Made by a program: the position numbers and the translations under genes. 64,000 bases of DNA from Edaphobacter flagellatus. Its GTDB lineage: Bacteria > Acidobacteriota > Terriglobia > Terriglobales > Acidobacteriaceae. The notes under the pieces were generated by a model, which was not told the origin of the DNA, made no database searches, and was given only the letters and a program-made list of their open reading frames with translations. The stretch covers positions 2,046,001 through 2,110,000 of the forward strand of contig NZ_CP073697.1 of NCBI RefSeq assembly GCF_025264665.1. The letters run 5' to 3'. Numbering within the stretch: the stretch's first letter is position 1; every line of letters begins with the position of its first letter. Positions 1 through 64,000 of the stretch are shown one piece after another.

Positions 1-606
1 GTCACCGCCTGGAAGAATTCTCTGCGCGTGGGTGATCTGGCGCAATGAAGGCACCTGCGGCTCGACGCGTCCTCCTCGGCCGAGGAGGAAACCGGCGAGC
101 ATGGCGAGGACGGTAAGACCTGCCACAGGAAGCCAGCGCAGCCAGGACCGGTTGATTTGGGGATGGTTTTGAAGCGGTGGCTCTTCCGCTGGGGAAGCGG
201 CGAAGGGGTCCGGCAGAGCTTCCTCATCCACAAACGAAGTGAAAGGAATCGGGTTGGTGGCGGGGGGATCCAGTACCGTTACCGGAGCGATAAATCTGTA
301 TCCCCGGCGGGTCAGGGTCTCGACGAAACGAGGGTTTTCGGCGTTATCTCCCAGGGCCTCGCGAATCTTATTAATAGCTGTGCCCAGGGAGTGGTCAAAA
401 TCGACGTTTGTGCCTTTATCCCAGATACGCTCCTGGAGCTCTTCGCGGGTGATGACCTGACCGGGACGCTGAACGAGTTCGGCGAGGACCCGGAAGGGCT
501 GGCCCTGAAGTTTGATCCGGAAGCCGCCGCGCCATAGTTCTCCCGAGGAGAGATCGGCCTCAAATGTTCCGAAGGCAACACGCACGGAATTTGAAACCTG
601 CCGCAT
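1..606 (-). CDS. CadC-type winged-helix membrane transcriptional regulator (partial, 3' end outside window)
   Basis: Reading the minus strand from about 606 gives an OmpR/CadC-type winged-helix DNA-binding domain in roughly the first 100 residues, with typical segments QPFRVLAELVQRPGQVITRE, DFDHSLGTAINKIREALGD and FVETLTRRGYRFI. A proline-rich linker follows, then one hydrophobic helix (WLPVAGLTVLAMLAGFLLG). The frame runs off the window start, so the C-terminal sensor part is not visible; in related acidobacterial proteins it is often a TolB-like propeller or TPR domain. The protein is expected to sit in the inner membrane and bind DNA from the cytoplasmic side. A GTG at 633 is an alternative in-frame start; neither has a strong Shine-Dalgarno sequence. 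It diverges from the TonB receptor at 829, which may be its target (inference). Confidence 0.85.
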   Translation of the reverse strand, partial: MRQVSNSVRVAFGTFEADLSSGELWRGGFRIKLQGQPFRVLAELVQRPGQVITREELQERIWDKGTNVDFDHSLGTAINKIREALGDNAENPRFVETLTRRGYRFIAPVTVLDPPATNPIPFTSFVDEEALPDPFAASPAEEPPLQNHPQINRSWLRWLPVAGLTVLAMLAGFLLGRGGRVEPQVPSLRQITHAQRILPGGD

Positions 607-828
607 ACGAACCCGCAACCCAAAATGTACCACTTACGGTAGGCAAAATGCATTCCCAACAGTTAATGTTTGGATGGAAATATAACTAAACAAATGACTT
701 ATCTGTTGATTCGACTTTCATCATAAAACGACGCCCGGGAGATGGAATTGCTGCGCCCGTTTCACCGACATTTCACGCTGTCGCGGGTAAGGCATTATGC
801 CCGGCTGACATTTGGAGGCACTAACGCA

Positions 829-3800
829 ATGAAACTCAAGTACAGGAGCTTTCGTTCCTACCTATTGATAGCCCTCTCCATACTCCTGTTGGGATCTGCC
901 AATCTCTCGCTACAGGGGCAGACCGACACCGGTCGTGTCACCGGTATTGTGGAGGATGCTACCGAGGCCATCATTCCCGGCGCGACCGTCACAGTTGAAA
1001 ATACACAGACGTCCGCCAAACAGACTGCGGTGACCGACAGTGCCGGCAACTTCAACTTCTCGGCCCTGCCGCGAGGATTGTATAAGGTCACCGCTACGAT
1101 GAACGGTTTCCAGACGATGACCCAGAGCTTCGAGCTTCAGGTCTCTCAGACGCAGACCGTGACCTTCAAGCTGAGTGCCGGTGGCTCCGACCAGACGATC
1201 GAGGTCACCAGCGCGGCACCGATTGTCGAGCTGGGTTCTTCTGCTGTCGGCGAAGTTGTCGCCGGCCGACAGGTGACCGAGCTTCCGTTGAATGGCCGTA
1301 ACTTTACGCAGCTTGCATTGCTGACTCCCGGCGTCACCCGCGGTAATTACGGCAACTCGGCTTCAGGCATAAACGGCGATGCCGAGACGTTCCGCAACAG
1401 TACCTCCGGGGGCGGCTCACTGTCGACCAATGGACTTCGCCCTCAGGCCAACAACTACATTCTTGACGGTATCGATAACAACGAAGGTCTCGTCAATACA
1501 CTCAACTTCTTCCCCAACGTGGAGGCGACGGAAGAGTTCCGCGTCAACACGAGCACAGCACCGGCGGAGTTTGGACGCGCAGGCGGTGCGATCGTACAGA
1601 CCTCGATCAAATCAGGCACCAACTCCTATCACGGATCGGCCTACTGGTTTGCCCGCTCTAACCTCTTCGACGCCAGCCCCAATTATCAGTTCCTTGGCGC
1701 AAGTAAGACACCAGCCCTCCCCTTTAAGCGCAACACCTTTGGCGGCACGCTCGGTGGTCCCGTCATTAAAGACAAGCTGTTCCTCTTCGGCGACTACTCC
1801 GGCCAGCGCGAGAGTACACCGCTGAATCCCGAGATCGTTACGGTGCCTACGGCACTGATGCGTCAGGGAAACTTCAGCGAGCTGCTTAGTTCGTCGATTA
1901 CTGGCAATCCAACCCAAGCACCCGCTATCTGCGGTATCACAGGAGTCACGCCTCTTCCCGTCAAGGGAGGAATCTACGATCCCACTACCTGCCAACAGTT
2001 TCCTGGAAACATTATTCCGACGAGCCGCTTGAATCAGGCTGGTTTGAACTATCTCAATGCATATCCTCTGCCGAATATTCCTGGCACATTCAACGGTACG
2101 CAGAACAATTACCGCACGATTCGCCGCGATATCCGGAAGTCCAATACAATCGACGGAAGGCTGGATTACAACATCGGCGCCAATGATCGTCTGTTCGGAC
2201 GCTTCAGCTACGACAACAGCAACTTCACGCGCACCTCGCGCTTTCCTGCGCTGCCAGCGGGCTTTGCTTCCGGCACAAACTATGTGCATGGACGCGGGTA
2301 TGCGCTGGGTGAGACCCATATCTTCGGCTCCAACACGATCAACGAATTCCGCGCCGGTTATAACCGCTACACGTTTGCAAATGTGCCGGTCTTCAGCAAT
2401 ACACCCATCTCGGCCAATCTCGGCATCGTGAATGCCAACCGCACAGCTCAGCTTGGCGGTGGCGCTTTGATCGGCGGCAACGGCAGTCAGCTTGAGTACA
2501 CAGGCGACTATGGCACGTATGTCGTTCCGGAGAACACGTACCAGCTTAACGATGCGCTATCGTATGCATGGAAGAGGCACGTGTTCAAGTTCGGCGGCAA
2601 TGCGATTCGCCGTGAGGTGGCCTTCTTCCGTCCGATCTCAGGTAAGGGCTACTTCCAGTTGGGCAATGGCGACTTCACGGGCTATGACGTCTCCGAAGTG
2701 CTGGCTGGATTTGCTGACAACTACAGCATTGGCGCGCAGAGCGGACTGTTCGGTACGCGCAACTATGAGATTGGTGTCTTCGGGCAGGATGACTGGAAGG
2801 TCAGCCGCCGTCTGACGCTGAACCTCGGCGTGCGCTGGGATGTGATCACGTTCCCGTACGAGATGCACAACCGCCAGGCTGCTCTCAACCCGGCAAGCAG
2901 CGGCAGCAATCCGACGGAGTTCATCGCTGGTCAGAACGGCGTTGGACGCTCGATCATCAACAACCGCTTCAACAATTTTGCACCACGCATCGGCTTCTCC
3001 TACGACCTCTATGGCCAGGGCAAGACGGTGCTGCGTGGCGGCTACGGTATCTTCTACTTCCTGGATCGTGGCGGCATCGACAACCAGCTGGGACAGCAGG
3101 TTCCATTCGGCGGCAGCACGGCGTACTACGCTACCGGCGGATATCGCATTGCCTTTACGGGTCAGAATGCGCAGAACGGGTCGTTGAACAGCACGCAGGC
3201 TACGAATCCGCTGCCGCTGCCAACCACGTCACAGCTCACGGGAGCCAACGTCTTCGCAGTGAGCCAGACGGAGAAGCTGCCGACGGTGCAACAGTGGGAC
3301 ATGCAGATTCAGCAGGAGCTGACGCCGAAGCTGGTCGCAACGGTCGGCTACGTGGGCAACATCGCCACGCATCTGGCAACGGGCTACAACTTCAACAGCA
3401 AACCGTTCTCCGCTTCGGCGTCCGCGCCGACGGCGTTCCCCACGCTTGGGCAGGTGGTCTATAACCTGAATAATGGCGTGAGCCACTACAACAGTCTGCA
3501 GGCGCAGTTGAACTATCGTGCGTCCAAGGGACTTACGATGACGAGCTCGTACACGTGGGCGCACAACATCGACAACACGAACGGCTATCTCGGCTTCTAT
3601 GCGGTCAGCGATCTGTACTTCTACGATCACCGGCTGAACAAGGGCAACAGCACGCTGGATCAGCGGCACGTCTTCGTTGCAAGCGCGCTGTACAACCTGC
3701 CGTTTGGCCGTGGACAGATGTTCGGCAGCAACATGAATCGCGGGCTGGACTATGTCATCGGCGGCTGGCAGCTGAACACCATCGTGCAGGCTCAAACAGG

Positions 3801-4197
3801 AACACCGTTCAGCGTTACGTTCCCTGCTTATGGCGGAGGCACCAGTCTTCGCGCCGATCTCACCGGTACGCAACCGATCTACCAACGCAGCATCTCGGGC
3901 TACTACCTGAATCCGGCAGCCTTCAGCAACATGCGTCCTTCGGGACGGCAGGGTACTTCGGGGCGTAACCAGTTCTTCGGACCTGGAAGCGTGAGCGGCG
4001 ATGTTTCCCTGTTCAAGACGGTCGGCATTACGGAGCGTCTGAAGACGGAGCTGCGCGCCGAAGTGTTCAACGTAACGAATACACCGCAGTTCACCAACCC
4101 TGACGGCAATGTCACGGACGGCAGCTTCGGACGCATTACGTCAGCTCGCCAGGCCTCGGAACGTCAGATGCAGATGGCCATTCGTCTGCTCTTTTAG
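829..4197 (+). CDS. TonB-dependent receptor, Oar-like, with carboxypeptidase-regulatory domain
   Basis: Outer-membrane beta-barrel protein of 1122 aa. I chose the ATG at 829 because a GGAGG lies about 11 bases upstream and a signal peptide follows directly (SYLLIALSILLLGSANLSLQ); the upstream in-frame ATG at 742 would add an unlikely leader. After the signal peptide comes a carboxypeptidase-regulatory-like beta-sandwich (about 35-120; GRVTGIVEDATEAIIPGATV), then a plug region (VTELPLNGRNFTQLALLTPG, NNYILDGIDNNEG) and a long barrel ending in aromatic-rich strands and a terminal F. This is the acidobacterial Oar/CarboxypepD_reg TonB-receptor type, thought to import oligomers. The adjacent GH13 gene hints at alpha-glucans as ligand (inference). 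A terminator follows the gene. Confidence 0.9.
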   Translation: MKLKYRSFRSYLLIALSILLLGSANLSLQGQTDTGRVTGIVEDATEAIIPGATVTVENTQTSAKQTAVTDSAGNFNFSALPRGLYKVTATMNGFQTMTQSFELQVSQTQTVTFKLSAGGSDQTIEVTSAAPIVELGSSAVGEVVAGRQVTELPLNGRNFTQLALLTPGVTRGNYGNSASGINGDAETFRNSTSGGGSLSTNGLRPQANNYILDGIDNNEGLVNTLNFFPNVEATEEFRVNTSTAPAEFGRAGGAIVQTSIKSGTNSYHGSAYWFARSNLFDASPNYQFLGASKTPALPFKRNTFGGTLGGPVIKDKLFLFGDYSGQRESTPLNPEIVTVPTALMRQGNFSELLSSSITGNPTQAPAICGITGVTPLPVKGGIYDPTTCQQFPGNIIPTSRLNQAGLNYLNAYPLPNIPGTFNGTQNNYRTIRRDIRKSNTIDGRLDYNIGANDRLFGRFSYDNSNFTRTSRFPALPAGFASGTNYVHGRGYALGETHIFGSNTINEFRAGYNRYTFANVPVFSNTPISANLGIVNANRTAQLGGGALIGGNGSQLEYTGDYGTYVVPENTYQLNDALSYAWKRHVFKFGGNAIRREVAFFRPISGKGYFQLGNGDFTGYDVSEVLAGFADNYSIGAQSGLFGTRNYEIGVFGQDDWKVSRRLTLNLGVRWDVITFPYEMHNRQAALNPASSGSNPTEFIAGQNGVGRSIINNRFNNFAPRIGFSYDLYGQGKTVLRGGYGIFYFLDRGGIDNQLGQQVPFGGSTAYYATGGYRIAFTGQNAQNGSLNSTQATNPLPLPTTSQLTGANVFAVSQTEKLPTVQQWDMQIQQELTPKLVATVGYVGNIATHLATGYNFNSKPFSASASAPTAFPTLGQVVYNLNNGVSHYNSLQAQLNYRASKGLTMTSSYTWAHNIDNTNGYLGFYAVSDLYFYDHRLNKGNSTLDQRHVFVASALYNLPFGRGQMFGSNMNRGLDYVIGGWQLNTIVQAQTGTPFSVTFPAYGGGTSLRADLTGTQPIYQRSISGYYLNPAAFSNMRPSGRQGTSGRNQFFGPGSVSGDVSLFKTVGITERLKTELRAEVFNVTNTPQFTNPDGNVTDGSFGRITSARQASERQMQMAIRLLF

Positions 4198-4223
4198 CAA
4201 GGGCGAGGCTTAACCAACTGAGG

Positions 4224-4257
4224 GGGCGTCGCAGCAAACCGCGGCGCCCTTCTTCTC
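4224..4257 (+). terminator. Rho-independent terminator after TonB receptor
   Basis: The stem GGGCGTCGC (4224-4232) pairs with GCGGCGCCC (4241-4249), including one G-T pair, across an 8-base loop, and is followed by the T-rich run TTCTTCTCTT. It separates the receptor from the amylase-like gene. Confidence 0.8.
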
Positions 4258-4287
4258 TTGTGGCATACTTCTTCGGAGTTCTTGATC

Positions 4288-6126
4288 ATGCTTCATCGCT
4301 TTACAGCGACTACCGCCGCACTGTTTCTCTGCTGCCTGCCGCTCCATGCGCAGGCACCACGCATCGACAAGATCGATCCGCCTAACTGGTGGATCGATAT
4401 GCCTGCTCCGATGCTGCTGGTGAAGGGCGAACACTTGAACGGCGCTCGCTTTGCATTGGGACGACTGCCGATTGAACGCACCGTTATCTCGGAGAACGGT
4501 CACTGGGCGGAGTTGTGGCTGAGCGAGGATGAAGCGATAGCAGGCAAAGTCACGCTTAAGGTAATGACGCAGCAAGGAAGCGCGGAGGTGCCGTTTTCGT
4601 TCGATGCGCGCCGAGCAGCAACGGACAACTTTGCCGGTTTCTCTTCACGCGATGTGATGTACCTGATCATGACGGATCGGTTCGCCGATGGTGACCACAC
4701 CAACGATGGCCCGACAGCAAAGGACTCCGCAGATAGCACAGCTGCTAAGGCGGAGCGCGCGAACCCTCGAGGCTGGCACGGAGGCGATCTACGCGGCATC
4801 ATCGAGCATCTCGACTATCTGCAGGCTCTTGGTATCACTACGGTGTGGATCACGCCTGTTTACCAGAACCATAGCCCCGATGCGTATCACGGCTATCACG
4901 CTACCGATATGTATGCTGTCGACGAGCATTTCGGGTCGTTGAACGACATGAAGGCGTTGAGTCAGGCTCTCCATGCGCGCGGCATGAAGCTTGTGCTCGA
5001 CACGGTGCCGAACCATGTTGGGCCGCGGCATCCATGGGTGGAGGATTCACCCGAGCCAACATGGTTCCACGGCACCAAAACCAACCATACTGCGGCGATC
5101 ATGGACTTCCAGCCGCTTACCAATCCGTATGCGCCATGGCGTGATAAACGCGACATCACGGAGGGTTGGTTTGTCGATGCTCTTCCTGACAACAATCAGG
5201 ATAATCCTGCAATCGCGAAGTATCTTATTCAGAATGCCGTCTGGTGGACGGAAGAGACCGGGCTCGATGGTTTGCGGATCGATACTTTCCCCTATGTCGG
5301 CCGCGAGTTCTGGAACGAGTTCGATAGTCAGCTCCGTGCGCTCTATCCCAACCTCACGACGGTTGGCGAAATTTCCAATCCTGATCCGCAGATCGTCTCT
5401 TCGTTTGCAGGTGGCGTGACGCGCAATGGTGTCGACACGGGTCTGTGGACGCCGCTCGACTTTCCACTTCACTATGCGATCCGCAGCGCTTTCACGGGTA
5501 ATGGATCGATGCAGGACCTGGCCAGCGTGTTGCGACAGGACGCGCTTTATCCGCACCCGGAGCGGCTTGTCCCATTCATCGACAATCATGACCTCATTCG
5601 GTTTGCCAGTGAGCCGGGCGCGAGCTTGCAGGCCAACAAGCTCGCCATGGCGTTTTTGCTGACCGTGCGTGGCATGCCGCATCTGTACTCGGGTGACGAG
5701 ATCTACATGGAGGGTTATCAGGACCCGGACAACCGCCGCGACTTTCCGGGTGGCTTTCCGGGTGAAAAGAACAATGTCTTCGAGGCATCTGCACGTACGC
5801 CGGTGCAGGCAGAGATGTTCGATTGGACGAGCCGCTTGCTTGCGCTACGCAGGAAGATGCCAGCATTGCTCACTGGCGACATGCAGATCCTTTACTGCTC
5901 GTACGATTCGATCGTGTACACACGCACAGCTGGAGAACAGCGTGTCCTGATTGCAATTCATCGCGGCAGCGAAGGTGCAATCCTTCATGTGAGCACAGCA
6001 CAGACTGAGCTTGAGCATCATGCGGCCAGCTCATTCCTTTTTGGTATAGGAGCAGTTCGCAATGAGGCGCAAGGCCTTGCGATTGAACTTCCTTCAAACG
6101 GAGTGCTTATTGCATCGATGCAATAA
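4288..6126 (+). CDS. Secreted GH13 alpha-amylase / cyclomaltodextrinase-like glycosidase
   Basis: A 612-aa enzyme. The ATG at 4288 begins a signal peptide (MLHRFTATTAALFLCCLPLH) and has CGGAG about 10 bases upstream; the earlier in-frame ATG at 4258 is less likely. An N-terminal beta-sandwich like that of cyclomaltodextrinases (about 20-105) precedes the GH13 barrel, which starts near LIMTDRFADGD. The GH13 conserved regions are visible: DTVPNHVG, GLRIDTFPY with the nucleophile Asp (about 330), TVGEIS with the acid/base Glu (about 360), and FIDNHDLIR with the transition-state Asp (about 433). It probably hydrolyses alpha-1,4-glucans or cyclodextrins in the periplasm or outside the cell. Its position beside the TonB receptor fits a small glucan-use locus, but a terminator lies between them. 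Confidence 0.9.
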   Translation: MLHRFTATTAALFLCCLPLHAQAPRIDKIDPPNWWIDMPAPMLLVKGEHLNGARFALGRLPIERTVISENGHWAELWLSEDEAIAGKVTLKVMTQQGSAEVPFSFDARRAATDNFAGFSSRDVMYLIMTDRFADGDHTNDGPTAKDSADSTAAKAERANPRGWHGGDLRGIIEHLDYLQALGITTVWITPVYQNHSPDAYHGYHATDMYAVDEHFGSLNDMKALSQALHARGMKLVLDTVPNHVGPRHPWVEDSPEPTWFHGTKTNHTAAIMDFQPLTNPYAPWRDKRDITEGWFVDALPDNNQDNPAIAKYLIQNAVWWTEETGLDGLRIDTFPYVGREFWNEFDSQLRALYPNLTTVGEISNPDPQIVSSFAGGVTRNGVDTGLWTPLDFPLHYAIRSAFTGNGSMQDLASVLRQDALYPHPERLVPFIDNHDLIRFASEPGASLQANKLAMAFLLTVRGMPHLYSGDEIYMEGYQDPDNRRDFPGGFPGEKNNVFEASARTPVQAEMFDWTSRLLALRRKMPALLTGDMQILYCSYDSIVYTRTAGEQRVLIAIHRGSEGAILHVSTAQTELEHHAASSFLFGIGAVRNEAQGLAIELPSNGVLIASMQ

Positions 6127-6159
6127 CTCGAAATCAGCTTTCTCTTGCAAGAGTTATTG
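6121..6159. terminator. Bidirectional hairpin between convergent genes
   Basis: CAATAACTC (6121-6129) and GAGTTATTG (6151-6159) form a perfect 9-bp inverted repeat, with an inner CTCTTGCAAGAG palindrome. It spans both stop codons of the convergent amylase-like and heparinase-like genes. A separate 16-bp palindrome, ATTGCATCGATGCAAT, overlaps it on the left (6109-6124). Confidence 0.5.
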
Positions 6160-9102
6160 TGTCGATAGATGCCATTCGCTTTTACCAACTGGCACCTGAA
6201 TCGTCCACTTACTTTGTTTTGAGGGATTGGTTTGGGTTCCGGCTTGATTCATTGAAAATTCGTGCGGATTGCTGATGGTCAATTTTGTAGCTTTTGCAGC
6301 TTCCAACTGGAGCACTGTCTGACCATGTTCCACTTGCACTAAAGAAAGCGTGAGCGGATCATTCGCAACCAGATTCCATCGTGATGCGGGAAGTTCCAGA
6401 CTTGTTCCGTTGACGAGCAATGTGCCTTGCGGCCAATGTGCCGTTAGCGTAGAGCTGTCCTGATATTTTGCGTCGCTGCTTGAAACGAGCACAGTGAAAT
6501 CATCCGCCTGAAGCTGCCACCCCTTCTCTGTTTGTTTCCATTCGACCGGTGCGCTTTGCGTGTTGAAGCTAAACACGCTTCCGAAGAGTGCCTGTCTTTG
6601 TTCCGTCGCCGTTTCGAAATCAAGGCGCTTCGATTTTTCTATGAGTGCTTTTTCGGATTCGACGTAAGAAGCCAATGGCAGCGGTGCGAATTTTTGAACC
6701 ATCTCCAAGGGCGATGAAGCAGCGATGGAGGCGTGGAGCGATGTGTCTCCTGATTGCATTGCAAACGTGTGGCGGCTTGTATCTATGGAAACCAGTGGTT
6801 GCGCTGGGTGCCAGGTGACGGAGAATTTGTGAGGCACTGGGGCTGTTACCTGATCGATGATGAGCACAGGGCCTGTTTTCCGCTTCAGCAGAAAACGGTG
6901 ATAGCTGGTCAACTCCGCGCTATAAGCAGGTTGCAGATCCGATTCAACGAAGACAATGTCGTCTGTAAGAAAGCTGTTTGTGATGCGAGGATATTTTCCG
7001 AAGACGGGATTGCCTGGTAGCTTCTGGCTCTGCTCATCCTTATCTATAAGTAGAACGTTGTGACCGGCGGCCTGGGTGACGTAGCTCCCATAGGATGGGT
7101 CCTTATAGTAGTCGGCGTAGCCTGCTTCTCCCAACCACGTTATGCCCTTCGCTGCGATCTGCACACTTCCCTGGTCGGCATGATTGTGGTTGAAGTTAGG
7201 TCCGGCATGCATTGCGACTACTTCTGCATCGGACTTCCAGCTGTCACGTACAACGGCGACTCCACGATCGGGGAATATATGCGAGAGCGGCAGGGTGGGG
7301 ACTGATGAGGCTGTGCCAATCGATGACTCCCATAGAAGACGAGGAAGCAGATCGGTTATTGAATTGTCATGATACTGACTGTAGAGATCATAGCTGGCGG
7401 CGTCATGATCGTTGATCGCGAGGTAGGCAAAGACATTGAGCGACGCCAGAGAGGCATGGGTATCGCCGAAATCGAGAAGGCTTTGAGAACCGTACCCGGC
7501 ATAGCGTAGATAGGTGCCGTTCTTCTGGAAAAAGTTATCCATATCCTGGCCGAGCAGGCGCTTGCCTGCTGCAGCAACTAATGTGGACATCGACAGATCG
7601 AAGCGCTGGTAGCTGACTCCTTCGCCATACGTTCCATCAGAAAGATAACTTGCTTTGAGATGTTCTTTTTGCTTCTCATAAAGACCAAGAGCATAACCGG
7701 CGGCTTCAGGATTGCGGTTGGAAAGAGCGGCCAGGAGTGCCCCGCCAACGGTATTCCCTATCCAATTACTGGTGTGAAACTGGATGCGATCATCTCGCAC
7801 GTACTCGTTATAGGCAGGCTGAATAATTTGCCGCATGAGCGCGGCATCGAGCTTTTCTCGAGTTGAAGCATCCAGGCTTTCTCCGAGATACTCTTTTGCC
7901 AAGGTCAGATAGCTTGCAGCCATGCCAACCGGATAGTACGTATAGCGTCCATGTGCTGGGAACCAGGGATGTACCCACGTATCCCAGTCGGTCATCGCGA
8001 GCATGATGGTTTGTGCTTGCTCTAACGCCTCCTTGTCTCCTGAATAGTGAAAGACAATCGCATCAAGCATCGCCAGTTCGGCCGGTGGCACGATAAGAGC
8101 GAAATAAGAAGGCAGGCCAGGGAGCAGCCAGCTGCTTTCGTACTTGCTTATGTTGTCTCCGAGCTGCGGATGAACTGTTTGCTGTAATGCCTTACGGCGT
8201 TGCTGCACGAGCGAAAGAAGTTCTTGAGTAACAGGCGGAGGTTGATCGAAGAGAAGGCCGACCGGCTTGTTCGCACGAACAAGCAGCTGAACAGTTAATT
8301 GGCCACTAGCGGAGGAGGCATGCACGGTCCAGATACCAGCGGGATCGTTTTGAGAGAAAGTATGCGAAATACGTTGCCCTGTGCCTTCTTCTCTATGACC
8401 TGCTGGAGACACCAATGACCAGCGGACAGAGTCTGCAAAGCGAAGCTGAAGGTTTTCGCCTTGAGAGTAGGCACGCTGGAGAAAATACATCTCTCGGCTG
8501 TCATCCTTCAGCGCATCGGGTTGCAGCAGATCCGCAAACGGGGGGCGTAAAGCGCGCAGATGTATGTCGGAAATCAGAAATTTTTCGTTGCGTCCGGGGC
8601 GTGCGTTTTTATAGAACGCTTCAATCGTGACGACCTGAATAGGACGCTTAGACACAGGAAGATGGAGCTGGGCCTGGTGCCAGCCGCCACCGATTCCAAC
8701 GGTCTTCAAGGTAACGCTATCCTCGCCGTAAAAGAGCTGGACACGCAGAGCGATGCTGCCGGAAGAATCTGGGAGACAGTAGCGAAATGCCAACGAAGCA
8801 TTGCTACCTGCAACGACTCCACTGAACCGGTGAATGACGCCGAGCGAAAAGCTGCCTGGCCGCTCCGGTGCTGCTTCACGCATTAAAGCCGGAACGCCAG
8901 CCTCGACGACTGGCGTTATGGTTGGATCAAACCCTGCATCCTGAGCGAGCGGATAGCTTTCCCAACCGCCGAGGCTGCCATCTTTAAAATTGGTTTGATA
9001 GGAATAGGCACCCAAAGGAACATCACGCTCTGGCAAAGCCGTTGCGAAAGCAGATAATGAGCATAACGCACACCAAGCCAGAGCTGCGCGACGCCACTTC
9101 AT
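6154..9102 (-). CDS. Secreted heparinase II/III-family polysaccharide lyase-like protein
   Basis: A 982-aa protein with signal peptide (WRRAALAWCALCSLSAFATA). An N-terminal beta-rich region (about 25-260) is followed by the alpha/alpha toroid expected of heparinase II/III and alginate-lyase-like enzymes (about 290-580), then the anti-parallel beta-sandwich domain. The latter opens with the diagnostic segment FNHNHADQGSVQIAAKG (about 635) and YGSYVTQAAGHNVLLID, where the family's metal and catalytic His/Tyr residues lie. Such enzymes cleave uronic-acid-containing polysaccharides by beta-elimination, usually in the periplasm. The substrate is not predictable. It is the last gene of a six-gene operon; its ATG overlaps the preceding stop (ATGA), so translation is coupled. 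Confidence 0.85.
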   Translation of the reverse strand: MKWRRAALAWCALCSLSAFATALPERDVPLGAYSYQTNFKDGSLGGWESYPLAQDAGFDPTITPVVEAGVPALMREAAPERPGSFSLGVIHRFSGVVAGSNASLAFRYCLPDSSGSIALRVQLFYGEDSVTLKTVGIGGGWHQAQLHLPVSKRPIQVVTIEAFYKNARPGRNEKFLISDIHLRALRPPFADLLQPDALKDDSREMYFLQRAYSQGENLQLRFADSVRWSLVSPAGHREEGTGQRISHTFSQNDPAGIWTVHASSASGQLTVQLLVRANKPVGLLFDQPPPVTQELLSLVQQRRKALQQTVHPQLGDNISKYESSWLLPGLPSYFALIVPPAELAMLDAIVFHYSGDKEALEQAQTIMLAMTDWDTWVHPWFPAHGRYTYYPVGMAASYLTLAKEYLGESLDASTREKLDAALMRQIIQPAYNEYVRDDRIQFHTSNWIGNTVGGALLAALSNRNPEAAGYALGLYEKQKEHLKASYLSDGTYGEGVSYQRFDLSMSTLVAAAGKRLLGQDMDNFFQKNGTYLRYAGYGSQSLLDFGDTHASLASLNVFAYLAINDHDAASYDLYSQYHDNSITDLLPRLLWESSIGTASSVPTLPLSHIFPDRGVAVVRDSWKSDAEVVAMHAGPNFNHNHADQGSVQIAAKGITWLGEAGYADYYKDPSYGSYVTQAAGHNVLLIDKDEQSQKLPGNPVFGKYPRITNSFLTDDIVFVESDLQPAYSAELTSYHRFLLKRKTGPVLIIDQVTAPVPHKFSVTWHPAQPLVSIDTSRHTFAMQSGDTSLHASIAASSPLEMVQKFAPLPLASYVESEKALIEKSKRLDFETATEQRQALFGSVFSFNTQSAPVEWKQTEKGWQLQADDFTVLVSSSDAKYQDSSTLTAHWPQGTLLVNGTSLELPASRWNLVANDPLTLSLVQVEHGQTVLQLEAAKATKLTISNPHEFSMNQAGTQTNPSKQSKWTIQVPVGKSEWHLSTQ

Positions 9103-9983
9103 ACAGCGCGTACCCGGTTTTTTAGTGTACCGATTTGATCAATTTCGCATTCGATCAAATCGCCATTCTGCAAGAGCCGGCCAGTAGCCATACCGACACC
9201 AGCAGGCGTTCCCGTTGCGATAACATCTCCCGGCTCGAGGGTGACAACGTTCGAGATGTACTGAATGAGCTGGGAAATATTGTGGATCATCGCGGAAGCG
9301 GGGGCCTCCTGCACGGTCTTACCGTTGAGACGTGAGCGGATCATCAGATCATCGACCTTCTCAATTTCATCTGCAGTGACGACCCACGGGCCCACCGGGG
9401 TGGCTTTATCAAACCATTTGCCGACCAACCAATCGTAGAAGTCGTCATTCTGACGAAGGCTTCTGCCCTCGAGATTTTTATTAAGCTTACGCTCGGAGAC
9501 ATCATTAACGACGGTGTATCCCCATACCGCGGCTGATGCTTCTTCCAGTGATGCATGGGAACAGGTCTTCCCAATGACGACTGCAAGCTCTGCCTCGTAA
9601 TCAAGGCCAATATTATTTGACACAAGGGAAATATCATCTTCGGGGCCAATGATCGTTGTATTGGGCTTCATGAAGAATTGCGGCGTCAGCACTCCTTCGA
9701 AGACGGGAGCGAAGCCGACCTCCACAATATGAGCGCGATAGTTTGCCGCAACCAGCAAAAACTTCGGCGGGTTTGGCAATGGAGACTGCCAACGGACTGC
9801 TGCACCATCGATGGCTGGTGCATTTGTGATGGATGATTCAAAATTTGCCTTCAGAGCATTCCATCCGCTGATGATTTCACGCAGATCCCGCGTTCCGGCG
9901 ACGGCAGAGAGATCATAAACAGATTGATCCTTCTGCGCAGCTACAAACTTTCTTCCATTCTGCTCTGCAATTCCTAACTTCAT
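9099..9983 (-). CDS. Fumarylacetoacetate hydrolase (FAH) superfamily protein
   Basis: A 294-aa cytoplasmic protein. The ATG at 9983 overlaps the upstream stop as ATGA; longer in-frame starts would run inside the aminotransferase gene. FAH-fold signatures are present: the metal-binding DYEAELAVVIGK, NDVSERKLNKN, KWFDKATPVGPWVVT and GTPAGVG. The superfamily hydrolyses or cleaves C-C bonds in 2-keto acids (fumarylpyruvate, 2-keto-3-deoxy sugar acids, homoprotocatechuate products). In this operon a sugar-acid or 2-keto-acid substrate is more plausible than an aromatic one, since no ring-cleaving gene is nearby (inference). Confidence 0.9.
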   Translation of the reverse strand: MKLGIAEQNGRKFVAAQKDQSVYDLSAVAGTRDLREIISGWNALKANFESSITNAPAIDGAAVRWQSPLPNPPKFLLVAANYRAHIVEVGFAPVFEGVLTPQFFMKPNTTIIGPEDDISLVSNNIGLDYEAELAVVIGKTCSHASLEEASAAVWGYTVVNDVSERKLNKNLEGRSLRQNDDFYDWLVGKWFDKATPVGPWVVTADEIEKVDDLMIRSRLNGKTVQEAPASAMIHNISQLIQYISNVVTLEPGDVIATGTPAGVGMATGRLLQNGDLIECEIDQIGTLKNRVRAV

Positions 9984-11344
9984 TTGGACGCTCCCAAGGC
10001 AACGGCTGCTGCCGGCTGGCAAACTTCGATCAATGAGGCTTCGACTGCCTCCAGGGTTTCTGCCACATCTGCAGGGCTGTGTGCCGAGGAAAGGAACCAA
10101 TTGCCACGCGGAATGACACGAACACCGCGATCTGCAAGCGCACTCACAAAACTGTTGTACTTTTCCTGGTCTACCTTCAAAGCTGTGCGATAGTTTGTGA
10201 TTGCCTGGCCTTCGTCTACCGGCCCGAGCGGAAATCCGATGTAGAACAAAGCGCCGTATCCCTGCACAATGAGCGGGATGCCCAGACGCTCGCCGATCTT
10301 GCGGATTCCATCCATCAACGCCTGCCCGGTCTTCTCGATTTTCTTATAAACAGCTCCATCATCCTGGGCGAGAATATCGAGTGTGGCAACTGCGGCGGCA
10401 ACTGCTGGAGGAATGCTGTTGTATGTTCCGCCATGCCCTACGCTTCCGTTGCCGATCAGGTCCATCAGATCGGCGCGTCCTGCTATGCAGCTGATAGGAA
10501 GACCGTTGGCAATCGCTTTCCCAAATATCGTGAGGTCCGGCTTAATGCCAAACCTTCCCTGCGCTCCAGCAAGAGACGCACGGAAGCCCGCGATTACTTC
10601 GTCGAAGATCAGCACGATGCCATACTGCGTGCAAAGTTCGCGCACGCGCTCCAAATAGCCAGGCAATGGAGGAATGACGGCGGTGTTCGCCATGATGGGC
10701 TCTGTGATGATGGCTGCGATTTCACCAGCATGTTGCGCCAAGTGCTCTTCCAGAACTGCGATGTTGTTCCACGGAAGAACGACGACATGGCTCTCCGCTG
10801 CTGTGAATTGGCCGCGGGACTCCTGGACGCCATTGGGATGAAGCGCATCGCCCATCGCATCTTCATGCGGAGCAAGGCTATAGAGGATATTGTCGAGCCA
10901 ACCGTGATACTGACCTTCAAATTTAAGAACTATCTTGCGGCCTGTTGCAGCACGCGCGAGACGCAGGGCTCCGTGAACGGCCTCTGAGCCTGAGATTCCG
11001 AAACGGACGCGCTCTGCACAAGGAACAATTTTGCAGATGCGCTCTGAGAGCTCAAACTCCAACGGATGCTGCGCGGCATAAATCTGGCCGCGCTCCAACT
11101 GCCGGCAGGTTGCTTCAATCACTTCTTCGGCGCCATGCCCAAGAATGAGCGGGCCTCGACCAAGCACATAGTCGATGTAGCGGTTGCCATCGACATCCCA
11201 GAGGTGCGCGCCCTTGGCATGGTCAAAATAGAGAGGCAATGGCTTGTCGCCACGACGGACGTTGCTGCTTACGCCACCTGCCAGGGTTTTGCTGGCGCGC
11301 TCCAGATAGGCGCGCGATGTTGCATAACGATCGACTTTGGCCAT
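9980..11344 (-). CDS. Class III PLP aminotransferase, glutamate-1-semialdehyde-aminomutase-like (copy 1)
   Basis: A 454-aa protein. I chose ATG 11344 (MAKVDRYATSRAYLERA) because AAGGAAGAG precedes it; a TTG six codons earlier is the alternative. Fold type I class III motifs are visible: the phosphate-site glycines in FGISGSEAVHGALRLARAAT, YHGWLDNI, the pyridine-N Asp in LIFDEVIAGFR, and the Schiff-base Lys in FGKAIANGLPI. It resembles HemL, but the operon has no haem genes and a paralog lies at 17769-19106, so a catabolic transaminase or aminomutase role is more likely. It lies between the Gfo/Idh gene (18 bases upstream) and the FAH gene (4-base overlap). Confidence 0.9.
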   Translation of the reverse strand: MAKVDRYATSRAYLERASKTLAGGVSSNVRRGDKPLPLYFDHAKGAHLWDVDGNRYIDYVLGRGPLILGHGAEEVIEATCRQLERGQIYAAQHPLEFELSERICKIVPCAERVRFGISGSEAVHGALRLARAATGRKIVLKFEGQYHGWLDNILYSLAPHEDAMGDALHPNGVQESRGQFTAAESHVVVLPWNNIAVLEEHLAQHAGEIAAIITEPIMANTAVIPPLPGYLERVRELCTQYGIVLIFDEVIAGFRASLAGAQGRFGIKPDLTIFGKAIANGLPISCIAGRADLMDLIGNGSVGHGGTYNSIPPAVAAAVATLDILAQDDGAVYKKIEKTGQALMDGIRKIGERLGIPLIVQGYGALFYIGFPLGPVDEGQAITNYRTALKVDQEKYNSFVSALADRGVRVIPRGNWFLSSAHSPADVAETLEAVEASLIEVCQPAAAVALGASK

Positions 11345-11362
11345 CTTTCTCTTCCTTTGCAA

Positions 11363-12406
11363 TTACTTTGTGCGGGAGGGCACCTTCACTACTTGCCCGG
11401 ATGCGAGTGATTCGTGAATAGCTGTCAGTACTGCCGTGACCTGACGCCCGTCACGCACGCCGACGGCCGGAGCGCGATCCTCACGGATACACCGCAGGAA
11501 ATCCTCAAGACATGCGGGAAACGCACCACGCAAACGTCCGAAGATGTCTTGCGACAGAAATGTTTTGGGATAGGAGAATTTTTCGTTCGTACTGATCTCG
11601 ATGCCTTCGCGCTTGCGGTCAAAGTGAAGATGTCCGCTTTCTCCTACAACCTCGATGAAGGAATCGACCATCGTGGGAAAACTGTTGGGATAGATCCATC
11701 CCGATTCGAAGGTTGCCATGCCTCCCCTGGCAAAACTTACTTGCGCCTGAATCATGTCGTATGTATCAATCCCACGCTCCATCAGCACCTTCTTAACTCC
11801 AAGCGCACGTACCTCAACCGGCTCGTCGGCAAAGAACCAGCGTACGAGATCGATATCGTGACAGCTGAGAAACCACGCAGGAGTTGTCTTGTGGGCCCAA
11901 TTGATGAATTCGGTAGGAACGTAAATTGTGTCGTTTTTACGTGCATAGGCGCAGAGCGGCAGGCCGATCGCACCCTGCTGGATGGCCTGATATCCCTGGT
12001 TGTAAGGAGCCAGCCAGCGATGGTTGAATGCAACCTGCACTTTCACCTGATGCCTCTCCACGAGATCGACCAGGTCGTCTGCCTCTGCCAAGCTTGTCGT
12101 CATCGGCTTTTCGATCAGGACATGCTTGCCATGCGCTATCGCATCACTGGCAGCAGCGAAGTGTTCGTCATCCGGCAATGCTACGCAAACGGCATCAATG
12201 TCTTTCGCCTGCGTTATCTGGCGCCAGTCGGTATAAGCGCGCTCGATGCCAAACTCATTGGCGATTTTTTGTGTGCGTTCGGGGTTACGGGCAGCAACGG
12301 CCACTACTTCGCAGTTGCTGCAGTTTTCCTGATAGATCCGAACATACTGACGACCCATGATGCCAAGACCGATGACACCGAGCCGAATCATACGATCCTG
12401 CTTCAT
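11363..12406 (-). CDS. Gfo/Idh/MocA-family NAD(P)-dependent oxidoreductase
   Basis: A 347-aa protein with an N-terminal Rossmann fold (GVIGLGIMGRQYVRIY) and the family's EKP motif (HVLIEKPMTTSLAEADDLV, about 95-115). The C-terminal alpha/beta domain contains WAHKTTPAWFLSCHDIDLVRW, where the catalytic His/Asp pair of this family is found. Members oxidise or reduce hydroxyls of sugars, inositols and related polyols. The ATG at 12406 abuts the previous stop codon; ATG 12391 (MIRLGVIG) is an equally possible start. It is the third gene of the six-gene operon. Confidence 0.9.
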   Translation of the reverse strand: MKQDRMIRLGVIGLGIMGRQYVRIYQENCSNCEVVAVAARNPERTQKIANEFGIERAYTDWRQITQAKDIDAVCVALPDDEHFAAASDAIAHGKHVLIEKPMTTSLAEADDLVDLVERHQVKVQVAFNHRWLAPYNQGYQAIQQGAIGLPLCAYARKNDTIYVPTEFINWAHKTTPAWFLSCHDIDLVRWFFADEPVEVRALGVKKVLMERGIDTYDMIQAQVSFARGGMATFESGWIYPNSFPTMVDSFIEVVGESGHLHFDRKREGIEISTNEKFSYPKTFLSQDIFGRLRGAFPACLEDFLRCIREDRAPAVGVRDGRQVTAVLTAIHESLASGQVVKVPSRTK

Positions 12407-13765
12407 CTACACCACTCCATGCGGATGCGCATTTGCAACTTTGTTAAGCATGCTATCGATAGCGGACTCGAGTATCTGCATGGCCTCTCCTGGCACACGG
12501 GCCGCAACGACCTCGTAGCCAGCCTGGGGGTTGGCTTTCATATCAGGCAGGTAGCCGATGTAATCGTTCGTCAGACCGAAGAATAATGTCTGCTGCAGGG
12601 GGGACCGGGCACGAACGTTGAGTGCGAGCTGGACGAAGATCTCCCCGGGCAATGAGACGATCCCAAGATTTCCGATTCGCAGCACAATGACCTCAACCGG
12701 AAGCTGCTTCGGCTCAGGGTAGTGCGATTCTGCATAAAGCCTTGCGTAATATTCTTCGATACGCGCAAAGAGATACTTCTGTTTAGCCCTCAGGAAGGCC
12801 GGGGAAATGGGCTGGTCTTTAGCCGGGGGGCCCATAGCCTCTAAATCTCGCAGAGCCTGCTCGCGAGCGGCGGACATCGCCTCAACGGGAGGATAGGTCT
12901 TGAGAGGCAGATTCACTTCTGCCACCTGTATCTCCAGCGATGCAGGCTGTAACTGAAGGCTCGGCAGCGAAAGGAGAACGGAATCTGCAAGACGCTCTCC
13001 CAACCGCTGGGCCGTAGCGAAGGTACGGAAAGAGTCCACCACGCCTACAGCGCTGAGATCACTCTTGTGACCGACACTGAGATCTCCTTCAGCTCCATTA
13101 AAGTAAAATGCCTTTACATTTGCCCCCAGCTGCTGCCGCAAGCGCTCCAGCGTGAAAAACGGAAAGTCCTGTGTAGTTTTCAGCGTATCCGGACCAAGGA
13201 CCGTCGTATGACATGCGTAATTTACGGCAACGGCAACGGTGGTCCCATCGAGTTCCTCAACCAACAAAACCCCAGCAAACGGGTCCACGGGGGTGCCATC
13301 ATTTGTGCGACGATTTACTGCAATGCCATCGCAAGGAGCCAGCCCTGTTCGTAATTGCCGCGGTTTCCTGGAGCGCCACGCTGCTTCGACAGCAGATACT
13401 ACTGCATGCGCCATGTGCTCTAAATATTCTTCATCTAAAGATTGGCCCTGATTGAAAAAGTGATGCAGGGTAACCGGGCCGCAATGCGTGTGCGTTGCCG
13501 AGAGAAGGATATGCCCTGCGGGGATTCCGATGGATGTCTCAATCCGTCTTCGTACCCGTCGCGAGAAATCTGCTGAAACGGCAATCACTTCGATGCTGAC
13601 CAGAGCGATGCGCGTTTCGCCGCTCTCGAGAATCATGGCGTGAGCGTGCAGGTCGTCATGCACTCCGTCGGATACGCCCTTGCGTGCATCGAAGCCCGCC
13701 ATCTGAGAACCGAGCGGAGGCGTAATGACCTGGCTTGCAACTCCGATCTGCATCGTGTCGGCCAT
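12407..13765 (-). CDS. Neutral/alkaline ceramidase-like N-acyl amidase, no signal peptide
   Basis: A 452-aa protein matching the N-terminal catalytic domain of neutral ceramidases (VASQVITPPLGSQMAGF, VSIEVIAVSADFSRRVR). The Zn-site histidines appear in LSATHTHCGP and in NYACHTTVLG, and the nucleophile Ser is probably in FNGAEGDLSVG, a variant of the usual GDVSPN. True neutral ceramidases are about 650 aa and secreted; this one lacks the C-terminal Ig-like domain and any signal peptide. It therefore more likely hydrolyses a small intracellular N-acyl amide than sphingolipid. Its start overlaps the ridA stop by one base (TGATG). Second gene of the operon. Confidence 0.85.
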   Translation of the reverse strand: MADTMQIGVASQVITPPLGSQMAGFDARKGVSDGVHDDLHAHAMILESGETRIALVSIEVIAVSADFSRRVRRRIETSIGIPAGHILLSATHTHCGPVTLHHFFNQGQSLDEEYLEHMAHAVVSAVEAAWRSRKPRQLRTGLAPCDGIAVNRRTNDGTPVDPFAGVLLVEELDGTTVAVAVNYACHTTVLGPDTLKTTQDFPFFTLERLRQQLGANVKAFYFNGAEGDLSVGHKSDLSAVGVVDSFRTFATAQRLGERLADSVLLSLPSLQLQPASLEIQVAEVNLPLKTYPPVEAMSAAREQALRDLEAMGPPAKDQPISPAFLRAKQKYLFARIEEYYARLYAESHYPEPKQLPVEVIVLRIGNLGIVSLPGEIFVQLALNVRARSPLQQTLFFGLTNDYIGYLPDMKANPQAGYEVVAARVPGEAMQILESAIDSMLNKVANAHPHGVV

Positions 13766-14166
13766 CAGCGGCTTTCCTTAGCCTGCGAGGGAACACGCGC
13801 GATTGCATCGATTTCAACTTTAATGCCGAGGCCTAAAACCGATTGCACTGTGGTGCGTGTAGGCAGAGGCTGCGAGAAGAATTCCTGATATGTCTCGTTG
13901 AAACGATCGAAGTCTTCAATGCGGGCCAGGTGGCAGGTGCAACGTACGACGTCCTTGTAGCTGCATCCGGCTGCCGCGAGAACTTCGCCGAGATTGCGGA
14001 GCGTTACGCGCACTTCCTCTTCGATGCTTCCGGGGATCACCTGGCCAGTCGCAACATCAATAGGCCCCTGTCCGCTGACAAAGAGCCAGCCATCTACCAG
14101 AATTCCATCCGAATAGGCGCCTGTGCTCGCAGCGCGCTTGGGATTCTTAATTACAGTTCCAGACAT
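13765..14166 (-). CDS. RidA/YjgF-family enamine/imine deaminase
   Basis: A 133-aa protein starting at ATG 14166, with AAGGAG nine bases upstream. It has the RidA fold signature GWLFVSGQGPID near residue 30, the substrate-carboxylate Arg in LPTRTTVQSV and the terminal VEIDAIARV strand. RidA proteins hydrolyse reactive 2-aminoacrylate-type enamines released by PLP enzymes, which fits the two aminotransferases and the DTA-like enzyme of the island. It is the first gene of the six-gene operon, transcribed from a divergent promoter region that carries the shared operator at 14247-14268. Confidence 0.92.
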   Translation of the reverse strand: MSGTVIKNPKRAASTGAYSDGILVDGWLFVSGQGPIDVATGQVIPGSIEEEVRVTLRNLGEVLAAAGCSYKDVVRCTCHLARIEDFDRFNETYQEFFSQPLPTRTTVQSVLGLGIKVEIDAIARVPSQAKESR

Positions 14167-14246
14167 GATGTCGTCTCCTTGGCTTTTAGCTTGTATAGCA
14201 ATCGGCGCATGGCTCCGACAATGACTTGCATCTCCAGTGCGGCCAC

Positions 14247-14268
14247 CTCGTCCAGCCGGCTGGATGAG
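14247..14268. promoter_or_regulatory. Candidate regulon operator, site 1 (CTCGTCCA-N6-TGGATGAG)
   Basis: An inverted repeat with 8-base arms (one mismatch) around a 6-base spacer, GCCGGC. It lies between the divergent ridA operon and the dehydrogenase gene at 14321. The left arm is identical to site 3 (27099-27120), and spacing and core match site 2 (22666-22687). The best candidate regulator is the IclR protein at 28797. Confidence 0.6.
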
Positions 14269-14320
14269 GCCCCATGCGACCAACAACGGAGATTGACGGA
14301 GCTGTTATCGCCCACCAAGA

Positions 14321-15328
14321 ATGAGTCTCATGGCAAAAAGACTCTCTTCAACGACAACAACCTCGCGCAAAGCGATGCGCTCGCGATCGGTACAACGTAT
14401 TGGCATCGTGGGATTGGGTCTGATGGGCCGCGGCATTGCCAGCTGCCTGCTCGCAAACGGCTTTGAAGTGGTTGGCTTCGATATTAGCGCGACACAGCGC
14501 AAAGGGAGTCTAAAGCATATATCCCATGCTTTGACTGAACTTCATAAGAGGAAGTTGCTGCCCGCAAGGAGGCTTGCAGACTGGCAGCAGCAGTATCACG
14601 TCGTTACTTCGCCGGAAGGGCTTGCCGAATGCGCGCTCGTTATTGAATCGGTCGCAGAAGATCTTGAGCTCAAGCGAGGAATCTACGCACAACTTGAGTC
14701 GATTCTTCCCACGAAAGCGATTATTGCCTCGAATACTTCAAGTTTGCCCATTACATCGCTTCAGCAAGGCCGCCTACATCCATCACGCATGATAGGAATG
14801 CACTGGGGAGAGCCTGCCGAAATTATGCATTACCTGGAAATTATTCCTGGCGAGCACACAGCTCCCTCGGTTATTCGCTATGCCGAAAAATTTGGCCGAT
14901 CCTGCGGCAAGGAGCCTGTCGTACTGAAGCAGGATATCCGCGGCTTTCTTTCGAATCGCCTGATGTATGCCATGATGCGCGAGGCGTGCCATCTGGTCGA
15001 AGCGGGCATCGCCGATATTGCGGATGTGGACCGCTCCTTTCGCAACGATATTGGGTGGTGGGCGCTTCTCGCAGGCCCCTTCCGCTGGATGGACCTGACC
15101 GGAATTCCTGCCTATGCAGCCGTCATGGAAGGGCTTCTGCCTGAGCTTTCGGATACGAAGACAGTACCGCGCCTTATGAAACAGATGCAAAAGAAGAAGG
15201 CGGAGGGCATTAGCAACAGGAAGGGATTTTATCCTTACACACACAGTTCGTCTAAACGATGGAAGAAGGATTGGGTGGACTTTACATACGATATGAAGCG
15301 GCTCGCAGAAAAATATAAGGCGGACTGA
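14321..15328 (+). CDS. 3-hydroxyacyl-CoA dehydrogenase-family oxidoreductase (copy 1)
   Basis: A 335-aa protein with the Rossmann signature RIGIVGLGLMGRGIAS, the middle motif LVIESVAEDLELK...IASNTSSLPI, and the catalytic His in MIGMHWGEPAE, followed by the C-terminal helical domain (GFLSNRLMYAMMREACHLVE). It is a stand-alone two-domain enzyme like L-gulonate 3-dehydrogenase or L-carnitine dehydrogenase rather than a fatty-acid FadB. A paralog is at 30681. The Ser/Thr/Arg-rich N-terminus before the Rossmann fold is absent in the paralog, so the true start may be ATG 14375. Its stop overlaps the next start (TGATG). Confidence 0.88.
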   Translation: MSLMAKRLSSTTTTSRKAMRSRSVQRIGIVGLGLMGRGIASCLLANGFEVVGFDISATQRKGSLKHISHALTELHKRKLLPARRLADWQQQYHVVTSPEGLAECALVIESVAEDLELKRGIYAQLESILPTKAIIASNTSSLPITSLQQGRLHPSRMIGMHWGEPAEIMHYLEIIPGEHTAPSVIRYAEKFGRSCGKEPVVLKQDIRGFLSNRLMYAMMREACHLVEAGIADIADVDRSFRNDIGWWALLAGPFRWMDLTGIPAYAAVMEGLLPELSDTKTVPRLMKQMQKKKAEGISNRKGFYPYTHSSSKRWKKDWVDFTYDMKRLAEKYKAD

Positions 15329-16317
15329 TGCAAGCACAGTCAAAATTTCTTTCATGGTCCCTACTCTTTCTATGCAACCTGATGTGGGCGCTTCAGTTTA
15401 CCTGCATCAAGCTTGTGCAGGGCCAGGTGGGACCACTGTTCACCGTCTGGTTTCCGACGCTGCTTTCGCTGCTTATCCTCTTGCCGATTGTTATTCATGA
15501 GAGGCGAGCCCACCCTGATTCCATGCCTCGTCCCGGACGCGGAAATATCGTTCGCTTGTACCTGATGCTGGGGCTCATTGGCGTTGTTCCCGGTCAGCTT
15601 CTTATGACGTGGGGCACGCGCATTTCGCTTGCTACGAATGCAGCGCTGCTTACTCTGCTGCTACCTCTGACCACGGCGCTTGCCGCTGTATTGTTTCTGC
15701 ATGAAAAGATGACTCCGCTGCGGTGGCTTAGCTTTGCGGTTGCATTGGTCGGTGTGGTTCTTTGCTCGAGCAGCGACATTCGCGCGGCAAGCTTTAGCCG
15801 CGGCCAGCTCTTCGGGAATGCTCTTGTGTTTTTGGCGATCCTTGGCAGCTCCTTCTATAACTCCTATGGCAAGCGGGCGTTGGAGTGGCATTCTCCGATG
15901 GAGATGCTCTTCTGGACTTATGTTGTTCTGACAGCAATGATGACGCCGTTTGTCTTGCTGCTGGAGAGAAACAGCTTCGTCGCCATTCCACAGTTCACAC
16001 ACCAAACCTGGCTCGGGCTTACTCTGCTGACGCTGTTTCACACATGCCTGTCGATGATTCTTTTCCTCAAGGCGCTGAAGTCGCTTGATGCCATTCAGGC
16101 GGCCCTTTCCAACTATCTCATCGCTTTCTTTGGCATTCCCATCGCAGCTTTCTGGCTGCACGAGCGTATAGGGAAAGGGGCCATCCTTGGAGGCCTGCTT
16201 GTAGTAAGCAGCACGCTATTGATTACGCTGCTTGATAAGACTCCGGCAAAAGAAGTTGGCCCTGACGGATCACATAGTGAATCCCAATCGGTGAGTGCTC
16301 AGGACTGTCGTACGTAG
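15328..16317 (+). CDS. EamA/DMT-superfamily transporter
   Basis: A 329-aa inner-membrane protein with about ten hydrophobic segments arranged as two EamA repeats (LLFLCNLMWALQFTCIKLVQ opens the first; ALVFLAILGSSFYNSYGKRA opens the second). DMT carriers move amino acids, amines or other small metabolites, often as exporters. It is translationally coupled to the dehydrogenase upstream. The last 95 bases overlap, in convergent orientation, the end of the D-aminoacylase gene. Substrate not predictable. Confidence 0.88.
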   Translation: MQAQSKFLSWSLLFLCNLMWALQFTCIKLVQGQVGPLFTVWFPTLLSLLILLPIVIHERRAHPDSMPRPGRGNIVRLYLMLGLIGVVPGQLLMTWGTRISLATNAALLTLLLPLTTALAAVLFLHEKMTPLRWLSFAVALVGVVLCSSSDIRAASFSRGQLFGNALVFLAILGSSFYNSYGKRALEWHSPMEMLFWTYVVLTAMMTPFVLLLERNSFVAIPQFTHQTWLGLTLLTLFHTCLSMILFLKALKSLDAIQAALSNYLIAFFGIPIAAFWLHERIGKGAILGGLLVVSSTLLITLLDKTPAKEVGPDGSHSESQSVSAQDCRT

Positions 16318-17746
16318 CCCGACTCTCTATGCTGGCCGGATCGAACGCTACGACATCTGCCGCATACCCACTGCGTAGATATCCACGATCCTGCAAGCGG
16401 AAACGCTCGGCGGGGAAGCCCGTTATCTTATAAATCGCGGTTTCAAGCGGCAGCCACTGCTTTTCCCGGCATAGAGTTCCCAGCAATTCAGCGAAGGTGC
16501 CATACAACCGAGGGTGCGGGCGCCCTTTCACATAGAATCCGTCGCTAATCACGATGCTCAATGGATGCGTGATATTTCGCTGCAGATTTTCCTGACTCTG
16601 ATTGAATTCCAGAATATTGACCTCCCCTTCCTCTTCCAGGAGAAGATCAAACATGGCTTCTATAGGATTGCAGCCGCGAAGCTCTGCAATTTCTTTGAGA
16701 TTTTTCCCTACGGCGTCGGCATTTACAGAGGAGCCTACGGCGCTGATATAGAGCTCATCCCATTCATGGACGATTCCGGCTAGCGTCTCTTCTCGTAGCT
16801 GTTTACGTAGTTGGCGATCTTTCAGTCGCTCCATCAAAGCAGCCGTGCCACCATCGAGCGCATGCTGCGGCAGAAGCTGCGTCATCACGGTGCTGCCAGC
16901 AATATATGGATAGCAATCAAAGGCAAGATCAATTCCTTCTTTATGAGCCGCCTCAATCCGTTCCAGCGCGCGCCCATTGAGTGAACGATTCGACTTGCCT
17001 ACGGCCTGCAAATGAGAAATCTGTAATCGGCACCCAGTACGACGCGCCAGAACTATCTGCTCTTCGACTGCTTCCAGCAGATACCGGCCATAGTCACGCA
17101 TATGTGTGCAATAAACCTTATTGCGGCGCGTCACGACACGACACAGACGATCCAGCTCCTCGACGTCGGCGCTCGATCCCGGAGCATACATTAGCCCAGT
17201 CGAGAAGCCTGTGGCTCCTGCAGCCAGAGACTCGTCCAGAAGGCATTCCATCTTATCCAGCTCTTTCGGAGTCACCGGTCCCATTCGATTGCCGCAAACG
17301 GCGATGCGCAAGCTGCCGTGACCAATCAACGAACCAATCGAGCCCAACGTAGCATGTGCCCTTAGACTGGCGAGATATGACTCAGCGTCCGGCCAGCCCC
17401 AGCTATCATCGCCGCAAAAAATTCCATTCGCAAAGGCCCGCAGCTCAGCAGCATGTTGTCCGCATGGATATGGCGAGAAGCCGCAGTTGCCGACGATCTC
17501 ACTCGTAACGCCCTGATGAAGTTTTTCTTTGCGCTTTTGCAGCACCTGGAGATCGGAATGGCTATGCGCGTCGATAAAGCCCGGAGCTACAACCAGTCCT
17601 GCGCAGTTCAGCACTTCGGCCTCTCCGGGTATCTCACCGGGCGAGATCGCTTCAATCTTTCCACCACGCAGCAGAATATCGGCGCGGTGTAGCGGGCTGC
17701 CACTTCCATCGGCAAGCAGCCCATTGACAAGTAGGAGGTCCCTCAT
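16223..17746 (-). CDS. N-acyl-D-amino-acid deacylase family amidohydrolase (copy 1)
   Basis: A 507-aa enzyme, start ATG 17746 (MRDLLLVNGLLADG); a TTG three codons upstream is unlikely. All D-aminoacylase landmarks are present: HxH metal ligands in GFIDAHSHSDL, the metal Cys in SEIVGNCGFSPYP, TGLMYAPGS, His ligands in CTHMRDYG and LQISHLQAVGKSN, and the catalytic Asp in VISDGFYVKGRPHPRLYGT. Members remove N-acyl groups from D-amino acids or cleave related amides or hydantoins in the cytoplasm. It follows the class III aminotransferase by 22 bases, suggesting deacylation followed by transamination. A paralog lies at 27218. Confidence 0.92.
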   Translation of the reverse strand: MRDLLLVNGLLADGSGSPLHRADILLRGGKIEAISPGEIPGEAEVLNCAGLVVAPGFIDAHSHSDLQVLQKRKEKLHQGVTSEIVGNCGFSPYPCGQHAAELRAFANGIFCGDDSWGWPDAESYLASLRAHATLGSIGSLIGHGSLRIAVCGNRMGPVTPKELDKMECLLDESLAAGATGFSTGLMYAPGSSADVEELDRLCRVVTRRNKVYCTHMRDYGRYLLEAVEEQIVLARRTGCRLQISHLQAVGKSNRSLNGRALERIEAAHKEGIDLAFDCYPYIAGSTVMTQLLPQHALDGGTAALMERLKDRQLRKQLREETLAGIVHEWDELYISAVGSSVNADAVGKNLKEIAELRGCNPIEAMFDLLLEEEGEVNILEFNQSQENLQRNITHPLSIVISDGFYVKGRPHPRLYGTFAELLGTLCREKQWLPLETAIYKITGFPAERFRLQDRGYLRSGYAADVVAFDPASIESRATYDSPEHSPIGIHYVIRQGQLLLPESYQAA

Positions 17747-17768
17747 TCGTCGCAATGGTTCAGCAGGA

Positions 17769-19106
17769 TTATGAGGCTACAGTCAACACCGACTTCAATG
17801 CGGACTTTACGCTCTCTAACGTAAAGTCTACATCCGCATCGGTATGCGCGGCTGAAAGCGAACACTGCTTTACCGCAAGCTGGAAAAAATAAACTTCATG
17901 ATCGAGCAGCTCGCGGCGGAGACGCAAGTCGAAATCAAAGTCATGATGCTGCGCAAGATCGTGCCAATCCTTGGGAAGATGGTCCATGAAATACGGGCAG
18001 AAGGCCGATCCCTGCCTCGCAATATGCGCCGTAATTCCTACTGATCTAAATATCTCTTCCATGCCCGCCTGAACTCGCTTACCAAGACGATCAAGATGCC
18101 GGTAGACCTCTCCATCGTCTTCTGCGAGCCGCTCCATCGTGGCAATCGCAGCGGCTACGGGCACCGGGTGTCCGTTATAAGTTCCTGCGAGCAAGACGCG
18201 GCGCGTAGAGTCTGCATCGACAAACAAATTCATGAGAGAACGCTTGCCGGCCAGCGCAGAGATGGGAAAACCATTTGCGATGGCCTTCCCGTAAACAACA
18301 AGGTCTGGGCGCACACCGCTTAGCGTTGAATAGCCACCCAAAGCGTGACGAAATCCGGTCTTCACCTCATCGAAGATCAATACAAAGCCATGCTTATCGG
18401 CAAGCGCGCGCAGGCCCTGCAGATAACCTTCCCGAGGATGTACGACGCCGATGTTCTGCAGAATCGGCTCTACGATGAGCGCGGCCACAGGATATCTCTC
18501 ACACATCGCCTCTACGGAAGCCAGGTCATTGAAATTAATGGCATGCACTAGGGACTGGTGCTCCTCGGGAATGCCCGCGCTGATAGGAATGCGGGGGTAC
18601 TCATCAGCGACACGGCGATCCCCAAGCTGCGAAAGCGGAGTCATCAGATTGAAGGCGACATCGTTGTGCCAGCCGTGATAGCCGCCCTGCGGCTTCAGAA
18701 TATGTTTTCTTCCGGTAGCGGCGCGGGCCAAACGAATAGCCTGATAGGTCGCTTCGCTCCCCGTGTTCAGCAGCTGAACCGCTTCAACAAAGGGAACCGA
18801 ATCGCAAATCAGCTGGGCCAGCTTGCCTTCCAGCTCTGTCGTTCCTGATCCAAACAAACTTGCCTTGTCCTGCAGAACGCGAAGAACAGCCTCGTTCACA
18901 TAAGGATCGTTATGGCCGAGAACATAAGGACCAAAAGCAGCGTGGTAATCCAGATATCTGTTCCCATCGGCATCCCACATCCAGGCTCCCTCGCCTCGCT
19001 CGAAGACGATCGGAGGATCGACTGCCCGGTTTGTTGAAACGACTCCGCCAGGAATTGAGCGCTGATTGCGCTTAAGGATTTCTTCTGATTTCGCAAATAA
19101 GGGCAT
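17769..19106 (-). CDS. Class III PLP aminotransferase, glutamate-1-semialdehyde-aminomutase-like (copy 2)
   Basis: A 445-aa protein, start ATG 19106 (MPLFAKSEEILKRNQRSIPG). Motifs: LLNTGSEATYQAIRLARAAT, GGYHGWHND, the pyridine-contacting Asp in LIFDEVKTGFRHAL, and the Schiff-base Lys in YGKAIANGFPISAL. It is clearly paralogous to the copy at 9980 but diverged throughout, so the two probably act on different intermediates. No strong Shine-Dalgarno sequence is visible. A two-gene unit with the downstream D-aminoacylase is likely. It is not preceded by the island operator; instead the inverted repeat ACTCACG-N7-CGTGAGT lies at 19164-19184. Confidence 0.9.
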   Translation of the reverse strand: MPLFAKSEEILKRNQRSIPGGVVSTNRAVDPPIVFERGEGAWMWDADGNRYLDYHAAFGPYVLGHNDPYVNEAVLRVLQDKASLFGSGTTELEGKLAQLICDSVPFVEAVQLLNTGSEATYQAIRLARAATGRKHILKPQGGYHGWHNDVAFNLMTPLSQLGDRRVADEYPRIPISAGIPEEHQSLVHAINFNDLASVEAMCERYPVAALIVEPILQNIGVVHPREGYLQGLRALADKHGFVLIFDEVKTGFRHALGGYSTLSGVRPDLVVYGKAIANGFPISALAGKRSLMNLFVDADSTRRVLLAGTYNGHPVPVAAAIATMERLAEDDGEVYRHLDRLGKRVQAGMEEIFRSVGITAHIARQGSAFCPYFMDHLPKDWHDLAQHHDFDFDLRLRRELLDHEVYFFQLAVKQCSLSAAHTDADVDFTLESVKSALKSVLTVAS

Positions 19107-19163
19107 TTTCGATTCTCAACAGGCCGCATGGCCTAAGTGGAACTATAGGTCGCGCTCCGATTC

Positions 19164-19184
19164 ACTCACGCAAATTTCGTGAGT
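19164..19184. promoter_or_regulatory. Inverted repeat ACTCACG-N7-CGTGAGT upstream of aminotransferase copy 2
   Basis: Perfect 7-bp arms around CAAATTT, 58 bases upstream of the aminotransferase start and 6 bases from the terminator hairpin of the TonB receptor. It could be an operator for the aminotransferase-deacylase unit or a second hairpin of a tandem terminator; sequence alone does not decide. Confidence 0.35.
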
Positions 19185-19223
19185 TGGAAATAGCTGCCGT
19201 CCACATTTCTGGACGGCAGCTAT
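19184..19223 (-). terminator. Strong hairpin terminator after TonB receptor
   Basis: A perfect 14-bp stem (19190-19203 with 19210-19223) and a 6-base loop. On the minus strand it is followed by TTTCCAA. It lies 20 bases past the stop codon of the receptor gene. Confidence 0.75.
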
Positions 19224-19242
19224 GAAGTGACTCAATACAGGG

Positions 19243-22200
19243 TTAGAACGAGAGTTTTGCTCCGAGCTGCACAGTTCTGTTATCGAGGTTTGTGCTGGAG
19301 ATTTTTCCAGCAGTGGCCGCCGAAATATTAGAACTCGGGCTGCTGAAGCTAGGATGATTGGGCGCATTGAAGGCATCGGCACGAATCTGAAGCTTCAGCC
19401 TCTCGTAGTACAGCGTCGTTGTCTTCTGCAAGCTGAGATCGATCGAGCTTTCTCTCGGGCCAATCAAGCTGTTTCTACGTGCATTTCCGAACGTGTAGGG
19501 AGCCGGTACGGAGAACGCGGCAGGATTGAACCACCGACTAAGAGTATGCGCTCCAGCGTATGGATCTGTTGCCGTCACATTTGCGCGCGTGGCGTACCAT
19601 CCCGCCAAGCCGTTAGAAAATGTAGGCGTAAATGGAGCGCCGGAGCGGAACTGAGACATGCCCGCGATCGACCATCCATTGATAAAGCCACCTACAAAAC
19701 CAGTTCCATGAAGCGGCAGGTCCCAGCTCGCATTGAGGAAGACGTTGTGCTGACGCGTGCCATCTGCATTTCCTTTATCGTCCTGTGGGCGATAAGGATT
19801 CTGCGGACTGGCAGCGATCGGCACGTTATCCAGAGACTTGCCCCAGGTGTAGCTACCCTGCAGAAACACTCCCTTCGAGGTATGCCGAGTCACTTCCACC
19901 TGAAGCTGATTCGTGAAGGAAGCGCCTTTCGTGATCAGGCTGGGGATGTCGGCCCAGGGCTGATAGGGACGAATCGCTTGAAGCGAGCTGGTTGGCTGCA
20001 ACACTGGAAGATTCTTGTTGTACAGATACCAGGGTGCCTGGGTCGCCTTGTTGCCAACATAGGAGATGCGTAGCCCTATCCCGTCCATCAATTGCTGCTC
20101 GATGGAGAGGTTCCACTGCTGCGAGCGTGCATTCTTCAGATCACGATTGACTGCGTAGACCGTCGGATTTCCCGTAACCGTACCAGTCCCTGGAAATGGG
20201 TTGGCAAATGTCAGCGAAGGAGTTAGTGACGAGGTGGACAAGTAACTCTGCGTCAGAACAAAGGGAAAATTCAGCTGAGAGATCTGCCGTATGCCGATGT
20301 AAGGAGGCACGAAGTTATAGAAGATGCCGTAGCCACCGCGAATAACCGTCTTGTCAAAACCATTAGGACGGTACGCAAAGCCAAAGCGTGGTCCGAAATC
20401 CTTCTTGTCGGTTGTTAATACATCACTACCCCAGCCATTCTGCTCTGAAGTGATATAGGGATACATTCCCAGCACAGTCTGGTTCACGTTCTTAGGAAGA
20501 TTTCCGCCACTACTGCGAATGACGAACTTACCACTATTGAAATCAAAGTTGGTAAAGTCACCGTTCTGTTCCTGCGGCGAAGTCTGCAGGTTATACCGCA
20601 TGCCGATATTCAGAACCAGGCGAGGCGTAACGTTCCAATCGTCCTGAGCATAAAAACCATACTGCTGGTAACGAAGGTAGATAGGAATCTGAGGAGCCGC
20701 GCGCGTACTGCTATTGAGATAGCCCAACAGAAAGTCGGCAAAGGCATTTTCTGCACGCGGAGTCGCTGCACCAGAAGTGGCTGCGTTATACCAGGTGTAT
20801 TTTCCGGTGAATCCAAAGTTACCCAGCACATTCGCGCTGGTACCCGCTTTGATGGCGATTGAATCGAAATTGATGTTGGCACCCGCTTTGAAAGTATGCG
20901 CTCCTTTTGACCAGGTAAAGTTATCAGTCAACTGCTGTACCGTTTCCGGCGAGTGTCCGCTGCCGCCGTAGTCGCCAAGCCCTGCGAGACCTGTCATTGA
21001 AACGTTCGGCAGACCTCCTACTGAAAATGGCCCGTAAAGCGATGGGAAGAGCGTGCTTGGGTCAAAACCTGTGTTCTGGCCGACGCGAACACTGCGATGG
21101 CTCAGATAGCCATAGCGCGCTTCGTTTAGCAGGTGAGGAGTGATGACGTAGGTATCGCGCGCAAAGGCAGACTGCGTCGTATAGCCTGCATTGCTGAAGT
21201 TGCCGTAGTTTGCCGGTGTTCCCAACGAGACGAAGTAGGGATCGCCGATGGAGTAGATGCCACCTACCGTAATGGTGTGCTTGGAGTTGAGCTGGTGATC
21301 CAGCTTCAAGGTCCCGCGCTGTACGTTATATTTCGTACCGACAGCTGCGGTGTAGTTGATGCCCGTGCCCGCCGCTCCACTACCCGCAAGATTGGCATGC
21401 GGATAGTATCCCAACAGAGCCTGCGATCTGGCATCTATCCTGGAAGTAGGAATCTGATTTCCAGCGAAGGGCAAGCCCGTAAGCGGATCGGTGATTGTGC
21501 CCAAGCCGGTGAAATTGCCGTTCCTCATGGCGTCTGTTGCCACGGGAAGAGATACCGTGCTGTTCGTACGCTGAATCAACCCTTCATAACTGACAAAGAA
21601 AAATGTCTTGTCATGGATAATCGGCCCACCAAAGGTTACTCCGAACTCGTTCCTGTTGTAGGGAGGCTTCACCGCTGTAGACGGCAGGAAGTAATTGCGG
21701 GCGGCAAGGGCGCGGTTACGGTTGAACTCGTAAATACGACCGTGAAATTGATTTGTTCCCGATCGCGTAATGATCGAGATAGCCGCCGCGCCTTCACTTT
21801 CGGCCTTCGCCATATTGGATTCGATCTTCATCTCCTGAATCGTTTCCGTTGAAGGCATGGTCGTCAGGTTGGTTGCGTAGGAATAGGCACCGGCACCGTT
21901 GCCCAGATCATTAAAGTTTCCGCCGTCAACTGTGAAGTAGGAGCCTCCCCACCGCAATCCGCCAGAAAGCTGCGGCGATGAAGCGCTATCGTTGGTGTTG
22001 CCCGCAGAGAAGACAATCAATCGATCGATGGTGCGCCCATTCAATGGAAGCCGTTCGGCGGCCTGCGTATCAATTACCGACGCGAGAGAAGAGCTATCTG
22101 TAGTGATTGTTGCAGGAGCTGCCGTTACCTCAACCTTTTGATCCGGTTGGCCGACAGAAAGGGCAATGTCGTTACGGACAATCGCATTCAAAAGCAGCCT

Positions 22201-22485
22201 TACCTGCTGCAATGTTGCTGTTCGGAATCCATGAGCTGTGACCGTAACCTCATACACCGAGGCGGGAAGATTGATGATCCGGTATTGTCCCTCACCATCG
22301 GTCTCTGCTTCGGTTATCGCATTGGTGTTGACATTACGCGCTGTGACCTTTGCGCCAATCACTGCCGCGCCTGTGGCATCAGTAATGAGTCCGGTAAGCG
22401 ATCCGGTTGTAGTTTGCGCCGACAGCAAACCTGGGAGACAAAGTAAACACAAGAATAGAGCACGAATAAACGCAGTACGATGCAT
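19243..22485 (-). CDS. TonB-dependent receptor, Oar-like, of the catabolic island
   Basis: 1080 aa from ATG 22485 (signal peptide TAFIRALFLCLLCLPGLLSA; AAGGA about 8-11 bases upstream). A carboxypeptidase-regulatory beta-sandwich (TGSLTGLITDATGAAVIGAK) precedes the plug (RLPLNGRTIDRLIVFSAG, GSYFTVDGGNFNDLGNG) and the outer-membrane barrel, which ends with the C-terminal strand VQLGAKLSF. It is the only visible outer-membrane receptor of the island and so the likely importer of its oligomeric substrate. It diverges from the GH20 gene; a perfect 26-base palindrome, site 2 of the shared operator, lies between them. Confidence 0.9.
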   Translation of the reverse strand: MHRTAFIRALFLCLLCLPGLLSAQTTTGSLTGLITDATGAAVIGAKVTARNVNTNAITEAETDGEGQYRIINLPASVYEVTVTAHGFRTATLQQVRLLLNAIVRNDIALSVGQPDQKVEVTAAPATITTDSSSLASVIDTQAAERLPLNGRTIDRLIVFSAGNTNDSASSPQLSGGLRWGGSYFTVDGGNFNDLGNGAGAYSYATNLTTMPSTETIQEMKIESNMAKAESEGAAAISIITRSGTNQFHGRIYEFNRNRALAARNYFLPSTAVKPPYNRNEFGVTFGGPIIHDKTFFFVSYEGLIQRTNSTVSLPVATDAMRNGNFTGLGTITDPLTGLPFAGNQIPTSRIDARSQALLGYYPHANLAGSGAAGTGINYTAAVGTKYNVQRGTLKLDHQLNSKHTITVGGIYSIGDPYFVSLGTPANYGNFSNAGYTTQSAFARDTYVITPHLLNEARYGYLSHRSVRVGQNTGFDPSTLFPSLYGPFSVGGLPNVSMTGLAGLGDYGGSGHSPETVQQLTDNFTWSKGAHTFKAGANINFDSIAIKAGTSANVLGNFGFTGKYTWYNAATSGAATPRAENAFADFLLGYLNSSTRAAPQIPIYLRYQQYGFYAQDDWNVTPRLVLNIGMRYNLQTSPQEQNGDFTNFDFNSGKFVIRSSGGNLPKNVNQTVLGMYPYITSEQNGWGSDVLTTDKKDFGPRFGFAYRPNGFDKTVIRGGYGIFYNFVPPYIGIRQISQLNFPFVLTQSYLSTSSLTPSLTFANPFPGTGTVTGNPTVYAVNRDLKNARSQQWNLSIEQQLMDGIGLRISYVGNKATQAPWYLYNKNLPVLQPTSSLQAIRPYQPWADIPSLITKGASFTNQLQVEVTRHTSKGVFLQGSYTWGKSLDNVPIAASPQNPYRPQDDKGNADGTRQHNVFLNASWDLPLHGTGFVGGFINGWSIAGMSQFRSGAPFTPTFSNGLAGWYATRANVTATDPYAGAHTLSRWFNPAAFSVPAPYTFGNARRNSLIGPRESSIDLSLQKTTTLYYERLKLQIRADAFNAPNHPSFSSPSSNISAATAGKISSTNLDNRTVQLGAKLSF

Positions 22486-22796
22486 AGAACGTATCCTTAC
22501 ACTTGAGATTCTGTGCAGCAACATCGACCACATGACCACTGGCCTCCGAACATCTCGCAGCGTGCTTCTCTGCTTGCGAAGAACATCTTCTTCCCTAGCT
22601 GCGATACATCACTCTCTCGCTATCGCTACGCATCGGTACAGACTTCTGTTAGCTCAAGGACCTAAGTTGTCCATTGGCATGGACAACTTGGATTGGATTT
22701 CGTCGAGCTTCATCCCTCTGTCGCAAAGATGAAGGAGTATTCTCGGCTAACAGTCAGTACGGCCATCACAGGCACCAATAGAAGACTTTCTTCCCT
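22486..22796. other. Divergent intergenic region between TonB receptor and GH20 gene
   Basis: 311 bases without a supported gene. The notable content is the 26-base palindrome at 22664-22689, listed separately. No hairpin with a T-run and no RNA gene was recognised. Confidence 0.6.
22664..22689. promoter_or_regulatory. Candidate regulon operator, site 2 (perfect palindrome)
   Basis: The arms AAGTTGTCCAT and ATGGACAACTT form a perfect 11-bp inverted repeat around TGGC. The core GTTGTCCA-N6-TGGACAAC matches sites 1 and 3 in core and spacing. It lies 179 bases upstream of the receptor start and 108 bases before the GH20 start, so it can serve both directions. Confidence 0.7.
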
Positions 22797-24899
22797 ATGA
22801 AATCCTTTATCTCTTGCTACTCAAGACGTTCCGCCGTTCCTTGCGCTGTTTTTTTCTGTGCCATTACTGTCACGCTCTCTGCGCAAGCGCATCCGATGCT
22901 GCTCCCGGAACCCCAGCAGATTACCTACGGCAACGGACAAGTCGATATTTGCCGTAAACAGCTCGCAATCGATTCCAAGGAACTGTCGCTTGACGAAGAT
23001 CGATTTGCGTTGATGGAACTAAAAAAGACTCTCTCCTTGGCCTGCGCACATCGTCCTGGCACATCGGCAGGCAGCTTACAGGTTCGCCTCGTCGACCTGA
23101 AACAAGGCGCAGCACTGCCTCAGGATGGAGAAAAGCCAGGGAAGGATTCGCGTGAAGCCTATCGCATCTTTATCAACGAAAAGGGGATTCTGCTGGAAGG
23201 CAAATCGTCAGCGAGTCTTTTTTATGCGGTACAGACCGTACGTCAGCTTTTGGAAACTTCGCCCGAACAGCATTCTCTTCCCTTCATAGAAATTCAAGAC
23301 TGGCCAGCAATGCCTTACCGCGGCTTCATGATGGATATGAGCCACGGCGCAGTACAGACGATGCCGGAGGTAGAACGGCAGATCGATCTGCTGGCGCGCT
23401 TCAAAGTGAACCAGTATTACTGGTACTCCGAGACAGGCTTCATTCAGAATGAACCTCTTCTGCAGTATGGTTCATCGTGGTCTCGTGAACAGATAGCACA
23501 TGTCATTGAATATGCGCGGCAACGGCATATCGACGTTATTCCGTGCATCGAGCTTTACGGACATCTGCACGACGTGTTAAGGCTTGAGAAGTACGCCTCA
23601 CTGGCTGCGGTTCCTCATGGCGGTGAAATCGATCCAACAGCCTTAGAAGTGCAGCCTTTGCTTGAATCATGGGTACGCCAGATTGCCGCTCTATTTCCCA
23701 GTCCCTGGATTCATCTCGGCTTCGATGAGCCGTTTGAATTGGAGCGCTCCGATGTGCCTAACAAAGCAAAGAAAAAGCCAGAAGACCTTTGGCTTGATCA
23801 TCTGCACGCTACATCCAGGTTGGCAGCGAGCCTGAACAAGCGCCCGCTCTTTTGGGCCGATATCGATGAAGGCGCCTATATTTTCAATCGGTACCCTGAA
23901 CTTGCCGACCATCTTCCAGGAAATGCTATTGCCGTTCCCTGGTTCTACGCTGCTCGCGGCGATTACTCAAACCTAATGCAGCCCTTTGTGCAGCACCATA
24001 TTCCTTCCATTGTGGCTACTGGTATCGCCGACTGGGAGGAAGTGACTACTGACTTTGCGACAAGCTTTATTAATATCGACGGATTCGTTCTTGCAGGCCG
24101 AAAGGCAGGTTCGCTCGGCATGGTCAATACGGTTTGGTCTGACTCCGCGCTACCGCTTCATCGTACGGCTGAGCCCGCAATGGTCTATGGAGCAGCCGCT
24201 GCATGGCAGAGCATGCCGATGGATCGCACTCACTTTTTCGAAAATTACGCCTCACTCTTCTTTCCGCAGACAATCGCTCCAGATATAGCAACCGCTCTTT
24301 CGGCATTGGGTCGCGCACAAACTTCTCTGCAAAAAGCGCTTGGCCAGGAAACCGCGTTCCGCATGTGGGACGATCCTCTAACACCTGCCGCGCTCGCCCA
24401 TACTGCAAATCATTTAGAAGAACTCCATAACTGCCGCCTAGCTGCGGAAGAAGCCGAAACAAACCTGATCAAAGCCATTAAACTGCAAGGCAACGGAACA
24501 GATCCCGCCGGCAATCTGGAGGGGTGGCTGTTCGCTGCCCAAACTCTCGATTATGTTGGACTGCGTTATCAAAGCGCTCATGAGATTGCGGCTATGTTCG
24601 CGGCACTTCCCGATCACCCGTCCCTCGATGATCTCGAGTACAGACTAGGGAGGGAGGTCAGCGCTCGCAATCATAGCCGCGTAGGAGATTTATTTGATCT
24701 CTCCGGCAAGCTGAAGGATGAATATAAACAGCAGTGGCTAGAGCAATATCGTCCGTTCCGGCTGGAATCTGCATTGGCTCGCTGGTCGGCGGAACAGGAA
24801 TATTGGAGAAGCTTCCAACAACGTACGTGGGCCGCCATGCATCCCTTCAAACAAGGCGACCCAAGTCCAACGTTGGAATCGATTCGAGCACAACACTAA
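22797..24899 (+). CDS. Secreted GH20-family beta-N-acetylhexosaminidase-like enzyme
   Basis: A 700-aa protein with signal peptide (PCAVFFCAITVTLSAQAH). A GH20b-type N-terminal domain (about 30-150; PMLLPEPQQITYGNGQVD) leads into the barrel (MPYRGFMMDMSHGAVQ). The catalytic Asp-Glu pair is in WIHLGFDEPFEL (about 307-309); the usual HxGGDE is HLGFDE here, so substrate binding may differ. It probably trims terminal N-acetylhexosamine or a related unit by substrate-assisted catalysis. Retained Asp-Glu argues for activity. It diverges from the TonB receptor under operator site 2, and its stop overlaps the convergent GH10-like gene by 4 bases. Confidence 0.85.
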   Translation: MKSFISCYSRRSAVPCAVFFCAITVTLSAQAHPMLLPEPQQITYGNGQVDICRKQLAIDSKELSLDEDRFALMELKKTLSLACAHRPGTSAGSLQVRLVDLKQGAALPQDGEKPGKDSREAYRIFINEKGILLEGKSSASLFYAVQTVRQLLETSPEQHSLPFIEIQDWPAMPYRGFMMDMSHGAVQTMPEVERQIDLLARFKVNQYYWYSETGFIQNEPLLQYGSSWSREQIAHVIEYARQRHIDVIPCIELYGHLHDVLRLEKYASLAAVPHGGEIDPTALEVQPLLESWVRQIAALFPSPWIHLGFDEPFELERSDVPNKAKKKPEDLWLDHLHATSRLAASLNKRPLFWADIDEGAYIFNRYPELADHLPGNAIAVPWFYAARGDYSNLMQPFVQHHIPSIVATGIADWEEVTTDFATSFINIDGFVLAGRKAGSLGMVNTVWSDSALPLHRTAEPAMVYGAAAAWQSMPMDRTHFFENYASLFFPQTIAPDIATALSALGRAQTSLQKALGQETAFRMWDDPLTPAALAHTANHLEELHNCRLAAEEAETNLIKAIKLQGNGTDPAGNLEGWLFAAQTLDYVGLRYQSAHEIAAMFAALPDHPSLDDLEYRLGREVSARNHSRVGDLFDLSGKLKDEYKQQWLEQYRPFRLESALARWSAEQEYWRSFQQRTWAAMHPFKQGDPSPTLESIRAQH

Positions 24900-26092
24900 G
24901 CTGGGCGCTTGAAAGGACCAGCGCGCAGAGCATCGCACACCTGATCGGTAAAGACTGCACCGTGAAAGAACAGCAACCCGGGGCATCCCAGCGATCTCGC
25001 GGCTTCGATGTCCTCGATCACTCCTGGAACCGTGTTCTTACCGGTGCTCCAATCGAGGGCAATGCCGGCATATATGGAACACGCCTTGCCAATGTCGTTG
25101 ACAGTCAGCTGCAACTGCTCGCGGAAATCGGAAAGCCTTGGTTCATAGACCTGCGGAGCATAGTACTGCAGCCAGCCTGAGAGAGCCCACCTTCCCCAGT
25201 CTCGGCCACGCTTGCGATCGTGACGCCAGTCGGGACCGCCATTTGCGGAATAGACGACGCGCGGGAAGTTCTTTTGCATCTCATCACGCATTTCGCTCAT
25301 AAAGGCACTGGTTCCGATTGTTCGAAAGTCTTCCGCCTCGGATGAGTCGAGATCGACCGTTAGGTCTTTACTATGCAGCTCGCCATAAACCTTACGGCAC
25401 AAGTCACACAGACAATAGCCGCGCTGCCTGTAACCGGGTTCCTCGATATGCAGTCCGTGAACCTTTGCATACCGCCGAAGCGTTTTCACCAGCAGAGCCT
25501 TTTGCCAGGTGCGCGCGCCAGCATATTGTGGACACACATTGTCATGCCGAGGCTCCGCGAGCTTTCCCGTCTTTGCATCGGGTACAACTTCATCCAACCG
25601 CCTGGCAGACCACTGTGGATTCCCTCCAACCGATGGGTCAAACTCAGGACTGTTTGGCTGGCGATAATCCGTAAAGCTATACCAGAGGTCAACATCGATT
25701 CCCTCTCGGGCCGCCTCCTCAATTAACACACCAAGCGCATCCCACGTCGCTGTAGGATGCGTCTTCTGATAAGTAGTGGAGTCCAATGCCGCCAGATAGC
25801 CGCTGGTCGTCCACGGCAACAGGAGGTTGAAGTTGGCGCGAGCGAAACGCTGCACCAGGCTGCGTACCTGTTTGCGGCCCTCTGCAGAATCTGCGCTAAA
25901 GTAACGCTCCGGATGGATCCAGATTCCACGCACTTCTTTTGGAGGACGCTGTGCATATGCCACCTTTTCGGTCAAAGGCGTATTGGCATCCTGCGCGTTG
26001 ATATTGGCGGTTTGCGCAATCATACCGCTTGTAGATGCCAAGGCAGCTGCAGGCATCAGGCGAAGCAGATCTCGTCGATTCAGGTTATTCAT
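24896..26092 (-). CDS. Exported glycosyl-hydrolase-like TIM-barrel protein (GHL10/DUF4015-like)
   Basis: 398 aa from ATG 26092. The N-terminus NRRDLLRLMPAAALASTSG is a twin-arginine-type export signal. The rest resembles glycosyl-hydrolase-like 10 proteins: EVRGIWIHPERYF begins strand 1, NFNLLLPWTTSGYL and GIDVDLWYSFTD follow, and GLLFFHGAVFTD ends the barrel. A compact Cys cluster, YCLCDLCRKVYG (C-x-C-x2-C), about residue 220, is of the kind seen in some beta-galactosidase-like barrels and may bind metal. Specific activity unknown. It is probably cotranscribed with the amidohydrolase gene 88 bases upstream. Confidence 0.7.
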   Translation of the reverse strand: MNNLNRRDLLRLMPAAALASTSGMIAQTANINAQDANTPLTEKVAYAQRPPKEVRGIWIHPERYFSADSAEGRKQVRSLVQRFARANFNLLLPWTTSGYLAALDSTTYQKTHPTATWDALGVLIEEAAREGIDVDLWYSFTDYRQPNSPEFDPSVGGNPQWSARRLDEVVPDAKTGKLAEPRHDNVCPQYAGARTWQKALLVKTLRRYAKVHGLHIEEPGYRQRGYCLCDLCRKVYGELHSKDLTVDLDSSEAEDFRTIGTSAFMSEMRDEMQKNFPRVVYSANGGPDWRHDRKRGRDWGRWALSGWLQYYAPQVYEPRLSDFREQLQLTVNDIGKACSIYAGIALDWSTGKNTVPGVIEDIEAARSLGCPGLLFFHGAVFTDQVCDALRAGPFKRPA

Positions 26093-26180
26093 ATTCCGGG
26101 CAATGTATCGCAATGCTATACCGCTCGCACAGCCTTACTCTCCGCAAGCGACATAAATGTTCAGAATCATGGACACGTAT

Positions 26181-27020
26181 TTATGCTTCGATGCCTAAAA
26201 GACTAAGCGTATCTCTATCCAACATCCCTTCGATCAGGGCGTTCTCTATGCGCGGTAACCCGGATGTTCCAGTGATGTGGTTGACGTTGCGCAGGGCATC
26301 TGCTGTATCTCCCGGTGTTGTGAACGGATAATCGGATCCCAGAAGAAGCTTATGGCCCACGCCGTACTCCTGTGCCAACATGAGGGCGTTATAGAACTGC
26401 CACGGCCTGTAGTACAAGGCTGAGATATCGGCAAACACATTCGGCTGCTTGCGAATCAGCACTACGGTGTCTGCAACCCACGGATGCCCCATGTGCGCGA
26501 TCACAATCTTCAATCCCGGATACTGCAACGCAACATCTTCAATCTGGATCGGCAACGCATATTTCAATGGAGCGCGACGCGGGAAGGTCGTTCCCTGATG
26601 AATCAGGACAGGGATGCCCTGCTTCTCGCAAAAAGCATAGACCGGTTGCATTCGCTCATCCATCGGATGGTAGTTCTGATAGATGGGAGCCAGTTTCAAG
26701 CCAAGGAAGCTTTGCTTCAGGAAGCAGTGCCGCATCTCCTCGAGATAATCCGGCTCATGCGGATCCAGGCATGCGAAGCCAATCAGCTTCTCAGGATGTT
26801 TGGCTACATAATCATGTATCCGCTGGTTCGGAACGATCAGTCCCAGATGCTTTGAGTGGAAGCCAAAGACGATAGCCCGTTCCACAGGCTTCATCGCCTC
26901 CCAATGCTCTTCTTCGGATATCTCAATCATGGCTGGTGCGCCACGAGCAATCGTCGCCTCGCGCTCGATCTCTTCTCCCCAATCTTCCGCCTTCCACAAA
27001 TGCGTATGACAATCGATCAC
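26181..27020 (-). CDS. Amidohydrolase-2 family metal-dependent hydrolase/decarboxylase
   Basis: 279 aa, GTG start at 27020 with GGAGGGG six bases upstream. Ligands of the ACMSD/amidohydrolase-2 barrel are visible: HxH in DCHTHLW, His in IPVLIHQGTT, His in IVIAHMGHPWV and Asp in LLLGSDYPFTTPGD. Family members decarboxylate or hydrolyse carboxylated substrates, including lactones. It diverges from D-aminoacylase copy 2 across operator site 3. Exact reaction unknown. Confidence 0.88.
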   Translation of the reverse strand: MIDCHTHLWKAEDWGEEIEREATIARGAPAMIEISEEEHWEAMKPVERAIVFGFHSKHLGLIVPNQRIHDYVAKHPEKLIGFACLDPHEPDYLEEMRHCFLKQSFLGLKLAPIYQNYHPMDERMQPVYAFCEKQGIPVLIHQGTTFPRRAPLKYALPIQIEDVALQYPGLKIVIAHMGHPWVADTVVLIRKQPNVFADISALYYRPWQFYNALMLAQEYGVGHKLLLGSDYPFTTPGDTADALRNVNHITGTSGLPRIENALIEGMLDRDTLSLLGIEA

Positions 27021-27098
27021 AAAACCCCTCCAGCTTGAGCGTTAGCCTACATCCGAGCCTGAATTTCGCTAAAACCCAGCTTGACTATGGCAGGCCCT

Positions 27099-27120
27099 CT
27101 CGTCCAGCCTATTGGACAAG
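27099..27120. promoter_or_regulatory. Candidate regulon operator, site 3 (CTCGTCCA-N6-TGGACAAG)
   Basis: An inverted repeat with one mismatch and spacer GCCTAT, between the divergent amidohydrolase and D-aminoacylase genes. It is 79 bases upstream of the amidohydrolase start and 98 bases upstream of the D-aminoacylase start. The IclR regulator is the second gene of the plus-strand unit, so autoregulation through this site is likely (inference). Confidence 0.65.
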
Positions 27121-27217
27121 GTTCCCTGCAGACAGGTTTTATCGGCATACAGGGGGTGTCCCTGTTGTCTAGACTCCTCCCAAGTTGCCACCTATTTCAC
27201 AATGGAGCGATTGAGCT

Positions 27218-28807
27218 GTGCTGGTCCTACGAAACGCGACGATCCTTGACGGCACCGGCAACGCACCCTACGTTGGCAGCATTCTTGTGTGCGATAAAGA
27301 GATCGCGGCCATTGGCTCTTTCGAAGAACCGTCCGGCGCACGAATCGTCGATTTGCAGGGACTCGTCGCAGCCCCCGGATTCGTAGATCTGCATAGTCAT
27401 TCCGATCTCAAGCTCAAAGAGAATCGTCGCGAAAAACTGAATCAGGGAGTCACGACGGAAGTCGTTGGCAACTGCGGGTTCTCTCCCTTCCCATCCGGCC
27501 CCTATCAGACAATGCTGAGCGAGCAGAATGATGGCATCCTCAACGGTAAGGAAACATGGCCGAACGCAGCAGAATATCTGACGAATCTTCACGCCAACTG
27601 CACTGTCGCCCATCCTGAGGTTCTTGTTGGGCATGGAAGCCTTCGCACTGCGGTCTGCGGCACGCACACAGGCCCAGCCAAAGAAGATCAGATCAGCCGC
27701 ATGGAAGCTGTGCTCGATGAAGCACTCGCACAAGGCGCATGCGGTTTTTCAACTGGACTTATGTACGCTCCCGGATCGGCAGCTACAGAGCAGGAATTGC
27801 TACGCCTTTGTCGCGTCGTTGCCGGTCATGGAAAGCTCTATACCACGCACATGCGTAGCTATTCGTGGCTCCTCAATGAAGCGATCGAGGAGCAAATTAA
27901 CCTTGCCCGAAAGGCGCAATGCCGCCTTCAGATTTCCCATCTTCAGGCTGTAGGCCAACGCAACTGGCACAAGCAGGACGCCGCACTGAAGCAGATTGAA
28001 GACGCACGAGCCGAAGGTATCGATGTTGCCTTCGACAGCTATCCCTATCTCGCCGGCAGCACCGTCATGACGCAGCTTCTGCCCCAGAGCAGTCTCGATC
28101 AGGGTACCGACGGGCTCATGCGTTGCCTTCAAGCTTCGTCCGAACGGCATAAGCTTGAGAGCTACCTGAGGGAAGAAACGGCGCAGAAGTGGAGCGATAT
28201 CTTTGTCTCCTCGCTTGAATCTACGGCGAATCAGGCGCTCATCGGCAAAAACCTTGAAGAGATCGCTAGTGACCGAGGATGTACCCCTGAGTCCTTACTC
28301 CTCGATCTTCTGTTGGAAGAAAAAGGCAAGGTCAACATTGTTGCCTTCAACCAAAGCGAAGAGAATCTGCGTCAACTTCTCACGCACCCGTTGTGCTCCA
28401 TCATTTCGGATGGATTCTATGTCAAAGACAGGCCTCATCCCCGTCTTTACGGAACCTTCCCCCTGCTTCTAGGTGAGATCTGCCGCGAAAAGCGCTGGCT
28501 CACTTTGCCTGAAGCAATCCACAAGATCACTGTGGGAGCGGCACGCCGCATTGGACTGACGAGGCGCGGACAACTGAAGCAGGGATACTTTGCAGATATC
28601 ACCGTTTTTGATCCCGATAGAATCGGTACATCTGCTTCTTATCAGAATCCTGCCGTGACACCACAGGGAATCGAGCTCGTGCTGTTGGAGGGACGTCTCA
28701 TTGCGGGGTCTTTCGATGTCTCCAGGCATACATCTGCTGCGGAGCACATATATCTAAAGAATGAATTGAATTTTGCTTCTATAGGAGAACCTAGCCATGG
28801 CGACTAG
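27218..28807 (+). CDS. N-acyl-D-amino-acid deacylase family amidohydrolase (copy 2)
   Basis: 529 aa from GTG 27218 (GGAG about 11 bases upstream). It has the same active-site set as the copy at 16223: PGFVDLHSHSDLKL, VVGNCGFSPFP, TGLMYAPGS, TTHMRSYSW, LQISHLQAVGQRN and IISDGFYVKDRPHPRLYGTF. The two copies diverge in the C-terminal region and in the loop after the metal Cys, suggesting different acyl or amino-acid preferences. First gene of a five-gene plus-strand operon; its end overlaps the IclR start by 11 bases. Confidence 0.92.
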   Translation: MLVLRNATILDGTGNAPYVGSILVCDKEIAAIGSFEEPSGARIVDLQGLVAAPGFVDLHSHSDLKLKENRREKLNQGVTTEVVGNCGFSPFPSGPYQTMLSEQNDGILNGKETWPNAAEYLTNLHANCTVAHPEVLVGHGSLRTAVCGTHTGPAKEDQISRMEAVLDEALAQGACGFSTGLMYAPGSAATEQELLRLCRVVAGHGKLYTTHMRSYSWLLNEAIEEQINLARKAQCRLQISHLQAVGQRNWHKQDAALKQIEDARAEGIDVAFDSYPYLAGSTVMTQLLPQSSLDQGTDGLMRCLQASSERHKLESYLREETAQKWSDIFVSSLESTANQALIGKNLEEIASDRGCTPESLLLDLLLEEKGKVNIVAFNQSEENLRQLLTHPLCSIISDGFYVKDRPHPRLYGTFPLLLGEICREKRWLTLPEAIHKITVGAARRIGLTRRGQLKQGYFADITVFDPDRIGTSASYQNPAVTPQGIELVLLEGRLIAGSFDVSRHTSAAEHIYLKNELNFASIGEPSHGD

Positions 28808-29588
28808 CAAGACTCCATCGGTTCCCTCAGTCGAACGCGCGCTTGCCTTACTTGAGTTGCTTGCCCGTTCGAAAAATGGACTCTCCCTCTCTCAACTGGT
28901 TGAGGCCTCCAACATGCCCAAAAGCTCGCTGCATTGTCTCCTGTTGACGCTGGAGCGCACCCGCTATCTTCATCGCAGCCCGACGACAGGACGCTATGTC
29001 TTCAGCGCCAAACTCTTCGGCCTGGCGAACGCCTCGCTCAGCGGGCTAAGCATTCGCGAACAGGCTGCGCCCTACCTCGTCCAGTTGATGGAGCAGACGC
29101 GACTCACTGTGCACATGGGCGTGCTTGAACACCACGAAGCTGTACTCGTAGGCAAATACAACCCACCCAACTCTACGGGACTTGCTACCTGGCGCGGCAA
29201 GCGCATGGAAATCCACTGCACAGGAATTGGCAAAGTTCTTGGCGCCTACATGCCTTCGGAAGAGCTGGAGAAGATCCATCGCACCCGGCGTTTTCCTCGT
29301 CACAACGAAAATACCATCGTCTCCCTGCGCAAGCTGCAACAGGATTTCGAGACTGTTCGCTGGCGCATGTACTCGATTGACGATGAGGAAGATGAGTTGG
29401 GCTGGCGTTGCTTAGGCGCCCCCATCTTCAACGAATCCGGTACTGTTCTTGCAGCAATCAGCATTGCCGGAACCATACGCCAGATTGTTCCTGAAAACCT
29501 GCCTCTTCTTGCCGAGCGGCTTAAACAAACCGCTCTTTCTATCTCTCATACCTGTGGTTATATGAACGATGCATATCAGCGAGCTTGA
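28797..29588 (+). CDS. IclR-family transcriptional regulator
   Basis: 263 aa. An N-terminal winged helix (VERALALLELLARSKNGLSL, recognition part NMPKSSLHCLLLTLERTRYL) and a C-terminal effector domain (GKRMEIHCTGIGKVLGAYMP, AAISIAGTIRQI) are typical of IclR proteins, which are dimers binding short inverted repeats and a small catabolite. ATG 28797 overlaps the upstream gene end; AGGAGA lies about 10 bases before it. It is embedded in the island and is the only IclR gene seen, so it is the best candidate to bind the three CTYGTCCA-N6-TGGACAAG-type sites. Confidence 0.92.
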   Translation: MATSKTPSVPSVERALALLELLARSKNGLSLSQLVEASNMPKSSLHCLLLTLERTRYLHRSPTTGRYVFSAKLFGLANASLSGLSIREQAAPYLVQLMEQTRLTVHMGVLEHHEAVLVGKYNPPNSTGLATWRGKRMEIHCTGIGKVLGAYMPSEELEKIHRTRRFPRHNENTIVSLRKLQQDFETVRWRMYSIDDEEDELGWRCLGAPIFNESGTVLAAISIAGTIRQIVPENLPLLAERLKQTALSISHTCGYMNDAYQRA

Positions 29589-30663
29589 TACACCCTCTCT
29601 TCTTCTCGATCTCGACGTATTAGAGCGTAACCTCAGGCGCATGTCGGAATACTGCGCTAAGACCGGTATAGCTCTGCGGCCGCATATTAAGACACATAAG
29701 ATTCCAGAGCTTGCGCGCCTGCAGAAAGCTCATGGAGCAATGGGCATTACTGCCGCAAAGGTCAGCGAAGCGCGCGTTATGGCAATCGGTGGTATTGACG
29801 ATATCCTCCTCGCCTACCCCATCGTTTCTGATACAAAGGCCAATTCACTTATTGAACTCTGCGAGCACGCTCGCACCTCCATCTCCATCGATTCGGCCGA
29901 CGCGGCAGAATGCCTGTCACGCGCAGCCTCAGCCACCGCACATCATCTCAACGTCCTCGTAGAAATTGATGTCGGCTTCGGCCGCTGCGGTGTACAAACG
30001 CCACAAGCCGCTGTTGAGTTGGCCCAGCTTATCGACCGTCTTCCCGGGATCACATTCGATGGCCTGATGTTTTATCCAGGCCACATGTTCGTTCCCACCG
30101 AAGCACAGAATGCTCTGCTCCAGGAAGTCAACGATCGTGTTGATGCATCCGTCGAGGCCCTGCGTAAATCGGGGCTGACTGTCAATACCGTCAGCGGAGG
30201 ATCCAGCCCGACGGCCTATCGTTCGCATGAGTTCCATCATCTGACAGAGATTCGACCGGGCATGTATCCGCTTAACGATCGCAATCTTGTTGAAGGTGGA
30301 TTCGCAGCGCTGGCCGACTGCGCGCTCACCGTGCTCACGACCGTCATCAGTACTGCTGTCCCGGGACGTGCCATTTTTGACGGCGGCTCGAAGACCTTCT
30401 CTTCAGATCGCCTTCTCACTGGAAACAATAAAGGCTGCGGAGTTGTCCTCGAAGACCAGAACGCAATTTTTTATGCGATGTCTGAAGAACACGGCCATCT
30501 CGACATTACTTCCAGCTCTCGGACTTACCGTCTCGGTGAGCGACTTCGTGTTGTGCCCAACCATGTATGCACAACCATCAACATGCATGATCGCATCTAC
30601 GGCATCCGTAATGATGAGGTAGAACTCATCTGGAAGGTAGCTGCTCGAGGTTGCGTTCAGTAG
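29569..30663 (+). CDS. D-threonine aldolase / D-serine dehydratase-like fold-III PLP enzyme
   Basis: 364 aa, overlapping the IclR gene by 20 bases. It starts with the family signature LDTPSLLLDLDVLERNL; the Schiff-base Lys is in RPHIKTHK (about 40), and the barrel continues through VLVEIDVGFGRCG and TVSGGSSPT. The C-terminal metal motif His-x-Cys, in PNHVCTTINMHD, is the divalent-metal site of D-threonine aldolase and eukaryotic-type D-serine dehydratase. It should act on a D-beta-hydroxy-alpha-amino acid, either by retro-aldol cleavage or by dehydration. Lying after a D-aminoacylase it could process the freed D-amino acid (inference). Confidence 0.9.
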   Translation: MHISELDTPSLLLDLDVLERNLRRMSEYCAKTGIALRPHIKTHKIPELARLQKAHGAMGITAAKVSEARVMAIGGIDDILLAYPIVSDTKANSLIELCEHARTSISIDSADAAECLSRAASATAHHLNVLVEIDVGFGRCGVQTPQAAVELAQLIDRLPGITFDGLMFYPGHMFVPTEAQNALLQEVNDRVDASVEALRKSGLTVNTVSGGSSPTAYRSHEFHHLTEIRPGMYPLNDRNLVEGGFAALADCALTVLTTVISTAVPGRAIFDGGSKTFSSDRLLTGNNKGCGVVLEDQNAIFYAMSEEHGHLDITSSSRTYRLGERLRVVPNHVCTTINMHDRIYGIRNDEVELIWKVAARGCVQ

Positions 30664-30680
30664 AGAAGGAGCAGCATCTG

Positions 30681-31625
30681 ATGAAACAAACCTTTGGACT
30701 CGCTGGGCTGGGCCTGCTTGGTCGCGGCATTGCTACCTGCTTGCTGGCCCATGATCTGCGTGTTATAGCCTACACCCCTTCTTCCGAAGAGTTCGTGCTT
30801 GCTCGGCAAATCATTGCTCAGTCCATTGAAGAACTTATTCAGTACGCCAGCTTTCCAGCGTCTCTGCGCGAAACGTGGGAGCAAAATTTTCAGCCCGCGA
30901 GTTCCGTTGCAGATTTCTCCAGTTGCGACTTCATCATCGAATCCATCACTGAATCATTTGAAGCTAAATCCAGGCTCTTCGATGAAATCGAGCAAGCCAT
31001 TTCTTCTGAAACCCCCATTGCAAGCAATACCTCTGCAATTCCTATTGCGCGACTGCAACAGAATCGCAAGCACCCGGAGCGATTCGTCGGTATGCACTGG
31101 GCTGAACCAGCACATGCAACCCGTTTTCTGGAAATCATTCCCGGCAATCAAACCAGCAGTGGGATTCTCGAGCAGGTATCCGCGCTTGCGCGCACCTTTG
31201 GCAAAGAACCTTGCGTCGTCCATCAGGATATGCCTGGCTTCCTGGCAAATCGCCTTGGCTACGCCTTGTACCGTGAAGCCTGCTTTCTACTTGAGCAAGG
31301 TGTTGCCGACGCTGAAACAATTGATATCTCCTTCCGCAATTCCATCGGCCTTTGGGCCAGTGTCTGTGGGCCTTTCCGATGGATGGACCTCACAGGGGGA
31401 CCTGCCCTTTATGGCCGGGCAATGCGCGATGTTCTGCCGACGCTATCCGCTACGGCAGAATTGCCTCCCACGATGCAGAAGATGATTGAGAGCCACGCCG
31501 ATGGCGTTCGCTCGGGTCATGGGTTCTTTTCCTACACCGAAGAGGAAGCCCGCCGCTGGGAGGATCTTTATCGCAGAAACGTGTGGAACGTTCGTTCCAT
31601 TGTTGATCCATCCTTCCCACTCTAA
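30681..31625 (+). CDS. 3-hydroxyacyl-CoA dehydrogenase-family oxidoreductase (copy 2)
   Basis: 314 aa from ATG 30681, preceded by AGAAGGAG; earlier in-frame codons overlap the aldolase gene. The Rossmann motif is FGLAGLGLLGRGIATCLLAH, with IESITESFEAKSRLFDEIE, ASNTSAIPIARLQ, the catalytic His in FVGMHWAEPAHATRFLEIIP, and the dimerisation domain GFLANRLGYALYREACFLLE. It shares the unusual MHW(G/A)EPA motif, instead of the MHFFNP-type of fatty-acid enzymes, with copy 1 at 14321. This argues that both belong to the hydroxy-acid/carnitine/gulonate dehydrogenase branch. Confidence 0.9.
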   Translation: MKQTFGLAGLGLLGRGIATCLLAHDLRVIAYTPSSEEFVLARQIIAQSIEELIQYASFPASLRETWEQNFQPASSVADFSSCDFIIESITESFEAKSRLFDEIEQAISSETPIASNTSAIPIARLQQNRKHPERFVGMHWAEPAHATRFLEIIPGNQTSSGILEQVSALARTFGKEPCVVHQDMPGFLANRLGYALYREACFLLEQGVADAETIDISFRNSIGLWASVCGPFRWMDLTGGPALYGRAMRDVLPTLSATAELPPTMQKMIESHADGVRSGHGFFSYTEEEARRWEDLYRRNVWNVRSIVDPSFPL

Positions 31626-31662
31626 CTGAGATCACTACGTACCAAGGAATTCGTGTCAACAC

Positions 31663-33390
31663 ATGCCGACGATCCGCCTCACGCTGCCTGACAACATCGT
31701 TATCTTCGGGTATTTCTTTCTCGTGCTCGGCATCGGTATCTGGTTTCGCCGAACACAACGCACGGCCGAAGACTACTTCGCCGGCGGTCATCAGATCTCA
31801 TGGTGGCTCGCGGGTATTTCGCACTACATGTCCGGCTTCAGCGCCTTCACCTTCGTTGTCTACTCTGAAATCGCCTATCGCTATGGGCTTCCGGCTATTC
31901 TTCTTTTTTGGACAAGTGTTCCAGCATGCATTCTTGGAGGATGGCTCTTTGCCTGGCGGTGGCGACGAGCTCGCATCATCACTCCCGTAGAGTTCCTCGA
32001 ACAGCGATGCAACCTGCGCACGCGTCAGCTCTTTGCCTGGGCAGCTATACCTGCCAAACTTTTTGAAGACGCCCTCAAGATTTTCACCACCTCGCTCTTT
32101 CTCTCCGCGGGGATTGGCATGGAGATTCGCACTTCTATCCTGCTCTGCGCCGTCATCGTCATTGTTTACACGTTGCTGGGCGGTCTTCTTGCACTTGTCG
32201 TTACGGATTATGTGCAGTTCCTCATGAAGACCCTCGCCGTCCTCCTGCTTCTTCCTCTTGCCATATGGCATCTTGGAGGAATCTCTCCTGCTCTTCACTC
32301 CATCCCGTCTGACCTTTGGCGTCCTGTATCTGGGCCGTATGGATGGGTCTACCTCATCAGCTACGCCATCATCGTCTTCATCAGCTACAACGGAGGATGG
32401 TCCTTTGCGCAGAAGTATTACTCTGTGCCAGACGAAGCCTCGGCACGCAAAGCTGCCTACCTTGCCGCAGCGTTGAATTTCATCGGCACGCCCATCATGC
32501 TTCTCCCTGCCATGATGGCGCACAAGCTCATTCCCAATATCTCTTCTCTCGGTTCGCATAATATCTACGTGAATCTTCTCTTCCGGATTTTGCCCGCCGG
32601 CATGATCGGCATTATTGTTGCTGCACTCTTCTCTGCCACTATGGCCACTGTCAGTGCCGATATCAATGCAATCGCAAGCGTTCTGACACGCGATTTTTAC
32701 CAGCGCATACTTAACCCCGCCGCAACCGACGCGCGGCTTGTTGCCGTGGGCCGTATCGCAACGCTTCTATTGGGCATCATCATTATGGCGCTCGCGCTTT
32801 GGATCGCCGAAAGCCATCGTGAATCACTCTTCCACATGATGGTCACTGCCTTTGGAATTCTTCTGGCGCCGACATTACTTCCTCTTCTTTCGGCGTTGCT
32901 CTTCCGCAGGCTAAACTCAGGAGGCGTACTCAGCGGCTTCTTTGCTGGCATGCTGTCCGGCGTCGTTACTCTCGCCGCCAAAACCTTCTATCTTCGCTCC
33001 CTGGGCCCGGCGACTACAGAGGCACTCGACTACAAGTTGGAAGGCTTCTCCATCATCATCAATGTTGCAGTGACGTGCCTTGCAATGCTCGTCGGAAGCA
33101 GGGCCTTCCCGTCATCCGAAGATGAACGGCAACGCGCCGCCACATTCTTCTGCAAGCTTGATACTCCGGTTACGAAACCTTCCCCTCCGATCGAGCTTCA
33201 GACGACAACAACTCGCACCCTTATTCATATTTCCACCGGTTGCGTCGGCTTCCTTCTTGCCCTCTCCGGCTTTTTCTCGGATTCGACGACCGCACGCACT
33301 ATTGACGGAACACTTGGCGCCGCGCTGATCTCCCTCTCTCTTTTCCGCCTGAGAAACAACATATTTCGCAGGCAGAAGGTTCCACAGTAA
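31663..33390 (+). CDS. Sodium:solute symporter (SSS family)
   Basis: 575 aa with about 13-14 hydrophobic helices. Typical SSS segments are AEDYFAGGHQISWWLAGISH, MSGFSAFTFVVYSEIAYRYG and the core ALFSATMATVSADINAIASV. It imports an organic solute with Na+ across the inner membrane. It is the last gene of the D-aminoacylase-IclR-aldolase-dehydrogenase operon and is probably the entry route for the island's small substrate (inference). Its stop is 7 bases from the convergent TPR-regulator stop. Confidence 0.92.
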   Translation: MPTIRLTLPDNIVIFGYFFLVLGIGIWFRRTQRTAEDYFAGGHQISWWLAGISHYMSGFSAFTFVVYSEIAYRYGLPAILLFWTSVPACILGGWLFAWRWRRARIITPVEFLEQRCNLRTRQLFAWAAIPAKLFEDALKIFTTSLFLSAGIGMEIRTSILLCAVIVIVYTLLGGLLALVVTDYVQFLMKTLAVLLLLPLAIWHLGGISPALHSIPSDLWRPVSGPYGWVYLISYAIIVFISYNGGWSFAQKYYSVPDEASARKAAYLAAALNFIGTPIMLLPAMMAHKLIPNISSLGSHNIYVNLLFRILPAGMIGIIVAALFSATMATVSADINAIASVLTRDFYQRILNPAATDARLVAVGRIATLLLGIIIMALALWIAESHRESLFHMMVTAFGILLAPTLLPLLSALLFRRLNSGGVLSGFFAGMLSGVVTLAAKTFYLRSLGPATTEALDYKLEGFSIIINVAVTCLAMLVGSRAFPSSEDERQRAATFFCKLDTPVTKPSPPIELQTTTTRTLIHISTGCVGFLLALSGFFSDSTTARTIDGTLGAALISLSLFRLRNNIFRRQKVPQ

Positions 33391-33397
33391 TTGCTTT

Positions 33398-34981
33398 TTA
33401 CTCATCCTGTTCAAGCAGATTGACGTTACGCAGCACGCGTCTCACCTTTTTAGGCGAGATTGACAACTTCTGTGCGACACGCGAGATCTTCCTATCTTCG
33501 CGCAACCATACCTTTGGAATGACGATTTCTGCGAACTCCTCTTCCACCTGCTGAAAGGTCTTGTCGTGAATGATTCCTTCAGACCATGAGCGCAGTTGAT
33601 CGTGTATTCCTGTCGCTCGCAGAATCACTCCCTTCAAATGGCTCAGCTCTTTTGAAAGATGGTCCCGATCGTCTTTGCTCAGCAACTCACCCGCCAGAGC
33701 AGCAAACTGCTTTGCCGTCTCCCAGTCTCGGAAAAAATCTCCTGCGGCTGTTCTACTGCGCGCGATATATGCTCCAGCCAATAGCCGCTTATTCTGCGTC
33801 ATTTTCGCAATCCCGATAGCCTCCTCCGAGCAGCTCTTTGAGAGGGCTGCGTGCCTTGCGGTATCTGTCGCATCCCCAATCTGCTCTTCCGCGCGTTCAT
33901 GATGCAGAATCGACTGCAGCGTACGTGCTCGAGCCATGAGGATGTGGTCCTGTCTTCGTTCGCCTAATTGATAAGCTTTCTCCGCCTCGTCTTCAGCCAG
34001 GTCAATATCTCCGCAATCAAGGTGAAGATAGCCAGCATTCACAAAAACCGATCCCTGCCCGGTCATATGATTTCGTTGGGAGTAGATGCTACCGGCCTGC
34101 TTCAATAGCTCCAACCCCTCCTGGCATATCTCACGGCAGCGATTATGTTGTGCGGCTGTGGCGCGATCTTCGCCAATCCTTTCGCGCAAATCCAGCGCGA
34201 TCATTCGTTTGACATACGCCATATTGACGAGCGCGCGCGCCAGATTTGGATGATCAGAGAACCGACGTGAGTAGATGGCCACCGCACGCCCAAAATGCTC
34301 TACGGCCTTCGCATACTCTCCTGACCGACGCACAAACCGCCCTCGCGCGGATTCAAGATTACCTAACGCCAGATAATGCTCCGTCGTCGCCAGCTTTTTC
34401 TCCGCTTCATCCAGCAACCGAAATGCCTCACGCCGTTGTCCTTTTTGGAACAGGAGCCAGCTTTCATGAATCTTCATCGAAGCAACGAATTCCGGAGCCT
34501 TCAATTCCAACGCTGCATCTTTCGCCTTCAAAATATGCTGCAGCGCCAGTTCATATTCTCCCTGCGATCTGTGTGCCCGGCCCTTCCAGAAATGAGCTTG
34601 AGCAATCACCTGCAAGCCAACGATCGCCGGTTCTATCTGCAGAACAAAGTCGAGCTCAGCAATCGCCTTCTGCGCATTCTCTACTGCAAACGCCCTGTAA
34701 GCCTCGGCCATCTTTAGCTGGATGAAATCTACAAAAATCATCTGTCCGCGATCGCTCCTGGCAAATTTTGCCAGGAGCTCATCCAACGTCTGCAGGTTTC
34801 CGTATCCGATATCCATCCACTGCGACAGGCAAAAAACAAGAGCTGCTGCATGTCTGTCTGATGCAGACATCTGGTTTGCGCTTTTGCGCAATTTATCCAG
34901 CAGCTCCCTGCCCTCCTGGATTCTGCGATGAAGCAGCGCATCGTTCAACTTATTGAGAACTGCTCTTGAGAGAACTGTCAC
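33398..34981 (-). CDS. TPR-repeat protein with C-terminal helix-turn-helix, probable regulator
   Basis: 527 aa, almost wholly helical. TPR-like pairs run from about 90 to 440 (HFWKGRAHRSQGEYELALQH, RGRFVRRSGEYAKAVEHFGR, ALVNMAYVKRM). The last about 35 residues, KISRVAQKLSISPKKVRRVL, look like a Fis-type helix-turn-helix. There is no signal peptide or membrane segment, so it is cytoplasmic. It may sense a ligand or partner through the TPRs and control the divergent isocitrate-lyase-like/PPDK pair or the island. The start (GTG 34981) has no strong Shine-Dalgarno sequence and could lie downstream. Function inferred only from architecture. Confidence 0.7.
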   Translation of the reverse strand: MTVLSRAVLNKLNDALLHRRIQEGRELLDKLRKSANQMSASDRHAAALVFCLSQWMDIGYGNLQTLDELLAKFARSDRGQMIFVDFIQLKMAEAYRAFAVENAQKAIAELDFVLQIEPAIVGLQVIAQAHFWKGRAHRSQGEYELALQHILKAKDAALELKAPEFVASMKIHESWLLFQKGQRREAFRLLDEAEKKLATTEHYLALGNLESARGRFVRRSGEYAKAVEHFGRAVAIYSRRFSDHPNLARALVNMAYVKRMIALDLRERIGEDRATAAQHNRCREICQEGLELLKQAGSIYSQRNHMTGQGSVFVNAGYLHLDCGDIDLAEDEAEKAYQLGERRQDHILMARARTLQSILHHERAEEQIGDATDTARHAALSKSCSEEAIGIAKMTQNKRLLAGAYIARSRTAAGDFFRDWETAKQFAALAGELLSKDDRDHLSKELSHLKGVILRATGIHDQLRSWSEGIIHDKTFQQVEEEFAEIVIPKVWLREDRKISRVAQKLSISPKKVRRVLRNVNLLEQDE

Positions 34982-35148
34982 CAGCAGAGTCTAGTGGATC
35001 GCGCCGTTTCGGTCTACTTGGTCGGACCACCTTGTTGCGTCGTATCCAATTAGCAGGACGCGCACTTATTACGTATCCCACAAAACATCCATTTCTATCC
35101 GCAAGAAGACATTAAGGCCAATCGTCCGATTTGTCCTAGTGGGGGTTG

Positions 35149-35961
35149 ATGCCATACTCCCTCAATCGATATGGTCACGACATGGGAGTGACCGTACTTG
35201 CTGGCCCCTTCATTTCGAACCGCATACAGGATGGAACAATGCCTCTTTTACCCCTGCAACCCACGGCACCACCATGGCACCCGGGATCTCTCTATTTTGA
35301 TAACTCTCTTCATCTTGTAAAGCACCTTATGGATGCAGGCGCGATCGCCATGCGGTCGGAGGAGTATTGCCACCAGACTAGCCATCCATCGCGTTCATCA
35401 GGCCCTGCGCTTACTTCTGCTGTGGGCGTACTACGAAGGATGCGGGCTGCAAAAGAGGTCGCAGGCTCTCTTGGTATCAAACTTACTGTCTTTGCCTGCA
35501 CCGAAGCCAAAACGGCTGTAGCCATTGATGGGAATGGCGATGTATGTGACCATCGCTATCTCAGCGGCGCTGTAACGCAAGAGAACCTGCAGGCATACTG
35601 CGGAGGTATCGATGCAGCCATTGCTCGCTCCCTGATGTACGCTCCGAGTGCCGACGTTCTCTGCTATAAGAGCACTGGCTTCAATTCTCTTGAGGCCAGA
35701 AAATTTGCCACAGAAATTCGCACAGCATTTCCAGCAAAGCGGCTGGCCTTCTGTTACTCCTCACGCCTCATTGGAGAACAATCCAGTGAAGCAGATCATG
35801 CCGAGCGTGAGCGCCAGATCAAGCTGCTAGGCTTCGACCATTACCTCTACACGCAATTTGGCGCAATCGTATTTCCTCATCTTCCTTCTGAAAGAGCCTG
35901 GGCCATCTTCAGCGACTCAATTCAAAGCCAGAACGGCATGGAGCAGAATCATGGTGCGTAG
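35149..35961 (+). CDS. Degenerate isocitrate-lyase-like protein (N-terminally short, catalytic motifs lost)
   Basis: 270 aa. From about residue 60 it follows isocitrate lyase: LHLVKHLMDAGAIAMRSEE corresponds to the AGAAAVHFED region, GIDAAIARSLMYAPSADVL to GIEQAISRGLAYAPYADLV, and ARKFATEIRTAFPAKRLAF to the AQAIHAKYPGKLLAY region. The catalytic KKCGH is replaced by Ser/His/Pro-rich sequence, the ARTD motif is CTEA, and NCSPSFNW is CYSSRL. About 150-190 N-terminal residues of a usual lyase are absent. It is therefore probably inactive as isocitrate lyase, or has a new role. Its stop overlaps the PPDK start by 11 bases. Confidence 0.65.
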   Translation: MPYSLNRYGHDMGVTVLAGPFISNRIQDGTMPLLPLQPTAPPWHPGSLYFDNSLHLVKHLMDAGAIAMRSEEYCHQTSHPSRSSGPALTSAVGVLRRMRAAKEVAGSLGIKLTVFACTEAKTAVAIDGNGDVCDHRYLSGAVTQENLQAYCGGIDAAIARSLMYAPSADVLCYKSTGFNSLEARKFATEIRTAFPAKRLAFCYSSRLIGEQSSEADHAERERQIKLLGFDHYLYTQFGAIVFPHLPSERAWAIFSDSIQSQNGMEQNHGA

Positions 35962-38635
35962 TGAACGATATGTCTACCGTTTCGGAAATGGCGTTGCCGA
36001 TGCCGATGACTCCATGCGCGCACTTCTAGGCAATAAAGGTGCAGGCCTCGTTCAGATGTCGCGGCTTTCCATTCCGGTGCCTCCAGGATTCATCATCGGC
36101 ACTAACGCTTGCCACCACTACTTCAAGCACGGGACCCTTCCCCCATCTCTTACCAAAGAGATCAAAGCAGCCATGCAGTGGCTAGGGGAAACCATGGGAC
36201 GCGAATTTAATAACGCACAAAATCCCCTTCTGGTCAGCGTTCGCTCCGGCTCTGTTGTCTCCATGCCCGGCATGATGGATACGATTCTGAATGTCGGTCT
36301 TTCGCAATCCTCTATCGATGGCCTCGTATCGCAAAGTGGCTCCACGCAGCTCGCCCTGGACTCTTACCGTCGCCTCATCCAGATGTTCAGCGCAGTCGTT
36401 CTGGATGTGCCTAAAGGCGATCTCGATCAGGTGATGACAGCGATCTACGCGAATCACAGTAGTGGCGGCCTTCTCTCCGATGATGCTCTCCGAGAAGCGA
36501 TTCATCAGCTTCGGGCAGTTGTTTTACGCTCCACGGGCGAAGAGTTTCCGGACAACGGCGATCAGCAACTACAGCTTGCCATTCAAGCCGTCATTGAATC
36601 CTGGAGCAATGAGCGCGCCAGATTCTATCGCAGACTCAATGGCATCTCCGATGACCTCGGCACTGCAGTCACCGTACAGGCCATGGTGATGGGCAATGCC
36701 GGCGCAGAGAGCGGAACCGGTGTCGGCTTCACGCGCAATCCCTCTACTGGAGAGAAAGAGATATTTGGAGAGTTTCTCGCAAACGCGCAGGGGGAAGATA
36801 TCGTCTCTGGTGCACGCACACCCGTGTCTATCGCTTCTCTCAAACGAAGCATGCCGGACGTTTATGAGGAGCTATCGGCCATTGTTATGCAGCTTGAGCA
36901 GCACTACCGCGACGTGCAGGACTTCGAATTCACGGTCGAGAACCGCAAGCTGTTCCTGTTGCAGACACGCTCGGCAAAACGAAGCGCTATCGCAGCTGTT
37001 CGTACCGCCGTCGATATGGTCGCCGAAAATCTCATTACCAAAGATGAAGCAATCTCGCGTGTCAATCCTGCCAGTATCAGCGAGATTCTTGCCCCGCAAC
37101 TCGATTTCACTACCTCGTACCCAACATTGCTTACAACAGGAATAGCTGCATCGCCAGGAGCCGCAGTCGGAAGAATCGCTTTCTCCTCTGCCGAAGTTGT
37201 GCGTATGGCAAAACAACCTGATCACGACCCGCTCATCCTTATCAGCCACGAAACCACTGCCGAGGATATTCATGGCATGGCGCTGGCTGCAGGCTTTCTT
37301 ACAGCGCATGGTGGAGCTACCAGCCACGCGGCCGTTGTCGCACGCGGAATGGGTAAATGCTGCATCACAGGAGCTAAGGAGATCGTCATCGACAAGGCTG
37401 CCTCCGTGCTTCGCATCGGTGACCAAACGCTTCATAAAGGCGACTGGATATCTCTCGACGGCTCTACAGGCCGCATCTTCTCTGGACAACTACTGCTTCG
37501 TGCGCCGGACGAGAAAAACGAGGCGCTGCAAACTCTGCTCGACTGGACAAAAGATATTGCCACACTGGACGTTCGCGCTAATGCCGATACACCGCTCGAC
37601 GCCGTGCAGGCTCGCATTGCAGGTGCACGCGGCATTGGCCTCTGCAGGACTGAGCATATGTTCTTCGCTCCGGAACGGCTCCCGCACGTCCGAGCCATGA
37701 TTCTCGCTTCCAGCACAGAGGATCGTCAGGCTCCGCTTGAGCAGCTGCTTCCCATGCAACAGCATGATTTCGAGGCGCTTTTCCGCGAGATGTCGCCCTT
37801 GCCTGTGACCATCCGACTCCTCGATCCACCGCTTCATGAATTTCTTCCTTCCCTCGACGAGGCACGCGCCGATTTGGAGAATGCCGCCATCACGAACCGT
37901 GAGGTCCGCAAGTTCAAACAACTTACAGAACGCATCCAGGCGCTTACGGAAATAAACCCGATGATGGGGCATCGCGGATGCCGCCTCAGCATCACGTACC
38001 CCGAAATACTCGAGATGCAGGTTAAGGCAATCCTGCAGGCAGCTATCAACGTGATCAGGGAGGGCTACAAAACTGTCCCTGAAATCATGGTCCCGCTCAT
38101 CGCCAGCGCCGAAGAAATGTCATGGCTTAGGAAGCGCATTGATCATGTGGCATCCGAGGTTTTCGCTCACGCAGGTATGTCTATTCCCTATCTTGTAGGC
38201 ACCATGATTGAACTACCACGGGCAGCTATCTGCGCTCACACCATAGCTCAATATGTTGACTTCGCTTCTTTCGGGACAAATGATCTCACGCAGATGACCT
38301 TTGGACTCTCCCGCGACGACTCCAGTGTCTTCCTCAATCACTATCTTGAGCACGGGATCTTACCGTCCGATCCTTTCGTCACTCTCGACCGCGAGGGTGT
38401 TGGAAACCTGATTCGTATCGCCATCAATGGGTTACGGGAGACAAATCCTGAAATCAAAATTGGCATCTGTGGGGAGCACGGAGGAGATCCTGCATCCATA
38501 CACTTCTTCTCCACACTCGGTATTGATTATGTCTCTTGCTCACCCGCGCGCATTCGAACGGCACGTCTCGCCGCCGCACAGATTTCTCGCAACGATTCGC
38601 ATATCTCCGAGATGCCATCCCTCATGGCTACATAG
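35951..38635 (+). CDS. ppdK: Pyruvate, phosphate dikinase
   Basis: 894 aa, the usual PPDK length. The start ATG 35951 (MVRSERYVYRFGNGVAD) overlaps the previous gene; a further upstream in-frame start would give a non-homologous leader. Nucleotide-binding N-domain (LGNKGAGLVQMSRLSIPVPPG), the phospho-carrier His in GGATSHAAVVARGMGK (about 455) and the C-terminal PEP/pyruvate barrel (RTEHMFF, MVPLIAS, catalytic Cys in GICGEHGGDP near 840) are all present. It interconverts pyruvate + ATP + Pi with PEP + AMP + PPi. With three-carbon products from island catabolism it would favour gluconeogenesis (inference). Confidence 0.96.
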   Translation: MVRSERYVYRFGNGVADADDSMRALLGNKGAGLVQMSRLSIPVPPGFIIGTNACHHYFKHGTLPPSLTKEIKAAMQWLGETMGREFNNAQNPLLVSVRSGSVVSMPGMMDTILNVGLSQSSIDGLVSQSGSTQLALDSYRRLIQMFSAVVLDVPKGDLDQVMTAIYANHSSGGLLSDDALREAIHQLRAVVLRSTGEEFPDNGDQQLQLAIQAVIESWSNERARFYRRLNGISDDLGTAVTVQAMVMGNAGAESGTGVGFTRNPSTGEKEIFGEFLANAQGEDIVSGARTPVSIASLKRSMPDVYEELSAIVMQLEQHYRDVQDFEFTVENRKLFLLQTRSAKRSAIAAVRTAVDMVAENLITKDEAISRVNPASISEILAPQLDFTTSYPTLLTTGIAASPGAAVGRIAFSSAEVVRMAKQPDHDPLILISHETTAEDIHGMALAAGFLTAHGGATSHAAVVARGMGKCCITGAKEIVIDKAASVLRIGDQTLHKGDWISLDGSTGRIFSGQLLLRAPDEKNEALQTLLDWTKDIATLDVRANADTPLDAVQARIAGARGIGLCRTEHMFFAPERLPHVRAMILASSTEDRQAPLEQLLPMQQHDFEALFREMSPLPVTIRLLDPPLHEFLPSLDEARADLENAAITNREVRKFKQLTERIQALTEINPMMGHRGCRLSITYPEILEMQVKAILQAAINVIREGYKTVPEIMVPLIASAEEMSWLRKRIDHVASEVFAHAGMSIPYLVGTMIELPRAAICAHTIAQYVDFASFGTNDLTQMTFGLSRDDSSVFLNHYLEHGILPSDPFVTLDREGVGNLIRIAINGLRETNPEIKIGICGEHGGDPASIHFFSTLGIDYVSCSPARIRTARLAAAQISRNDSHISEMPSLMAT

Positions 38636-38740
38636 ACACTCATGAAACCGTCTTGGGCTTTGGGAAACAGAATTTTTCCCTGGGGACCGGACTGCACTTA
38701 TCGCGTTATTCGGAGACGACTAAATTACACCTAATCAGCT

Positions 38741-38780
38741 TTCACCCTGGATGCACCTCGCCACCTGCATCCAGGGTGAA
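38741..38780. terminator. Long hairpin between convergent PPDK and metalloregulator genes
   Basis: A perfect 15-bp stem: TTCACCCTGGATGCA (38741-38755) with TGCATCCAGGGTGAA (38766-38780), loop of 10. It lacks a clear T-run on either side, but its position between two convergent genes suits a bidirectional terminator. Confidence 0.6.
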
Positions 38781-38800
38781 CGAAATGTGGATATTGTTGG

Positions 38801-39487
38801 TCATTTTGCGAACCTGATTTGGATTGTTTCGGCGAGGGATCGGGGAAGGTGCAGAATCTTCGATATACCTATAGCTTGCAGAGCCAGATTTTTCTGAGTA
38901 GAGCTGGAGACCTGTAAGCGTATTCCCGGGATGATGCCATGCGCTTTAAGGTTTTTAAGCAAGACAGCATTCTCGTCCGAAACACTGTCTACGATAAATA
39001 TTCCATCTTCCTCGATGTCCGCCAGCGACCTGGAGGTCTGCTTGGGCATCTTCCCGTCCAAAGCGGGAATGCAATGTCCATGAGGATCAAATTTTGGGTG
39101 CCCCAGCTTTGCGGCGATACGCTCTTCAAAACGCTCCGAGATAAAATGCTCTAATCGCTCAGCTTCATCGTGGATCTCTTCAATCGGATAATCGAGCACT
39201 TCGTACAGAAACGCCTCCAACAAACGATGATGGCGGATAATCTCCAGGGCTCGGCGCCTACCTGCAGCCGACAAACGTACGCCGCGGCGAGACTCATACT
39301 CCACAAATGAAGCAGGAGATAGCGCAAGCTTTTGAAGCATATTGGTGACCGATGCAGGAGCAACTCCCAACCTTTCTGCAAGAGCGGTACTGGTCACCCG
39401 ATCTTCCTCTGGACCACCCAGCATAAAAATGGCCTTCAGATAGTTGTCTACCGATTCCGTATTCAGATTTGTGCGTCGCGTTTTCAT
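38801..39487 (-). CDS. DtxR/MntR-family metal-dependent repressor
   Basis: 228 aa. An N-terminal winged helix (NYLKAIFMLGGPEEDRVTST, RLGVAPASVTNMLQKLAL), the metal-binding/dimerisation region (LLEAFLYEVLDYPIEEIHDE, ERLEHFISERFEERIA, GHPKFDPHGHCIPA) and a C-terminal FeoA/SH3-like domain give the long three-domain form. It should repress target genes when loaded with Fe(II) or Mn(II). Two palindromic boxes lie 37-70 bases upstream of its start, between it and the divergent TonB receptor, indicating autoregulation and control of the receptor. Confidence 0.93.
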   Translation of the reverse strand: MKTRRTNLNTESVDNYLKAIFMLGGPEEDRVTSTALAERLGVAPASVTNMLQKLALSPASFVEYESRRGVRLSAAGRRRALEIIRHHRLLEAFLYEVLDYPIEEIHDEAERLEHFISERFEERIAAKLGHPKFDPHGHCIPALDGKMPKQTSRSLADIEEDGIFIVDSVSDENAVLLKNLKAHGIIPGIRLQVSSSTQKNLALQAIGISKILHLPRSLAETIQIRFAK

Positions 39488-39523
39488 GCTCTTTCCTGTC
39501 CCTGATTTGACACTGTCCTTATT

Positions 39524-39557
39524 TTAGGTGTACCTAATTAATTTAGGTAGACCTAAA
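39524..39557. promoter_or_regulatory. Tandem DtxR/MntR-type operator boxes
   Basis: Box 1 is TTAGGT-GT-ACCTAA (39524-39537) and box 2 is TTTAGGT-AG-ACCTAAA (39542-39557); each is a perfect dyad with a 2-base centre, the centres 19 bp apart. The half-site TTAGGT is that of DtxR/IdeR boxes, but the dyads are shorter. A degenerate third copy, AAATTACACCTAA, lies past the regulator's stop at about 38722-38734. Confidence 0.75.
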
Positions 39558-39622
39558 TATCCTCCCAGCACCTTTTTGGGATTCCCCTGCGGCAATCACC
39601 ACTTGTATAAACGGAGACCGAC

Positions 39623-42600
39623 GTGCAACGGATTCGAGCATGGAAATACAGCCTTATTCTTTTATTCGAGTTAACCATAGTTAATGCATGCGTGTTGTTG
39701 GCGCAAAGCGGGACCAGCAGCGCGCTCACAGGCGAGATTGTAGATTCGAGCGGTGCAGCTATATCCAGCGCAATCATCACCCTGATCGATACGAATACGC
39801 GGGCAACACGCATAAGCGAATCAGACGCGACTGGCCATTTTCTTTTCTCTCAAATCAATCCGGCTACTTATGAAGTGACGGTTGAAGCCTCTGGTTTCGC
39901 CGTCTCGAAATCCAAACCTACCTCGGTTGGTGTCGGTCGAACTGTTGCTCTAAATTTTGTGCTTCAGATTCAATCAAGCAATCAGGCGGTCGACGTAACC
40001 GCACAACAGGGACTACTCAGCCTCGACAATCCGAATACAACCACAACCATCGAGGCGAAGACGATCAAGAGCTTGCCGAATCCGGGCCAGGATCTGACAT
40101 ATTTGGCCCAGTTCGCACAAGGAGCATTGATGAATACAGCTGGCTCATCCAATGATGCTAAGGCCCCAGGCGGCTATGGCAATGTTGAATTTAATGGTTT
40201 GCCGGCAACTTCGAACGGATACATTCTCGATGGGTACGACACGAACGATCCATGGCTCGGACTGAATATTGGTCTCTCAACCAATCTCGTCATTGGACTC
40301 GATGCGGTTCAGGAAGCAACAGTGAACACAAACTCGTTTGCGGTCGACCAGGGGCGCTACGCTGTCGCTCAAGTCAACTACTTCACCAAGTCAGGAACGA
40401 ACGCATTTCACGGGGATATGTACGAGATATGGAATGGTTCTCTATTCAATGCGAAAAACTACTTCCTCCACGCTAATGACACCCCAGATAGCATCGCCAG
40501 GAAGCCTCGATCTACGGTCAATGAATTCGGTGCCAGTGTCAGTGGTCCGATCCGCGCAGATAAACTCTTCTTTTTCGGACACTATGAAGGCATCCGTATC
40601 GCTTTGCCGATTGTTTCCCAAATCACTTTGCCCACTCCTGCTTACCAAGAGTACGTTTTGAAGCAATTAGCCATCGGTGGAACTGATTCCGTAACAGGTA
40701 GGACGCTCCCAGCACAGCCTGACGAAATTCCGTTCTATCAGAAGATGTTCTCTCTATTGCCGGAACCGGGTGGATCACCAGTACCGATTATTGGGTGCCC
40801 GCTTGGGACAAACAGCGACGGCTGTGCCAGTCAGCGTCAGGCATCGCTCAATAATAGCGATACCGAAAATCTTGTCGTCGTAAAGATCGATCATACGATC
40901 AATGCCAAAGACAGCGTTTGGTATCGCTTCCAGCAAGACACTGGACTTCAAGCTGCCTACACCGACCCAATTAATGCCATTTTCAATGCGTATTCGCCGC
41001 AGCCGCAACGTACGCTGGTTGCTGGCTACACGCATTTGTTCAGCTCTTCTGTAGTGAATCAGTTCAACCCAGGTGCAAGCTGGTATTCGAGTATCTTTGA
41101 ACCCAATAACTACTCACAGGTACAACAGGCATTTCCAATCGTCCTTACTTCGGGCAGCAGCAGCGTACCGTTCACCACCATCGGCGGTAACAACAATACA
41201 TACCCACAGGGTCGGAAGGTGACGCAGTGGCAGATCAATGACAACCTGACCTGGACACACAAGCAGCATACGTGGAAGTTCGGCATCAATACTCGCCGCC
41301 TCGACGTGAGTAATTATGATTTGGGGCAAGGGACTGTCCCCACCGTAACCTACAACAATCTGGCGCAGTTCACCTATGGCGCCGCCTATACAGCAAGCAA
41401 GAGTTTTCCAGTAGCCCTCAGCGAGCGCGTCTCTGCCGGCAATCTCGAATATTATGCGATGGACACCTATAAGCCATTGCCAAAAGCGACTCTGATCTAT
41501 GGCATGCGAGTTACCTGGAATACGAACATAACGAGTGCAAAAAATCTCTTCTCCAGAATGGCCGGCTCTTTTCTTGATGCTTCACATCAGACCATTCAGC
41601 CGCTCAATCAGGTCGTTATTGGTAATGTTCGCAACCTATTTTCAGAAACTCCCCTGTTTATCTACCAGCCGCGTGTTTCGTTCGCCTACCAATTCTTGCC
41701 TCACACAGCAGTTCATGGTGGCTTTGGAGTGTTCAACGACATCATCCCAATGCAGATCGCCGATCTTGCAGCCATGAATGCACCCAACGATCCTACATTC
41801 GTCGGAGGAATTGGTGGACAAGTTGGCGGGCTAGCTATTGCCCCTGGAGTTCCTGGCAGCGCTATCGATGCGACCGTCAGCGCTAATAATTTGTTTCAGA
41901 CAGCATTTCGATCGGGTGGCCAGCCATGTGTGGGAATACAACCTGGCGATCCGACATGTCCACTGGCAGTAAGCCTCAATACCTTTCCCAGTGGGAAGCT
42001 CCAGATGCCCTATTATTACCAGTACAACCTTGGCATAGAACAACAGATCGGGACACGCGGCAATCTGCGCATGGATTTTGTTGGAACACGAGGATTGCAC
42101 GAGCCTTTCCAGGTTCAACTCAACGGTTATCAGACCGTTTGTGATGGATGTTTTGCTCCCTTCCCTTATCAGCGACCCCTCGACCAACGCTTCGGTAATG
42201 TAACCGAATTCCGCACGGATGCAGGCAGCAATTATGCCGGTCTGCAAATGGCCTATACCCAACAGCTTGGCGGACTGACACTACGTGGAAACTACACGGT
42301 CAGCCATTGTCTCGATGAGATATCCAATGGCGGTCTGCTCGCGTTCTCAACTCAAGGGTTAATGTCACCACTTCCCGGTGAGCTGAGGCGTCAATATGCA
42401 AGTTGCGATTACGATGTCCGACACAATGTTTCTGCATTTGGCCTTTACCAGATACCGTTCCATTCCCGCCATCCTGTTTTGCGCCATATCTTTGGAGGCT
42501 GGTCTTTCTCTGAAACGGCATTCTTCCACTCTGGTCTGCCATTTAGTGTGCTCAGTCAACCGTACATTGCCAACGGGAACGGCGTATTTCAGGCTAGCGG

Positions 42601-43102
42601 AGCAAGCACCGTACAGTTTGCTGCCCCAGCATATGCCAATCGTGTATCAGGCGTGCCCATCTACAGCCAAACCCCAGTTGCGGGCGTGACGATCGCGGGT
42701 ACGAAGCAGTGGCTCAACCCGAATGCTTTTATCTCGGTTATCGACCCAGCGACCGGAGCGTGTACTGGAGGGGATTCCCTCACAAATTGCCAATTCGGCA
42801 ACTCAGGACGAAACTCCGTACGTGGACCACGTTATGTAAACTCCGATATCTACATCACGAAGTCGTTCCCCATTCGTGAACAGGTGGCGCTCCGTCTGGA
42901 TGCGCAGATGTTCAACGCTTTTAACCACCCAAACTTCGCCTTACCCAGCGAGGTGGAAGCGGGTGTGCCAGGAGGGGCAATCCCAGCCCGGTTCGGGACG
43001 CTCCAAAATACAATATCGCCACCAACAGGATTACTTGGTGTAGGCCTTGGTGGTGATAGCTCACCACGCATGATCGCATTTCAGTGCCGAATCGAATTCT
43101 GA
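39623..43102 (+). CDS. TonB-dependent receptor, Oar-like, probably metal-regulated
   Basis: 1159 aa from GTG 39623 (ACGGAGA about 9 bases upstream; ATG 39641 is an alternative). Signal peptide YSLILLFELTIVNACVLLAQ, carboxypeptidase-regulatory domain (ALTGEIVDSSGAAISSAIIT), plug (IKSLPNPGQDLTYLAQFAQG, SNGYILDGYDTNDPW) and a long barrel ending RMIAFQCRIEF. The divergent DtxR-type regulator and boxes suggest import of an iron or manganese chelate, although this Oar subtype is usually tied to oligomer uptake. No downstream transport genes follow. Confidence 0.88.
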   Translation: MQRIRAWKYSLILLFELTIVNACVLLAQSGTSSALTGEIVDSSGAAISSAIITLIDTNTRATRISESDATGHFLFSQINPATYEVTVEASGFAVSKSKPTSVGVGRTVALNFVLQIQSSNQAVDVTAQQGLLSLDNPNTTTTIEAKTIKSLPNPGQDLTYLAQFAQGALMNTAGSSNDAKAPGGYGNVEFNGLPATSNGYILDGYDTNDPWLGLNIGLSTNLVIGLDAVQEATVNTNSFAVDQGRYAVAQVNYFTKSGTNAFHGDMYEIWNGSLFNAKNYFLHANDTPDSIARKPRSTVNEFGASVSGPIRADKLFFFGHYEGIRIALPIVSQITLPTPAYQEYVLKQLAIGGTDSVTGRTLPAQPDEIPFYQKMFSLLPEPGGSPVPIIGCPLGTNSDGCASQRQASLNNSDTENLVVVKIDHTINAKDSVWYRFQQDTGLQAAYTDPINAIFNAYSPQPQRTLVAGYTHLFSSSVVNQFNPGASWYSSIFEPNNYSQVQQAFPIVLTSGSSSVPFTTIGGNNNTYPQGRKVTQWQINDNLTWTHKQHTWKFGINTRRLDVSNYDLGQGTVPTVTYNNLAQFTYGAAYTASKSFPVALSERVSAGNLEYYAMDTYKPLPKATLIYGMRVTWNTNITSAKNLFSRMAGSFLDASHQTIQPLNQVVIGNVRNLFSETPLFIYQPRVSFAYQFLPHTAVHGGFGVFNDIIPMQIADLAAMNAPNDPTFVGGIGGQVGGLAIAPGVPGSAIDATVSANNLFQTAFRSGGQPCVGIQPGDPTCPLAVSLNTFPSGKLQMPYYYQYNLGIEQQIGTRGNLRMDFVGTRGLHEPFQVQLNGYQTVCDGCFAPFPYQRPLDQRFGNVTEFRTDAGSNYAGLQMAYTQQLGGLTLRGNYTVSHCLDEISNGGLLAFSTQGLMSPLPGELRRQYASCDYDVRHNVSAFGLYQIPFHSRHPVLRHIFGGWSFSETAFFHSGLPFSVLSQPYIANGNGVFQASGASTVQFAAPAYANRVSGVPIYSQTPVAGVTIAGTKQWLNPNAFISVIDPATGACTGGDSLTNCQFGNSGRNSVRGPRYVNSDIYITKSFPIREQVALRLDAQMFNAFNHPNFALPSEVEAGVPGGAIPARFGTLQNTISPPTGLLGVGLGGDSSPRMIAFQCRIEF

Positions 43103-43604
43103 ATTTCGATTCGGGTACACCTCGTTCACCCTTCTGAGCAGGAGGACAATCTGGGTAAGAACGATCCACGCAATTCACCAATGGCTGGAAACGTAGCCGA
43201 GGAGGCACGATTTTTTATGCACTCGGATACCGATCCGGACTTACAAGGCGAATCGATAAGGCGAGATGGCGGTGGATGCAGTCTCAATCGAACTGCTCTC
43301 TGCGATCAATTCCCTGTTATCAAGGAAAAATACAAGGAATTTCTCGATTCTGGTTTCGTTGCCCAATGGGAAATGGTTCTATCACTCTTATTTCAGGATA
43401 TTTATTGCACTCTAGTCAATCCGGCCTTTGCAGAACAGGGAATTAAAATCATGTATCAGGGAATTGCATTCCCTGAATTTGGGCTAGTCGCTGCTAGGCG
43501 ATCTTTAGCGGTTTTTCTGGACCCTTCCTGATTCTAGAGTGACTGGACCAGCCGAGGCCCTCGAACTTGCTTAAAGAGAGCCCTTCCTCTGGATGGTAGC
43601 CATT
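43103..43604. other. Gene-poor region with palindromic elements
   Basis: About 500 bases without a gene I can support. A frame of 116 codons at 43181-43531 is open, but has no recognisable domain, has unusual composition and contains the palindrome at 43456-43476. Several related fragments recur here (TACAAGGAATTTC, ATTCCCTGTTATC), resembling the element at 51101-51131. Confidence 0.5.
43453..43483 (+). repeat. Palindromic element, left copy
   Basis: Contains TCAGGGAAT-TGC-ATTCCCTGA, a perfect 9-bp hairpin at 43456-43476, within GTATCAGGGAA...ATTCCCT. A related sequence lies in opposite orientation at 51101-51131. Confidence 0.5.
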
Positions 43605-46600
43605 TCAACGAACGATGGAACCGTCGAACAGGGGCTGGGTTCGATGCCGTGGCAGTGTCGCGGGTATCGGTGTTCTTCGCGGCTGCGCGGGCGATTCCTG
43701 GATCTGCGGATTCGGCCCTGATATCGACCTTAAGAAAGGAATGGGGTCGGGCTCAGGTATGGATCCAAGATCGATGATTGCAATTCCGGCGCCGCCATCC
43801 ACTATGGCGATCTGCACACTGTCTTTCGGGTCGCTAACGAGCGCGCGATAGCTGGAAGAGACCTTGATTGGAAGCGATACACGCGACCGAAAAGCGCCGG
43901 TTCTTCCGTCAAAGACGTCAATTGACTTCAGGTTAGGTTGGAATAATAGACCGCCGTCGGGTGACATTGTTGCGCCGTAGACAGGCGTCGCGTCGAAGGC
44001 TTCTCGCCAGTTCATCGCCTCGATTCCCAAAACATTCAGACTGCTATCCATCATGAGACCGTCGGCAAAGAGGCTGGTTTGGTTGGCAGCCAGCACAATC
44101 TCGAATCCGCCTTGTCCTATAAAGCCCTGCCCTTGAGTATTTGTCCCGAAGGGGTAGGTGACGGCTCCAGTCGCGGTGTCAAAGGCGGCGACCGTGCCAT
44201 AGTTATTGAGATAGATTCTTGTGCCGTCCGCGCTCATGGGGAGACGACCATACTGATATGCTCCCTGCGATGAGAAAGTATAAACAAACCCTCCAAAGGG
44301 GGAAACCTTTCCCGTAGTCGTATCCAACGAGAGCAGAAAGGGTGCTCCAGTTCCATTCCTGTCATAAGCCGTGTAGTAAACGGTTCCAGAGTTAGTGATC
44401 GCAACCCCTGAGGGTGTGGTTGTAACGGGATCGCCGTATGTCTGTATGACGACGGAGTAGCTCTTGATTGAGGCTGGGTTATCAGGGTCGATAATGTAGA
44501 TCGCCAAAGCCCCAGCGTCCGAAACCACCATCTTGGAACCATCGAGAGAAAGAGCTATGCCGAGCAGGCGCTGTGAGCTGTAGGCCTTCGGAGGCGGTGG
44601 AATCACGATGGGATTCAGCCAGGCGCCCTGAGAACGTGAGAAGACGCGAACCTGGTTGGTGTCAGTAAAGTAGTACACATCGCGTCGTGGATCGTAGATA
44701 CCATCCACCAGCTTGGCGTCGCTTACGGGAAAACTCTTTGTAGCGGGCACGTAGCTAATCGCCTGTTTGACGCTGGTCGAGCCCGCGGAATTGGTGATCG
44801 TGATGTCCGAAGCCGTCCCTGCCGTACCGGGCGGGACGGTGAACTGTACGCCAACCAAAGGGAAAGGCGAGGACAGGAAGTTGTTTTGGTATGCGGAGGG
44901 TATGAAACCTGTGACTTGAGCCGTGCCGCTTCCAGCCACTACCTGCAGATCCGAAGGCGGAGCCACGACTGGTTGATTACTGGGATTTCCGGCGGCGCCG
45001 AATCCGTAACCGTAGATCTGTGCGGAGCCACCTCCGTCTGCGGTTGCGTACGCTGTGGGTGCTTCGACGACCCAGGGACCATAAGAGAACGCTTCGGGAA
45101 GGAGCTGTTCGCTGCCGTCAGATGTCAACGTTATGACATCCACAGGACCGGGCGTCCCACTGGGCGACGTTGCGGAGATGGTGAGGTTGCCGCTTGAGCT
45201 AATCGAAGGGTTGGCGGCTCTGTTGTTACCGAAAAATGCGCCGCTCAATTTTGGAGAGCTCGATAATCCCCGCTGGCTCGGATTCCAGGAGGTTTGGGTT
45301 CCTCCATTGGCCGGACCGTAGGCTTTGCTTAGCTGAGACGGGCCAAATGCAGTACCCACCGGACTTGAATTAATTGCTATGAGATCGAGCAGAGCAACTC
45401 CTTGATCCATGACACCTGCAATAAGACCGTTATCGCTGATCGCCTGCATCAAAGAGATATTCGGTGAAGCTGAGGAGTAAGTCGTCTGTATGTTGGGCAG
45501 CCATCCAATCTGAGTGCCTGTAGACAAATTGTAGGCATAGACAAAGGATCCAAGGTCGCTGATGTACAGGGTCTGATTGTCGGATCCAATGACGGCACTC
45601 GGGTAGTTTAAGAGAGATTGTGTTGACTTGATGGGGAAAGAGTTTTTGAGTTTTAGTGTCGCGGCATCGAGAACGTAGACCGTTTTTCCGGTGGAGGCCG
45701 CCACGGTGTTGCCGTCTGGACTGACTGCAATGGTTGAGAGCGCGCTGTTCCCGCTATCTGACATCGTCGAAGACCAGACCCATGTGTCCGCAATCGGATC
45801 AAAGGAACAGAGGATCGCGCTTCCCTGAGAGGTTTGAACTGGACTGAGCAGGATACGAGTACGGTTATTGGTAAGAACGCCGTGCTCAAATCCTGCGAGG
45901 CAGATTGGTTTTTCCGGTTTTTGGCCACCGAAGTTTCCCGGATCGACGAAAGTAACTATTGAGTTATCGGCGGGATTCCATAGGGCAAGGGGGCCATTAC
46001 CATCTATCCATGAATAGCCGGGAATGAGATTGTAGCGCTCGAGGAGAAGCTTACCGTTTGCCAAGGCATAGACAGCATTCGCGGTGAAGCCAAACGGGCT
46101 GATTGTATTTGCGGCGTATCGCCTGATGACCGACAACTGGACCGGATCGATTACATAAAGGTCTCCGAGCATCGTGCCGACATAGAGCACACTCCCGTCC
46201 GGAGCTAGATCCATCCCGAATGCTCCAGGAATCGTTAGTGTCGCTATTTGCTTCTGAGCAACAGAGTCGATGACATTCAGATGGTTCGTATAGGGGTCCG
46301 ACGCGAAGAATCGCCTTGTCGGCGAATGAAAGACGGTCCAGTTCGGAGGTGGGAATGCGGTATATGCTGTCGTGGAATCGGTACGAAGAAACTTCGACCG
46401 CGAGCTAGGACCACCACTCGCAGGAGTGTTGACCGTAATGGTTAGTTGGACCTGGTGAGAGAGAGAGACGCTGACGCCCTGTATTGTGGCGATGCTGTTG
46501 CTGACACTCGCTGCTGACGCAGCCGCAGTAAGCGTGACTACCTGTGTGGCCGAAGAGATGGCGAAGGAAGACGGTGAGGCGGTAACTCCTGCAGGAAGCG

Positions 46601-46883
46601 ACGTCACGGAGACGTTAACATTCGAGGCAAAACCGTTTTGCGCCTGGATAGAGACTGTAACAGTCTGACTGCCGCCGGGGCTTAACGTTACGCTGGTGGG
46701 CTGCACGGAGAGAGAGTAATCGCCGGTGTTTGAACTACCACCACCAGCATTGCCTGAACTGTTTCCACTGCCGCTCCCGCACCCAGCCAATATCATTCCG
46801 AATAGGACGAGGTAAGTGGAGCAAATAATCCAGGCAATCGAGACAGCAGCTTTGTGAGAAACAACTCCCTTACGAAAGTTCAT
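43605..46883 (-). CDS. Giant lipoprotein with beta-propeller (YVTN-like) and IPT/Ig-like domains
   Basis: 1092 aa from ATG 46883. The N-terminal hydrophobic stretch ends in the lipobox LAGC (Cys about 35), followed by a Gly/Ser/Asn-rich linker, so it is membrane-anchored. An Ig-like sandwich (YSLSVQPTSVTLSPGGSQTV) precedes propeller-type repeats (FASDPYTNHLNVIDSVAQKQ, TIAVSPDGNTVAASTGKTVY), an IPT/TIG-like region (about 640-790) and further propeller blades (GAMT-type MSPDGGLLFQPNLKSIDVFD). It is likely a surface or periplasmic binding or adhesion protein; no catalytic motif seen. It diverges from the FG-GAP protein 131 bases away. Confidence 0.8.
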   Translation of the reverse strand: MNFRKGVVSHKAAVSIAWIICSTYLVLFGMILAGCGSGSGNSSGNAGGGSSNTGDYSLSVQPTSVTLSPGGSQTVTVSIQAQNGFASNVNVSVTSLPAGVTASPSSFAISSATQVVTLTAAASAASVSNSIATIQGVSVSLSHQVQLTITVNTPASGGPSSRSKFLRTDSTTAYTAFPPPNWTVFHSPTRRFFASDPYTNHLNVIDSVAQKQIATLTIPGAFGMDLAPDGSVLYVGTMLGDLYVIDPVQLSVIRRYAANTISPFGFTANAVYALANGKLLLERYNLIPGYSWIDGNGPLALWNPADNSIVTFVDPGNFGGQKPEKPICLAGFEHGVLTNNRTRILLSPVQTSQGSAILCSFDPIADTWVWSSTMSDSGNSALSTIAVSPDGNTVAASTGKTVYVLDAATLKLKNSFPIKSTQSLLNYPSAVIGSDNQTLYISDLGSFVYAYNLSTGTQIGWLPNIQTTYSSASPNISLMQAISDNGLIAGVMDQGVALLDLIAINSSPVGTAFGPSQLSKAYGPANGGTQTSWNPSQRGLSSSPKLSGAFFGNNRAANPSISSSGNLTISATSPSGTPGPVDVITLTSDGSEQLLPEAFSYGPWVVEAPTAYATADGGGSAQIYGYGFGAAGNPSNQPVVAPPSDLQVVAGSGTAQVTGFIPSAYQNNFLSSPFPLVGVQFTVPPGTAGTASDITITNSAGSTSVKQAISYVPATKSFPVSDAKLVDGIYDPRRDVYYFTDTNQVRVFSRSQGAWLNPIVIPPPPKAYSSQRLLGIALSLDGSKMVVSDAGALAIYIIDPDNPASIKSYSVVIQTYGDPVTTTPSGVAITNSGTVYYTAYDRNGTGAPFLLSLDTTTGKVSPFGGFVYTFSSQGAYQYGRLPMSADGTRIYLNNYGTVAAFDTATGAVTYPFGTNTQGQGFIGQGGFEIVLAANQTSLFADGLMMDSSLNVLGIEAMNWREAFDATPVYGATMSPDGGLLFQPNLKSIDVFDGRTGAFRSRVSLPIKVSSSYRALVSDPKDSVQIAIVDGGAGIAIIDLGSIPEPDPIPFLRSISGPNPQIQESPAQPRRTPIPATLPRHRTQPLFDGSIVR

Positions 46884-47014
46884 GCAGAAAACAGACCTCT
46901 TAACCAAGGCGCTGAGGGACAGTATGTCACAGCAGATTCCAATTGCTATCAAGTTTCTCTCATGGTATTTTCCAATTTGTTCTTTAGGGCAAAAAATCTG
47001 GATTTTCTAAAATA

Positions 47015-50000
47015 ATGCGCCGCTTGTTTTGCCTCCTACTTCTAGCTCTTCCGGCGCTGTCGTGGCCACAGACCCGTAAGTTTCAGAACCCCACTCTTCT
47101 ACCAACTGCCAATGATCCGGGCGCTCTTGCGGTCGGAGACTGGAATGGTGATAACAAGCAAGACTTAATCTATATCGATGGTAGCGTCGTGGGTGCGCTG
47201 CACGTCTTGCTGGGCAACGGAGATGGCACATTTACGCCTGGCCAAACGATCGCTTTGCCAGCCGATGCCTGCCGTTATTACACCGGGCGAAGCTGCTATC
47301 TCAGCTCTGCCGACATCAATGGAGACGGCAAGGCAGACCTCATCTTTGCTGGTGTGGGTAACTCGCTGCCGACAACGTATGCGATCTTTATGCTTCCTGG
47401 CAACGGCGACGGAACGTTTGGCGCACCGATTGTGTCGAATATTTCATCTTTGGCAAACTCTGCTTTCGTCACGTTCAAGCCCGGGATAGCAGATTTTAAT
47501 GGCGATCGTAAAATTGATCTTGTCGTTGCTGATCCGTTGAATGGCGGCCTTTACTTTCTAGCGGGCGACGGAGCAGGCCACTTTTCCTACAGTTCGAGGT
47601 TTAACAACACGAAATATAATACCGGTCGGCCTTCGCTTGTCTACGCAGGGGACTACAACGTCGACGGTAAGCTCGATGTTCTCGTCCTTTCGTCAGGCGG
47701 TACTACGTCTGCAGTTGTTTACTTCGGTGATGGAAGCGGCGGCTTCGTCGAGGGTCCCGGTTACTCGGCCGGCCTCAGCAGCACAAACTATGCCTCATTT
47801 ACGTTATATAAGGACGTGAACGGCGATGGCATTGCCGATCTTGTCGGCACCGAGGCTCAGAGCAACGTCTGGATCTTGCCGGGCAGGTCTGACGGCAGCT
47901 TCGGGTCCGCTCTTCAACTCCCCACCCAGCTTGAAGCGAAAGACTCCATTTTGTCGGCAGCCGACATTAATGGGGATGGACTGATTGATTACGTTGCTCT
48001 CACGTCCGCAGGACTTCGGATACTGCCGGGCGCGGCAGGGACTACGTTAGGCGCAGCGCAGGTAGTAACTGCCGGCGCCGCGAACGTCTTTGGCACTGTT
48101 ACGGCAGATTTCAACGGGGACGGCATTCAGGACATCGCCAGCGCAACTGAGGGCGGGATCGTCCTGCTCTTCGGAAGGACTACAGGGAGCCTTGGCAGCA
48201 CGACGCTCATCGACACGGGCAAGACTGCACTCAACGCAATCGTTGGCGACTTCAATGGCGATGGAACAGACGATGCACTCATCCTTCAGAGTGATGGCCT
48301 TCAGACCTTCTTCGGCTCCGCATCCGGAGGGCTTTCCGCTGGACCTTCGACGCCCGGCGTAAGCATGACGTATATCGGCAATGCGGTAGGCGACTTCGAC
48401 GGCGATGGAAAGCTCGATGCCGTCTCTGGCAATGGGGGTATCCAGATTTTCTATGGCAGTGGCGATGGAAAATTTTCACCAGGTGCAGTAACCGCTGGGG
48501 TGACTTCAGGGATAGTTAGCGATCTTAACGGAGATGGACAGAGTGACTTCGTTGGGATGACGGGGCCGACCATAGATATAGCGAGCAACTATATCTACAC
48601 TCTGACGTCATTGATGGGGTCAACAAGCCGCACGCCGACAAAGGTGACCACAATCCTCCCACCTGTGAGATGGGGAAACCTTTCGCCGCTTCTAGCCGCA
48701 GTTGGCGACCTTAATCATGACGGCCACCCGGATGCCGCTCTGTACGAGCAGAACCAGCAAGTCCTAGAGGTATGGGTTGGCAACGGTGACGGGACTTTTC
48801 GCGCAGCGGGCACGGTAGATACCGCAGCAATGCAAGTCAAGCTGGGTGCGACGACAGCATCCAATGGTTTCGCAGGAATTGGCGATCTCGACGGCGATGG
48901 CAATGCAGACGTGGTTGCGCTTGGCTATCAAGCCAACGCGTTCACCTCGATATCTTCATGGTGCATTGTCGTGTTTTATGGTGATGGCAGCGGCAGCGTC
49001 AGTTCAACCCAGATTCTTCCCATTACTCACCCTTACAACTCGCTCTATCTGTTGGATGTCAATCATGACGGTAAGGTCGATGTTGTTATGACCGATGGTG
49101 TTTTAATCTCTGCAATGATCAACGGCGGCAATAAGGTCTTCGGCGGTGAACGGCACTACGTGGCTGGCGCGTCCTTTAAGACACTCAGCCCCGGTGATTT
49201 CAACGGCGATCATTATCCCGATCTGCTCGCCGTAAACTCGTCTTCTCTGGGACCGTTTGGATCCAATATTCTCACCCTCCTGTTGAATCAGCCAGACCAG
49301 CGGCGTGCGATTTCAGGAGCGATCGTTGCAAGTCCTGGCACGGTGGCTTACAACGCAAACTTCACCCTGACGGCTTCGCTGTCGCCCACATCCTCTGGCG
49401 ATCCCGCTCCCAGCGGTACGGTTCAGTTCAGCGTTGACGGAGTGCAGGTTGGAGCAGCTTCCGTCCAAAACGGCAGCGCCACGATTAGCGTCCCTGGTCA
49501 GACGACACAATCTATTTTCTATGGGCTTCACACTGTTGCGGGAGTATACTCCGGCGACGGATACTATCCCGCCGCCTGGATAAGTGGCGCGCTTACAGTT
49601 CTCAAGCCGGACTATCCCACTTCGACGGCTCTGACCGCGTCCCCAACAACAACCCTGGCCAGCGACTACGTTACGATGAATGCCGCCGTTACTGGACCAG
49701 CGGTAGTCGCGAATGGTGTCGTTACGTTTTACGACGGGACCTCGGTGCTTGGGCAGAGCAAAGTGTCAGTGACCGGATCGGCCACGCTGCAGACAAATCT
49801 GCTCAGTGTCGGATCCCACACGCTGAAAGCCGTCTATCAAGGCTTTTTCCCGGTAATCAGTCAGGTTGGAAACGCTATCTTCGAGCCCAGCACATCCTCA
49901 GCGGTAGCAATTACGATCACGGCGATTCCTACGGCAATCACGGTATCCACCTCAAACTCGACATCTGTCGCAGGTACGGTGGTTGCCGTTCGGGCAGTGG

Positions 50001-50992
50001 TGACATCTTCTGCATCCACTCCTAATGGAAGCGTCACCTTTTTCGATGGCTCCAAATCACTCGGAACTATTTCGCTGAACAACACAGGTACGGCTCTCTT
50101 CAACACCTCGTCACTGGTCACGGGGTTACACACTCTCACCGCGGTCTATAACGCGAACGGCATCTTTGCGTCCAGTCGTGCGACGACAACATCCGTCAAT
50201 GTGACGGCAGCGGCGGCAACTCTTCATAGCTCGTACGTTTTGTTTACCGGAGTCGCAACTGACCGGAGTAACTCAGCAACCATCATGACTGCAATGGTCG
50301 GTTCTCTGAGTGGAAACCCCTCTGGAGCAGTAACTCTTATTGAAGATGGCGAGATCATCGGCACTGGGCGTATCGCCTCATCGGGCCTTGTAACGTTCCA
50401 TGTAGACCACATTGATTCCGCCGCGCACGCCTTTTACGCCAGCTACGCAGGCACAGATCAATATGCGCCCAGCAGTTCCCGTGTGGCCCTCTCGACCACC
50501 TATCCTGGAGGTCCGGATTTTTCGCTGCAATGGGCTTCCTCAAGCCCGATTCTCGCTCTATACGGCCGCTCCGGCGACCCTTCGCCAACGAATGTGATCC
50601 AGTTGCAGTTGAATGCGGACAACGGATGGAGTGGGGCGGTTAGTCTGTCCTGCCCTGATAGCGCTTTCGAGGGATATTCGTGCGACTTCTCTCCCGCCAC
50701 AATGGCCGGGGCTGGGTCATCCTCACTTACGATTCGACCGATGACGACGGTGAACTACTTGCATTCATCTTCAGTAACCATGTTCGCTCTTGTATTCGCC
50801 CTGCCCTGCGTCTGTTACAGGAAGAGACGAATGGTGGTACTGGCCTGTATTTCGCTGTTTACTCTCCTCGGCTGCGGATTAGGTAAGACCCCAACAGACA
50901 CCGGCACCCGCGTGATCACTGTTCAAGCTGCATCGGGGAACATAGTTCACTCTATTCAAGTACTGGCAAAAGCGAATTCAGCGGGACAGTAA
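47015..50992 (+). CDS. Giant secreted FG-GAP/VCBS-repeat protein with Ig-like domains
   Basis: 1325 aa with signal peptide (MRRLFCLLLLALPALSWPQ). Residues 35-760 hold about 14 FG-GAP-type calcium-binding repeats (GDWNGDNKQDLIY, ADINGDGKADLIF, GDFDGDGKLDAVS and others), forming one or two integrin-like propellers. Several Ig-like (Big_3-type) domains follow (SGDPAPSGTVQFSVDGVQVG, NGVVTFYDGTSVLGQ, NGSVTFFDGSKSLG). Near the C-terminus come a hydrophobic pair (VTMFALVFALPCVCYRKRR, VLACISLFTLLGCG) and a terminal beta strand, a tail seen in many acidobacterial surface proteins. Probable adhesion or matrix protein. Divergent partner of the lipoprotein. Confidence 0.85.
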   Translation: MRRLFCLLLLALPALSWPQTRKFQNPTLLPTANDPGALAVGDWNGDNKQDLIYIDGSVVGALHVLLGNGDGTFTPGQTIALPADACRYYTGRSCYLSSADINGDGKADLIFAGVGNSLPTTYAIFMLPGNGDGTFGAPIVSNISSLANSAFVTFKPGIADFNGDRKIDLVVADPLNGGLYFLAGDGAGHFSYSSRFNNTKYNTGRPSLVYAGDYNVDGKLDVLVLSSGGTTSAVVYFGDGSGGFVEGPGYSAGLSSTNYASFTLYKDVNGDGIADLVGTEAQSNVWILPGRSDGSFGSALQLPTQLEAKDSILSAADINGDGLIDYVALTSAGLRILPGAAGTTLGAAQVVTAGAANVFGTVTADFNGDGIQDIASATEGGIVLLFGRTTGSLGSTTLIDTGKTALNAIVGDFNGDGTDDALILQSDGLQTFFGSASGGLSAGPSTPGVSMTYIGNAVGDFDGDGKLDAVSGNGGIQIFYGSGDGKFSPGAVTAGVTSGIVSDLNGDGQSDFVGMTGPTIDIASNYIYTLTSLMGSTSRTPTKVTTILPPVRWGNLSPLLAAVGDLNHDGHPDAALYEQNQQVLEVWVGNGDGTFRAAGTVDTAAMQVKLGATTASNGFAGIGDLDGDGNADVVALGYQANAFTSISSWCIVVFYGDGSGSVSSTQILPITHPYNSLYLLDVNHDGKVDVVMTDGVLISAMINGGNKVFGGERHYVAGASFKTLSPGDFNGDHYPDLLAVNSSSLGPFGSNILTLLLNQPDQRRAISGAIVASPGTVAYNANFTLTASLSPTSSGDPAPSGTVQFSVDGVQVGAASVQNGSATISVPGQTTQSIFYGLHTVAGVYSGDGYYPAAWISGALTVLKPDYPTSTALTASPTTTLASDYVTMNAAVTGPAVVANGVVTFYDGTSVLGQSKVSVTGSATLQTNLLSVGSHTLKAVYQGFFPVISQVGNAIFEPSTSSAVAITITAIPTAITVSTSNSTSVAGTVVAVRAVVTSSASTPNGSVTFFDGSKSLGTISLNNTGTALFNTSSLVTGLHTLTAVYNANGIFASSRATTTSVNVTAAAATLHSSYVLFTGVATDRSNSATIMTAMVGSLSGNPSGAVTLIEDGEIIGTGRIASSGLVTFHVDHIDSAAHAFYASYAGTDQYAPSSSRVALSTTYPGGPDFSLQWASSSPILALYGRSGDPSPTNVIQLQLNADNGWSGAVSLSCPDSAFEGYSCDFSPATMAGAGSSSLTIRPMTTVNYLHSSSVTMFALVFALPCVCYRKRRMVVLACISLFTLLGCGLGKTPTDTGTRVITVQAASGNIVHSIQVLAKANSAGQ

Positions 50993-51100
50993 GAACTCGC
51001 ACATCGCGAGCACTCCAATGCTTGTTTTACAACGCAACAATGGGCGCTCGGAAAGTCTTGCACTTTGCCCCCTATCCAGCCTTTAAGCAATTTAGAAGAT

Positions 51101-51131
51101 CCCATACAAGGGAATTTCGTTCCCTGATACG
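51101..51131 (-). repeat. Palindromic element, right copy (inverted)
   Basis: Read on the minus strand it begins GTATCAGGGAA and continues ATTCCCTTGTATGGG, matching the element at 43453-43483 in the outer 11 bases and the ATTCCCT arm; only the loop and tail differ. Confidence 0.45.
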
Positions 51132-51195
51132 TAACTAAGAAATGCTTTTCCGATCCCCGCGTGGGATTCATATCGGCAAACACATGATGATGACT

Positions 51196-51270
51196 ATTAG
51201 GGATTGGATTCCCGGTGGTAAACATGATGATCAGGTCGATTCAACAACTCAGGCTATTGAACACAGGGGG
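51196..51270 (+). pseudogene. Fragment of phage terminase large subunit C-terminus
   Basis: The translated segment DWIPGGKHDDQVDSTTQAIE (51202-51261) matches the conserved C-terminal end of phage terminase large subunits, where (H/Y)DDQVDSxSQ is characteristic of the nuclease domain. Only about 20-25 residues are recognisable; the upstream part of the frame is unrelated. A decayed prophage or phage-like remnant. No other phage structural gene is seen in the window. Confidence 0.55.
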
Positions 51271-51352
51271 CGTCCGGTCTCTATCTATGACAGGGTTGTG
51301 AGTGCTGATCAATCACATTTATATGCCTGATACGCTGAGGTGACCGTGGACA

Positions 51353-51401
51353 GGGGGTAGATTTCATACCCCCAGCGGGCCTGTACCCCTAATCTACCCC
51401 C
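51353..51401. repeat. GGGGGTA repeats, possible integrase arm sites
   Basis: GGGGGTAGATT (51353-51363) and AATCTACCCCC (51391-51401) form an 11-bp inverted repeat; further TACCCCC (51367) and TACCCCT (51384) copies lie in the loop. Four short copies in 49 bases, 130-180 bases from the tRNA-Ser 3' end, resemble arm-type binding sites of a tyrosine recombinase. Confidence 0.45.
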
Positions 51402-51447
51402 ACCAAAGCCCGGCTTTCACTGTACGTCAAAGGACTTCACTGGACAA

Positions 51448-51482
51448 AGAAAATAATAAAACCCGCGTGTTTAGCGGGCTTT
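51448..51482 (-). terminator. Terminator of tRNA-Ser
   Basis: On the minus strand, a stem of CCCGC and GCGGG around TAAACAC is followed by TTTTATTATTTTC. It lies about 50 bases past the tRNA 3' end. Confidence 0.7.
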
Positions 51483-51529
51483 GGTTATCCTTACTGGACT
51501 CTACTGGATTGTATTGGAAAGATTGATGG

Positions 51530-51616
51530 CGGAGGGAGAGGGATTCGAACCCCCGTTGGACTTTCGCCCAAAGCGGTTTTCAAGACCGCCTGTTTCAACC
51601 GCTCACACATCCCTCC
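51530..51616 (-). tRNA. tRNA-Ser (UGA)
   Basis: 87 bases. The acceptor GGAGGGA pairs with TCCCTCC, discriminator G. The anticodon loop CTTGAAA gives anticodon TGA, there is a long variable arm (TTTGGGCGAAAGTCCAA), and the T-arm is GGGGGTTCGAATCCCTC. CCA is not encoded. Its 3' end may be an integration site (see the neighbouring phage fragment and repeats). Confidence 0.95.
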
Positions 51617-51800
51617 GCGGGGATCATTCCCAGGTATCCGGCTCTGTGCAACGACTTGGCGTCCTTGCGACGGGCCGGACCTGATCCCGTATTGCGGTTC
51701 GTTTACGGGTTCTTATTAAGTATAACCGTAGCCGAACGTGGTGCATCGCTGCGATACTGGAAGCGTCTAATTGTTGTCCTGTTTTATCAGGACCTGACTC

Positions 51801-53102
51801 ATGGCCACCGCGAATCTGCCAAAACCCGCTGCGCTTCCACGGTCTTCGAGACGGACCTCGTTTGAGAAGACGCTGGCCAGCGCGCGCTCGACCATGATGT
51901 TCAGTGAAGTGGTAAAGCTGGCCATCGACAGCTTCAAGGCCAGCAAGGTGCGCTTTCTGCTTACCATGCTGGGCATGATCATCGGTTCGGCATCGATCAT
52001 CCTGGTTGTTACGCTTGGACTTACCGGCAAGCAGTATGCGCTGAACCTGATCTCGTCGATCGGTCCGAACATGATCGAGATGCAGTACAACGGCGGCGAC
52101 CGCGTGGGACCGGACAATACATCGACGCCGGATTTTATGACCCGCGAGGACATGCAGGCTGTCGTAGAACAGGTGCCTGGCATTATTGCGGCTTCGCCGA
52201 TGCTTGAGTTCCATGACCGAGTCTCGATGGGCGGAGGCATTGTGAAGGACACGATGCTGCTTGGCGTTTCGCCTCAGTACAAAGAAGTGCGCAACCTGAT
52301 GATCCTTTCCGGGCGCTTCTTTGACGATCAGGATGCGGTCTCGCACACCAAGGTTGCGGTGATCGTGGAGCCGTTTGCGAAGGCGTTGTTTGGCAGTGCA
52401 CGCGCAGCGATCGATCACAGCATTACGATCAGCGGGATTCCGTTTGTGATTATCGGCGTCTTCAAGGAGAGCGTCGAGACATTCGGGCAGTCGGAGATCA
52501 GCGATCAGACGATTCTGATTCCGTATGAGGTTGCGCGCTACTTTACAGGAACGAATTCGGTGAAGCAGCTTTTCTTCACCATGAAGGATTCTTCTCTGGT
52601 GATTCCGGCATCGTCCGAGATTCTGGAGATTATCAAGAGCCGTCATCGTCCAACCTCGGTTTATACGGCCTTCAACCTGACGCAGGTGCTGAGCGTGATG
52701 GAGCAGATCGCGAATATGCTGACGATTGTGCTGACGCTGGCTGCGGCGATCACACTTGTCGTTTCCGGCGTGGGCATCATGAACTCCATGCTGGCGAATG
52801 TGCAATCGCGCATTAAAGAAATCGGCATTCGCAAGGCTCTGGGCGCGACGAGCCACGAGATCCGGCTTCAGTTCCTGACAGAAGCTGTCTTTCTTTCGCT
52901 ATCGGGCGGGCTGATTGGCACGGTACTCGGACTGGCGATTCCGCTGTCGGTCAGCTTCCTGACGCCGTTCAAGATTCCTGTTTCGGCCTGGTCGGCAGTG
53001 ATTGCACTGGCAACCTCGATGCTGGTGGGTGTGCTGTTTGGGACGCTGCCGGCGAACCGGGCGGCGCGCCTGGATCCGGTTCAGACGCTGAAGTACGAGT
53101 AG
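51801..53102 (+). CDS. MacB/FtsX-type ABC transporter permease
   Basis: 433 aa from ATG 51801 (AGGA about 8 bases upstream). A hydrophobic segment near 55-75 (RFLLTMLGMIIGSASIILVV) is followed by a periplasmic MacB-like domain (about 80-300; GRFFDDQDAVSHTKVAVI), then the three-helix FtsX domain with the signature NVQSRIKEIGIRKALGAT and the end GTLPANRAARLDPVQTLKYE. Such permeases work with a LolD/MacB-type ATPase in lipoprotein or small-molecule efflux; no ATPase gene lies nearby in this window. A terminator follows at 53222. Confidence 0.92.
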   Translation: MATANLPKPAALPRSSRRTSFEKTLASARSTMMFSEVVKLAIDSFKASKVRFLLTMLGMIIGSASIILVVTLGLTGKQYALNLISSIGPNMIEMQYNGGDRVGPDNTSTPDFMTREDMQAVVEQVPGIIAASPMLEFHDRVSMGGGIVKDTMLLGVSPQYKEVRNLMILSGRFFDDQDAVSHTKVAVIVEPFAKALFGSARAAIDHSITISGIPFVIIGVFKESVETFGQSEISDQTILIPYEVARYFTGTNSVKQLFFTMKDSSLVIPASSEILEIIKSRHRPTSVYTAFNLTQVLSVMEQIANMLTIVLTLAAAITLVVSGVGIMNSMLANVQSRIKEIGIRKALGATSHEIRLQFLTEAVFLSLSGGLIGTVLGLAIPLSVSFLTPFKIPVSAWSAVIALATSMLVGVLFGTLPANRAARLDPVQTLKYE

Positions 53103-53516
53103 CCCCCACCCCCCCGGGGTATTCCACAATGTATTTGTTTTCAAATATTTGGCCGATTTGCACAGGGCAAAATATTCGAAACAGGGAAGTTAACCCTAAA
53201 AATATTGATTCTGAATGAGTTAGCCCCAGCACAATGCTGGGGCTTTCTTGTTTTGCCTCTACTGATTTAAGTGTAGCGAAGTGAGGGAAACTAATCGGCA
53301 GATTTCTTTGGGTTTATTTGCTTTGGAATGAGGGAGTTGTAATTTCAAGGGGCTTGACAGGCATTTTCGCTGATGTTGGCGGTGGATCGTTGGGCCCAAC
53401 GGGGCTTCGCTGCCAGCCTTCGACAGAGCAGTGGCTTTGTGGGAGGGCCAAGCCTGAAGGCATGGCTTATCTGGAGGTGATTGTCCTCACACCTTTTACC
53501 TGGAATGGCGTCTTGT
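53103..53516. other. Intergenic region between permease and SufR-like gene
   Basis: 414 bases. It contains the terminator at 53222-53254 and a perfect 14-bp palindrome, CGTTGGGCCCAACG, at 53388-53401. I see no gene; open frames here are antisense extensions of neighbouring genes. Confidence 0.5.
53222..53254 (+). terminator. Rho-independent terminator after permease
   Basis: AGCCCCAGC (53222-53230) pairs with GCTGGGGCT (53236-53244), loop ACAAT, followed by TTCTTGTTTT. A textbook structure. Confidence 0.9.
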
Positions 53517-54206
53517 TTACTTTGCCTTTTTGGCCGGGGCGTGTCTTTTGGGGCGGATGGTGTAGGCGCAGCGCCGGGCTCCTTGAAGCATGTGTTCGGA
53601 GCGCTCGACCTGTACGGTGTGGCCGAAGAGGTGGCGGAAGGTGTTGAGCTCGGCACTGCAGAATCCCTGGCAGGCGGTTGCGGCGGCCGTAATGGGGCAG
53701 TGGTTTTCAAACAGGAGGAAGGTGTTGTCGGATTGTTTGTGCCAGCCCGCCATGTAGCCCTCGCGGGCACGGGCCTCGGCGAGACGGCGAACCTTCTCTT
53801 CGAGGGTTTTGGCTGAGCGAAGCTCTTCGGAATAGACGTGCTCGATATCGCCTGCGTGTGCGTGAAGAACCTGCTCCAGCGCAACCTCCCCGAACTGATT
53901 GCGGATATTGCGGATGAGCTGGGTGGCGACGAAGGCGTGGCGATCGGGGAAGGTCGCCTCGCCAGCGGGGGTGAGCTTCCAGACCTGGCAGGGCCGGCCG
54001 ACGCCTGCCCGCTCTGAACCGGAGTCGACGAGCCCTTCGGCGGCGAGGCGGATGACCTGCTGCCGGACGGCCTCGGCGGTGATCTGCAGAGAGGCGGCAA
54101 GCGCAGCGCAGGTCTGCGGGCCATGGGCCTTCAGCAGGAAGAGAAGGCGCTCGGAGGCCGAACGCGGAGATGAATTTTCCAAGCCGTCGCTTGACTTATT
54201 CCCCAT
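53517..54206 (-). CDS. SufR-like HTH transcriptional regulator with C-terminal Cys cluster
   Basis: 229 aa from ATG 54206 (an upstream TTG is unlikely). An N-terminal winged helix (ERLLFLLKAHGPQTCAALAA, ITAEAVRQQVIRLAAEGLVD, GVGRPCQVW) and a C-terminal domain with Cys in FENHCPI, TACQGFCSAEL and GARRCAYTI match the pattern of SufR-type proteins, whose Fe-S cluster uses such cysteines to repress the suf operon. No suf genes are in this window, so its target may be distant or itself. An inverted repeat (54213-54238) overlaps its promoter region. A Lys-rich tail ends the protein. Confidence 0.85.
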   Translation of the reverse strand: MGNKSSDGLENSSPRSASERLLFLLKAHGPQTCAALAASLQITAEAVRQQVIRLAAEGLVDSGSERAGVGRPCQVWKLTPAGEATFPDRHAFVATQLIRNIRNQFGEVALEQVLHAHAGDIEHVYSEELRSAKTLEEKVRRLAEARAREGYMAGWHKQSDNTFLLFENHCPITAAATACQGFCSAELNTFRHLFGHTVQVERSEHMLQGARRCAYTIRPKRHAPAKKAK

Positions 54207-54212
54207 ACCAGA

Positions 54213-54238
54213 ATTATACAAGTAATATCTTGGAATAT
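54213..54238. promoter_or_regulatory. Imperfect inverted repeat overlapping SufR-like promoter
   Basis: ATTATACAAG and CTTGGAATAT (7 of 10 pairs, CAAG-N6-CTTG core) lie 7-32 bases upstream of the start codon and include a TATAAT on the gene's strand. A candidate autoregulatory site. Confidence 0.4.
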
Positions 54239-54253
54239 CGCGACGACAAAGAG

Positions 54254-54388
54254 ATGGCCGTGCTGATCGCTCGTAACAGCGAGCTGCAGCGGCTTGTCGG
54301 CGAGCTGCTTCTAAAGAACGAGCTTCTGCGGCAGCAGCTCAAAGGGCGAAGCGGTGAGATGGCAAGCGATCCGCATCGTGAGCAGTAG
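54254..54388 (+). CDS. Small coiled-coil ORF, doubtful
   Basis: A 44-codon frame (MAVLIARNSELQRLVGELLL...) divergent from the SufR-like gene, with a leucine heptad pattern, about residues 8-33. The heptad resembles the end of IS3-type OrfA proteins, but there is no transposase neighbour or terminal repeat. No good ribosome-binding site. It may be a real small protein or chance. Confidence 0.25.
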   Translation: MAVLIARNSELQRLVGELLLKNELLRQQLKGRSGEMASDPHREQ

Positions 54389-54427
54389 CGGGCCGGATTC
54401 TGCGCTGGCGAGTGAGGCTGAGCAGGC

Positions 54428-54476
54428 AAAATGCGGGGATTCCTCGACTGCGTGCTTCGCACTTCGCTCGGAATGA
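54428..54476. repeat. REP-like intergenic element
   Basis: GGGGATTCCTCGACTGCG...CTTCGCTCGGAATGACA has the imperfect dyad GGATTCC/GGAATGA with an inner GTGCTTCGCAC hairpin. It resembles short interspersed palindromes common in proteobacterial and acidobacterial intergenic DNA; only one clear copy is seen here. Confidence 0.4.
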
Positions 54477-54549
54477 CACCTATAAAATCGGATAGCACTT
54501 CTAAAAAATGCTTGCTTGAAAATGCTCGCTTTAGGAAGAGCAGATGAAG

Positions 54550-54607
54550 CAAACAAAAAAGACGCACCCGGCGGCCCATGATGGGCAGCGCGGGTGCGTT
54601 GTTTTTT
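54550..54607 (-). terminator. Terminator of the rpsF-rpsR-rplI group
   Basis: ACGCACCCG (54562-54570) and CGGGTGCGT (54591-54599) enclose an inner GCCCAT/ATGGGC stem. On the minus strand it is followed by TTTTTTGTTT; a T-run on the plus side also allows function in the other direction. Confidence 0.85.
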
Positions 54608-54628
54608 AGTGGGTTGAGTGTGTCCGGA

Positions 54629-55114
54629 TTACTCGGCTGCGACTGCAGCAGGTGCGGCGGTCTCTTCGACCTGATCGCCCTTGACGGTCACCTTGACGTG
54701 AGCGGTGACCTCGCGGTGCAGCTTGACGGGAACGTGGTACTCGCCGAGCGACTTGAGCGGATCGTCGAGCGCGATCTTGCGGCGATCGACGGTGTAGCCC
54801 TTCGCTTCGAGCTCGTGCGCGATATCGGCCGAGGTGACGGAGCCGAAGAGGTGGTCGTGCTCGCCGACCTTGCGCTCGAAGACGAGCTCAACGGCGGAAA
54901 GCTGGGTGGCGAGCGCCTCGGCGTCGACCTTCTCCTTGGCGGACTTGCGAACGGCGGAGGCCTTCATCTGCTCGATGACAGCCTTGTTGGCTGCGGTGGC
55001 TTCGATAGCGAGCTTTTCCGGCAGCAGGTAGTTGCGCCCGTAGCCGTCAGCGACTTTGACCACATCGCCGCGGTGACCGAGCTTGAGTACATCTTCCTTC
55101 AGGATGACTTCCAT
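54629..55114 (-). CDS. rplI: 50S ribosomal protein L9
   Basis: 161 aa. The N-terminal domain MEVILKEDVLKLGHRGDVVK with VADGYGRNYLLPEKLA is the L9 signature; a long connecting helix and the C-terminal domain (HDHLFGSVTSADIAHELEAK) follow, with an Ala/Glu-rich tail somewhat longer than in Escherichia coli (about 149 aa). Binds 23S rRNA domain V. Last gene of the rpsF-rpsR-rplI group, with a terminator behind it. Confidence 0.98.
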   Translation of the reverse strand: MEVILKEDVLKLGHRGDVVKVADGYGRNYLLPEKLAIEATAANKAVIEQMKASAVRKSAKEKVDAEALATQLSAVELVFERKVGEHDHLFGSVTSADIAHELEAKGYTVDRRKIALDDPLKSLGEYHVPVKLHREVTAHVKVTVKGDQVEETAAPAAVAAE

Positions 55115-55159
55115 GGAACTTTCTCCAATCTGTTAGCACGCCCGAGCGCGCCTTGAAAT

Positions 55160-55507
55160 TTAGTAGCGCGTTGCGAAGGCGAGCAGAGCGATGTTGCGCG
55201 ACTGCTTGATCGCGAGCGAAAGGCGGCGCTGGTGGCGCGTGCAGACACCGGTGAGGCGGCGCGGAACGATCTTGCCACGCTCGGCGACAAAACCCTGCAG
55301 CAGGCGAACGTCGCGGTAGGAGATGGCGTCGATCTTTTCGGTGCAGAACTTGCAGACCTTCTTGCGGCGGAAGAACTTGCGTCCGCCAGGACCGCCGGGG
55401 CCACCTGCGCCGGGAGCGCCGGCAGGACGCGGGGTGCGAGGGCCGCTGGAAGCGGGGCGAGCAGAAGCCTGCTCGGTGGATGGTGTGCTGGTGGTTTCGT
55501 CAGCCAT
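55160..55507 (-). CDS. rpsR: 30S ribosomal protein S18
   Basis: 115 aa from ATG 55507 (AGAGGA upstream). The conserved core is [20 protein letters not shown] and [20 protein letters not shown]. The N-terminal about 45 residues are an added Pro/Gly/Ala-rich extension ([15 protein letters not shown]) absent from E. coli S18 (about 75 aa). It retains a Cys pair in the CKFC segment, as in zinc-type variants. Between rpsF and rplI as usual; no ssb gene intervenes. Confidence 0.97.
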
Positions 55508-55675
55508 GATTGAAATTTCCTCTCTCCATTCGTTGGTGCCGTCACCCGCTCCAGACACGCTTTGGAGTCTCTGGACATGGTCGCCTTGCGGCGAACACGG
55601 AAGCGGATTCAGGCGATGAGTACTGCATCGTGCAGAGCCCTCGATGAGGACGCCGCAGAATCTTTACGCGATCGC

Positions 55676-56089
55676 TTAGACGGTTGCGGCGGCTTCGGCC
55701 GGAGCAGCCTCGGTGGCGGCGGCGCTCTCAACAGAAGGCAGCGCGCTGCGCTTGACCTTGGTATCGCGGATGGCCTTGACCTTGGCGAGGCGCTTCTCTT
55801 CTTCGTCGATGCGAACGGTGATGAACTTAATCACCTGCTCGGAGACGCGGAGACGGCGCTCGATCTCACCGACGAGCGACGAAGGCGCGTTGATGGTCAT
55901 CAGGATGTAGAGACCATCGTTGAACTTGCGAACGGTATAAGCAAGGCGGCGGCGGCCCATCTTCTCGGTGGAGATCACTTCACCACCACCGTCGGTGACG
56001 TTCTTCTCAAAGCCCTCGATCAGCTTGTCGAGATCGGCCTCTTCAACGTCGGGACGGACGATATACATTACTTCATACTTGCGGCTCAT
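55676..56089 (-). CDS. rpsF: 30S ribosomal protein S6
   Basis: 137 aa from ATG 56089 (MSRKYEVMYIVRPD). Contains the S6 fold with GFEKNVTDGGGEVISTEKMG and YTVRKFNDGLYILMTINAP; the C-terminal Ala/Glu-rich tail is common in this group. Partner of S18 in the small-subunit platform. An open in-frame extension upstream lacks a good start. First gene of the rpsF-rpsR-rplI group; 168 bases separate it from rpsR. Confidence 0.97.
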   Translation of the reverse strand: MSRKYEVMYIVRPDVEEADLDKLIEGFEKNVTDGGGEVISTEKMGRRRLAYTVRKFNDGLYILMTINAPSSLVGEIERRLRVSEQVIKFITVRIDEEEKRLAKVKAIRDTKVKRSALPSVESAAATEAAPAEAAATV

Positions 56090-56182
56090 GCGTTTCACTT
56101 CTTTCTGCGAAGTTCTGCTTCGCACCGCCCGGCGTATCTTCTAACGGGTCGGTATGGAATCTACTGCGTTTCCTTCTACTGC

Positions 56183-56797
56183 CTACTTCCCTCCGCTGGA
56201 ACCTTCCGGCTCCCTGCGGTTGAACTCGTTCATCGCGGCGCTGACACCTTTGGTCAGGACCGCTTCGACCGCAAGCTTCACGCGATCGAGCACCTCGTCG
56301 AGGACGGCAAGCTCCTGCTTGCGCATGGGCGTCAGCAGAAAATCTCTGCCTCCCGCCTTGATCTCGCGGCCGTCATCGAGCGGCGGTTTGCCGACGCCGA
56401 TGCGGATGCGAATCCACTCCTCTGTCGCGAGCGCAGCGGAGACGGACTTCACTCCGTTGTGCCCGTTTGCCGAACCGCGCTCCGCGATGCGGAAACGGCC
56501 CAGCGGAAATGCCAGCTCGTCGTAGAGAACGATGACGTCGCGCGTCACATCCTCGATGTTGAGCTCTCGAACCAGCGCGGCGACGGAAAGCCCGCTCAGG
56601 TTCATGAAGGTCTCCGGCTTGGCGAGCAGGACTTCGTGACCTGCCAGTGTTGTCTTCGCCGTAAGCGCCTTGCCCCGCCGGTTGCTGACGACCACGCCGC
56701 AGTCATCGGCGATGCGATCGATTGCCAGAAATCCAGCGTTGTGCGGAGTGAACTGATACTCGATGCCTGGATTTCCAAGTCCGACGATCAGTTTCAC
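56183..56797 (-). CDS. pth: Peptidyl-tRNA hydrolase
   Basis: 204 aa. N-terminal signature MKLIVGLGNPGIEYQFTPHN with the catalytic His in TPHNAGFLAID, KPETFMNLSG and the Asp in VLYDELAFPLGRFRI, and GSANGHNGVKSV. It recycles peptidyl-tRNA released by stalled ribosomes. AAGGAAAT precedes the ATG. Downstream of rplY, but separated by a hairpin (56828-56855) that could attenuate readthrough. Confidence 0.97.
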   Translation of the reverse strand: MKLIVGLGNPGIEYQFTPHNAGFLAIDRIADDCGVVVSNRRGKALTAKTTLAGHEVLLAKPETFMNLSGLSVAALVRELNIEDVTRDVIVLYDELAFPLGRFRIAERGSANGHNGVKSVSAALATEEWIRIRIGVGKPPLDDGREIKAGGRDFLLTPMRKQELAVLDEVLDRVKLAVEAVLTKGVSAAMNEFNRREPEGSSGGK

Positions 56798-56811
56798 TCG
56801 AGCATTTCCTT

Positions 56812-56855
56812 CTCAAAACAAAACAGCGGCAGCTCCGGCGAATGACGGAGCTGCC
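56812..56855 (-). terminator. Hairpin between rplY and pth
   Basis: A perfect 10-bp stem: GGCAGCTCCG (56828-56837) with CGGAGCTGCC (56846-56855). On the minus strand it is followed by GCTGTTTTGTTTTG. A probable terminator or attenuator at the end of rplY. Confidence 0.75.
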
Positions 56856-56862
56856 TGATGCC

Positions 56863-57540
56863 TTACTTCTTCTTGGCGTCAGCCGCGGGAGCTTCGGCGG
56901 TCTCCGCCTTGCCCTTCTTGGCGACTTCGGGCTCAGCCGGAGCAGCCTCAACCTCAGCCGGAGCCTCTTCCTTGATGATGGTGACGTGCGCGACGGTTGC
57001 ATCCTCTTCGCCCAGGAACTTGATCGAACCGGAGTGAGGAAGATCGGCGATACGAACAACGCCGTGCAGCTCGACGCCGGTGACGTCCACATCGATGTGG
57101 CTCGGGATGTCGCCGGGAAGGCACTCGATCTCGACCTCGCGCAGAACGTGCTCCATGATTCCGCCCTGCGACTTCACACCGACGGGAACGCCGATGAGCT
57201 GGACGGGAACGGAGACGCGCATGAGCTTGTCCATCGCGATGCGCTTGAGGTCGATGTGGAGGAGCTTGCCCTTGATGGGCTCGTTCTGCCAGTCGACGAT
57301 CATCGCCTTGGTGGCTTTACCGCCTTCGATGTTGAGGTCGAAGATGGTGTTGTGGCCCGACTCCGAGTGAAGGATCTTGGTGATCACCTTGGGGTCGACC
57401 GTGACGGCAACGGCGTCCTGGCCTGCGCCATAAACGACGGCAGGAATCTTGCCGGCGACGCGAACGCGGCGAGCCGCATTCTTGTTGAACTTGCCCTCGC
57501 GGGGAGTCGCTACCACTGCTTCTACTGTTGATACTGCCAT
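56863..57540 (-). CDS. rplY: 50S ribosomal protein L25 / Ctc type
   Basis: 225 aa, the long CTC form. The L25 N-domain starts VVATPREGKFNKNAARRVRV and has GKIPAVVYGAGQDAVAVTVD; the TL5-type C-domain is CLPGDIPSHIDVDVTGVELH. The Ala/Glu/Lys-rich tail is low-complexity. Binds 5S rRNA. Placed between prs and pth, the common order in many bacteria. Confidence 0.97.
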   Translation of the reverse strand: MAVSTVEAVVATPREGKFNKNAARRVRVAGKIPAVVYGAGQDAVAVTVDPKVITKILHSESGHNTIFDLNIEGGKATKAMIVDWQNEPIKGKLLHIDLKRIAMDKLMRVSVPVQLIGVPVGVKSQGGIMEHVLREVEIECLPGDIPSHIDVDVTGVELHGVVRIADLPHSGSIKFLGEEDATVAHVTIIKEEAPAEVEAAPAEPEVAKKGKAETAEAPAADAKKK

Positions 57541-57628
57541 CTCACTTCATCCTTTCGGGCACGAGGTTGGTTCGGCCTCGCTCCCTTTGCGGCTGTGCCG
57601 CTTGATTTGTACTGCAAACTACCCACTG

Positions 57629-58741
57629 CTAATTGAAGAGAGTGCTGACACTCGTCTCCATGTGGATGCTTTCGATTGCGCGGCCGAGAAGACCGGCGAT
57701 AGAGAGCACCTTAATCTTGGCCAGCCCCTGCGCCTCTTCGCGCAGCGGGATGGTGTTGGTCACGACGACCTGCTTCAGTCGCGACTCACGTATGCGGTCG
57801 ATGGCCGGGCCCGAAAGCACCGGATGCGTCGCACACGCGTAAACCTCTTTTGCGCCCTGCTCGAGCAGCGCATCCGCCGTCTTCACCAGCGTTCCCGCGG
57901 TGTCGATAATGTCGTCGAGGATCAGGCACGTGCGGCCTTTGACATCGCCGATCACGTTCATCACTTCAGTGACATTGATGTCCGTACGGCGCTTGTCGAC
58001 AATCGCCAACGGCACATCCAGCTTCTTGGCGAAGAATCTCGCCCTTTCCACACCCCCGGCATCCGGCGAAACCACCGTCAGGTCCGGCAGGTTCATATCC
58101 CGGAAGTGGCTGACGAGCACCGGGCTCGCAAACAGGTGATCCACCGGGATATTGAAAAACCCTTGTATCTGCGCTGCGTGCAGATCGACCAGCAGGGCAC
58201 GGTTTGCACCGGCCGTGGTGAGCAGATCGGCAACCAGCTTCGACGTGATTGCTACGCGGGGCCGGTCCTTGCGATCCTGCCGGGCATAACCGTAATACGG
58301 AACCACGACCGTAATACGCCCGGCGGAGGCTCGCTTGAGAGCGTCCATCATGATCAGCAGCTCGACGAGATGCTGATCGACCGGGTAACATGTCGGCTGC
58401 ACGAGAAAGACATCCGCACCGCGAACGTTCTCGAGCAGCTGAAAGTGAACTTCTCCATCGGAGAACCGCTGCAGGCGCGCTTCGCCCAACGGTACTCCGA
58501 CGAATTTGCAGATCTCTTCGGCTAACGCACGATTCGAAGATCCGCTGAAAATCTTGAACCTCTTCGGCTCCGGCGTCTTTCCAGAACGCTTTCTCTCTGG
58601 ACTGGTTTTGCCGGCCTGGCCAGCCGGTTCGGCCGGGTGACCTTGTGAAGAGTTCGTCGATTCAGGCTGGGAGATTTGTTCGAGCTCCTCAACCTGAGTT
58701 TGAATAGGGGAAAGAACTGCAGTCGTGTCTTGTTCGTTCAC
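57629..58741 (-). CDS. prs: Ribose-phosphate pyrophosphokinase
   Basis: 370 aa from GTG 58741, which has GGAGG 8 bases upstream, so a non-homologous Gln/Glu/Ser/Pro-rich extension of about 60 residues before KRFKIFSGSSNRALAEEICK seems real. Catalytic and binding motifs: FSDGEVHFQLLENVRGADVF, YYGYARQDRKDRPR, DLHAAQIQGFF, SPDAGGVERARFFAKKL and the PRPP loop LILDDIIDTAGTL. It makes PRPP from ribose 5-phosphate and ATP. Next to tRNA-Gln and rplY. Confidence 0.97.
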   Translation of the reverse strand: MNEQDTTAVLSPIQTQVEELEQISQPESTNSSQGHPAEPAGQAGKTSPERKRSGKTPEPKRFKIFSGSSNRALAEEICKFVGVPLGEARLQRFSDGEVHFQLLENVRGADVFLVQPTCYPVDQHLVELLIMMDALKRASAGRITVVVPYYGYARQDRKDRPRVAITSKLVADLLTTAGANRALLVDLHAAQIQGFFNIPVDHLFASPVLVSHFRDMNLPDLTVVSPDAGGVERARFFAKKLDVPLAIVDKRRTDINVTEVMNVIGDVKGRTCLILDDIIDTAGTLVKTADALLEQGAKEVYACATHPVLSGPAIDRIRESRLKQVVVTNTIPLREEAQGLAKIKVLSIAGLLGRAIESIHMETSVSTLFN

Positions 58742-59034
58742 GTTTGAAACCTCCAGAGGCTGGTTGACCTTCGAATAGTTCCTGCTGCGTTTCGTCTTAG
58801 GCGAAGCCTTGTTGCGGCCCCGTCACGGTTCAAAAAATCCTTGTTGCGAATCCCTGAAACTACTTTGTAAGACTGTCCTTCTAAAACTGCCTGATTCCCA
58901 CTTTCCGGCCACATCTTCTTTTCTTTTCCGCGGCCGCGGGAACCCGAAAATCAATTTACTTCTCGCGGCATGGATACTTGCCGCAAAAACCCTAAATCTT
59001 CAACTCTCTTCGCTCGGGCGAACGACCTGATTGG

Positions 59035-59105
59035 TTGGGCGACCAGGATTCGAACCTGGACTGAGTGCGTCAAAGGCACTTGACCTACCGTTAGTCGATC
59101 GCCCA
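59035..59105 (-). tRNA. tRNA-Gln (UUG)
   Basis: 71 bases. The acceptor TGGGCGA pairs with TCGCCCA, discriminator A. Anticodon stem AGTGC/GCACT with loop CTTTGAC gives anticodon TTG. T-arm CCAGGTTCGAATCCTGG. CCA is not encoded. It lies between ispE and prs on the same strand. Confidence 0.95.
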
Positions 59106-59142
59106 GTAAAACGGCTGCGTGCGGTTTCTCCTCGCTGCCGGG

Positions 59143-60165
59143 TCACCCTGCGAACATTTTCGTCCAGTACAGACTGCGGGGCAAGGTCTTTGTCATCAGG
59201 GCCTTGGTCCCACCGCTCTGAACGCGCTGTTGAGCCGCTTGTGCATCCGCCTCGGACCGGTAAAGTCCGAACAGAGCCGAACCTGAGCCGGAGAGCGCAG
59301 CATACAGCGCGTGGCCAGATTCTGAGCCGGAGAACCCCACAAGTTCACGCTTGATTTCACGCAAGGAGGGATAAGCAGGAAAGACGACCCGTTCAAAGTC
59401 GTTTTCAACCCCGGTGCGGACAAGCGAGAGAAGGATATTCTCCGCCAGATCATCCAAGTGGCTGGCTGAAACAACTTCAGCGTCGTCGCCCCGGATGATA
59501 CCGGAAGTGCCTGGCTCCGCATATAACGCTGCGTAAGCGAGACTCAACTGATTCAGTCTATCGGGTTTGCCGGACTGCGTCAAACCTTCATTCTCCGCCA
59601 GCGTGTCCCAGTCGCGGAAGGCCTGGGGGGTGGAGACACCGACCTCCGGAACGGCTATCACGCAGAAAACAGGAGGCATATCCGGCAATGGAACCACCTG
59701 CTCGCCACGCCCGATGCCGAGAACGGAGCCTCCTAATAAGAAGAGGGGGACGTCGGAGCCGACCTCACCGGCGAGGCTGAGCCGCTCGCCGCCAGGAAGG
59801 GCGGCGTCCAATTCGCGCTCAAGCCCGATGAGAGCGGCGGCCGCGTTCGCCGAACCGGCGCCCATGCCTCCCTGGACGGGCAAGCGCTTGTCGATGTGGA
59901 TAGCAACCTCGGCGGGGATGCCAAGACGGCTGAGCGCCTTCTCGACCATCTTCCAGCAGGTGTTGCGGTTGTCGGTAGGGACGCGCTCGTCGTTGGTCGT
60001 CAGGATGATCTTTGTCGTCGCGGCGCGCTTTGCCGTGACGGTGACTACATCATGCAGCTCCAGCGTCTGGTAGACGGTCGTCAGCCCGTGAAAGCCGTCG
60101 GGCCGGGTTGGACCGATGGCGAGGCCGAGATTGATCTTGGAGTACGAACGAACGTGCGTGGACAT
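59143..60165 (-). CDS. ispE: 4-diphosphocytidyl-2-C-methyl-D-erythritol kinase
   Basis: 340 aa, a GHMP kinase of the non-mevalonate isoprenoid pathway. N-terminal SYSKINLGLAIGPTRPDGFH, ATP loop PVQGGMGAGSANAAAALIGL and the acidic GEVGSDVPLFLLGGSVLGIG match IspE. It is slightly longer than usual (about 290-310) owing to insertions in the C-terminal half. ATG 60165 starts MSTHVRSYSKIN. Conserved neighbour of tRNA-Gln and prs. Confidence 0.95.
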   Translation of the reverse strand: MSTHVRSYSKINLGLAIGPTRPDGFHGLTTVYQTLELHDVVTVTAKRAATTKIILTTNDERVPTDNRNTCWKMVEKALSRLGIPAEVAIHIDKRLPVQGGMGAGSANAAAALIGLERELDAALPGGERLSLAGEVGSDVPLFLLGGSVLGIGRGEQVVPLPDMPPVFCVIAVPEVGVSTPQAFRDWDTLAENEGLTQSGKPDRLNQLSLAYAALYAEPGTSGIIRGDDAEVVSASHLDDLAENILLSLVRTGVENDFERVVFPAYPSLREIKRELVGFSGSESGHALYAALSGSGSALFGLYRSEADAQAAQQRVQSGGTKALMTKTLPRSLYWTKMFAG

Positions 60166-60270
60166 GCGTCTTCGATTTTAGCTGCCTGTTCCCGATCAGG
60201 CTCCGATGCTGCTTAAGATATGCTTAGCTGAAACGCACCCCGCCCAAATTGAATCTTCAAGGAGTATGCC

Positions 60271-62034
60271 TTGCGTCTGATCTCCTCTCGCATTTCTGCA
60301 TCCTTTGTCGCTCTCTCGTTTCTTGCCACTTCTCTTTATGCGCAGCAGGCCGAGCCGGTACGAGCTGCGCATGCGATGGTCGTCACGGTAGAGCACAATG
60401 CGACCGATGCCGGAGTCGAGATTCTGAAGAAGGGCGGCAATGCCGTGGACGCGGCTGTCGCGGTGCATTTTGCGCTTGCCGTGGTGTATCCCTTTGCCGG
60501 CAATCTGGGCGGCGGCGGATTCATGCTGATTCGCGACAAGCATGGCAAGGCGCACTTTCTCGATTACCGCGAGAAAGCTCCTGCGGCCGCGTCGCGCGAT
60601 ATGTATCTGGATGCGCAGGGGAATGTGATTCCGCGCATGTCGCTTGTGGGCTACAAGGCCAGCGGCGTTCCGGGATCGGTCGCCGGCATGGTGTATGCGC
60701 AGAAGCACTTCGGCAAGCTGACGCTGGCCGAGGACATGGCTCCGGCGATCCGGCTGGCGACGGAGGGCTTCGTTCTTTCAGACGCCGAAGCGCGCATGCT
60801 GCAGAGCAAGAACATGACGCTGTTTCCGGCTTCGGCGCATATCTACCAGCGCGATGGCAATTTCTATAAAGATGGCGAGGTCTTCAAGCAGCCTGAGCTG
60901 GCGGCAACACTGGTACGCATCGCGAAAGACCCCGACGACTTCTATAAGGGAGCAATGGCGCGGCAGATTGCCGACTTCGAGAAGGCGAACGGCGGCAACA
61001 TTACGGCTGAAGATCTTGCGGCATACGAGGTGAAGGACCGTGAGCCGATCCGCGGACGTTATCGCGGCTACGACATTGTGACGGCTCCGCCTCCATCGTC
61101 GGGCGGCATTGTGCTGGTGCAGATTCTGAATATTCTCTCCGGCTTCAACCTGAAGAAGCTGGGAGCCGACCGTTCGCCTGCGCAGGTTCACATCATCACG
61201 GAGGCTTTTCGCCGCGCCTACATGGATCGCGGCGACTATCTGGGCGATCCTGACTTCAACACGCTGCCGCTTGAGCAGATGGCCAGCATGAAGTACGCCG
61301 CAGCTTGGCGCGCGTCGATCGATCCGAACAAGCCGACACCAAGCAAGGACCTGGTTCGTCCGGCGGGATTTCTTCCGCCTCCGCCTGCAGCCGCACACTC
61401 GAAGGAGTCGACCGAGACAACCCACTTCTCCATTGTCGATAAGGACGGCAACGCCGTCGCAAGCACGACGACGCTGAATGGAGGCTTCGGCTCGGGAGTA
61501 ACTATCGGAGGACTTGGCTTCCTGATGAACAACCAGATGGACGACTTCACTTCAAAGGTCGGCGTACCTAATATGTATGGCCTCATTCAGGGCCCGGCTA
61601 ACTCCATCGCGCCGGGCAAGCGTCCGCTATCGGCGATGACGCCGACCATCATCAGCACGCATGGCAGCCTGTTTCATCGACCGAAGCTGGCGTATGTGAT
61701 GGGGACGCCGGGAGGCTCAACCATCATCACGACGGTCGCCAACGACGTGATCAGTGCGATCGACAATGGGATGAACATACAGGCCGTTGCCGATGCTCCA
61801 CGCTTTCATCATCAGTACCTGCCGGACCGCCTCGACTTCGAGAAGAAGTTTCCCGACGACGTGGTGAATGCGATGAAGGCGATGGGTTATACGACGAACC
61901 GCAACCAAGTCGCCGACGAGAAGAGCCCAGGCGTATGGGGAGACAGCGAGTTGATCGCCGTCGATCCGAAGACCGGCGAGCTGCTGAGCGGCCATGACAA
62001 TCGCCGCGCCTTCGGCAAAGCGGCCGGCTACTGA
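60271..62034 (+). CDS. ggt: Gamma-glutamyltransferase (secreted)
   Basis: 587 aa from TTG 60271: AAGGAG lies 6 bases upstream and no in-frame ATG fits, and the signal peptide (ASFVALSFLATSLYAQ) starts right after. Family motifs: HNATDAGVEILKKGGNAVDA, GNLGGGGFMLI, PPPSSGGIVL and the autoprocessing Thr in ETTHFSIVDKDGNAVASTT (about 382), followed by GKRPLSAMTPTII and GTPGGSTIITTV. It is cleaved into two subunits and transfers or hydrolyses gamma-glutamyl groups in the periplasm. Complete active-site set, so probably functional. Confidence 0.95.
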   Translation: MRLISSRISASFVALSFLATSLYAQQAEPVRAAHAMVVTVEHNATDAGVEILKKGGNAVDAAVAVHFALAVVYPFAGNLGGGGFMLIRDKHGKAHFLDYREKAPAAASRDMYLDAQGNVIPRMSLVGYKASGVPGSVAGMVYAQKHFGKLTLAEDMAPAIRLATEGFVLSDAEARMLQSKNMTLFPASAHIYQRDGNFYKDGEVFKQPELAATLVRIAKDPDDFYKGAMARQIADFEKANGGNITAEDLAAYEVKDREPIRGRYRGYDIVTAPPPSSGGIVLVQILNILSGFNLKKLGADRSPAQVHIITEAFRRAYMDRGDYLGDPDFNTLPLEQMASMKYAAAWRASIDPNKPTPSKDLVRPAGFLPPPPAAAHSKESTETTHFSIVDKDGNAVASTTTLNGGFGSGVTIGGLGFLMNNQMDDFTSKVGVPNMYGLIQGPANSIAPGKRPLSAMTPTIISTHGSLFHRPKLAYVMGTPGGSTIITTVANDVISAIDNGMNIQAVADAPRFHHQYLPDRLDFEKKFPDDVVNAMKAMGYTTNRNQVADEKSPGVWGDSELIAVDPKTGELLSGHDNRRAFGKAAGY

Positions 62035-62120
62035 GCGGTTTCTTTTTATTCGCTTTATTGCCTCTTTTCGATTCCGACCTGTATGCTTTGCACACAAGAT
62101 CCCGTCGGAGCGCATACGCC

Positions 62121-64000
62121 TTGAATCGAGCACTCGTTCTTACTGCCACGCTTCTTATGTCCTCTGTGTCGTTCGCACAACCCTTCACCAACACGCTGAT
62201 GCCACAGCCTTCGCACCTTACGGCAGGCGCGGGCGCATTTCCGTGGACCACCTCGGTCACGGTAGGCGTGACCCACTTCAGCGACCAGCGATTGAACGAT
62301 GCGGTGGAGCACCTGCTGGAGCAGCTGGAGCGCAAGACCGGCGTGCCTCGTCAGCGCAGCATCATGACCAGCAGCGCCTCCAGCCTGGTGATCGACGTCG
62401 ATGGGGCGGGCGAAACTGTTCAATCCATCGATGAGGACGAATCGTACACGCTGAGCGTCTCTGCCTCGGGCGTGAAGGTGCATGCCGCAACGGTAGTGGG
62501 CGCGATGCGCGGCATGACGACACTGCTGCAGCTGGTTCAGGTGAGCGGCAACGGCTTCGTCGTTCCTGCGGTTGAGGTTCAGGACTCGCCCCGCTTTCGC
62601 TGGCGCGGCCTGATGATCGATGCAGGCCGCCACTTCGAGCCGGTCGACGTCATCAAGCGCAACCTCGATGCCATGGCCGACGTGAAGCTCAACGTCTTCC
62701 ACTGGCACCTGACGGAGGATCAGGGCTTCCGCATCGAGAGCAAGCTGTATCCGAAGCTGACCGGTTCGGGCTCCGACGGGCTCTATTACACGCAGGACGA
62801 CGCCCGCGAGATTGTCGCTTACGCACGAGCACGCGGCATCCGCGTGGTGCCTGAGTTCGATATGCCTGGCCACACGCGCAGCTGGCTGGTCGGCTACCCG
62901 GAGCTTTCGAGCGATCCGGGGCCGTATACGCTGCGTCGCGAGTTCGGCGTCGAAGCTGTTGCGATGGATCCGACCAAAGAGAGCACCTACCAGTTCATCG
63001 ATGCCTTCCTCGGCGAGATGGCGACCATTTTCCCCGATCCCTACCTGCACCTGGGTGGCGATGAGACTCCAGGGACGCAGTGGAAGAACAATGCGCGCGT
63101 TGTGGAGTTCATGAAGGCACACCACTTCAAGAACACCGAGGAGCTGCAAACGTATTTCTCGCAGCGTGTGCTGGAGATTGCCAAAAAGCATGGCAAGCAC
63201 ATGGTGGGCTGGGATGAGATTCTGAACCCGGCGCTGCCGACCGACGCCATCATTCATTCGTGGCGCGGTGCGAAGTCGCTGTCGGACGCCGTGCAACGCG
63301 GCAATCAGGGCATCCTCTCCAAGGGTTACTACCTCGATCACATCGACTCTGCGGAGGACTACTACCTCGTCGATCCTCTTCCCGCAGGGAACACGCTCAC
63401 GCCGGAGCAGAGCAAACTCATACTCGGCGGCGAGGCCTGCATGTGGGGCGAGCATGTGAACGAGCTCTCGATCGACTCGCGCATCTGGCCGCGCACCGCA
63501 GCGGTTGCCGAGCGCCTGTGGTCACCCGCGAATGTGCGCGACGTAGACGACATGTATCGCCGGCTCGCGGTCGAATCGCTGCGCATCGAAGCTGTTGCCG
63601 GAACAACGCATCTGTCGCACGAAGGTGCAGCGCTGCGCGAGCTTGCAGGCACAGAAGACATCGCGGCGCTGCGCACCTTCGCATCGGCGATACAGCCAGT
63701 GCCCTTTGGCGAGCGCTACCATCAGCAGCACACCTCGGCGCTGACACCGATGAACAACCTTGTCGACGCCGTGCGTCCTGATCCAGCTTTGCGCCATCAG
63801 GTGAATGTGCTGGTGCGCGAGCTGCTGAAATCGCCGAAGACGAACGCGGAGGCACGCACGCAGCTCAGCCATATCTTTGCTACGTGGGCAGCCGCTGTTC
63901 CCACGGTTGAGGCACAGATGAACAACGCTCCTCTGCTGGCCACGGCACGGCCTCGCGCCCAGCAGCTGGCAGCGCTGGCACGCACCGGTCAGCAGGCGTT
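62121..64000 (+). CDS. Secreted GH20 beta-N-acetylhexosaminidase (partial, 3' end outside window)
   Basis: At least 626 aa, starting at TTG 62121 (GTCGGAG about 10 bases upstream). Signal peptide LVLTATLLMSSVSFAQ, GH20b domain (about 25-150), then the barrel (RFRWRGLMIDAGRHFEPVDV, NVFHWHLTEDQGFRIESKLY). The canonical catalytic pair is in YLHLGGDETPGTQW (about 312-313), followed by MVGWDEIL and GGEACMWGEH, all typical of chitobiase/hexosaminidase. Unlike the island GH20 at 22797 it keeps HLGGDE. Likely removes terminal GlcNAc from chitin or peptidoglycan fragments. It follows ggt by 86 bases. Confidence 0.94.
   Translation, partial: MNRALVLTATLLMSSVSFAQPFTNTLMPQPSHLTAGAGAFPWTTSVTVGVTHFSDQRLNDAVEHLLEQLERKTGVPRQRSIMTSSASSLVIDVDGAGETVQSIDEDESYTLSVSASGVKVHAATVVGAMRGMTTLLQLVQVSGNGFVVPAVEVQDSPRFRWRGLMIDAGRHFEPVDVIKRNLDAMADVKLNVFHWHLTEDQGFRIESKLYPKLTGSGSDGLYYTQDDAREIVAYARARGIRVVPEFDMPGHTRSWLVGYPELSSDPGPYTLRREFGVEAVAMDPTKESTYQFIDAFLGEMATIFPDPYLHLGGDETPGTQWKNNARVVEFMKAHHFKNTEELQTYFSQRVLEIAKKHGKHMVGWDEILNPALPTDAIIHSWRGAKSLSDAVQRGNQGILSKGYYLDHIDSAEDYYLVDPLPAGNTLTPEQSKLILGGEACMWGEHVNELSIDSRIWPRTAAVAERLWSPANVRDVDDMYRRLAVESLRIEAVAGTTHLSHEGAALRELAGTEDIAALRTFASAIQPVPFGERYHQQHTSALTPMNNLVDAVRPDPALRHQVNVLVRELLKSPKTNAEARTQLSHIFATWAAAVPTVEAQMNNAPLLATARPRAQQLAALARTGQQA

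Follow-up and report, generated by a model that had tools for sequence, protein, structure and literature searches.

Even-length operators of group 1 of the IclR family follow the consensus NGTYCRAW4TYGRACN (NGT-12-ACN) (Suvorova and Gelfand 2021, PMC8222616). The taxonomic table of that study has no row for Acidobacteria, and the island described here adds a probable IclR operator from this phylum. Operators of the form GTNCG-N5-6-CGNAC are given for HutR, CatR, PcaR, PobR and others in PMC13273656. In the paper on BhcR, IclR and AllR are presented as repressors that are released by glyoxylate (PMC11323563). Control of this kind is already known in bacteria, and the island is a further example of it. 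A literature search found no paper on Granulicella with IclR, nor on chitin oxidation with glucosaminate.

Predicted operators and transcription units

The window analyzed here is a stretch of 64,000 nucleotides from Edaphobacter flagellatus, in which 19 genes for catabolism and uptake form a block of 27 kb, referred to below as the island. The preliminary description had reported three matching dyads in this block, and all three were found (sites 1 to 3 in Table 1), each with an 8-6-8 layout and each flanked by two divergent genes. Site 2 had also been called a perfect 26-base palindrome; its 11-bp arms are indeed perfect over 26 bases, and the term is overstated because the four central bases (TGGC) break the symmetry. 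The arms of site 1 differ by a single mismatch (GTCCA versus ATCCA), and the ATG codons of ridA (14166) and dehydrogenase 1 (14321) lie 92 and 64 bp, respectively, from its centre.

A newly found site 4 is, unlike sites 1 to 3, not located between divergent genes: the start of the aminotransferase gene (19106) lies 100 bp from its centre, and the receptor gene borders it on the other side with its 3′ end. A weak site, site 6, has the half-sites GTTCA/GTCCA, and its counterparts in related genomes score 16.3 bits (G313) and 15.3 bits (G303) and are decayed in G324. By gene order, all 19 genes (6154 to 33390) lie under a site, with the presumed operon extents listed in Table 1. The regulon as originally drawn is too small, since site 4 adds the class III aminotransferase and the first D-aminoacylase copy and the weak site precedes GHL10.

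Table 1. Predicted operator sites and gene units in the window.
Feature	Position	Strand	Sequence or basis	Context	Counterparts
Site 1	14247-14268		CTCGTCCAGCCGGCTGGATGAG = CTCGTCCA GCCGGC TGGATGAG	between ridA and dehydrogenase 1	G303, G313, G324
Site 2	22666-22687		GTTGTCCATTGGCATGGACAAC = GTTGTCCA TTGGCA TGGACAAC	receptor gene / GH20 intergenic	G303, G313, G324
Site 3	27099-27120		CTCGTCCAGCCTATTGGACAAG = CTCGTCCA GCCTAT TGGACAAG	amidohydrolase 2 / D-aminoacylase 2 intergenic	G303, G313, G324
Site 4	19196-19217		GCCGTCCACATTTCTGGACGGC, spacer CATTTC	newly found	G303, G313, G324
Site 6 (weak)	26156-26177		AATGTTCAGAATCATGGACACG; 11.5 bits, rank 5 in window	upstream of GHL10	
ridA unit, six genes (RidA, ceramidase-N-like, Gfo/Idh/MocA, class III aminotransferase, FAA hydrolase, heparinase II/III-like)	6154..14166	-	Pfam; ridA start read from sequence	under site 1	
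Dehydrogenase 1 (3HCDH type) and EamA/DMT carrier	14321..16317	+	Pfam	under site 1	
Class III aminotransferase and D-aminoacylase-like copy 1	16223..19106	-	Pfam	under site 4	
TonB-receptor-like outer membrane protein	19243..22485	-	Pfam OMP_b-brl_4; start read from sequence	under site 2	
GH20 protein	22797..24899	+	Pfam	under site 2	
Amidohydrolase 2 and GHL10	24896..27020	-	Pfam	under site 3, GHL10 also weak site 6	
D-aminoacylase-like copy 2, IclR, D-threonine-aldolase-type enzyme, dehydrogenase 2, SSS symporter	27218..33390	+	Pfam	under site 3	
IclR-family regulator, proposed binder	28797..29588	+	Pfam IclR_C, HTH_IclR; recognition helix PKSSLHC, His46		

The candidate regulator and its possible mode of action

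The IclR-family protein alone among the 19 island proteins has a DNA-binding Pfam domain, and both of its domains exceed the Pfam gathering scores (HTH_IclR, 53.6 versus 22 bits; IclR_C, 147.9 versus 24 bits). It is very probably the protein that binds the sites, whatever the mode of control. An IclR dimer, or a pair of dimers, would occupy a 22-bp dyad close to TYGTCCA-N6-TGGACRA, with one recognition helix per GTCCA half and with His46 reading the C:G pair at half-site position 3. Because the four main operators and the weak one would together cover each unit, including the unit that encodes IclR, the island would form one autoregulated regulon, in which IclR most likely acts as a repressor of the promoters and is released by a pathway metabolite. 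We assign this reading as a whole a probability of about 0.6.

The mode of control may differ from this while the operators and the regulator stay the same: IclR could activate the catabolic units and perhaps repress itself, as proposed for BhcR, which is the best NCBIfam match of the island IclR (NF045644) and is reported as an activator of its own cluster with a proposed dual role (PMC11323563). The start codons lie 64 to 193 bp downstream of the site centres, a spacing that is compatible with activation too. However, the same paper describes IclR and AllR as repressors (PMC11323563), and we consider activation possible, although rather unlikely. Promoter overlap was rejected as a clue to repression: sites 2 to 4 have no sigma-70-like promoter match, and the lone match near site 1 (14293-14322) extends into the dehydrogenase 1 start codon. 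With IclR as the binder, a 27-kb island of enzymes and transporters becomes one defined regulon with a named regulator, so that a search for its substrate can start from the compound that releases IclR.

The surroundings of other IclR genes were compared at 106 acidobacterial loci, 47 of them from an initial set and 59 chosen among the matches listed. It was found that dyads with a 6-bp spacer adjoin 48 of the 106 IclR homologues, compared with 0 to 8 for nine other spacers, and that 58 have no such dyad nearby. By construction, the dyad rule fixed position 2 as T and restricted position 3 to C or T; without the base rule the excess was modest (44 dyads with spacer 6 versus 14 to 38 at other spacers). 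The searched stretch was set by hand for the window (27001-29600) and for L037 (8201-10900) and, for the other 104 loci, took in some 450 bp to either side of iclR; L159, at 100 bases, was not included, and the matched part of L162 lacks a residue at position 46. Over 40 loci, the density of dyads was 0.81 per kb near iclR and 0.052 distally.

The third base of the half-site tracks residue 46 of the recognition helix, with His accompanied by C in 18/18 cases (13/13 without five loci known beforehand, namely the window, L037, L039, L094 and L096) and Ser, Phe or Tyr accompanied by T in 29/30. On a tree of 47 of the 48 called loci (a rule for the first base of the half-site excluded L155, the sole exception), the link is supported by two independent changes only, and the changes of the two traits coincide necessarily because the traits are identical on the 47 rows. 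An IclR paralogue in the same genome (47%) is preceded, at a distance of about 80 bp, by a GTCCG dyad; across the genome, GTCCG-N6-CGGAC occurs in three places, one of them at the paralogue, and the control gave 18. We regard it as an evenly balanced proposal that residue 46 of acidobacterial IclR proteins sets the third half-site base (His for GTCC; Ser, Phe or Tyr for GTTC), and that substitutions at residues 42, 44 and 47 (R, T, A) convert GTCCA to GTCCG, so that the regulons of the two IclR paralogues in this genome stay separate. The proposal connects a single residue with a single base in a testable manner and, if true, would make the operators and regulons of the clade predictable from the regulator sequence alone.

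A regulator encoded outside the island could instead bind the sites, with IclR merely adjacent. Exact copies of the motif without a nearby IclR match are present in six of the eight genus genomes that have the motif and lack a close orthologue, and on contig 1 of G303, as would suit such a regulator. Against this, spacer-6 dyads cluster by iclR homologues across genomes, the third base tracks the IclR recognition helix, and the IclR paralogue has its own variant site; we consider an outside regulator improbable.

Rarity and conservation of the motif

Scanning of the genome, a check named beforehand, showed that the full motif is confined to the island when no mismatch is allowed: TYGTCCA-N6-TGGAYRA was found in three places in 4,445,627 bases (4.45 Mb), all within the island, and the reversed control in none. 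With up to two mismatches, the window contained 12 matches (both strands counted) at seven places, compared with a mean of 2.65 after shuffling; the largest of 100 shuffles gave 11, and none attained 12. The short core GTCCAN6TGGAC also occurs in three places genome-wide, all in the island, with five for its reversed control, and with one mismatch allowed it is no commoner than background (101 versus 131). The core alone is therefore not rare, and the weight rests on the flanks, the clustering and the conservation. Random sequence of 4.48 Mb contained 19 chance matrix matches of at least 14 bits, so site 4 (14.1 bits) and weak site 6 are argued for solely by position and conservation.

Further regulon members elsewhere in the genome were looked for and rejected: the one-mismatch core copies are at background in number, and a one-mismatch site at 828057 falls within a reading frame of 1047 aa. 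Counting against the main reading, L037 has a 16.7-bit match at 17354, outside the island and inside a reading frame. Motif-bearing stretches without an IclR match include L093, L095, L097-L102, L105 and L038, and these may reflect chance or other regulators.

The second check named beforehand was conservation in orthologous islands, and each of the four main promoters has a site in each of the four genomes (16/16). In three syntenic islands of the same genus (G303, G313 and G324), the four main sites stand at matching promoters, and their arms are kept while the spacers differ and the flanking DNA has largely diverged. A culturable relative, Granulicella aggregans, has the island. The promoter-site matrix was trained on 13 of the 16 sites; the three sites outside the training scored 16.7, 18.4 and 19.1 bits, and a matrix from the other three genomes ranked the four sites of the window 1 to 4. 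Of the three orthologous islands, those of G303 and G324 yielded no aldolase gene. The island-confined motif and the conserved sites support the claim, made in the preliminary description, of a single IclR regulon. Although the bare core is at genomic background and site 2 scores as a terminator-like hairpin, it is highly improbable that the dyads arose as palindromes by chance or form hairpins in the transcript, because the arms are conserved at four orthologous promoters in four genomes despite differing spacers and flanks, and terminator-like matches, including that at site 2, show no excess (7 versus 6.7 in shuffles).

Comparison with described IclR systems

The island sites are like those of group 1 (PMC8222616) in their GTYCR half-sites and 6-bp spacer, and they likewise precede catabolic genes, transport genes and the unit to which the regulator itself belongs. 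The half-site NGTYCR is found in both arms of sites 2, 3 and 4 and in one arm of site 1, the other being ATCCA. In contrast to the A-W4-T centre of the group 1 consensus, the island spacers are GCCGGC, TTGGCA, GCCTAT and CATTTC; despite this departure, the half-sites and spacing suggest that the sites belong with the even-length class of group 1. The layout is also that of the GTNCG-N5-6-CGNAC operators, as given in PMC13273656; GTCCG-N6-CGGAC of the paralogue fits that consensus, whereas the island sites have A instead of G at half-site position 5 (GTCCA).

The aldolase has BhcC, a 3-hydroxy-D-aspartate aldolase, as its best NCBIfam match (NF045642), and its best solved relative is a D-threonine aldolase. 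Identity with the Bhc proteins was rejected, as the scores were 164.1 bits for BhcR and 244.4 bits for BhcC, compared with curated equivalog cut-offs of 350 and 690, respectively. The island is nevertheless like the BhcR/BhcC arrangement of the beta-hydroxyaspartate cycle (PMC11323563, NF045644, NF045642) in that an IclR-type regulator adjoins a gene of the D-threonine-aldolase type.

Candidate operator sites of the island and their conservation

The three dyads of the preliminary description are present in the island (Table). Site 2, described as a perfect 26-base palindrome, has perfect 11-bp arms but four non-palindromic central bases; site 1 has one mismatch between its arms. The genome scan that the preliminary description had proposed (4,445,627 bases, one contig) found TYGTCCAN6TGGAYRA at three places, all within the island, whereas the reversed control occurred at none. 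The core GTCCAN6TGGAC was likewise found at three places genome-wide, all within the island, and one of these is a new site, site 4 (GCCGTCCACATTTCTGGACGGC), centred 100 bp upstream of its unit. The bare core is not rare alone (five places for its reversed control), and with one mismatch it gave 101 matches in the genome compared to 131 for the control. The distance between site centre and start codon ranges from 64 to 193 bp; in a published survey of IclR proteins, the majority of site centres fell between -20 and -80, and a tail reached -300 (PMC8222616).

Of 62 genomes of the genus, the present one included, three others carry a close orthologue of the island's IclR (66-71% identity). The G313 island has all 19 genes in the same order, and those of G303 and G324 have 18 each, with no match to the aldolase in either island. 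The aldolase gene adjoins iclR in the window; in G303 and G324 (L090 and L092), dehydrogenase 2 comes directly after iclR.

The comparison of orthologous islands that the preliminary description had proposed shows the sites to be conserved: all four promoters carry one in all four genomes (16/16), scoring 16.7 to 26.3 bits with a matrix trained on 13 of the 16, and the three untrained sites scored 16.7, 18.4 and 19.1 bits. When the matrix was built from nine sites of the other three genomes, the window's four sites ranked first to fourth (25.0, 22.3, 19.6 and 14.1 bits), followed by a match of 11.5 bits. Because this nine-site matrix gave 19 matches of at least 14 bits (maximum 19.4) in 4.48 Mb of Markov-random sequence, site 4 rests on its place and conservation rather than on its score. 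One 16.7-bit match was found outside the island, inside a reading frame (L037, position 17354). Alignments of the orthologous islands show that the GTCCA and TGGAC arms are kept and that spacers and flanks vary.

The weak site, ranked fifth in the window by the matrix, has counterparts of the same asymmetry (GTTCA/TGGAC) in G313 (16.3 bits) and G303 (15.3 bits), and the G324 counterpart is decayed. A further strong site, absent from the window (best score there 2.0 bits), is present in G303, G313 and G324; it lies at the end of D-aminoacylase 2 or close to it, and the iclR match follows 107 bp downstream. In G324 and G303, this pre-iclR site has the same 16-base core, with the same spacer, as site 3 of the window (GTCCAGCCTATTGGAC), although one core precedes the D-aminoacylase 2 gene and the other stands at its far end. 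Site movement or coincidence may account for this identity.

Table. Positions of dyads and selected genes.
Feature	Stretch	Position	Adjoining units or remark
Site 1	window	14247-14268	ridA unit; dehydrogenase 1 and DMT carrier
Site 4	window	19196-19217	aminotransferase and D-aminoacylase 1
Site 2	window	22666-22687	receptor; GH20
Weak site	window	26156-26177	upstream of GHL10
Site 3	window	27099-27120	amidohydrolase 2 and GHL10; D-aminoacylase 2, IclR, aldolase, dehydrogenase 2 and SSS symporter
Core of site 3	window	27102-27117	
Identical core, G324	L092	10771-10786	
Identical core, G303	L090	10839-10854	reverse strand
Class III aminotransferases	window	9980-11362; 17769-19106	
3HCDH-type dehydrogenases	window	14321-15328; 30651-31625	
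D-aminoacylase-like genes	window	16223-17755; 27218-28807	
iclR	window	28797-29588	+ strand
Aldolase	window	29569-30663	
Paralogue dyad	L039 (G000:C1:998000-1004000)	3042-3063	iclR paralogue from 3124

Association of the dyads with IclR genes

Pfam domains were assigned for the 19 genes (6154-33390): heparinase II/III-like, FAA hydrolase, two class III aminotransferases, Gfo/Idh/MocA, ceramidase-N-like, RidA, two 3HCDH-type dehydrogenases, a DMT carrier, two D-aminoacylase-like amidohydrolases, a TonB-receptor-like protein, GH20, GHL10, amidohydrolase 2, IclR, a D-threonine-aldolase-type enzyme and an SSS symporter. IclR is the only one of the 19 proteins with a DNA-binding domain. The start of every unit adjoins a site, operon extents being taken from gene order, not transcripts; gene order also places iclR under site 3, in agreement with the preliminary description. 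The presence of two genes in each of three families (Table) suggests paired or duplicated pathway steps.

The in-genome IclR paralogue (47%) has ATCGTCCGATTAGCCGGACGAT about 80 bp upstream. At this locus, the GTCCG-N6-CGGAC dyad lies between the paralogue and a divergent receptor-like gene, a smaller copy of the island architecture. Within the genus, the exact motif occurs in 4/4 genomes with a close orthologue vs 8/58 without (62 genomes; Fisher p 0.0009), the match in G303 being outside the island. In two of these eight, G230 (L094) and G305 (L096), GTCCA dyads adjoin both an IclR gene (38-40%) and one for amidohydrolase 2 (47%), which suggests a related regulon with other genes; the stretches around the motif in the other six gave no IclR match.

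Among 106 loci with IclR homologues of the class (an initial 47 and 59 chosen among the matches listed), strict dyads of spacer 6 were found near iclR at 48 (68 sites), compared to 0-8 loci for nine other spacers in the range 2 to 11, and 58 had no strict dyad near the gene. In loci L042-L081 (n=40), dyad density was 0.81 per kb near iclR vs 0.052 at >3 kb, and spacers 4, 5, 7 and 8 gave 0-0.051 per kb near iclR. The excess was modest for plain 8-bp dyads without a base rule (44 at spacer 6 vs 14-38 elsewhere). Many acidobacterial IclR genes have adjoining GTTCA-N6-TGAAC dyads, often two per locus (L064, L067-L069, L072-L076, L078-L081, L109, L110, L113 and others).

Recognition residue and half-site base

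The third half-site base was C at 18/18 loci with His46 and T at 29/30 loci with Ser, Phe or Tyr46, the exception being L155 (Fisher p 2.6e-12, a value that ignores kinship). When a tree was built from the effector domain alone, with 47 of the 48 loci (all but L155), residue and base each changed twice, giving two independent pairs in the same direction; with only two such pairs, significance is unreachable for this link. In the alignment with TM0065 (PDB 1mkm; numbering offset by our count), residue 46 falls on Tyr38, which is equivalent to TtgV Gln51, a direct DNA contact (Table 5 of PMC8222616). The same survey reports that His32 weakly prefers C(10), and we infer that the half-site base observed here corresponds to position 10 of its even-length sites. 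Both GTCCG proteins (L039 and L059; n=2) have PRSTAHA in place of the window's PKSSLHC.

Proposed regulation and relation to known systems

We propose that IclR dimers would bind the dyads and that the whole island would form one regulon, iclR's own unit included. If IclR binds, repression relieved by a metabolite is the preferred mode, at roughly two chances in three, in analogy to the described repressors IclR and AllR. D-aminoacylase 2 is closest to D-aminoacylase (257 bits), followed by OngB (206 bits) and carbohydrate de-N-acetylase (203 bits), and the aldolase is closest to D-threonine and 3-hydroxyaspartate aldolases. It is speculation from these matches and the GH20, heparinase-like and receptor genes that the island serves uptake and breakdown of a polymer-derived N-acylated D-amino acid or amino-sugar acid; the two islands that lack the aldolase imply that this enzyme would not be essential to it.

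Among the matches listed in the open-licence literature, no such regulon was found for IclR with Acidobacteria/Acidobacteriota, Granulicella or D-aminoacylase. The nearest NCBIfam model of the island's IclR, yet below its cut-off, is BhcR, the IclR-type regulator of the beta-hydroxyaspartate cycle, which is described as an activator (PMC11323563). The IclR group 1 motifs include an even-length class, NGTYCRAW4TYGRACN (PMC8222616), whose half-sites and 6-bp spacing fit the island sites, although its A/T spacer is not matched, and a further article lists GTNCG-N5-6-CGNAC for other IclR proteins (PMC13273656). The proposed island regulon would thus belong to an already described kind of IclR operator system.
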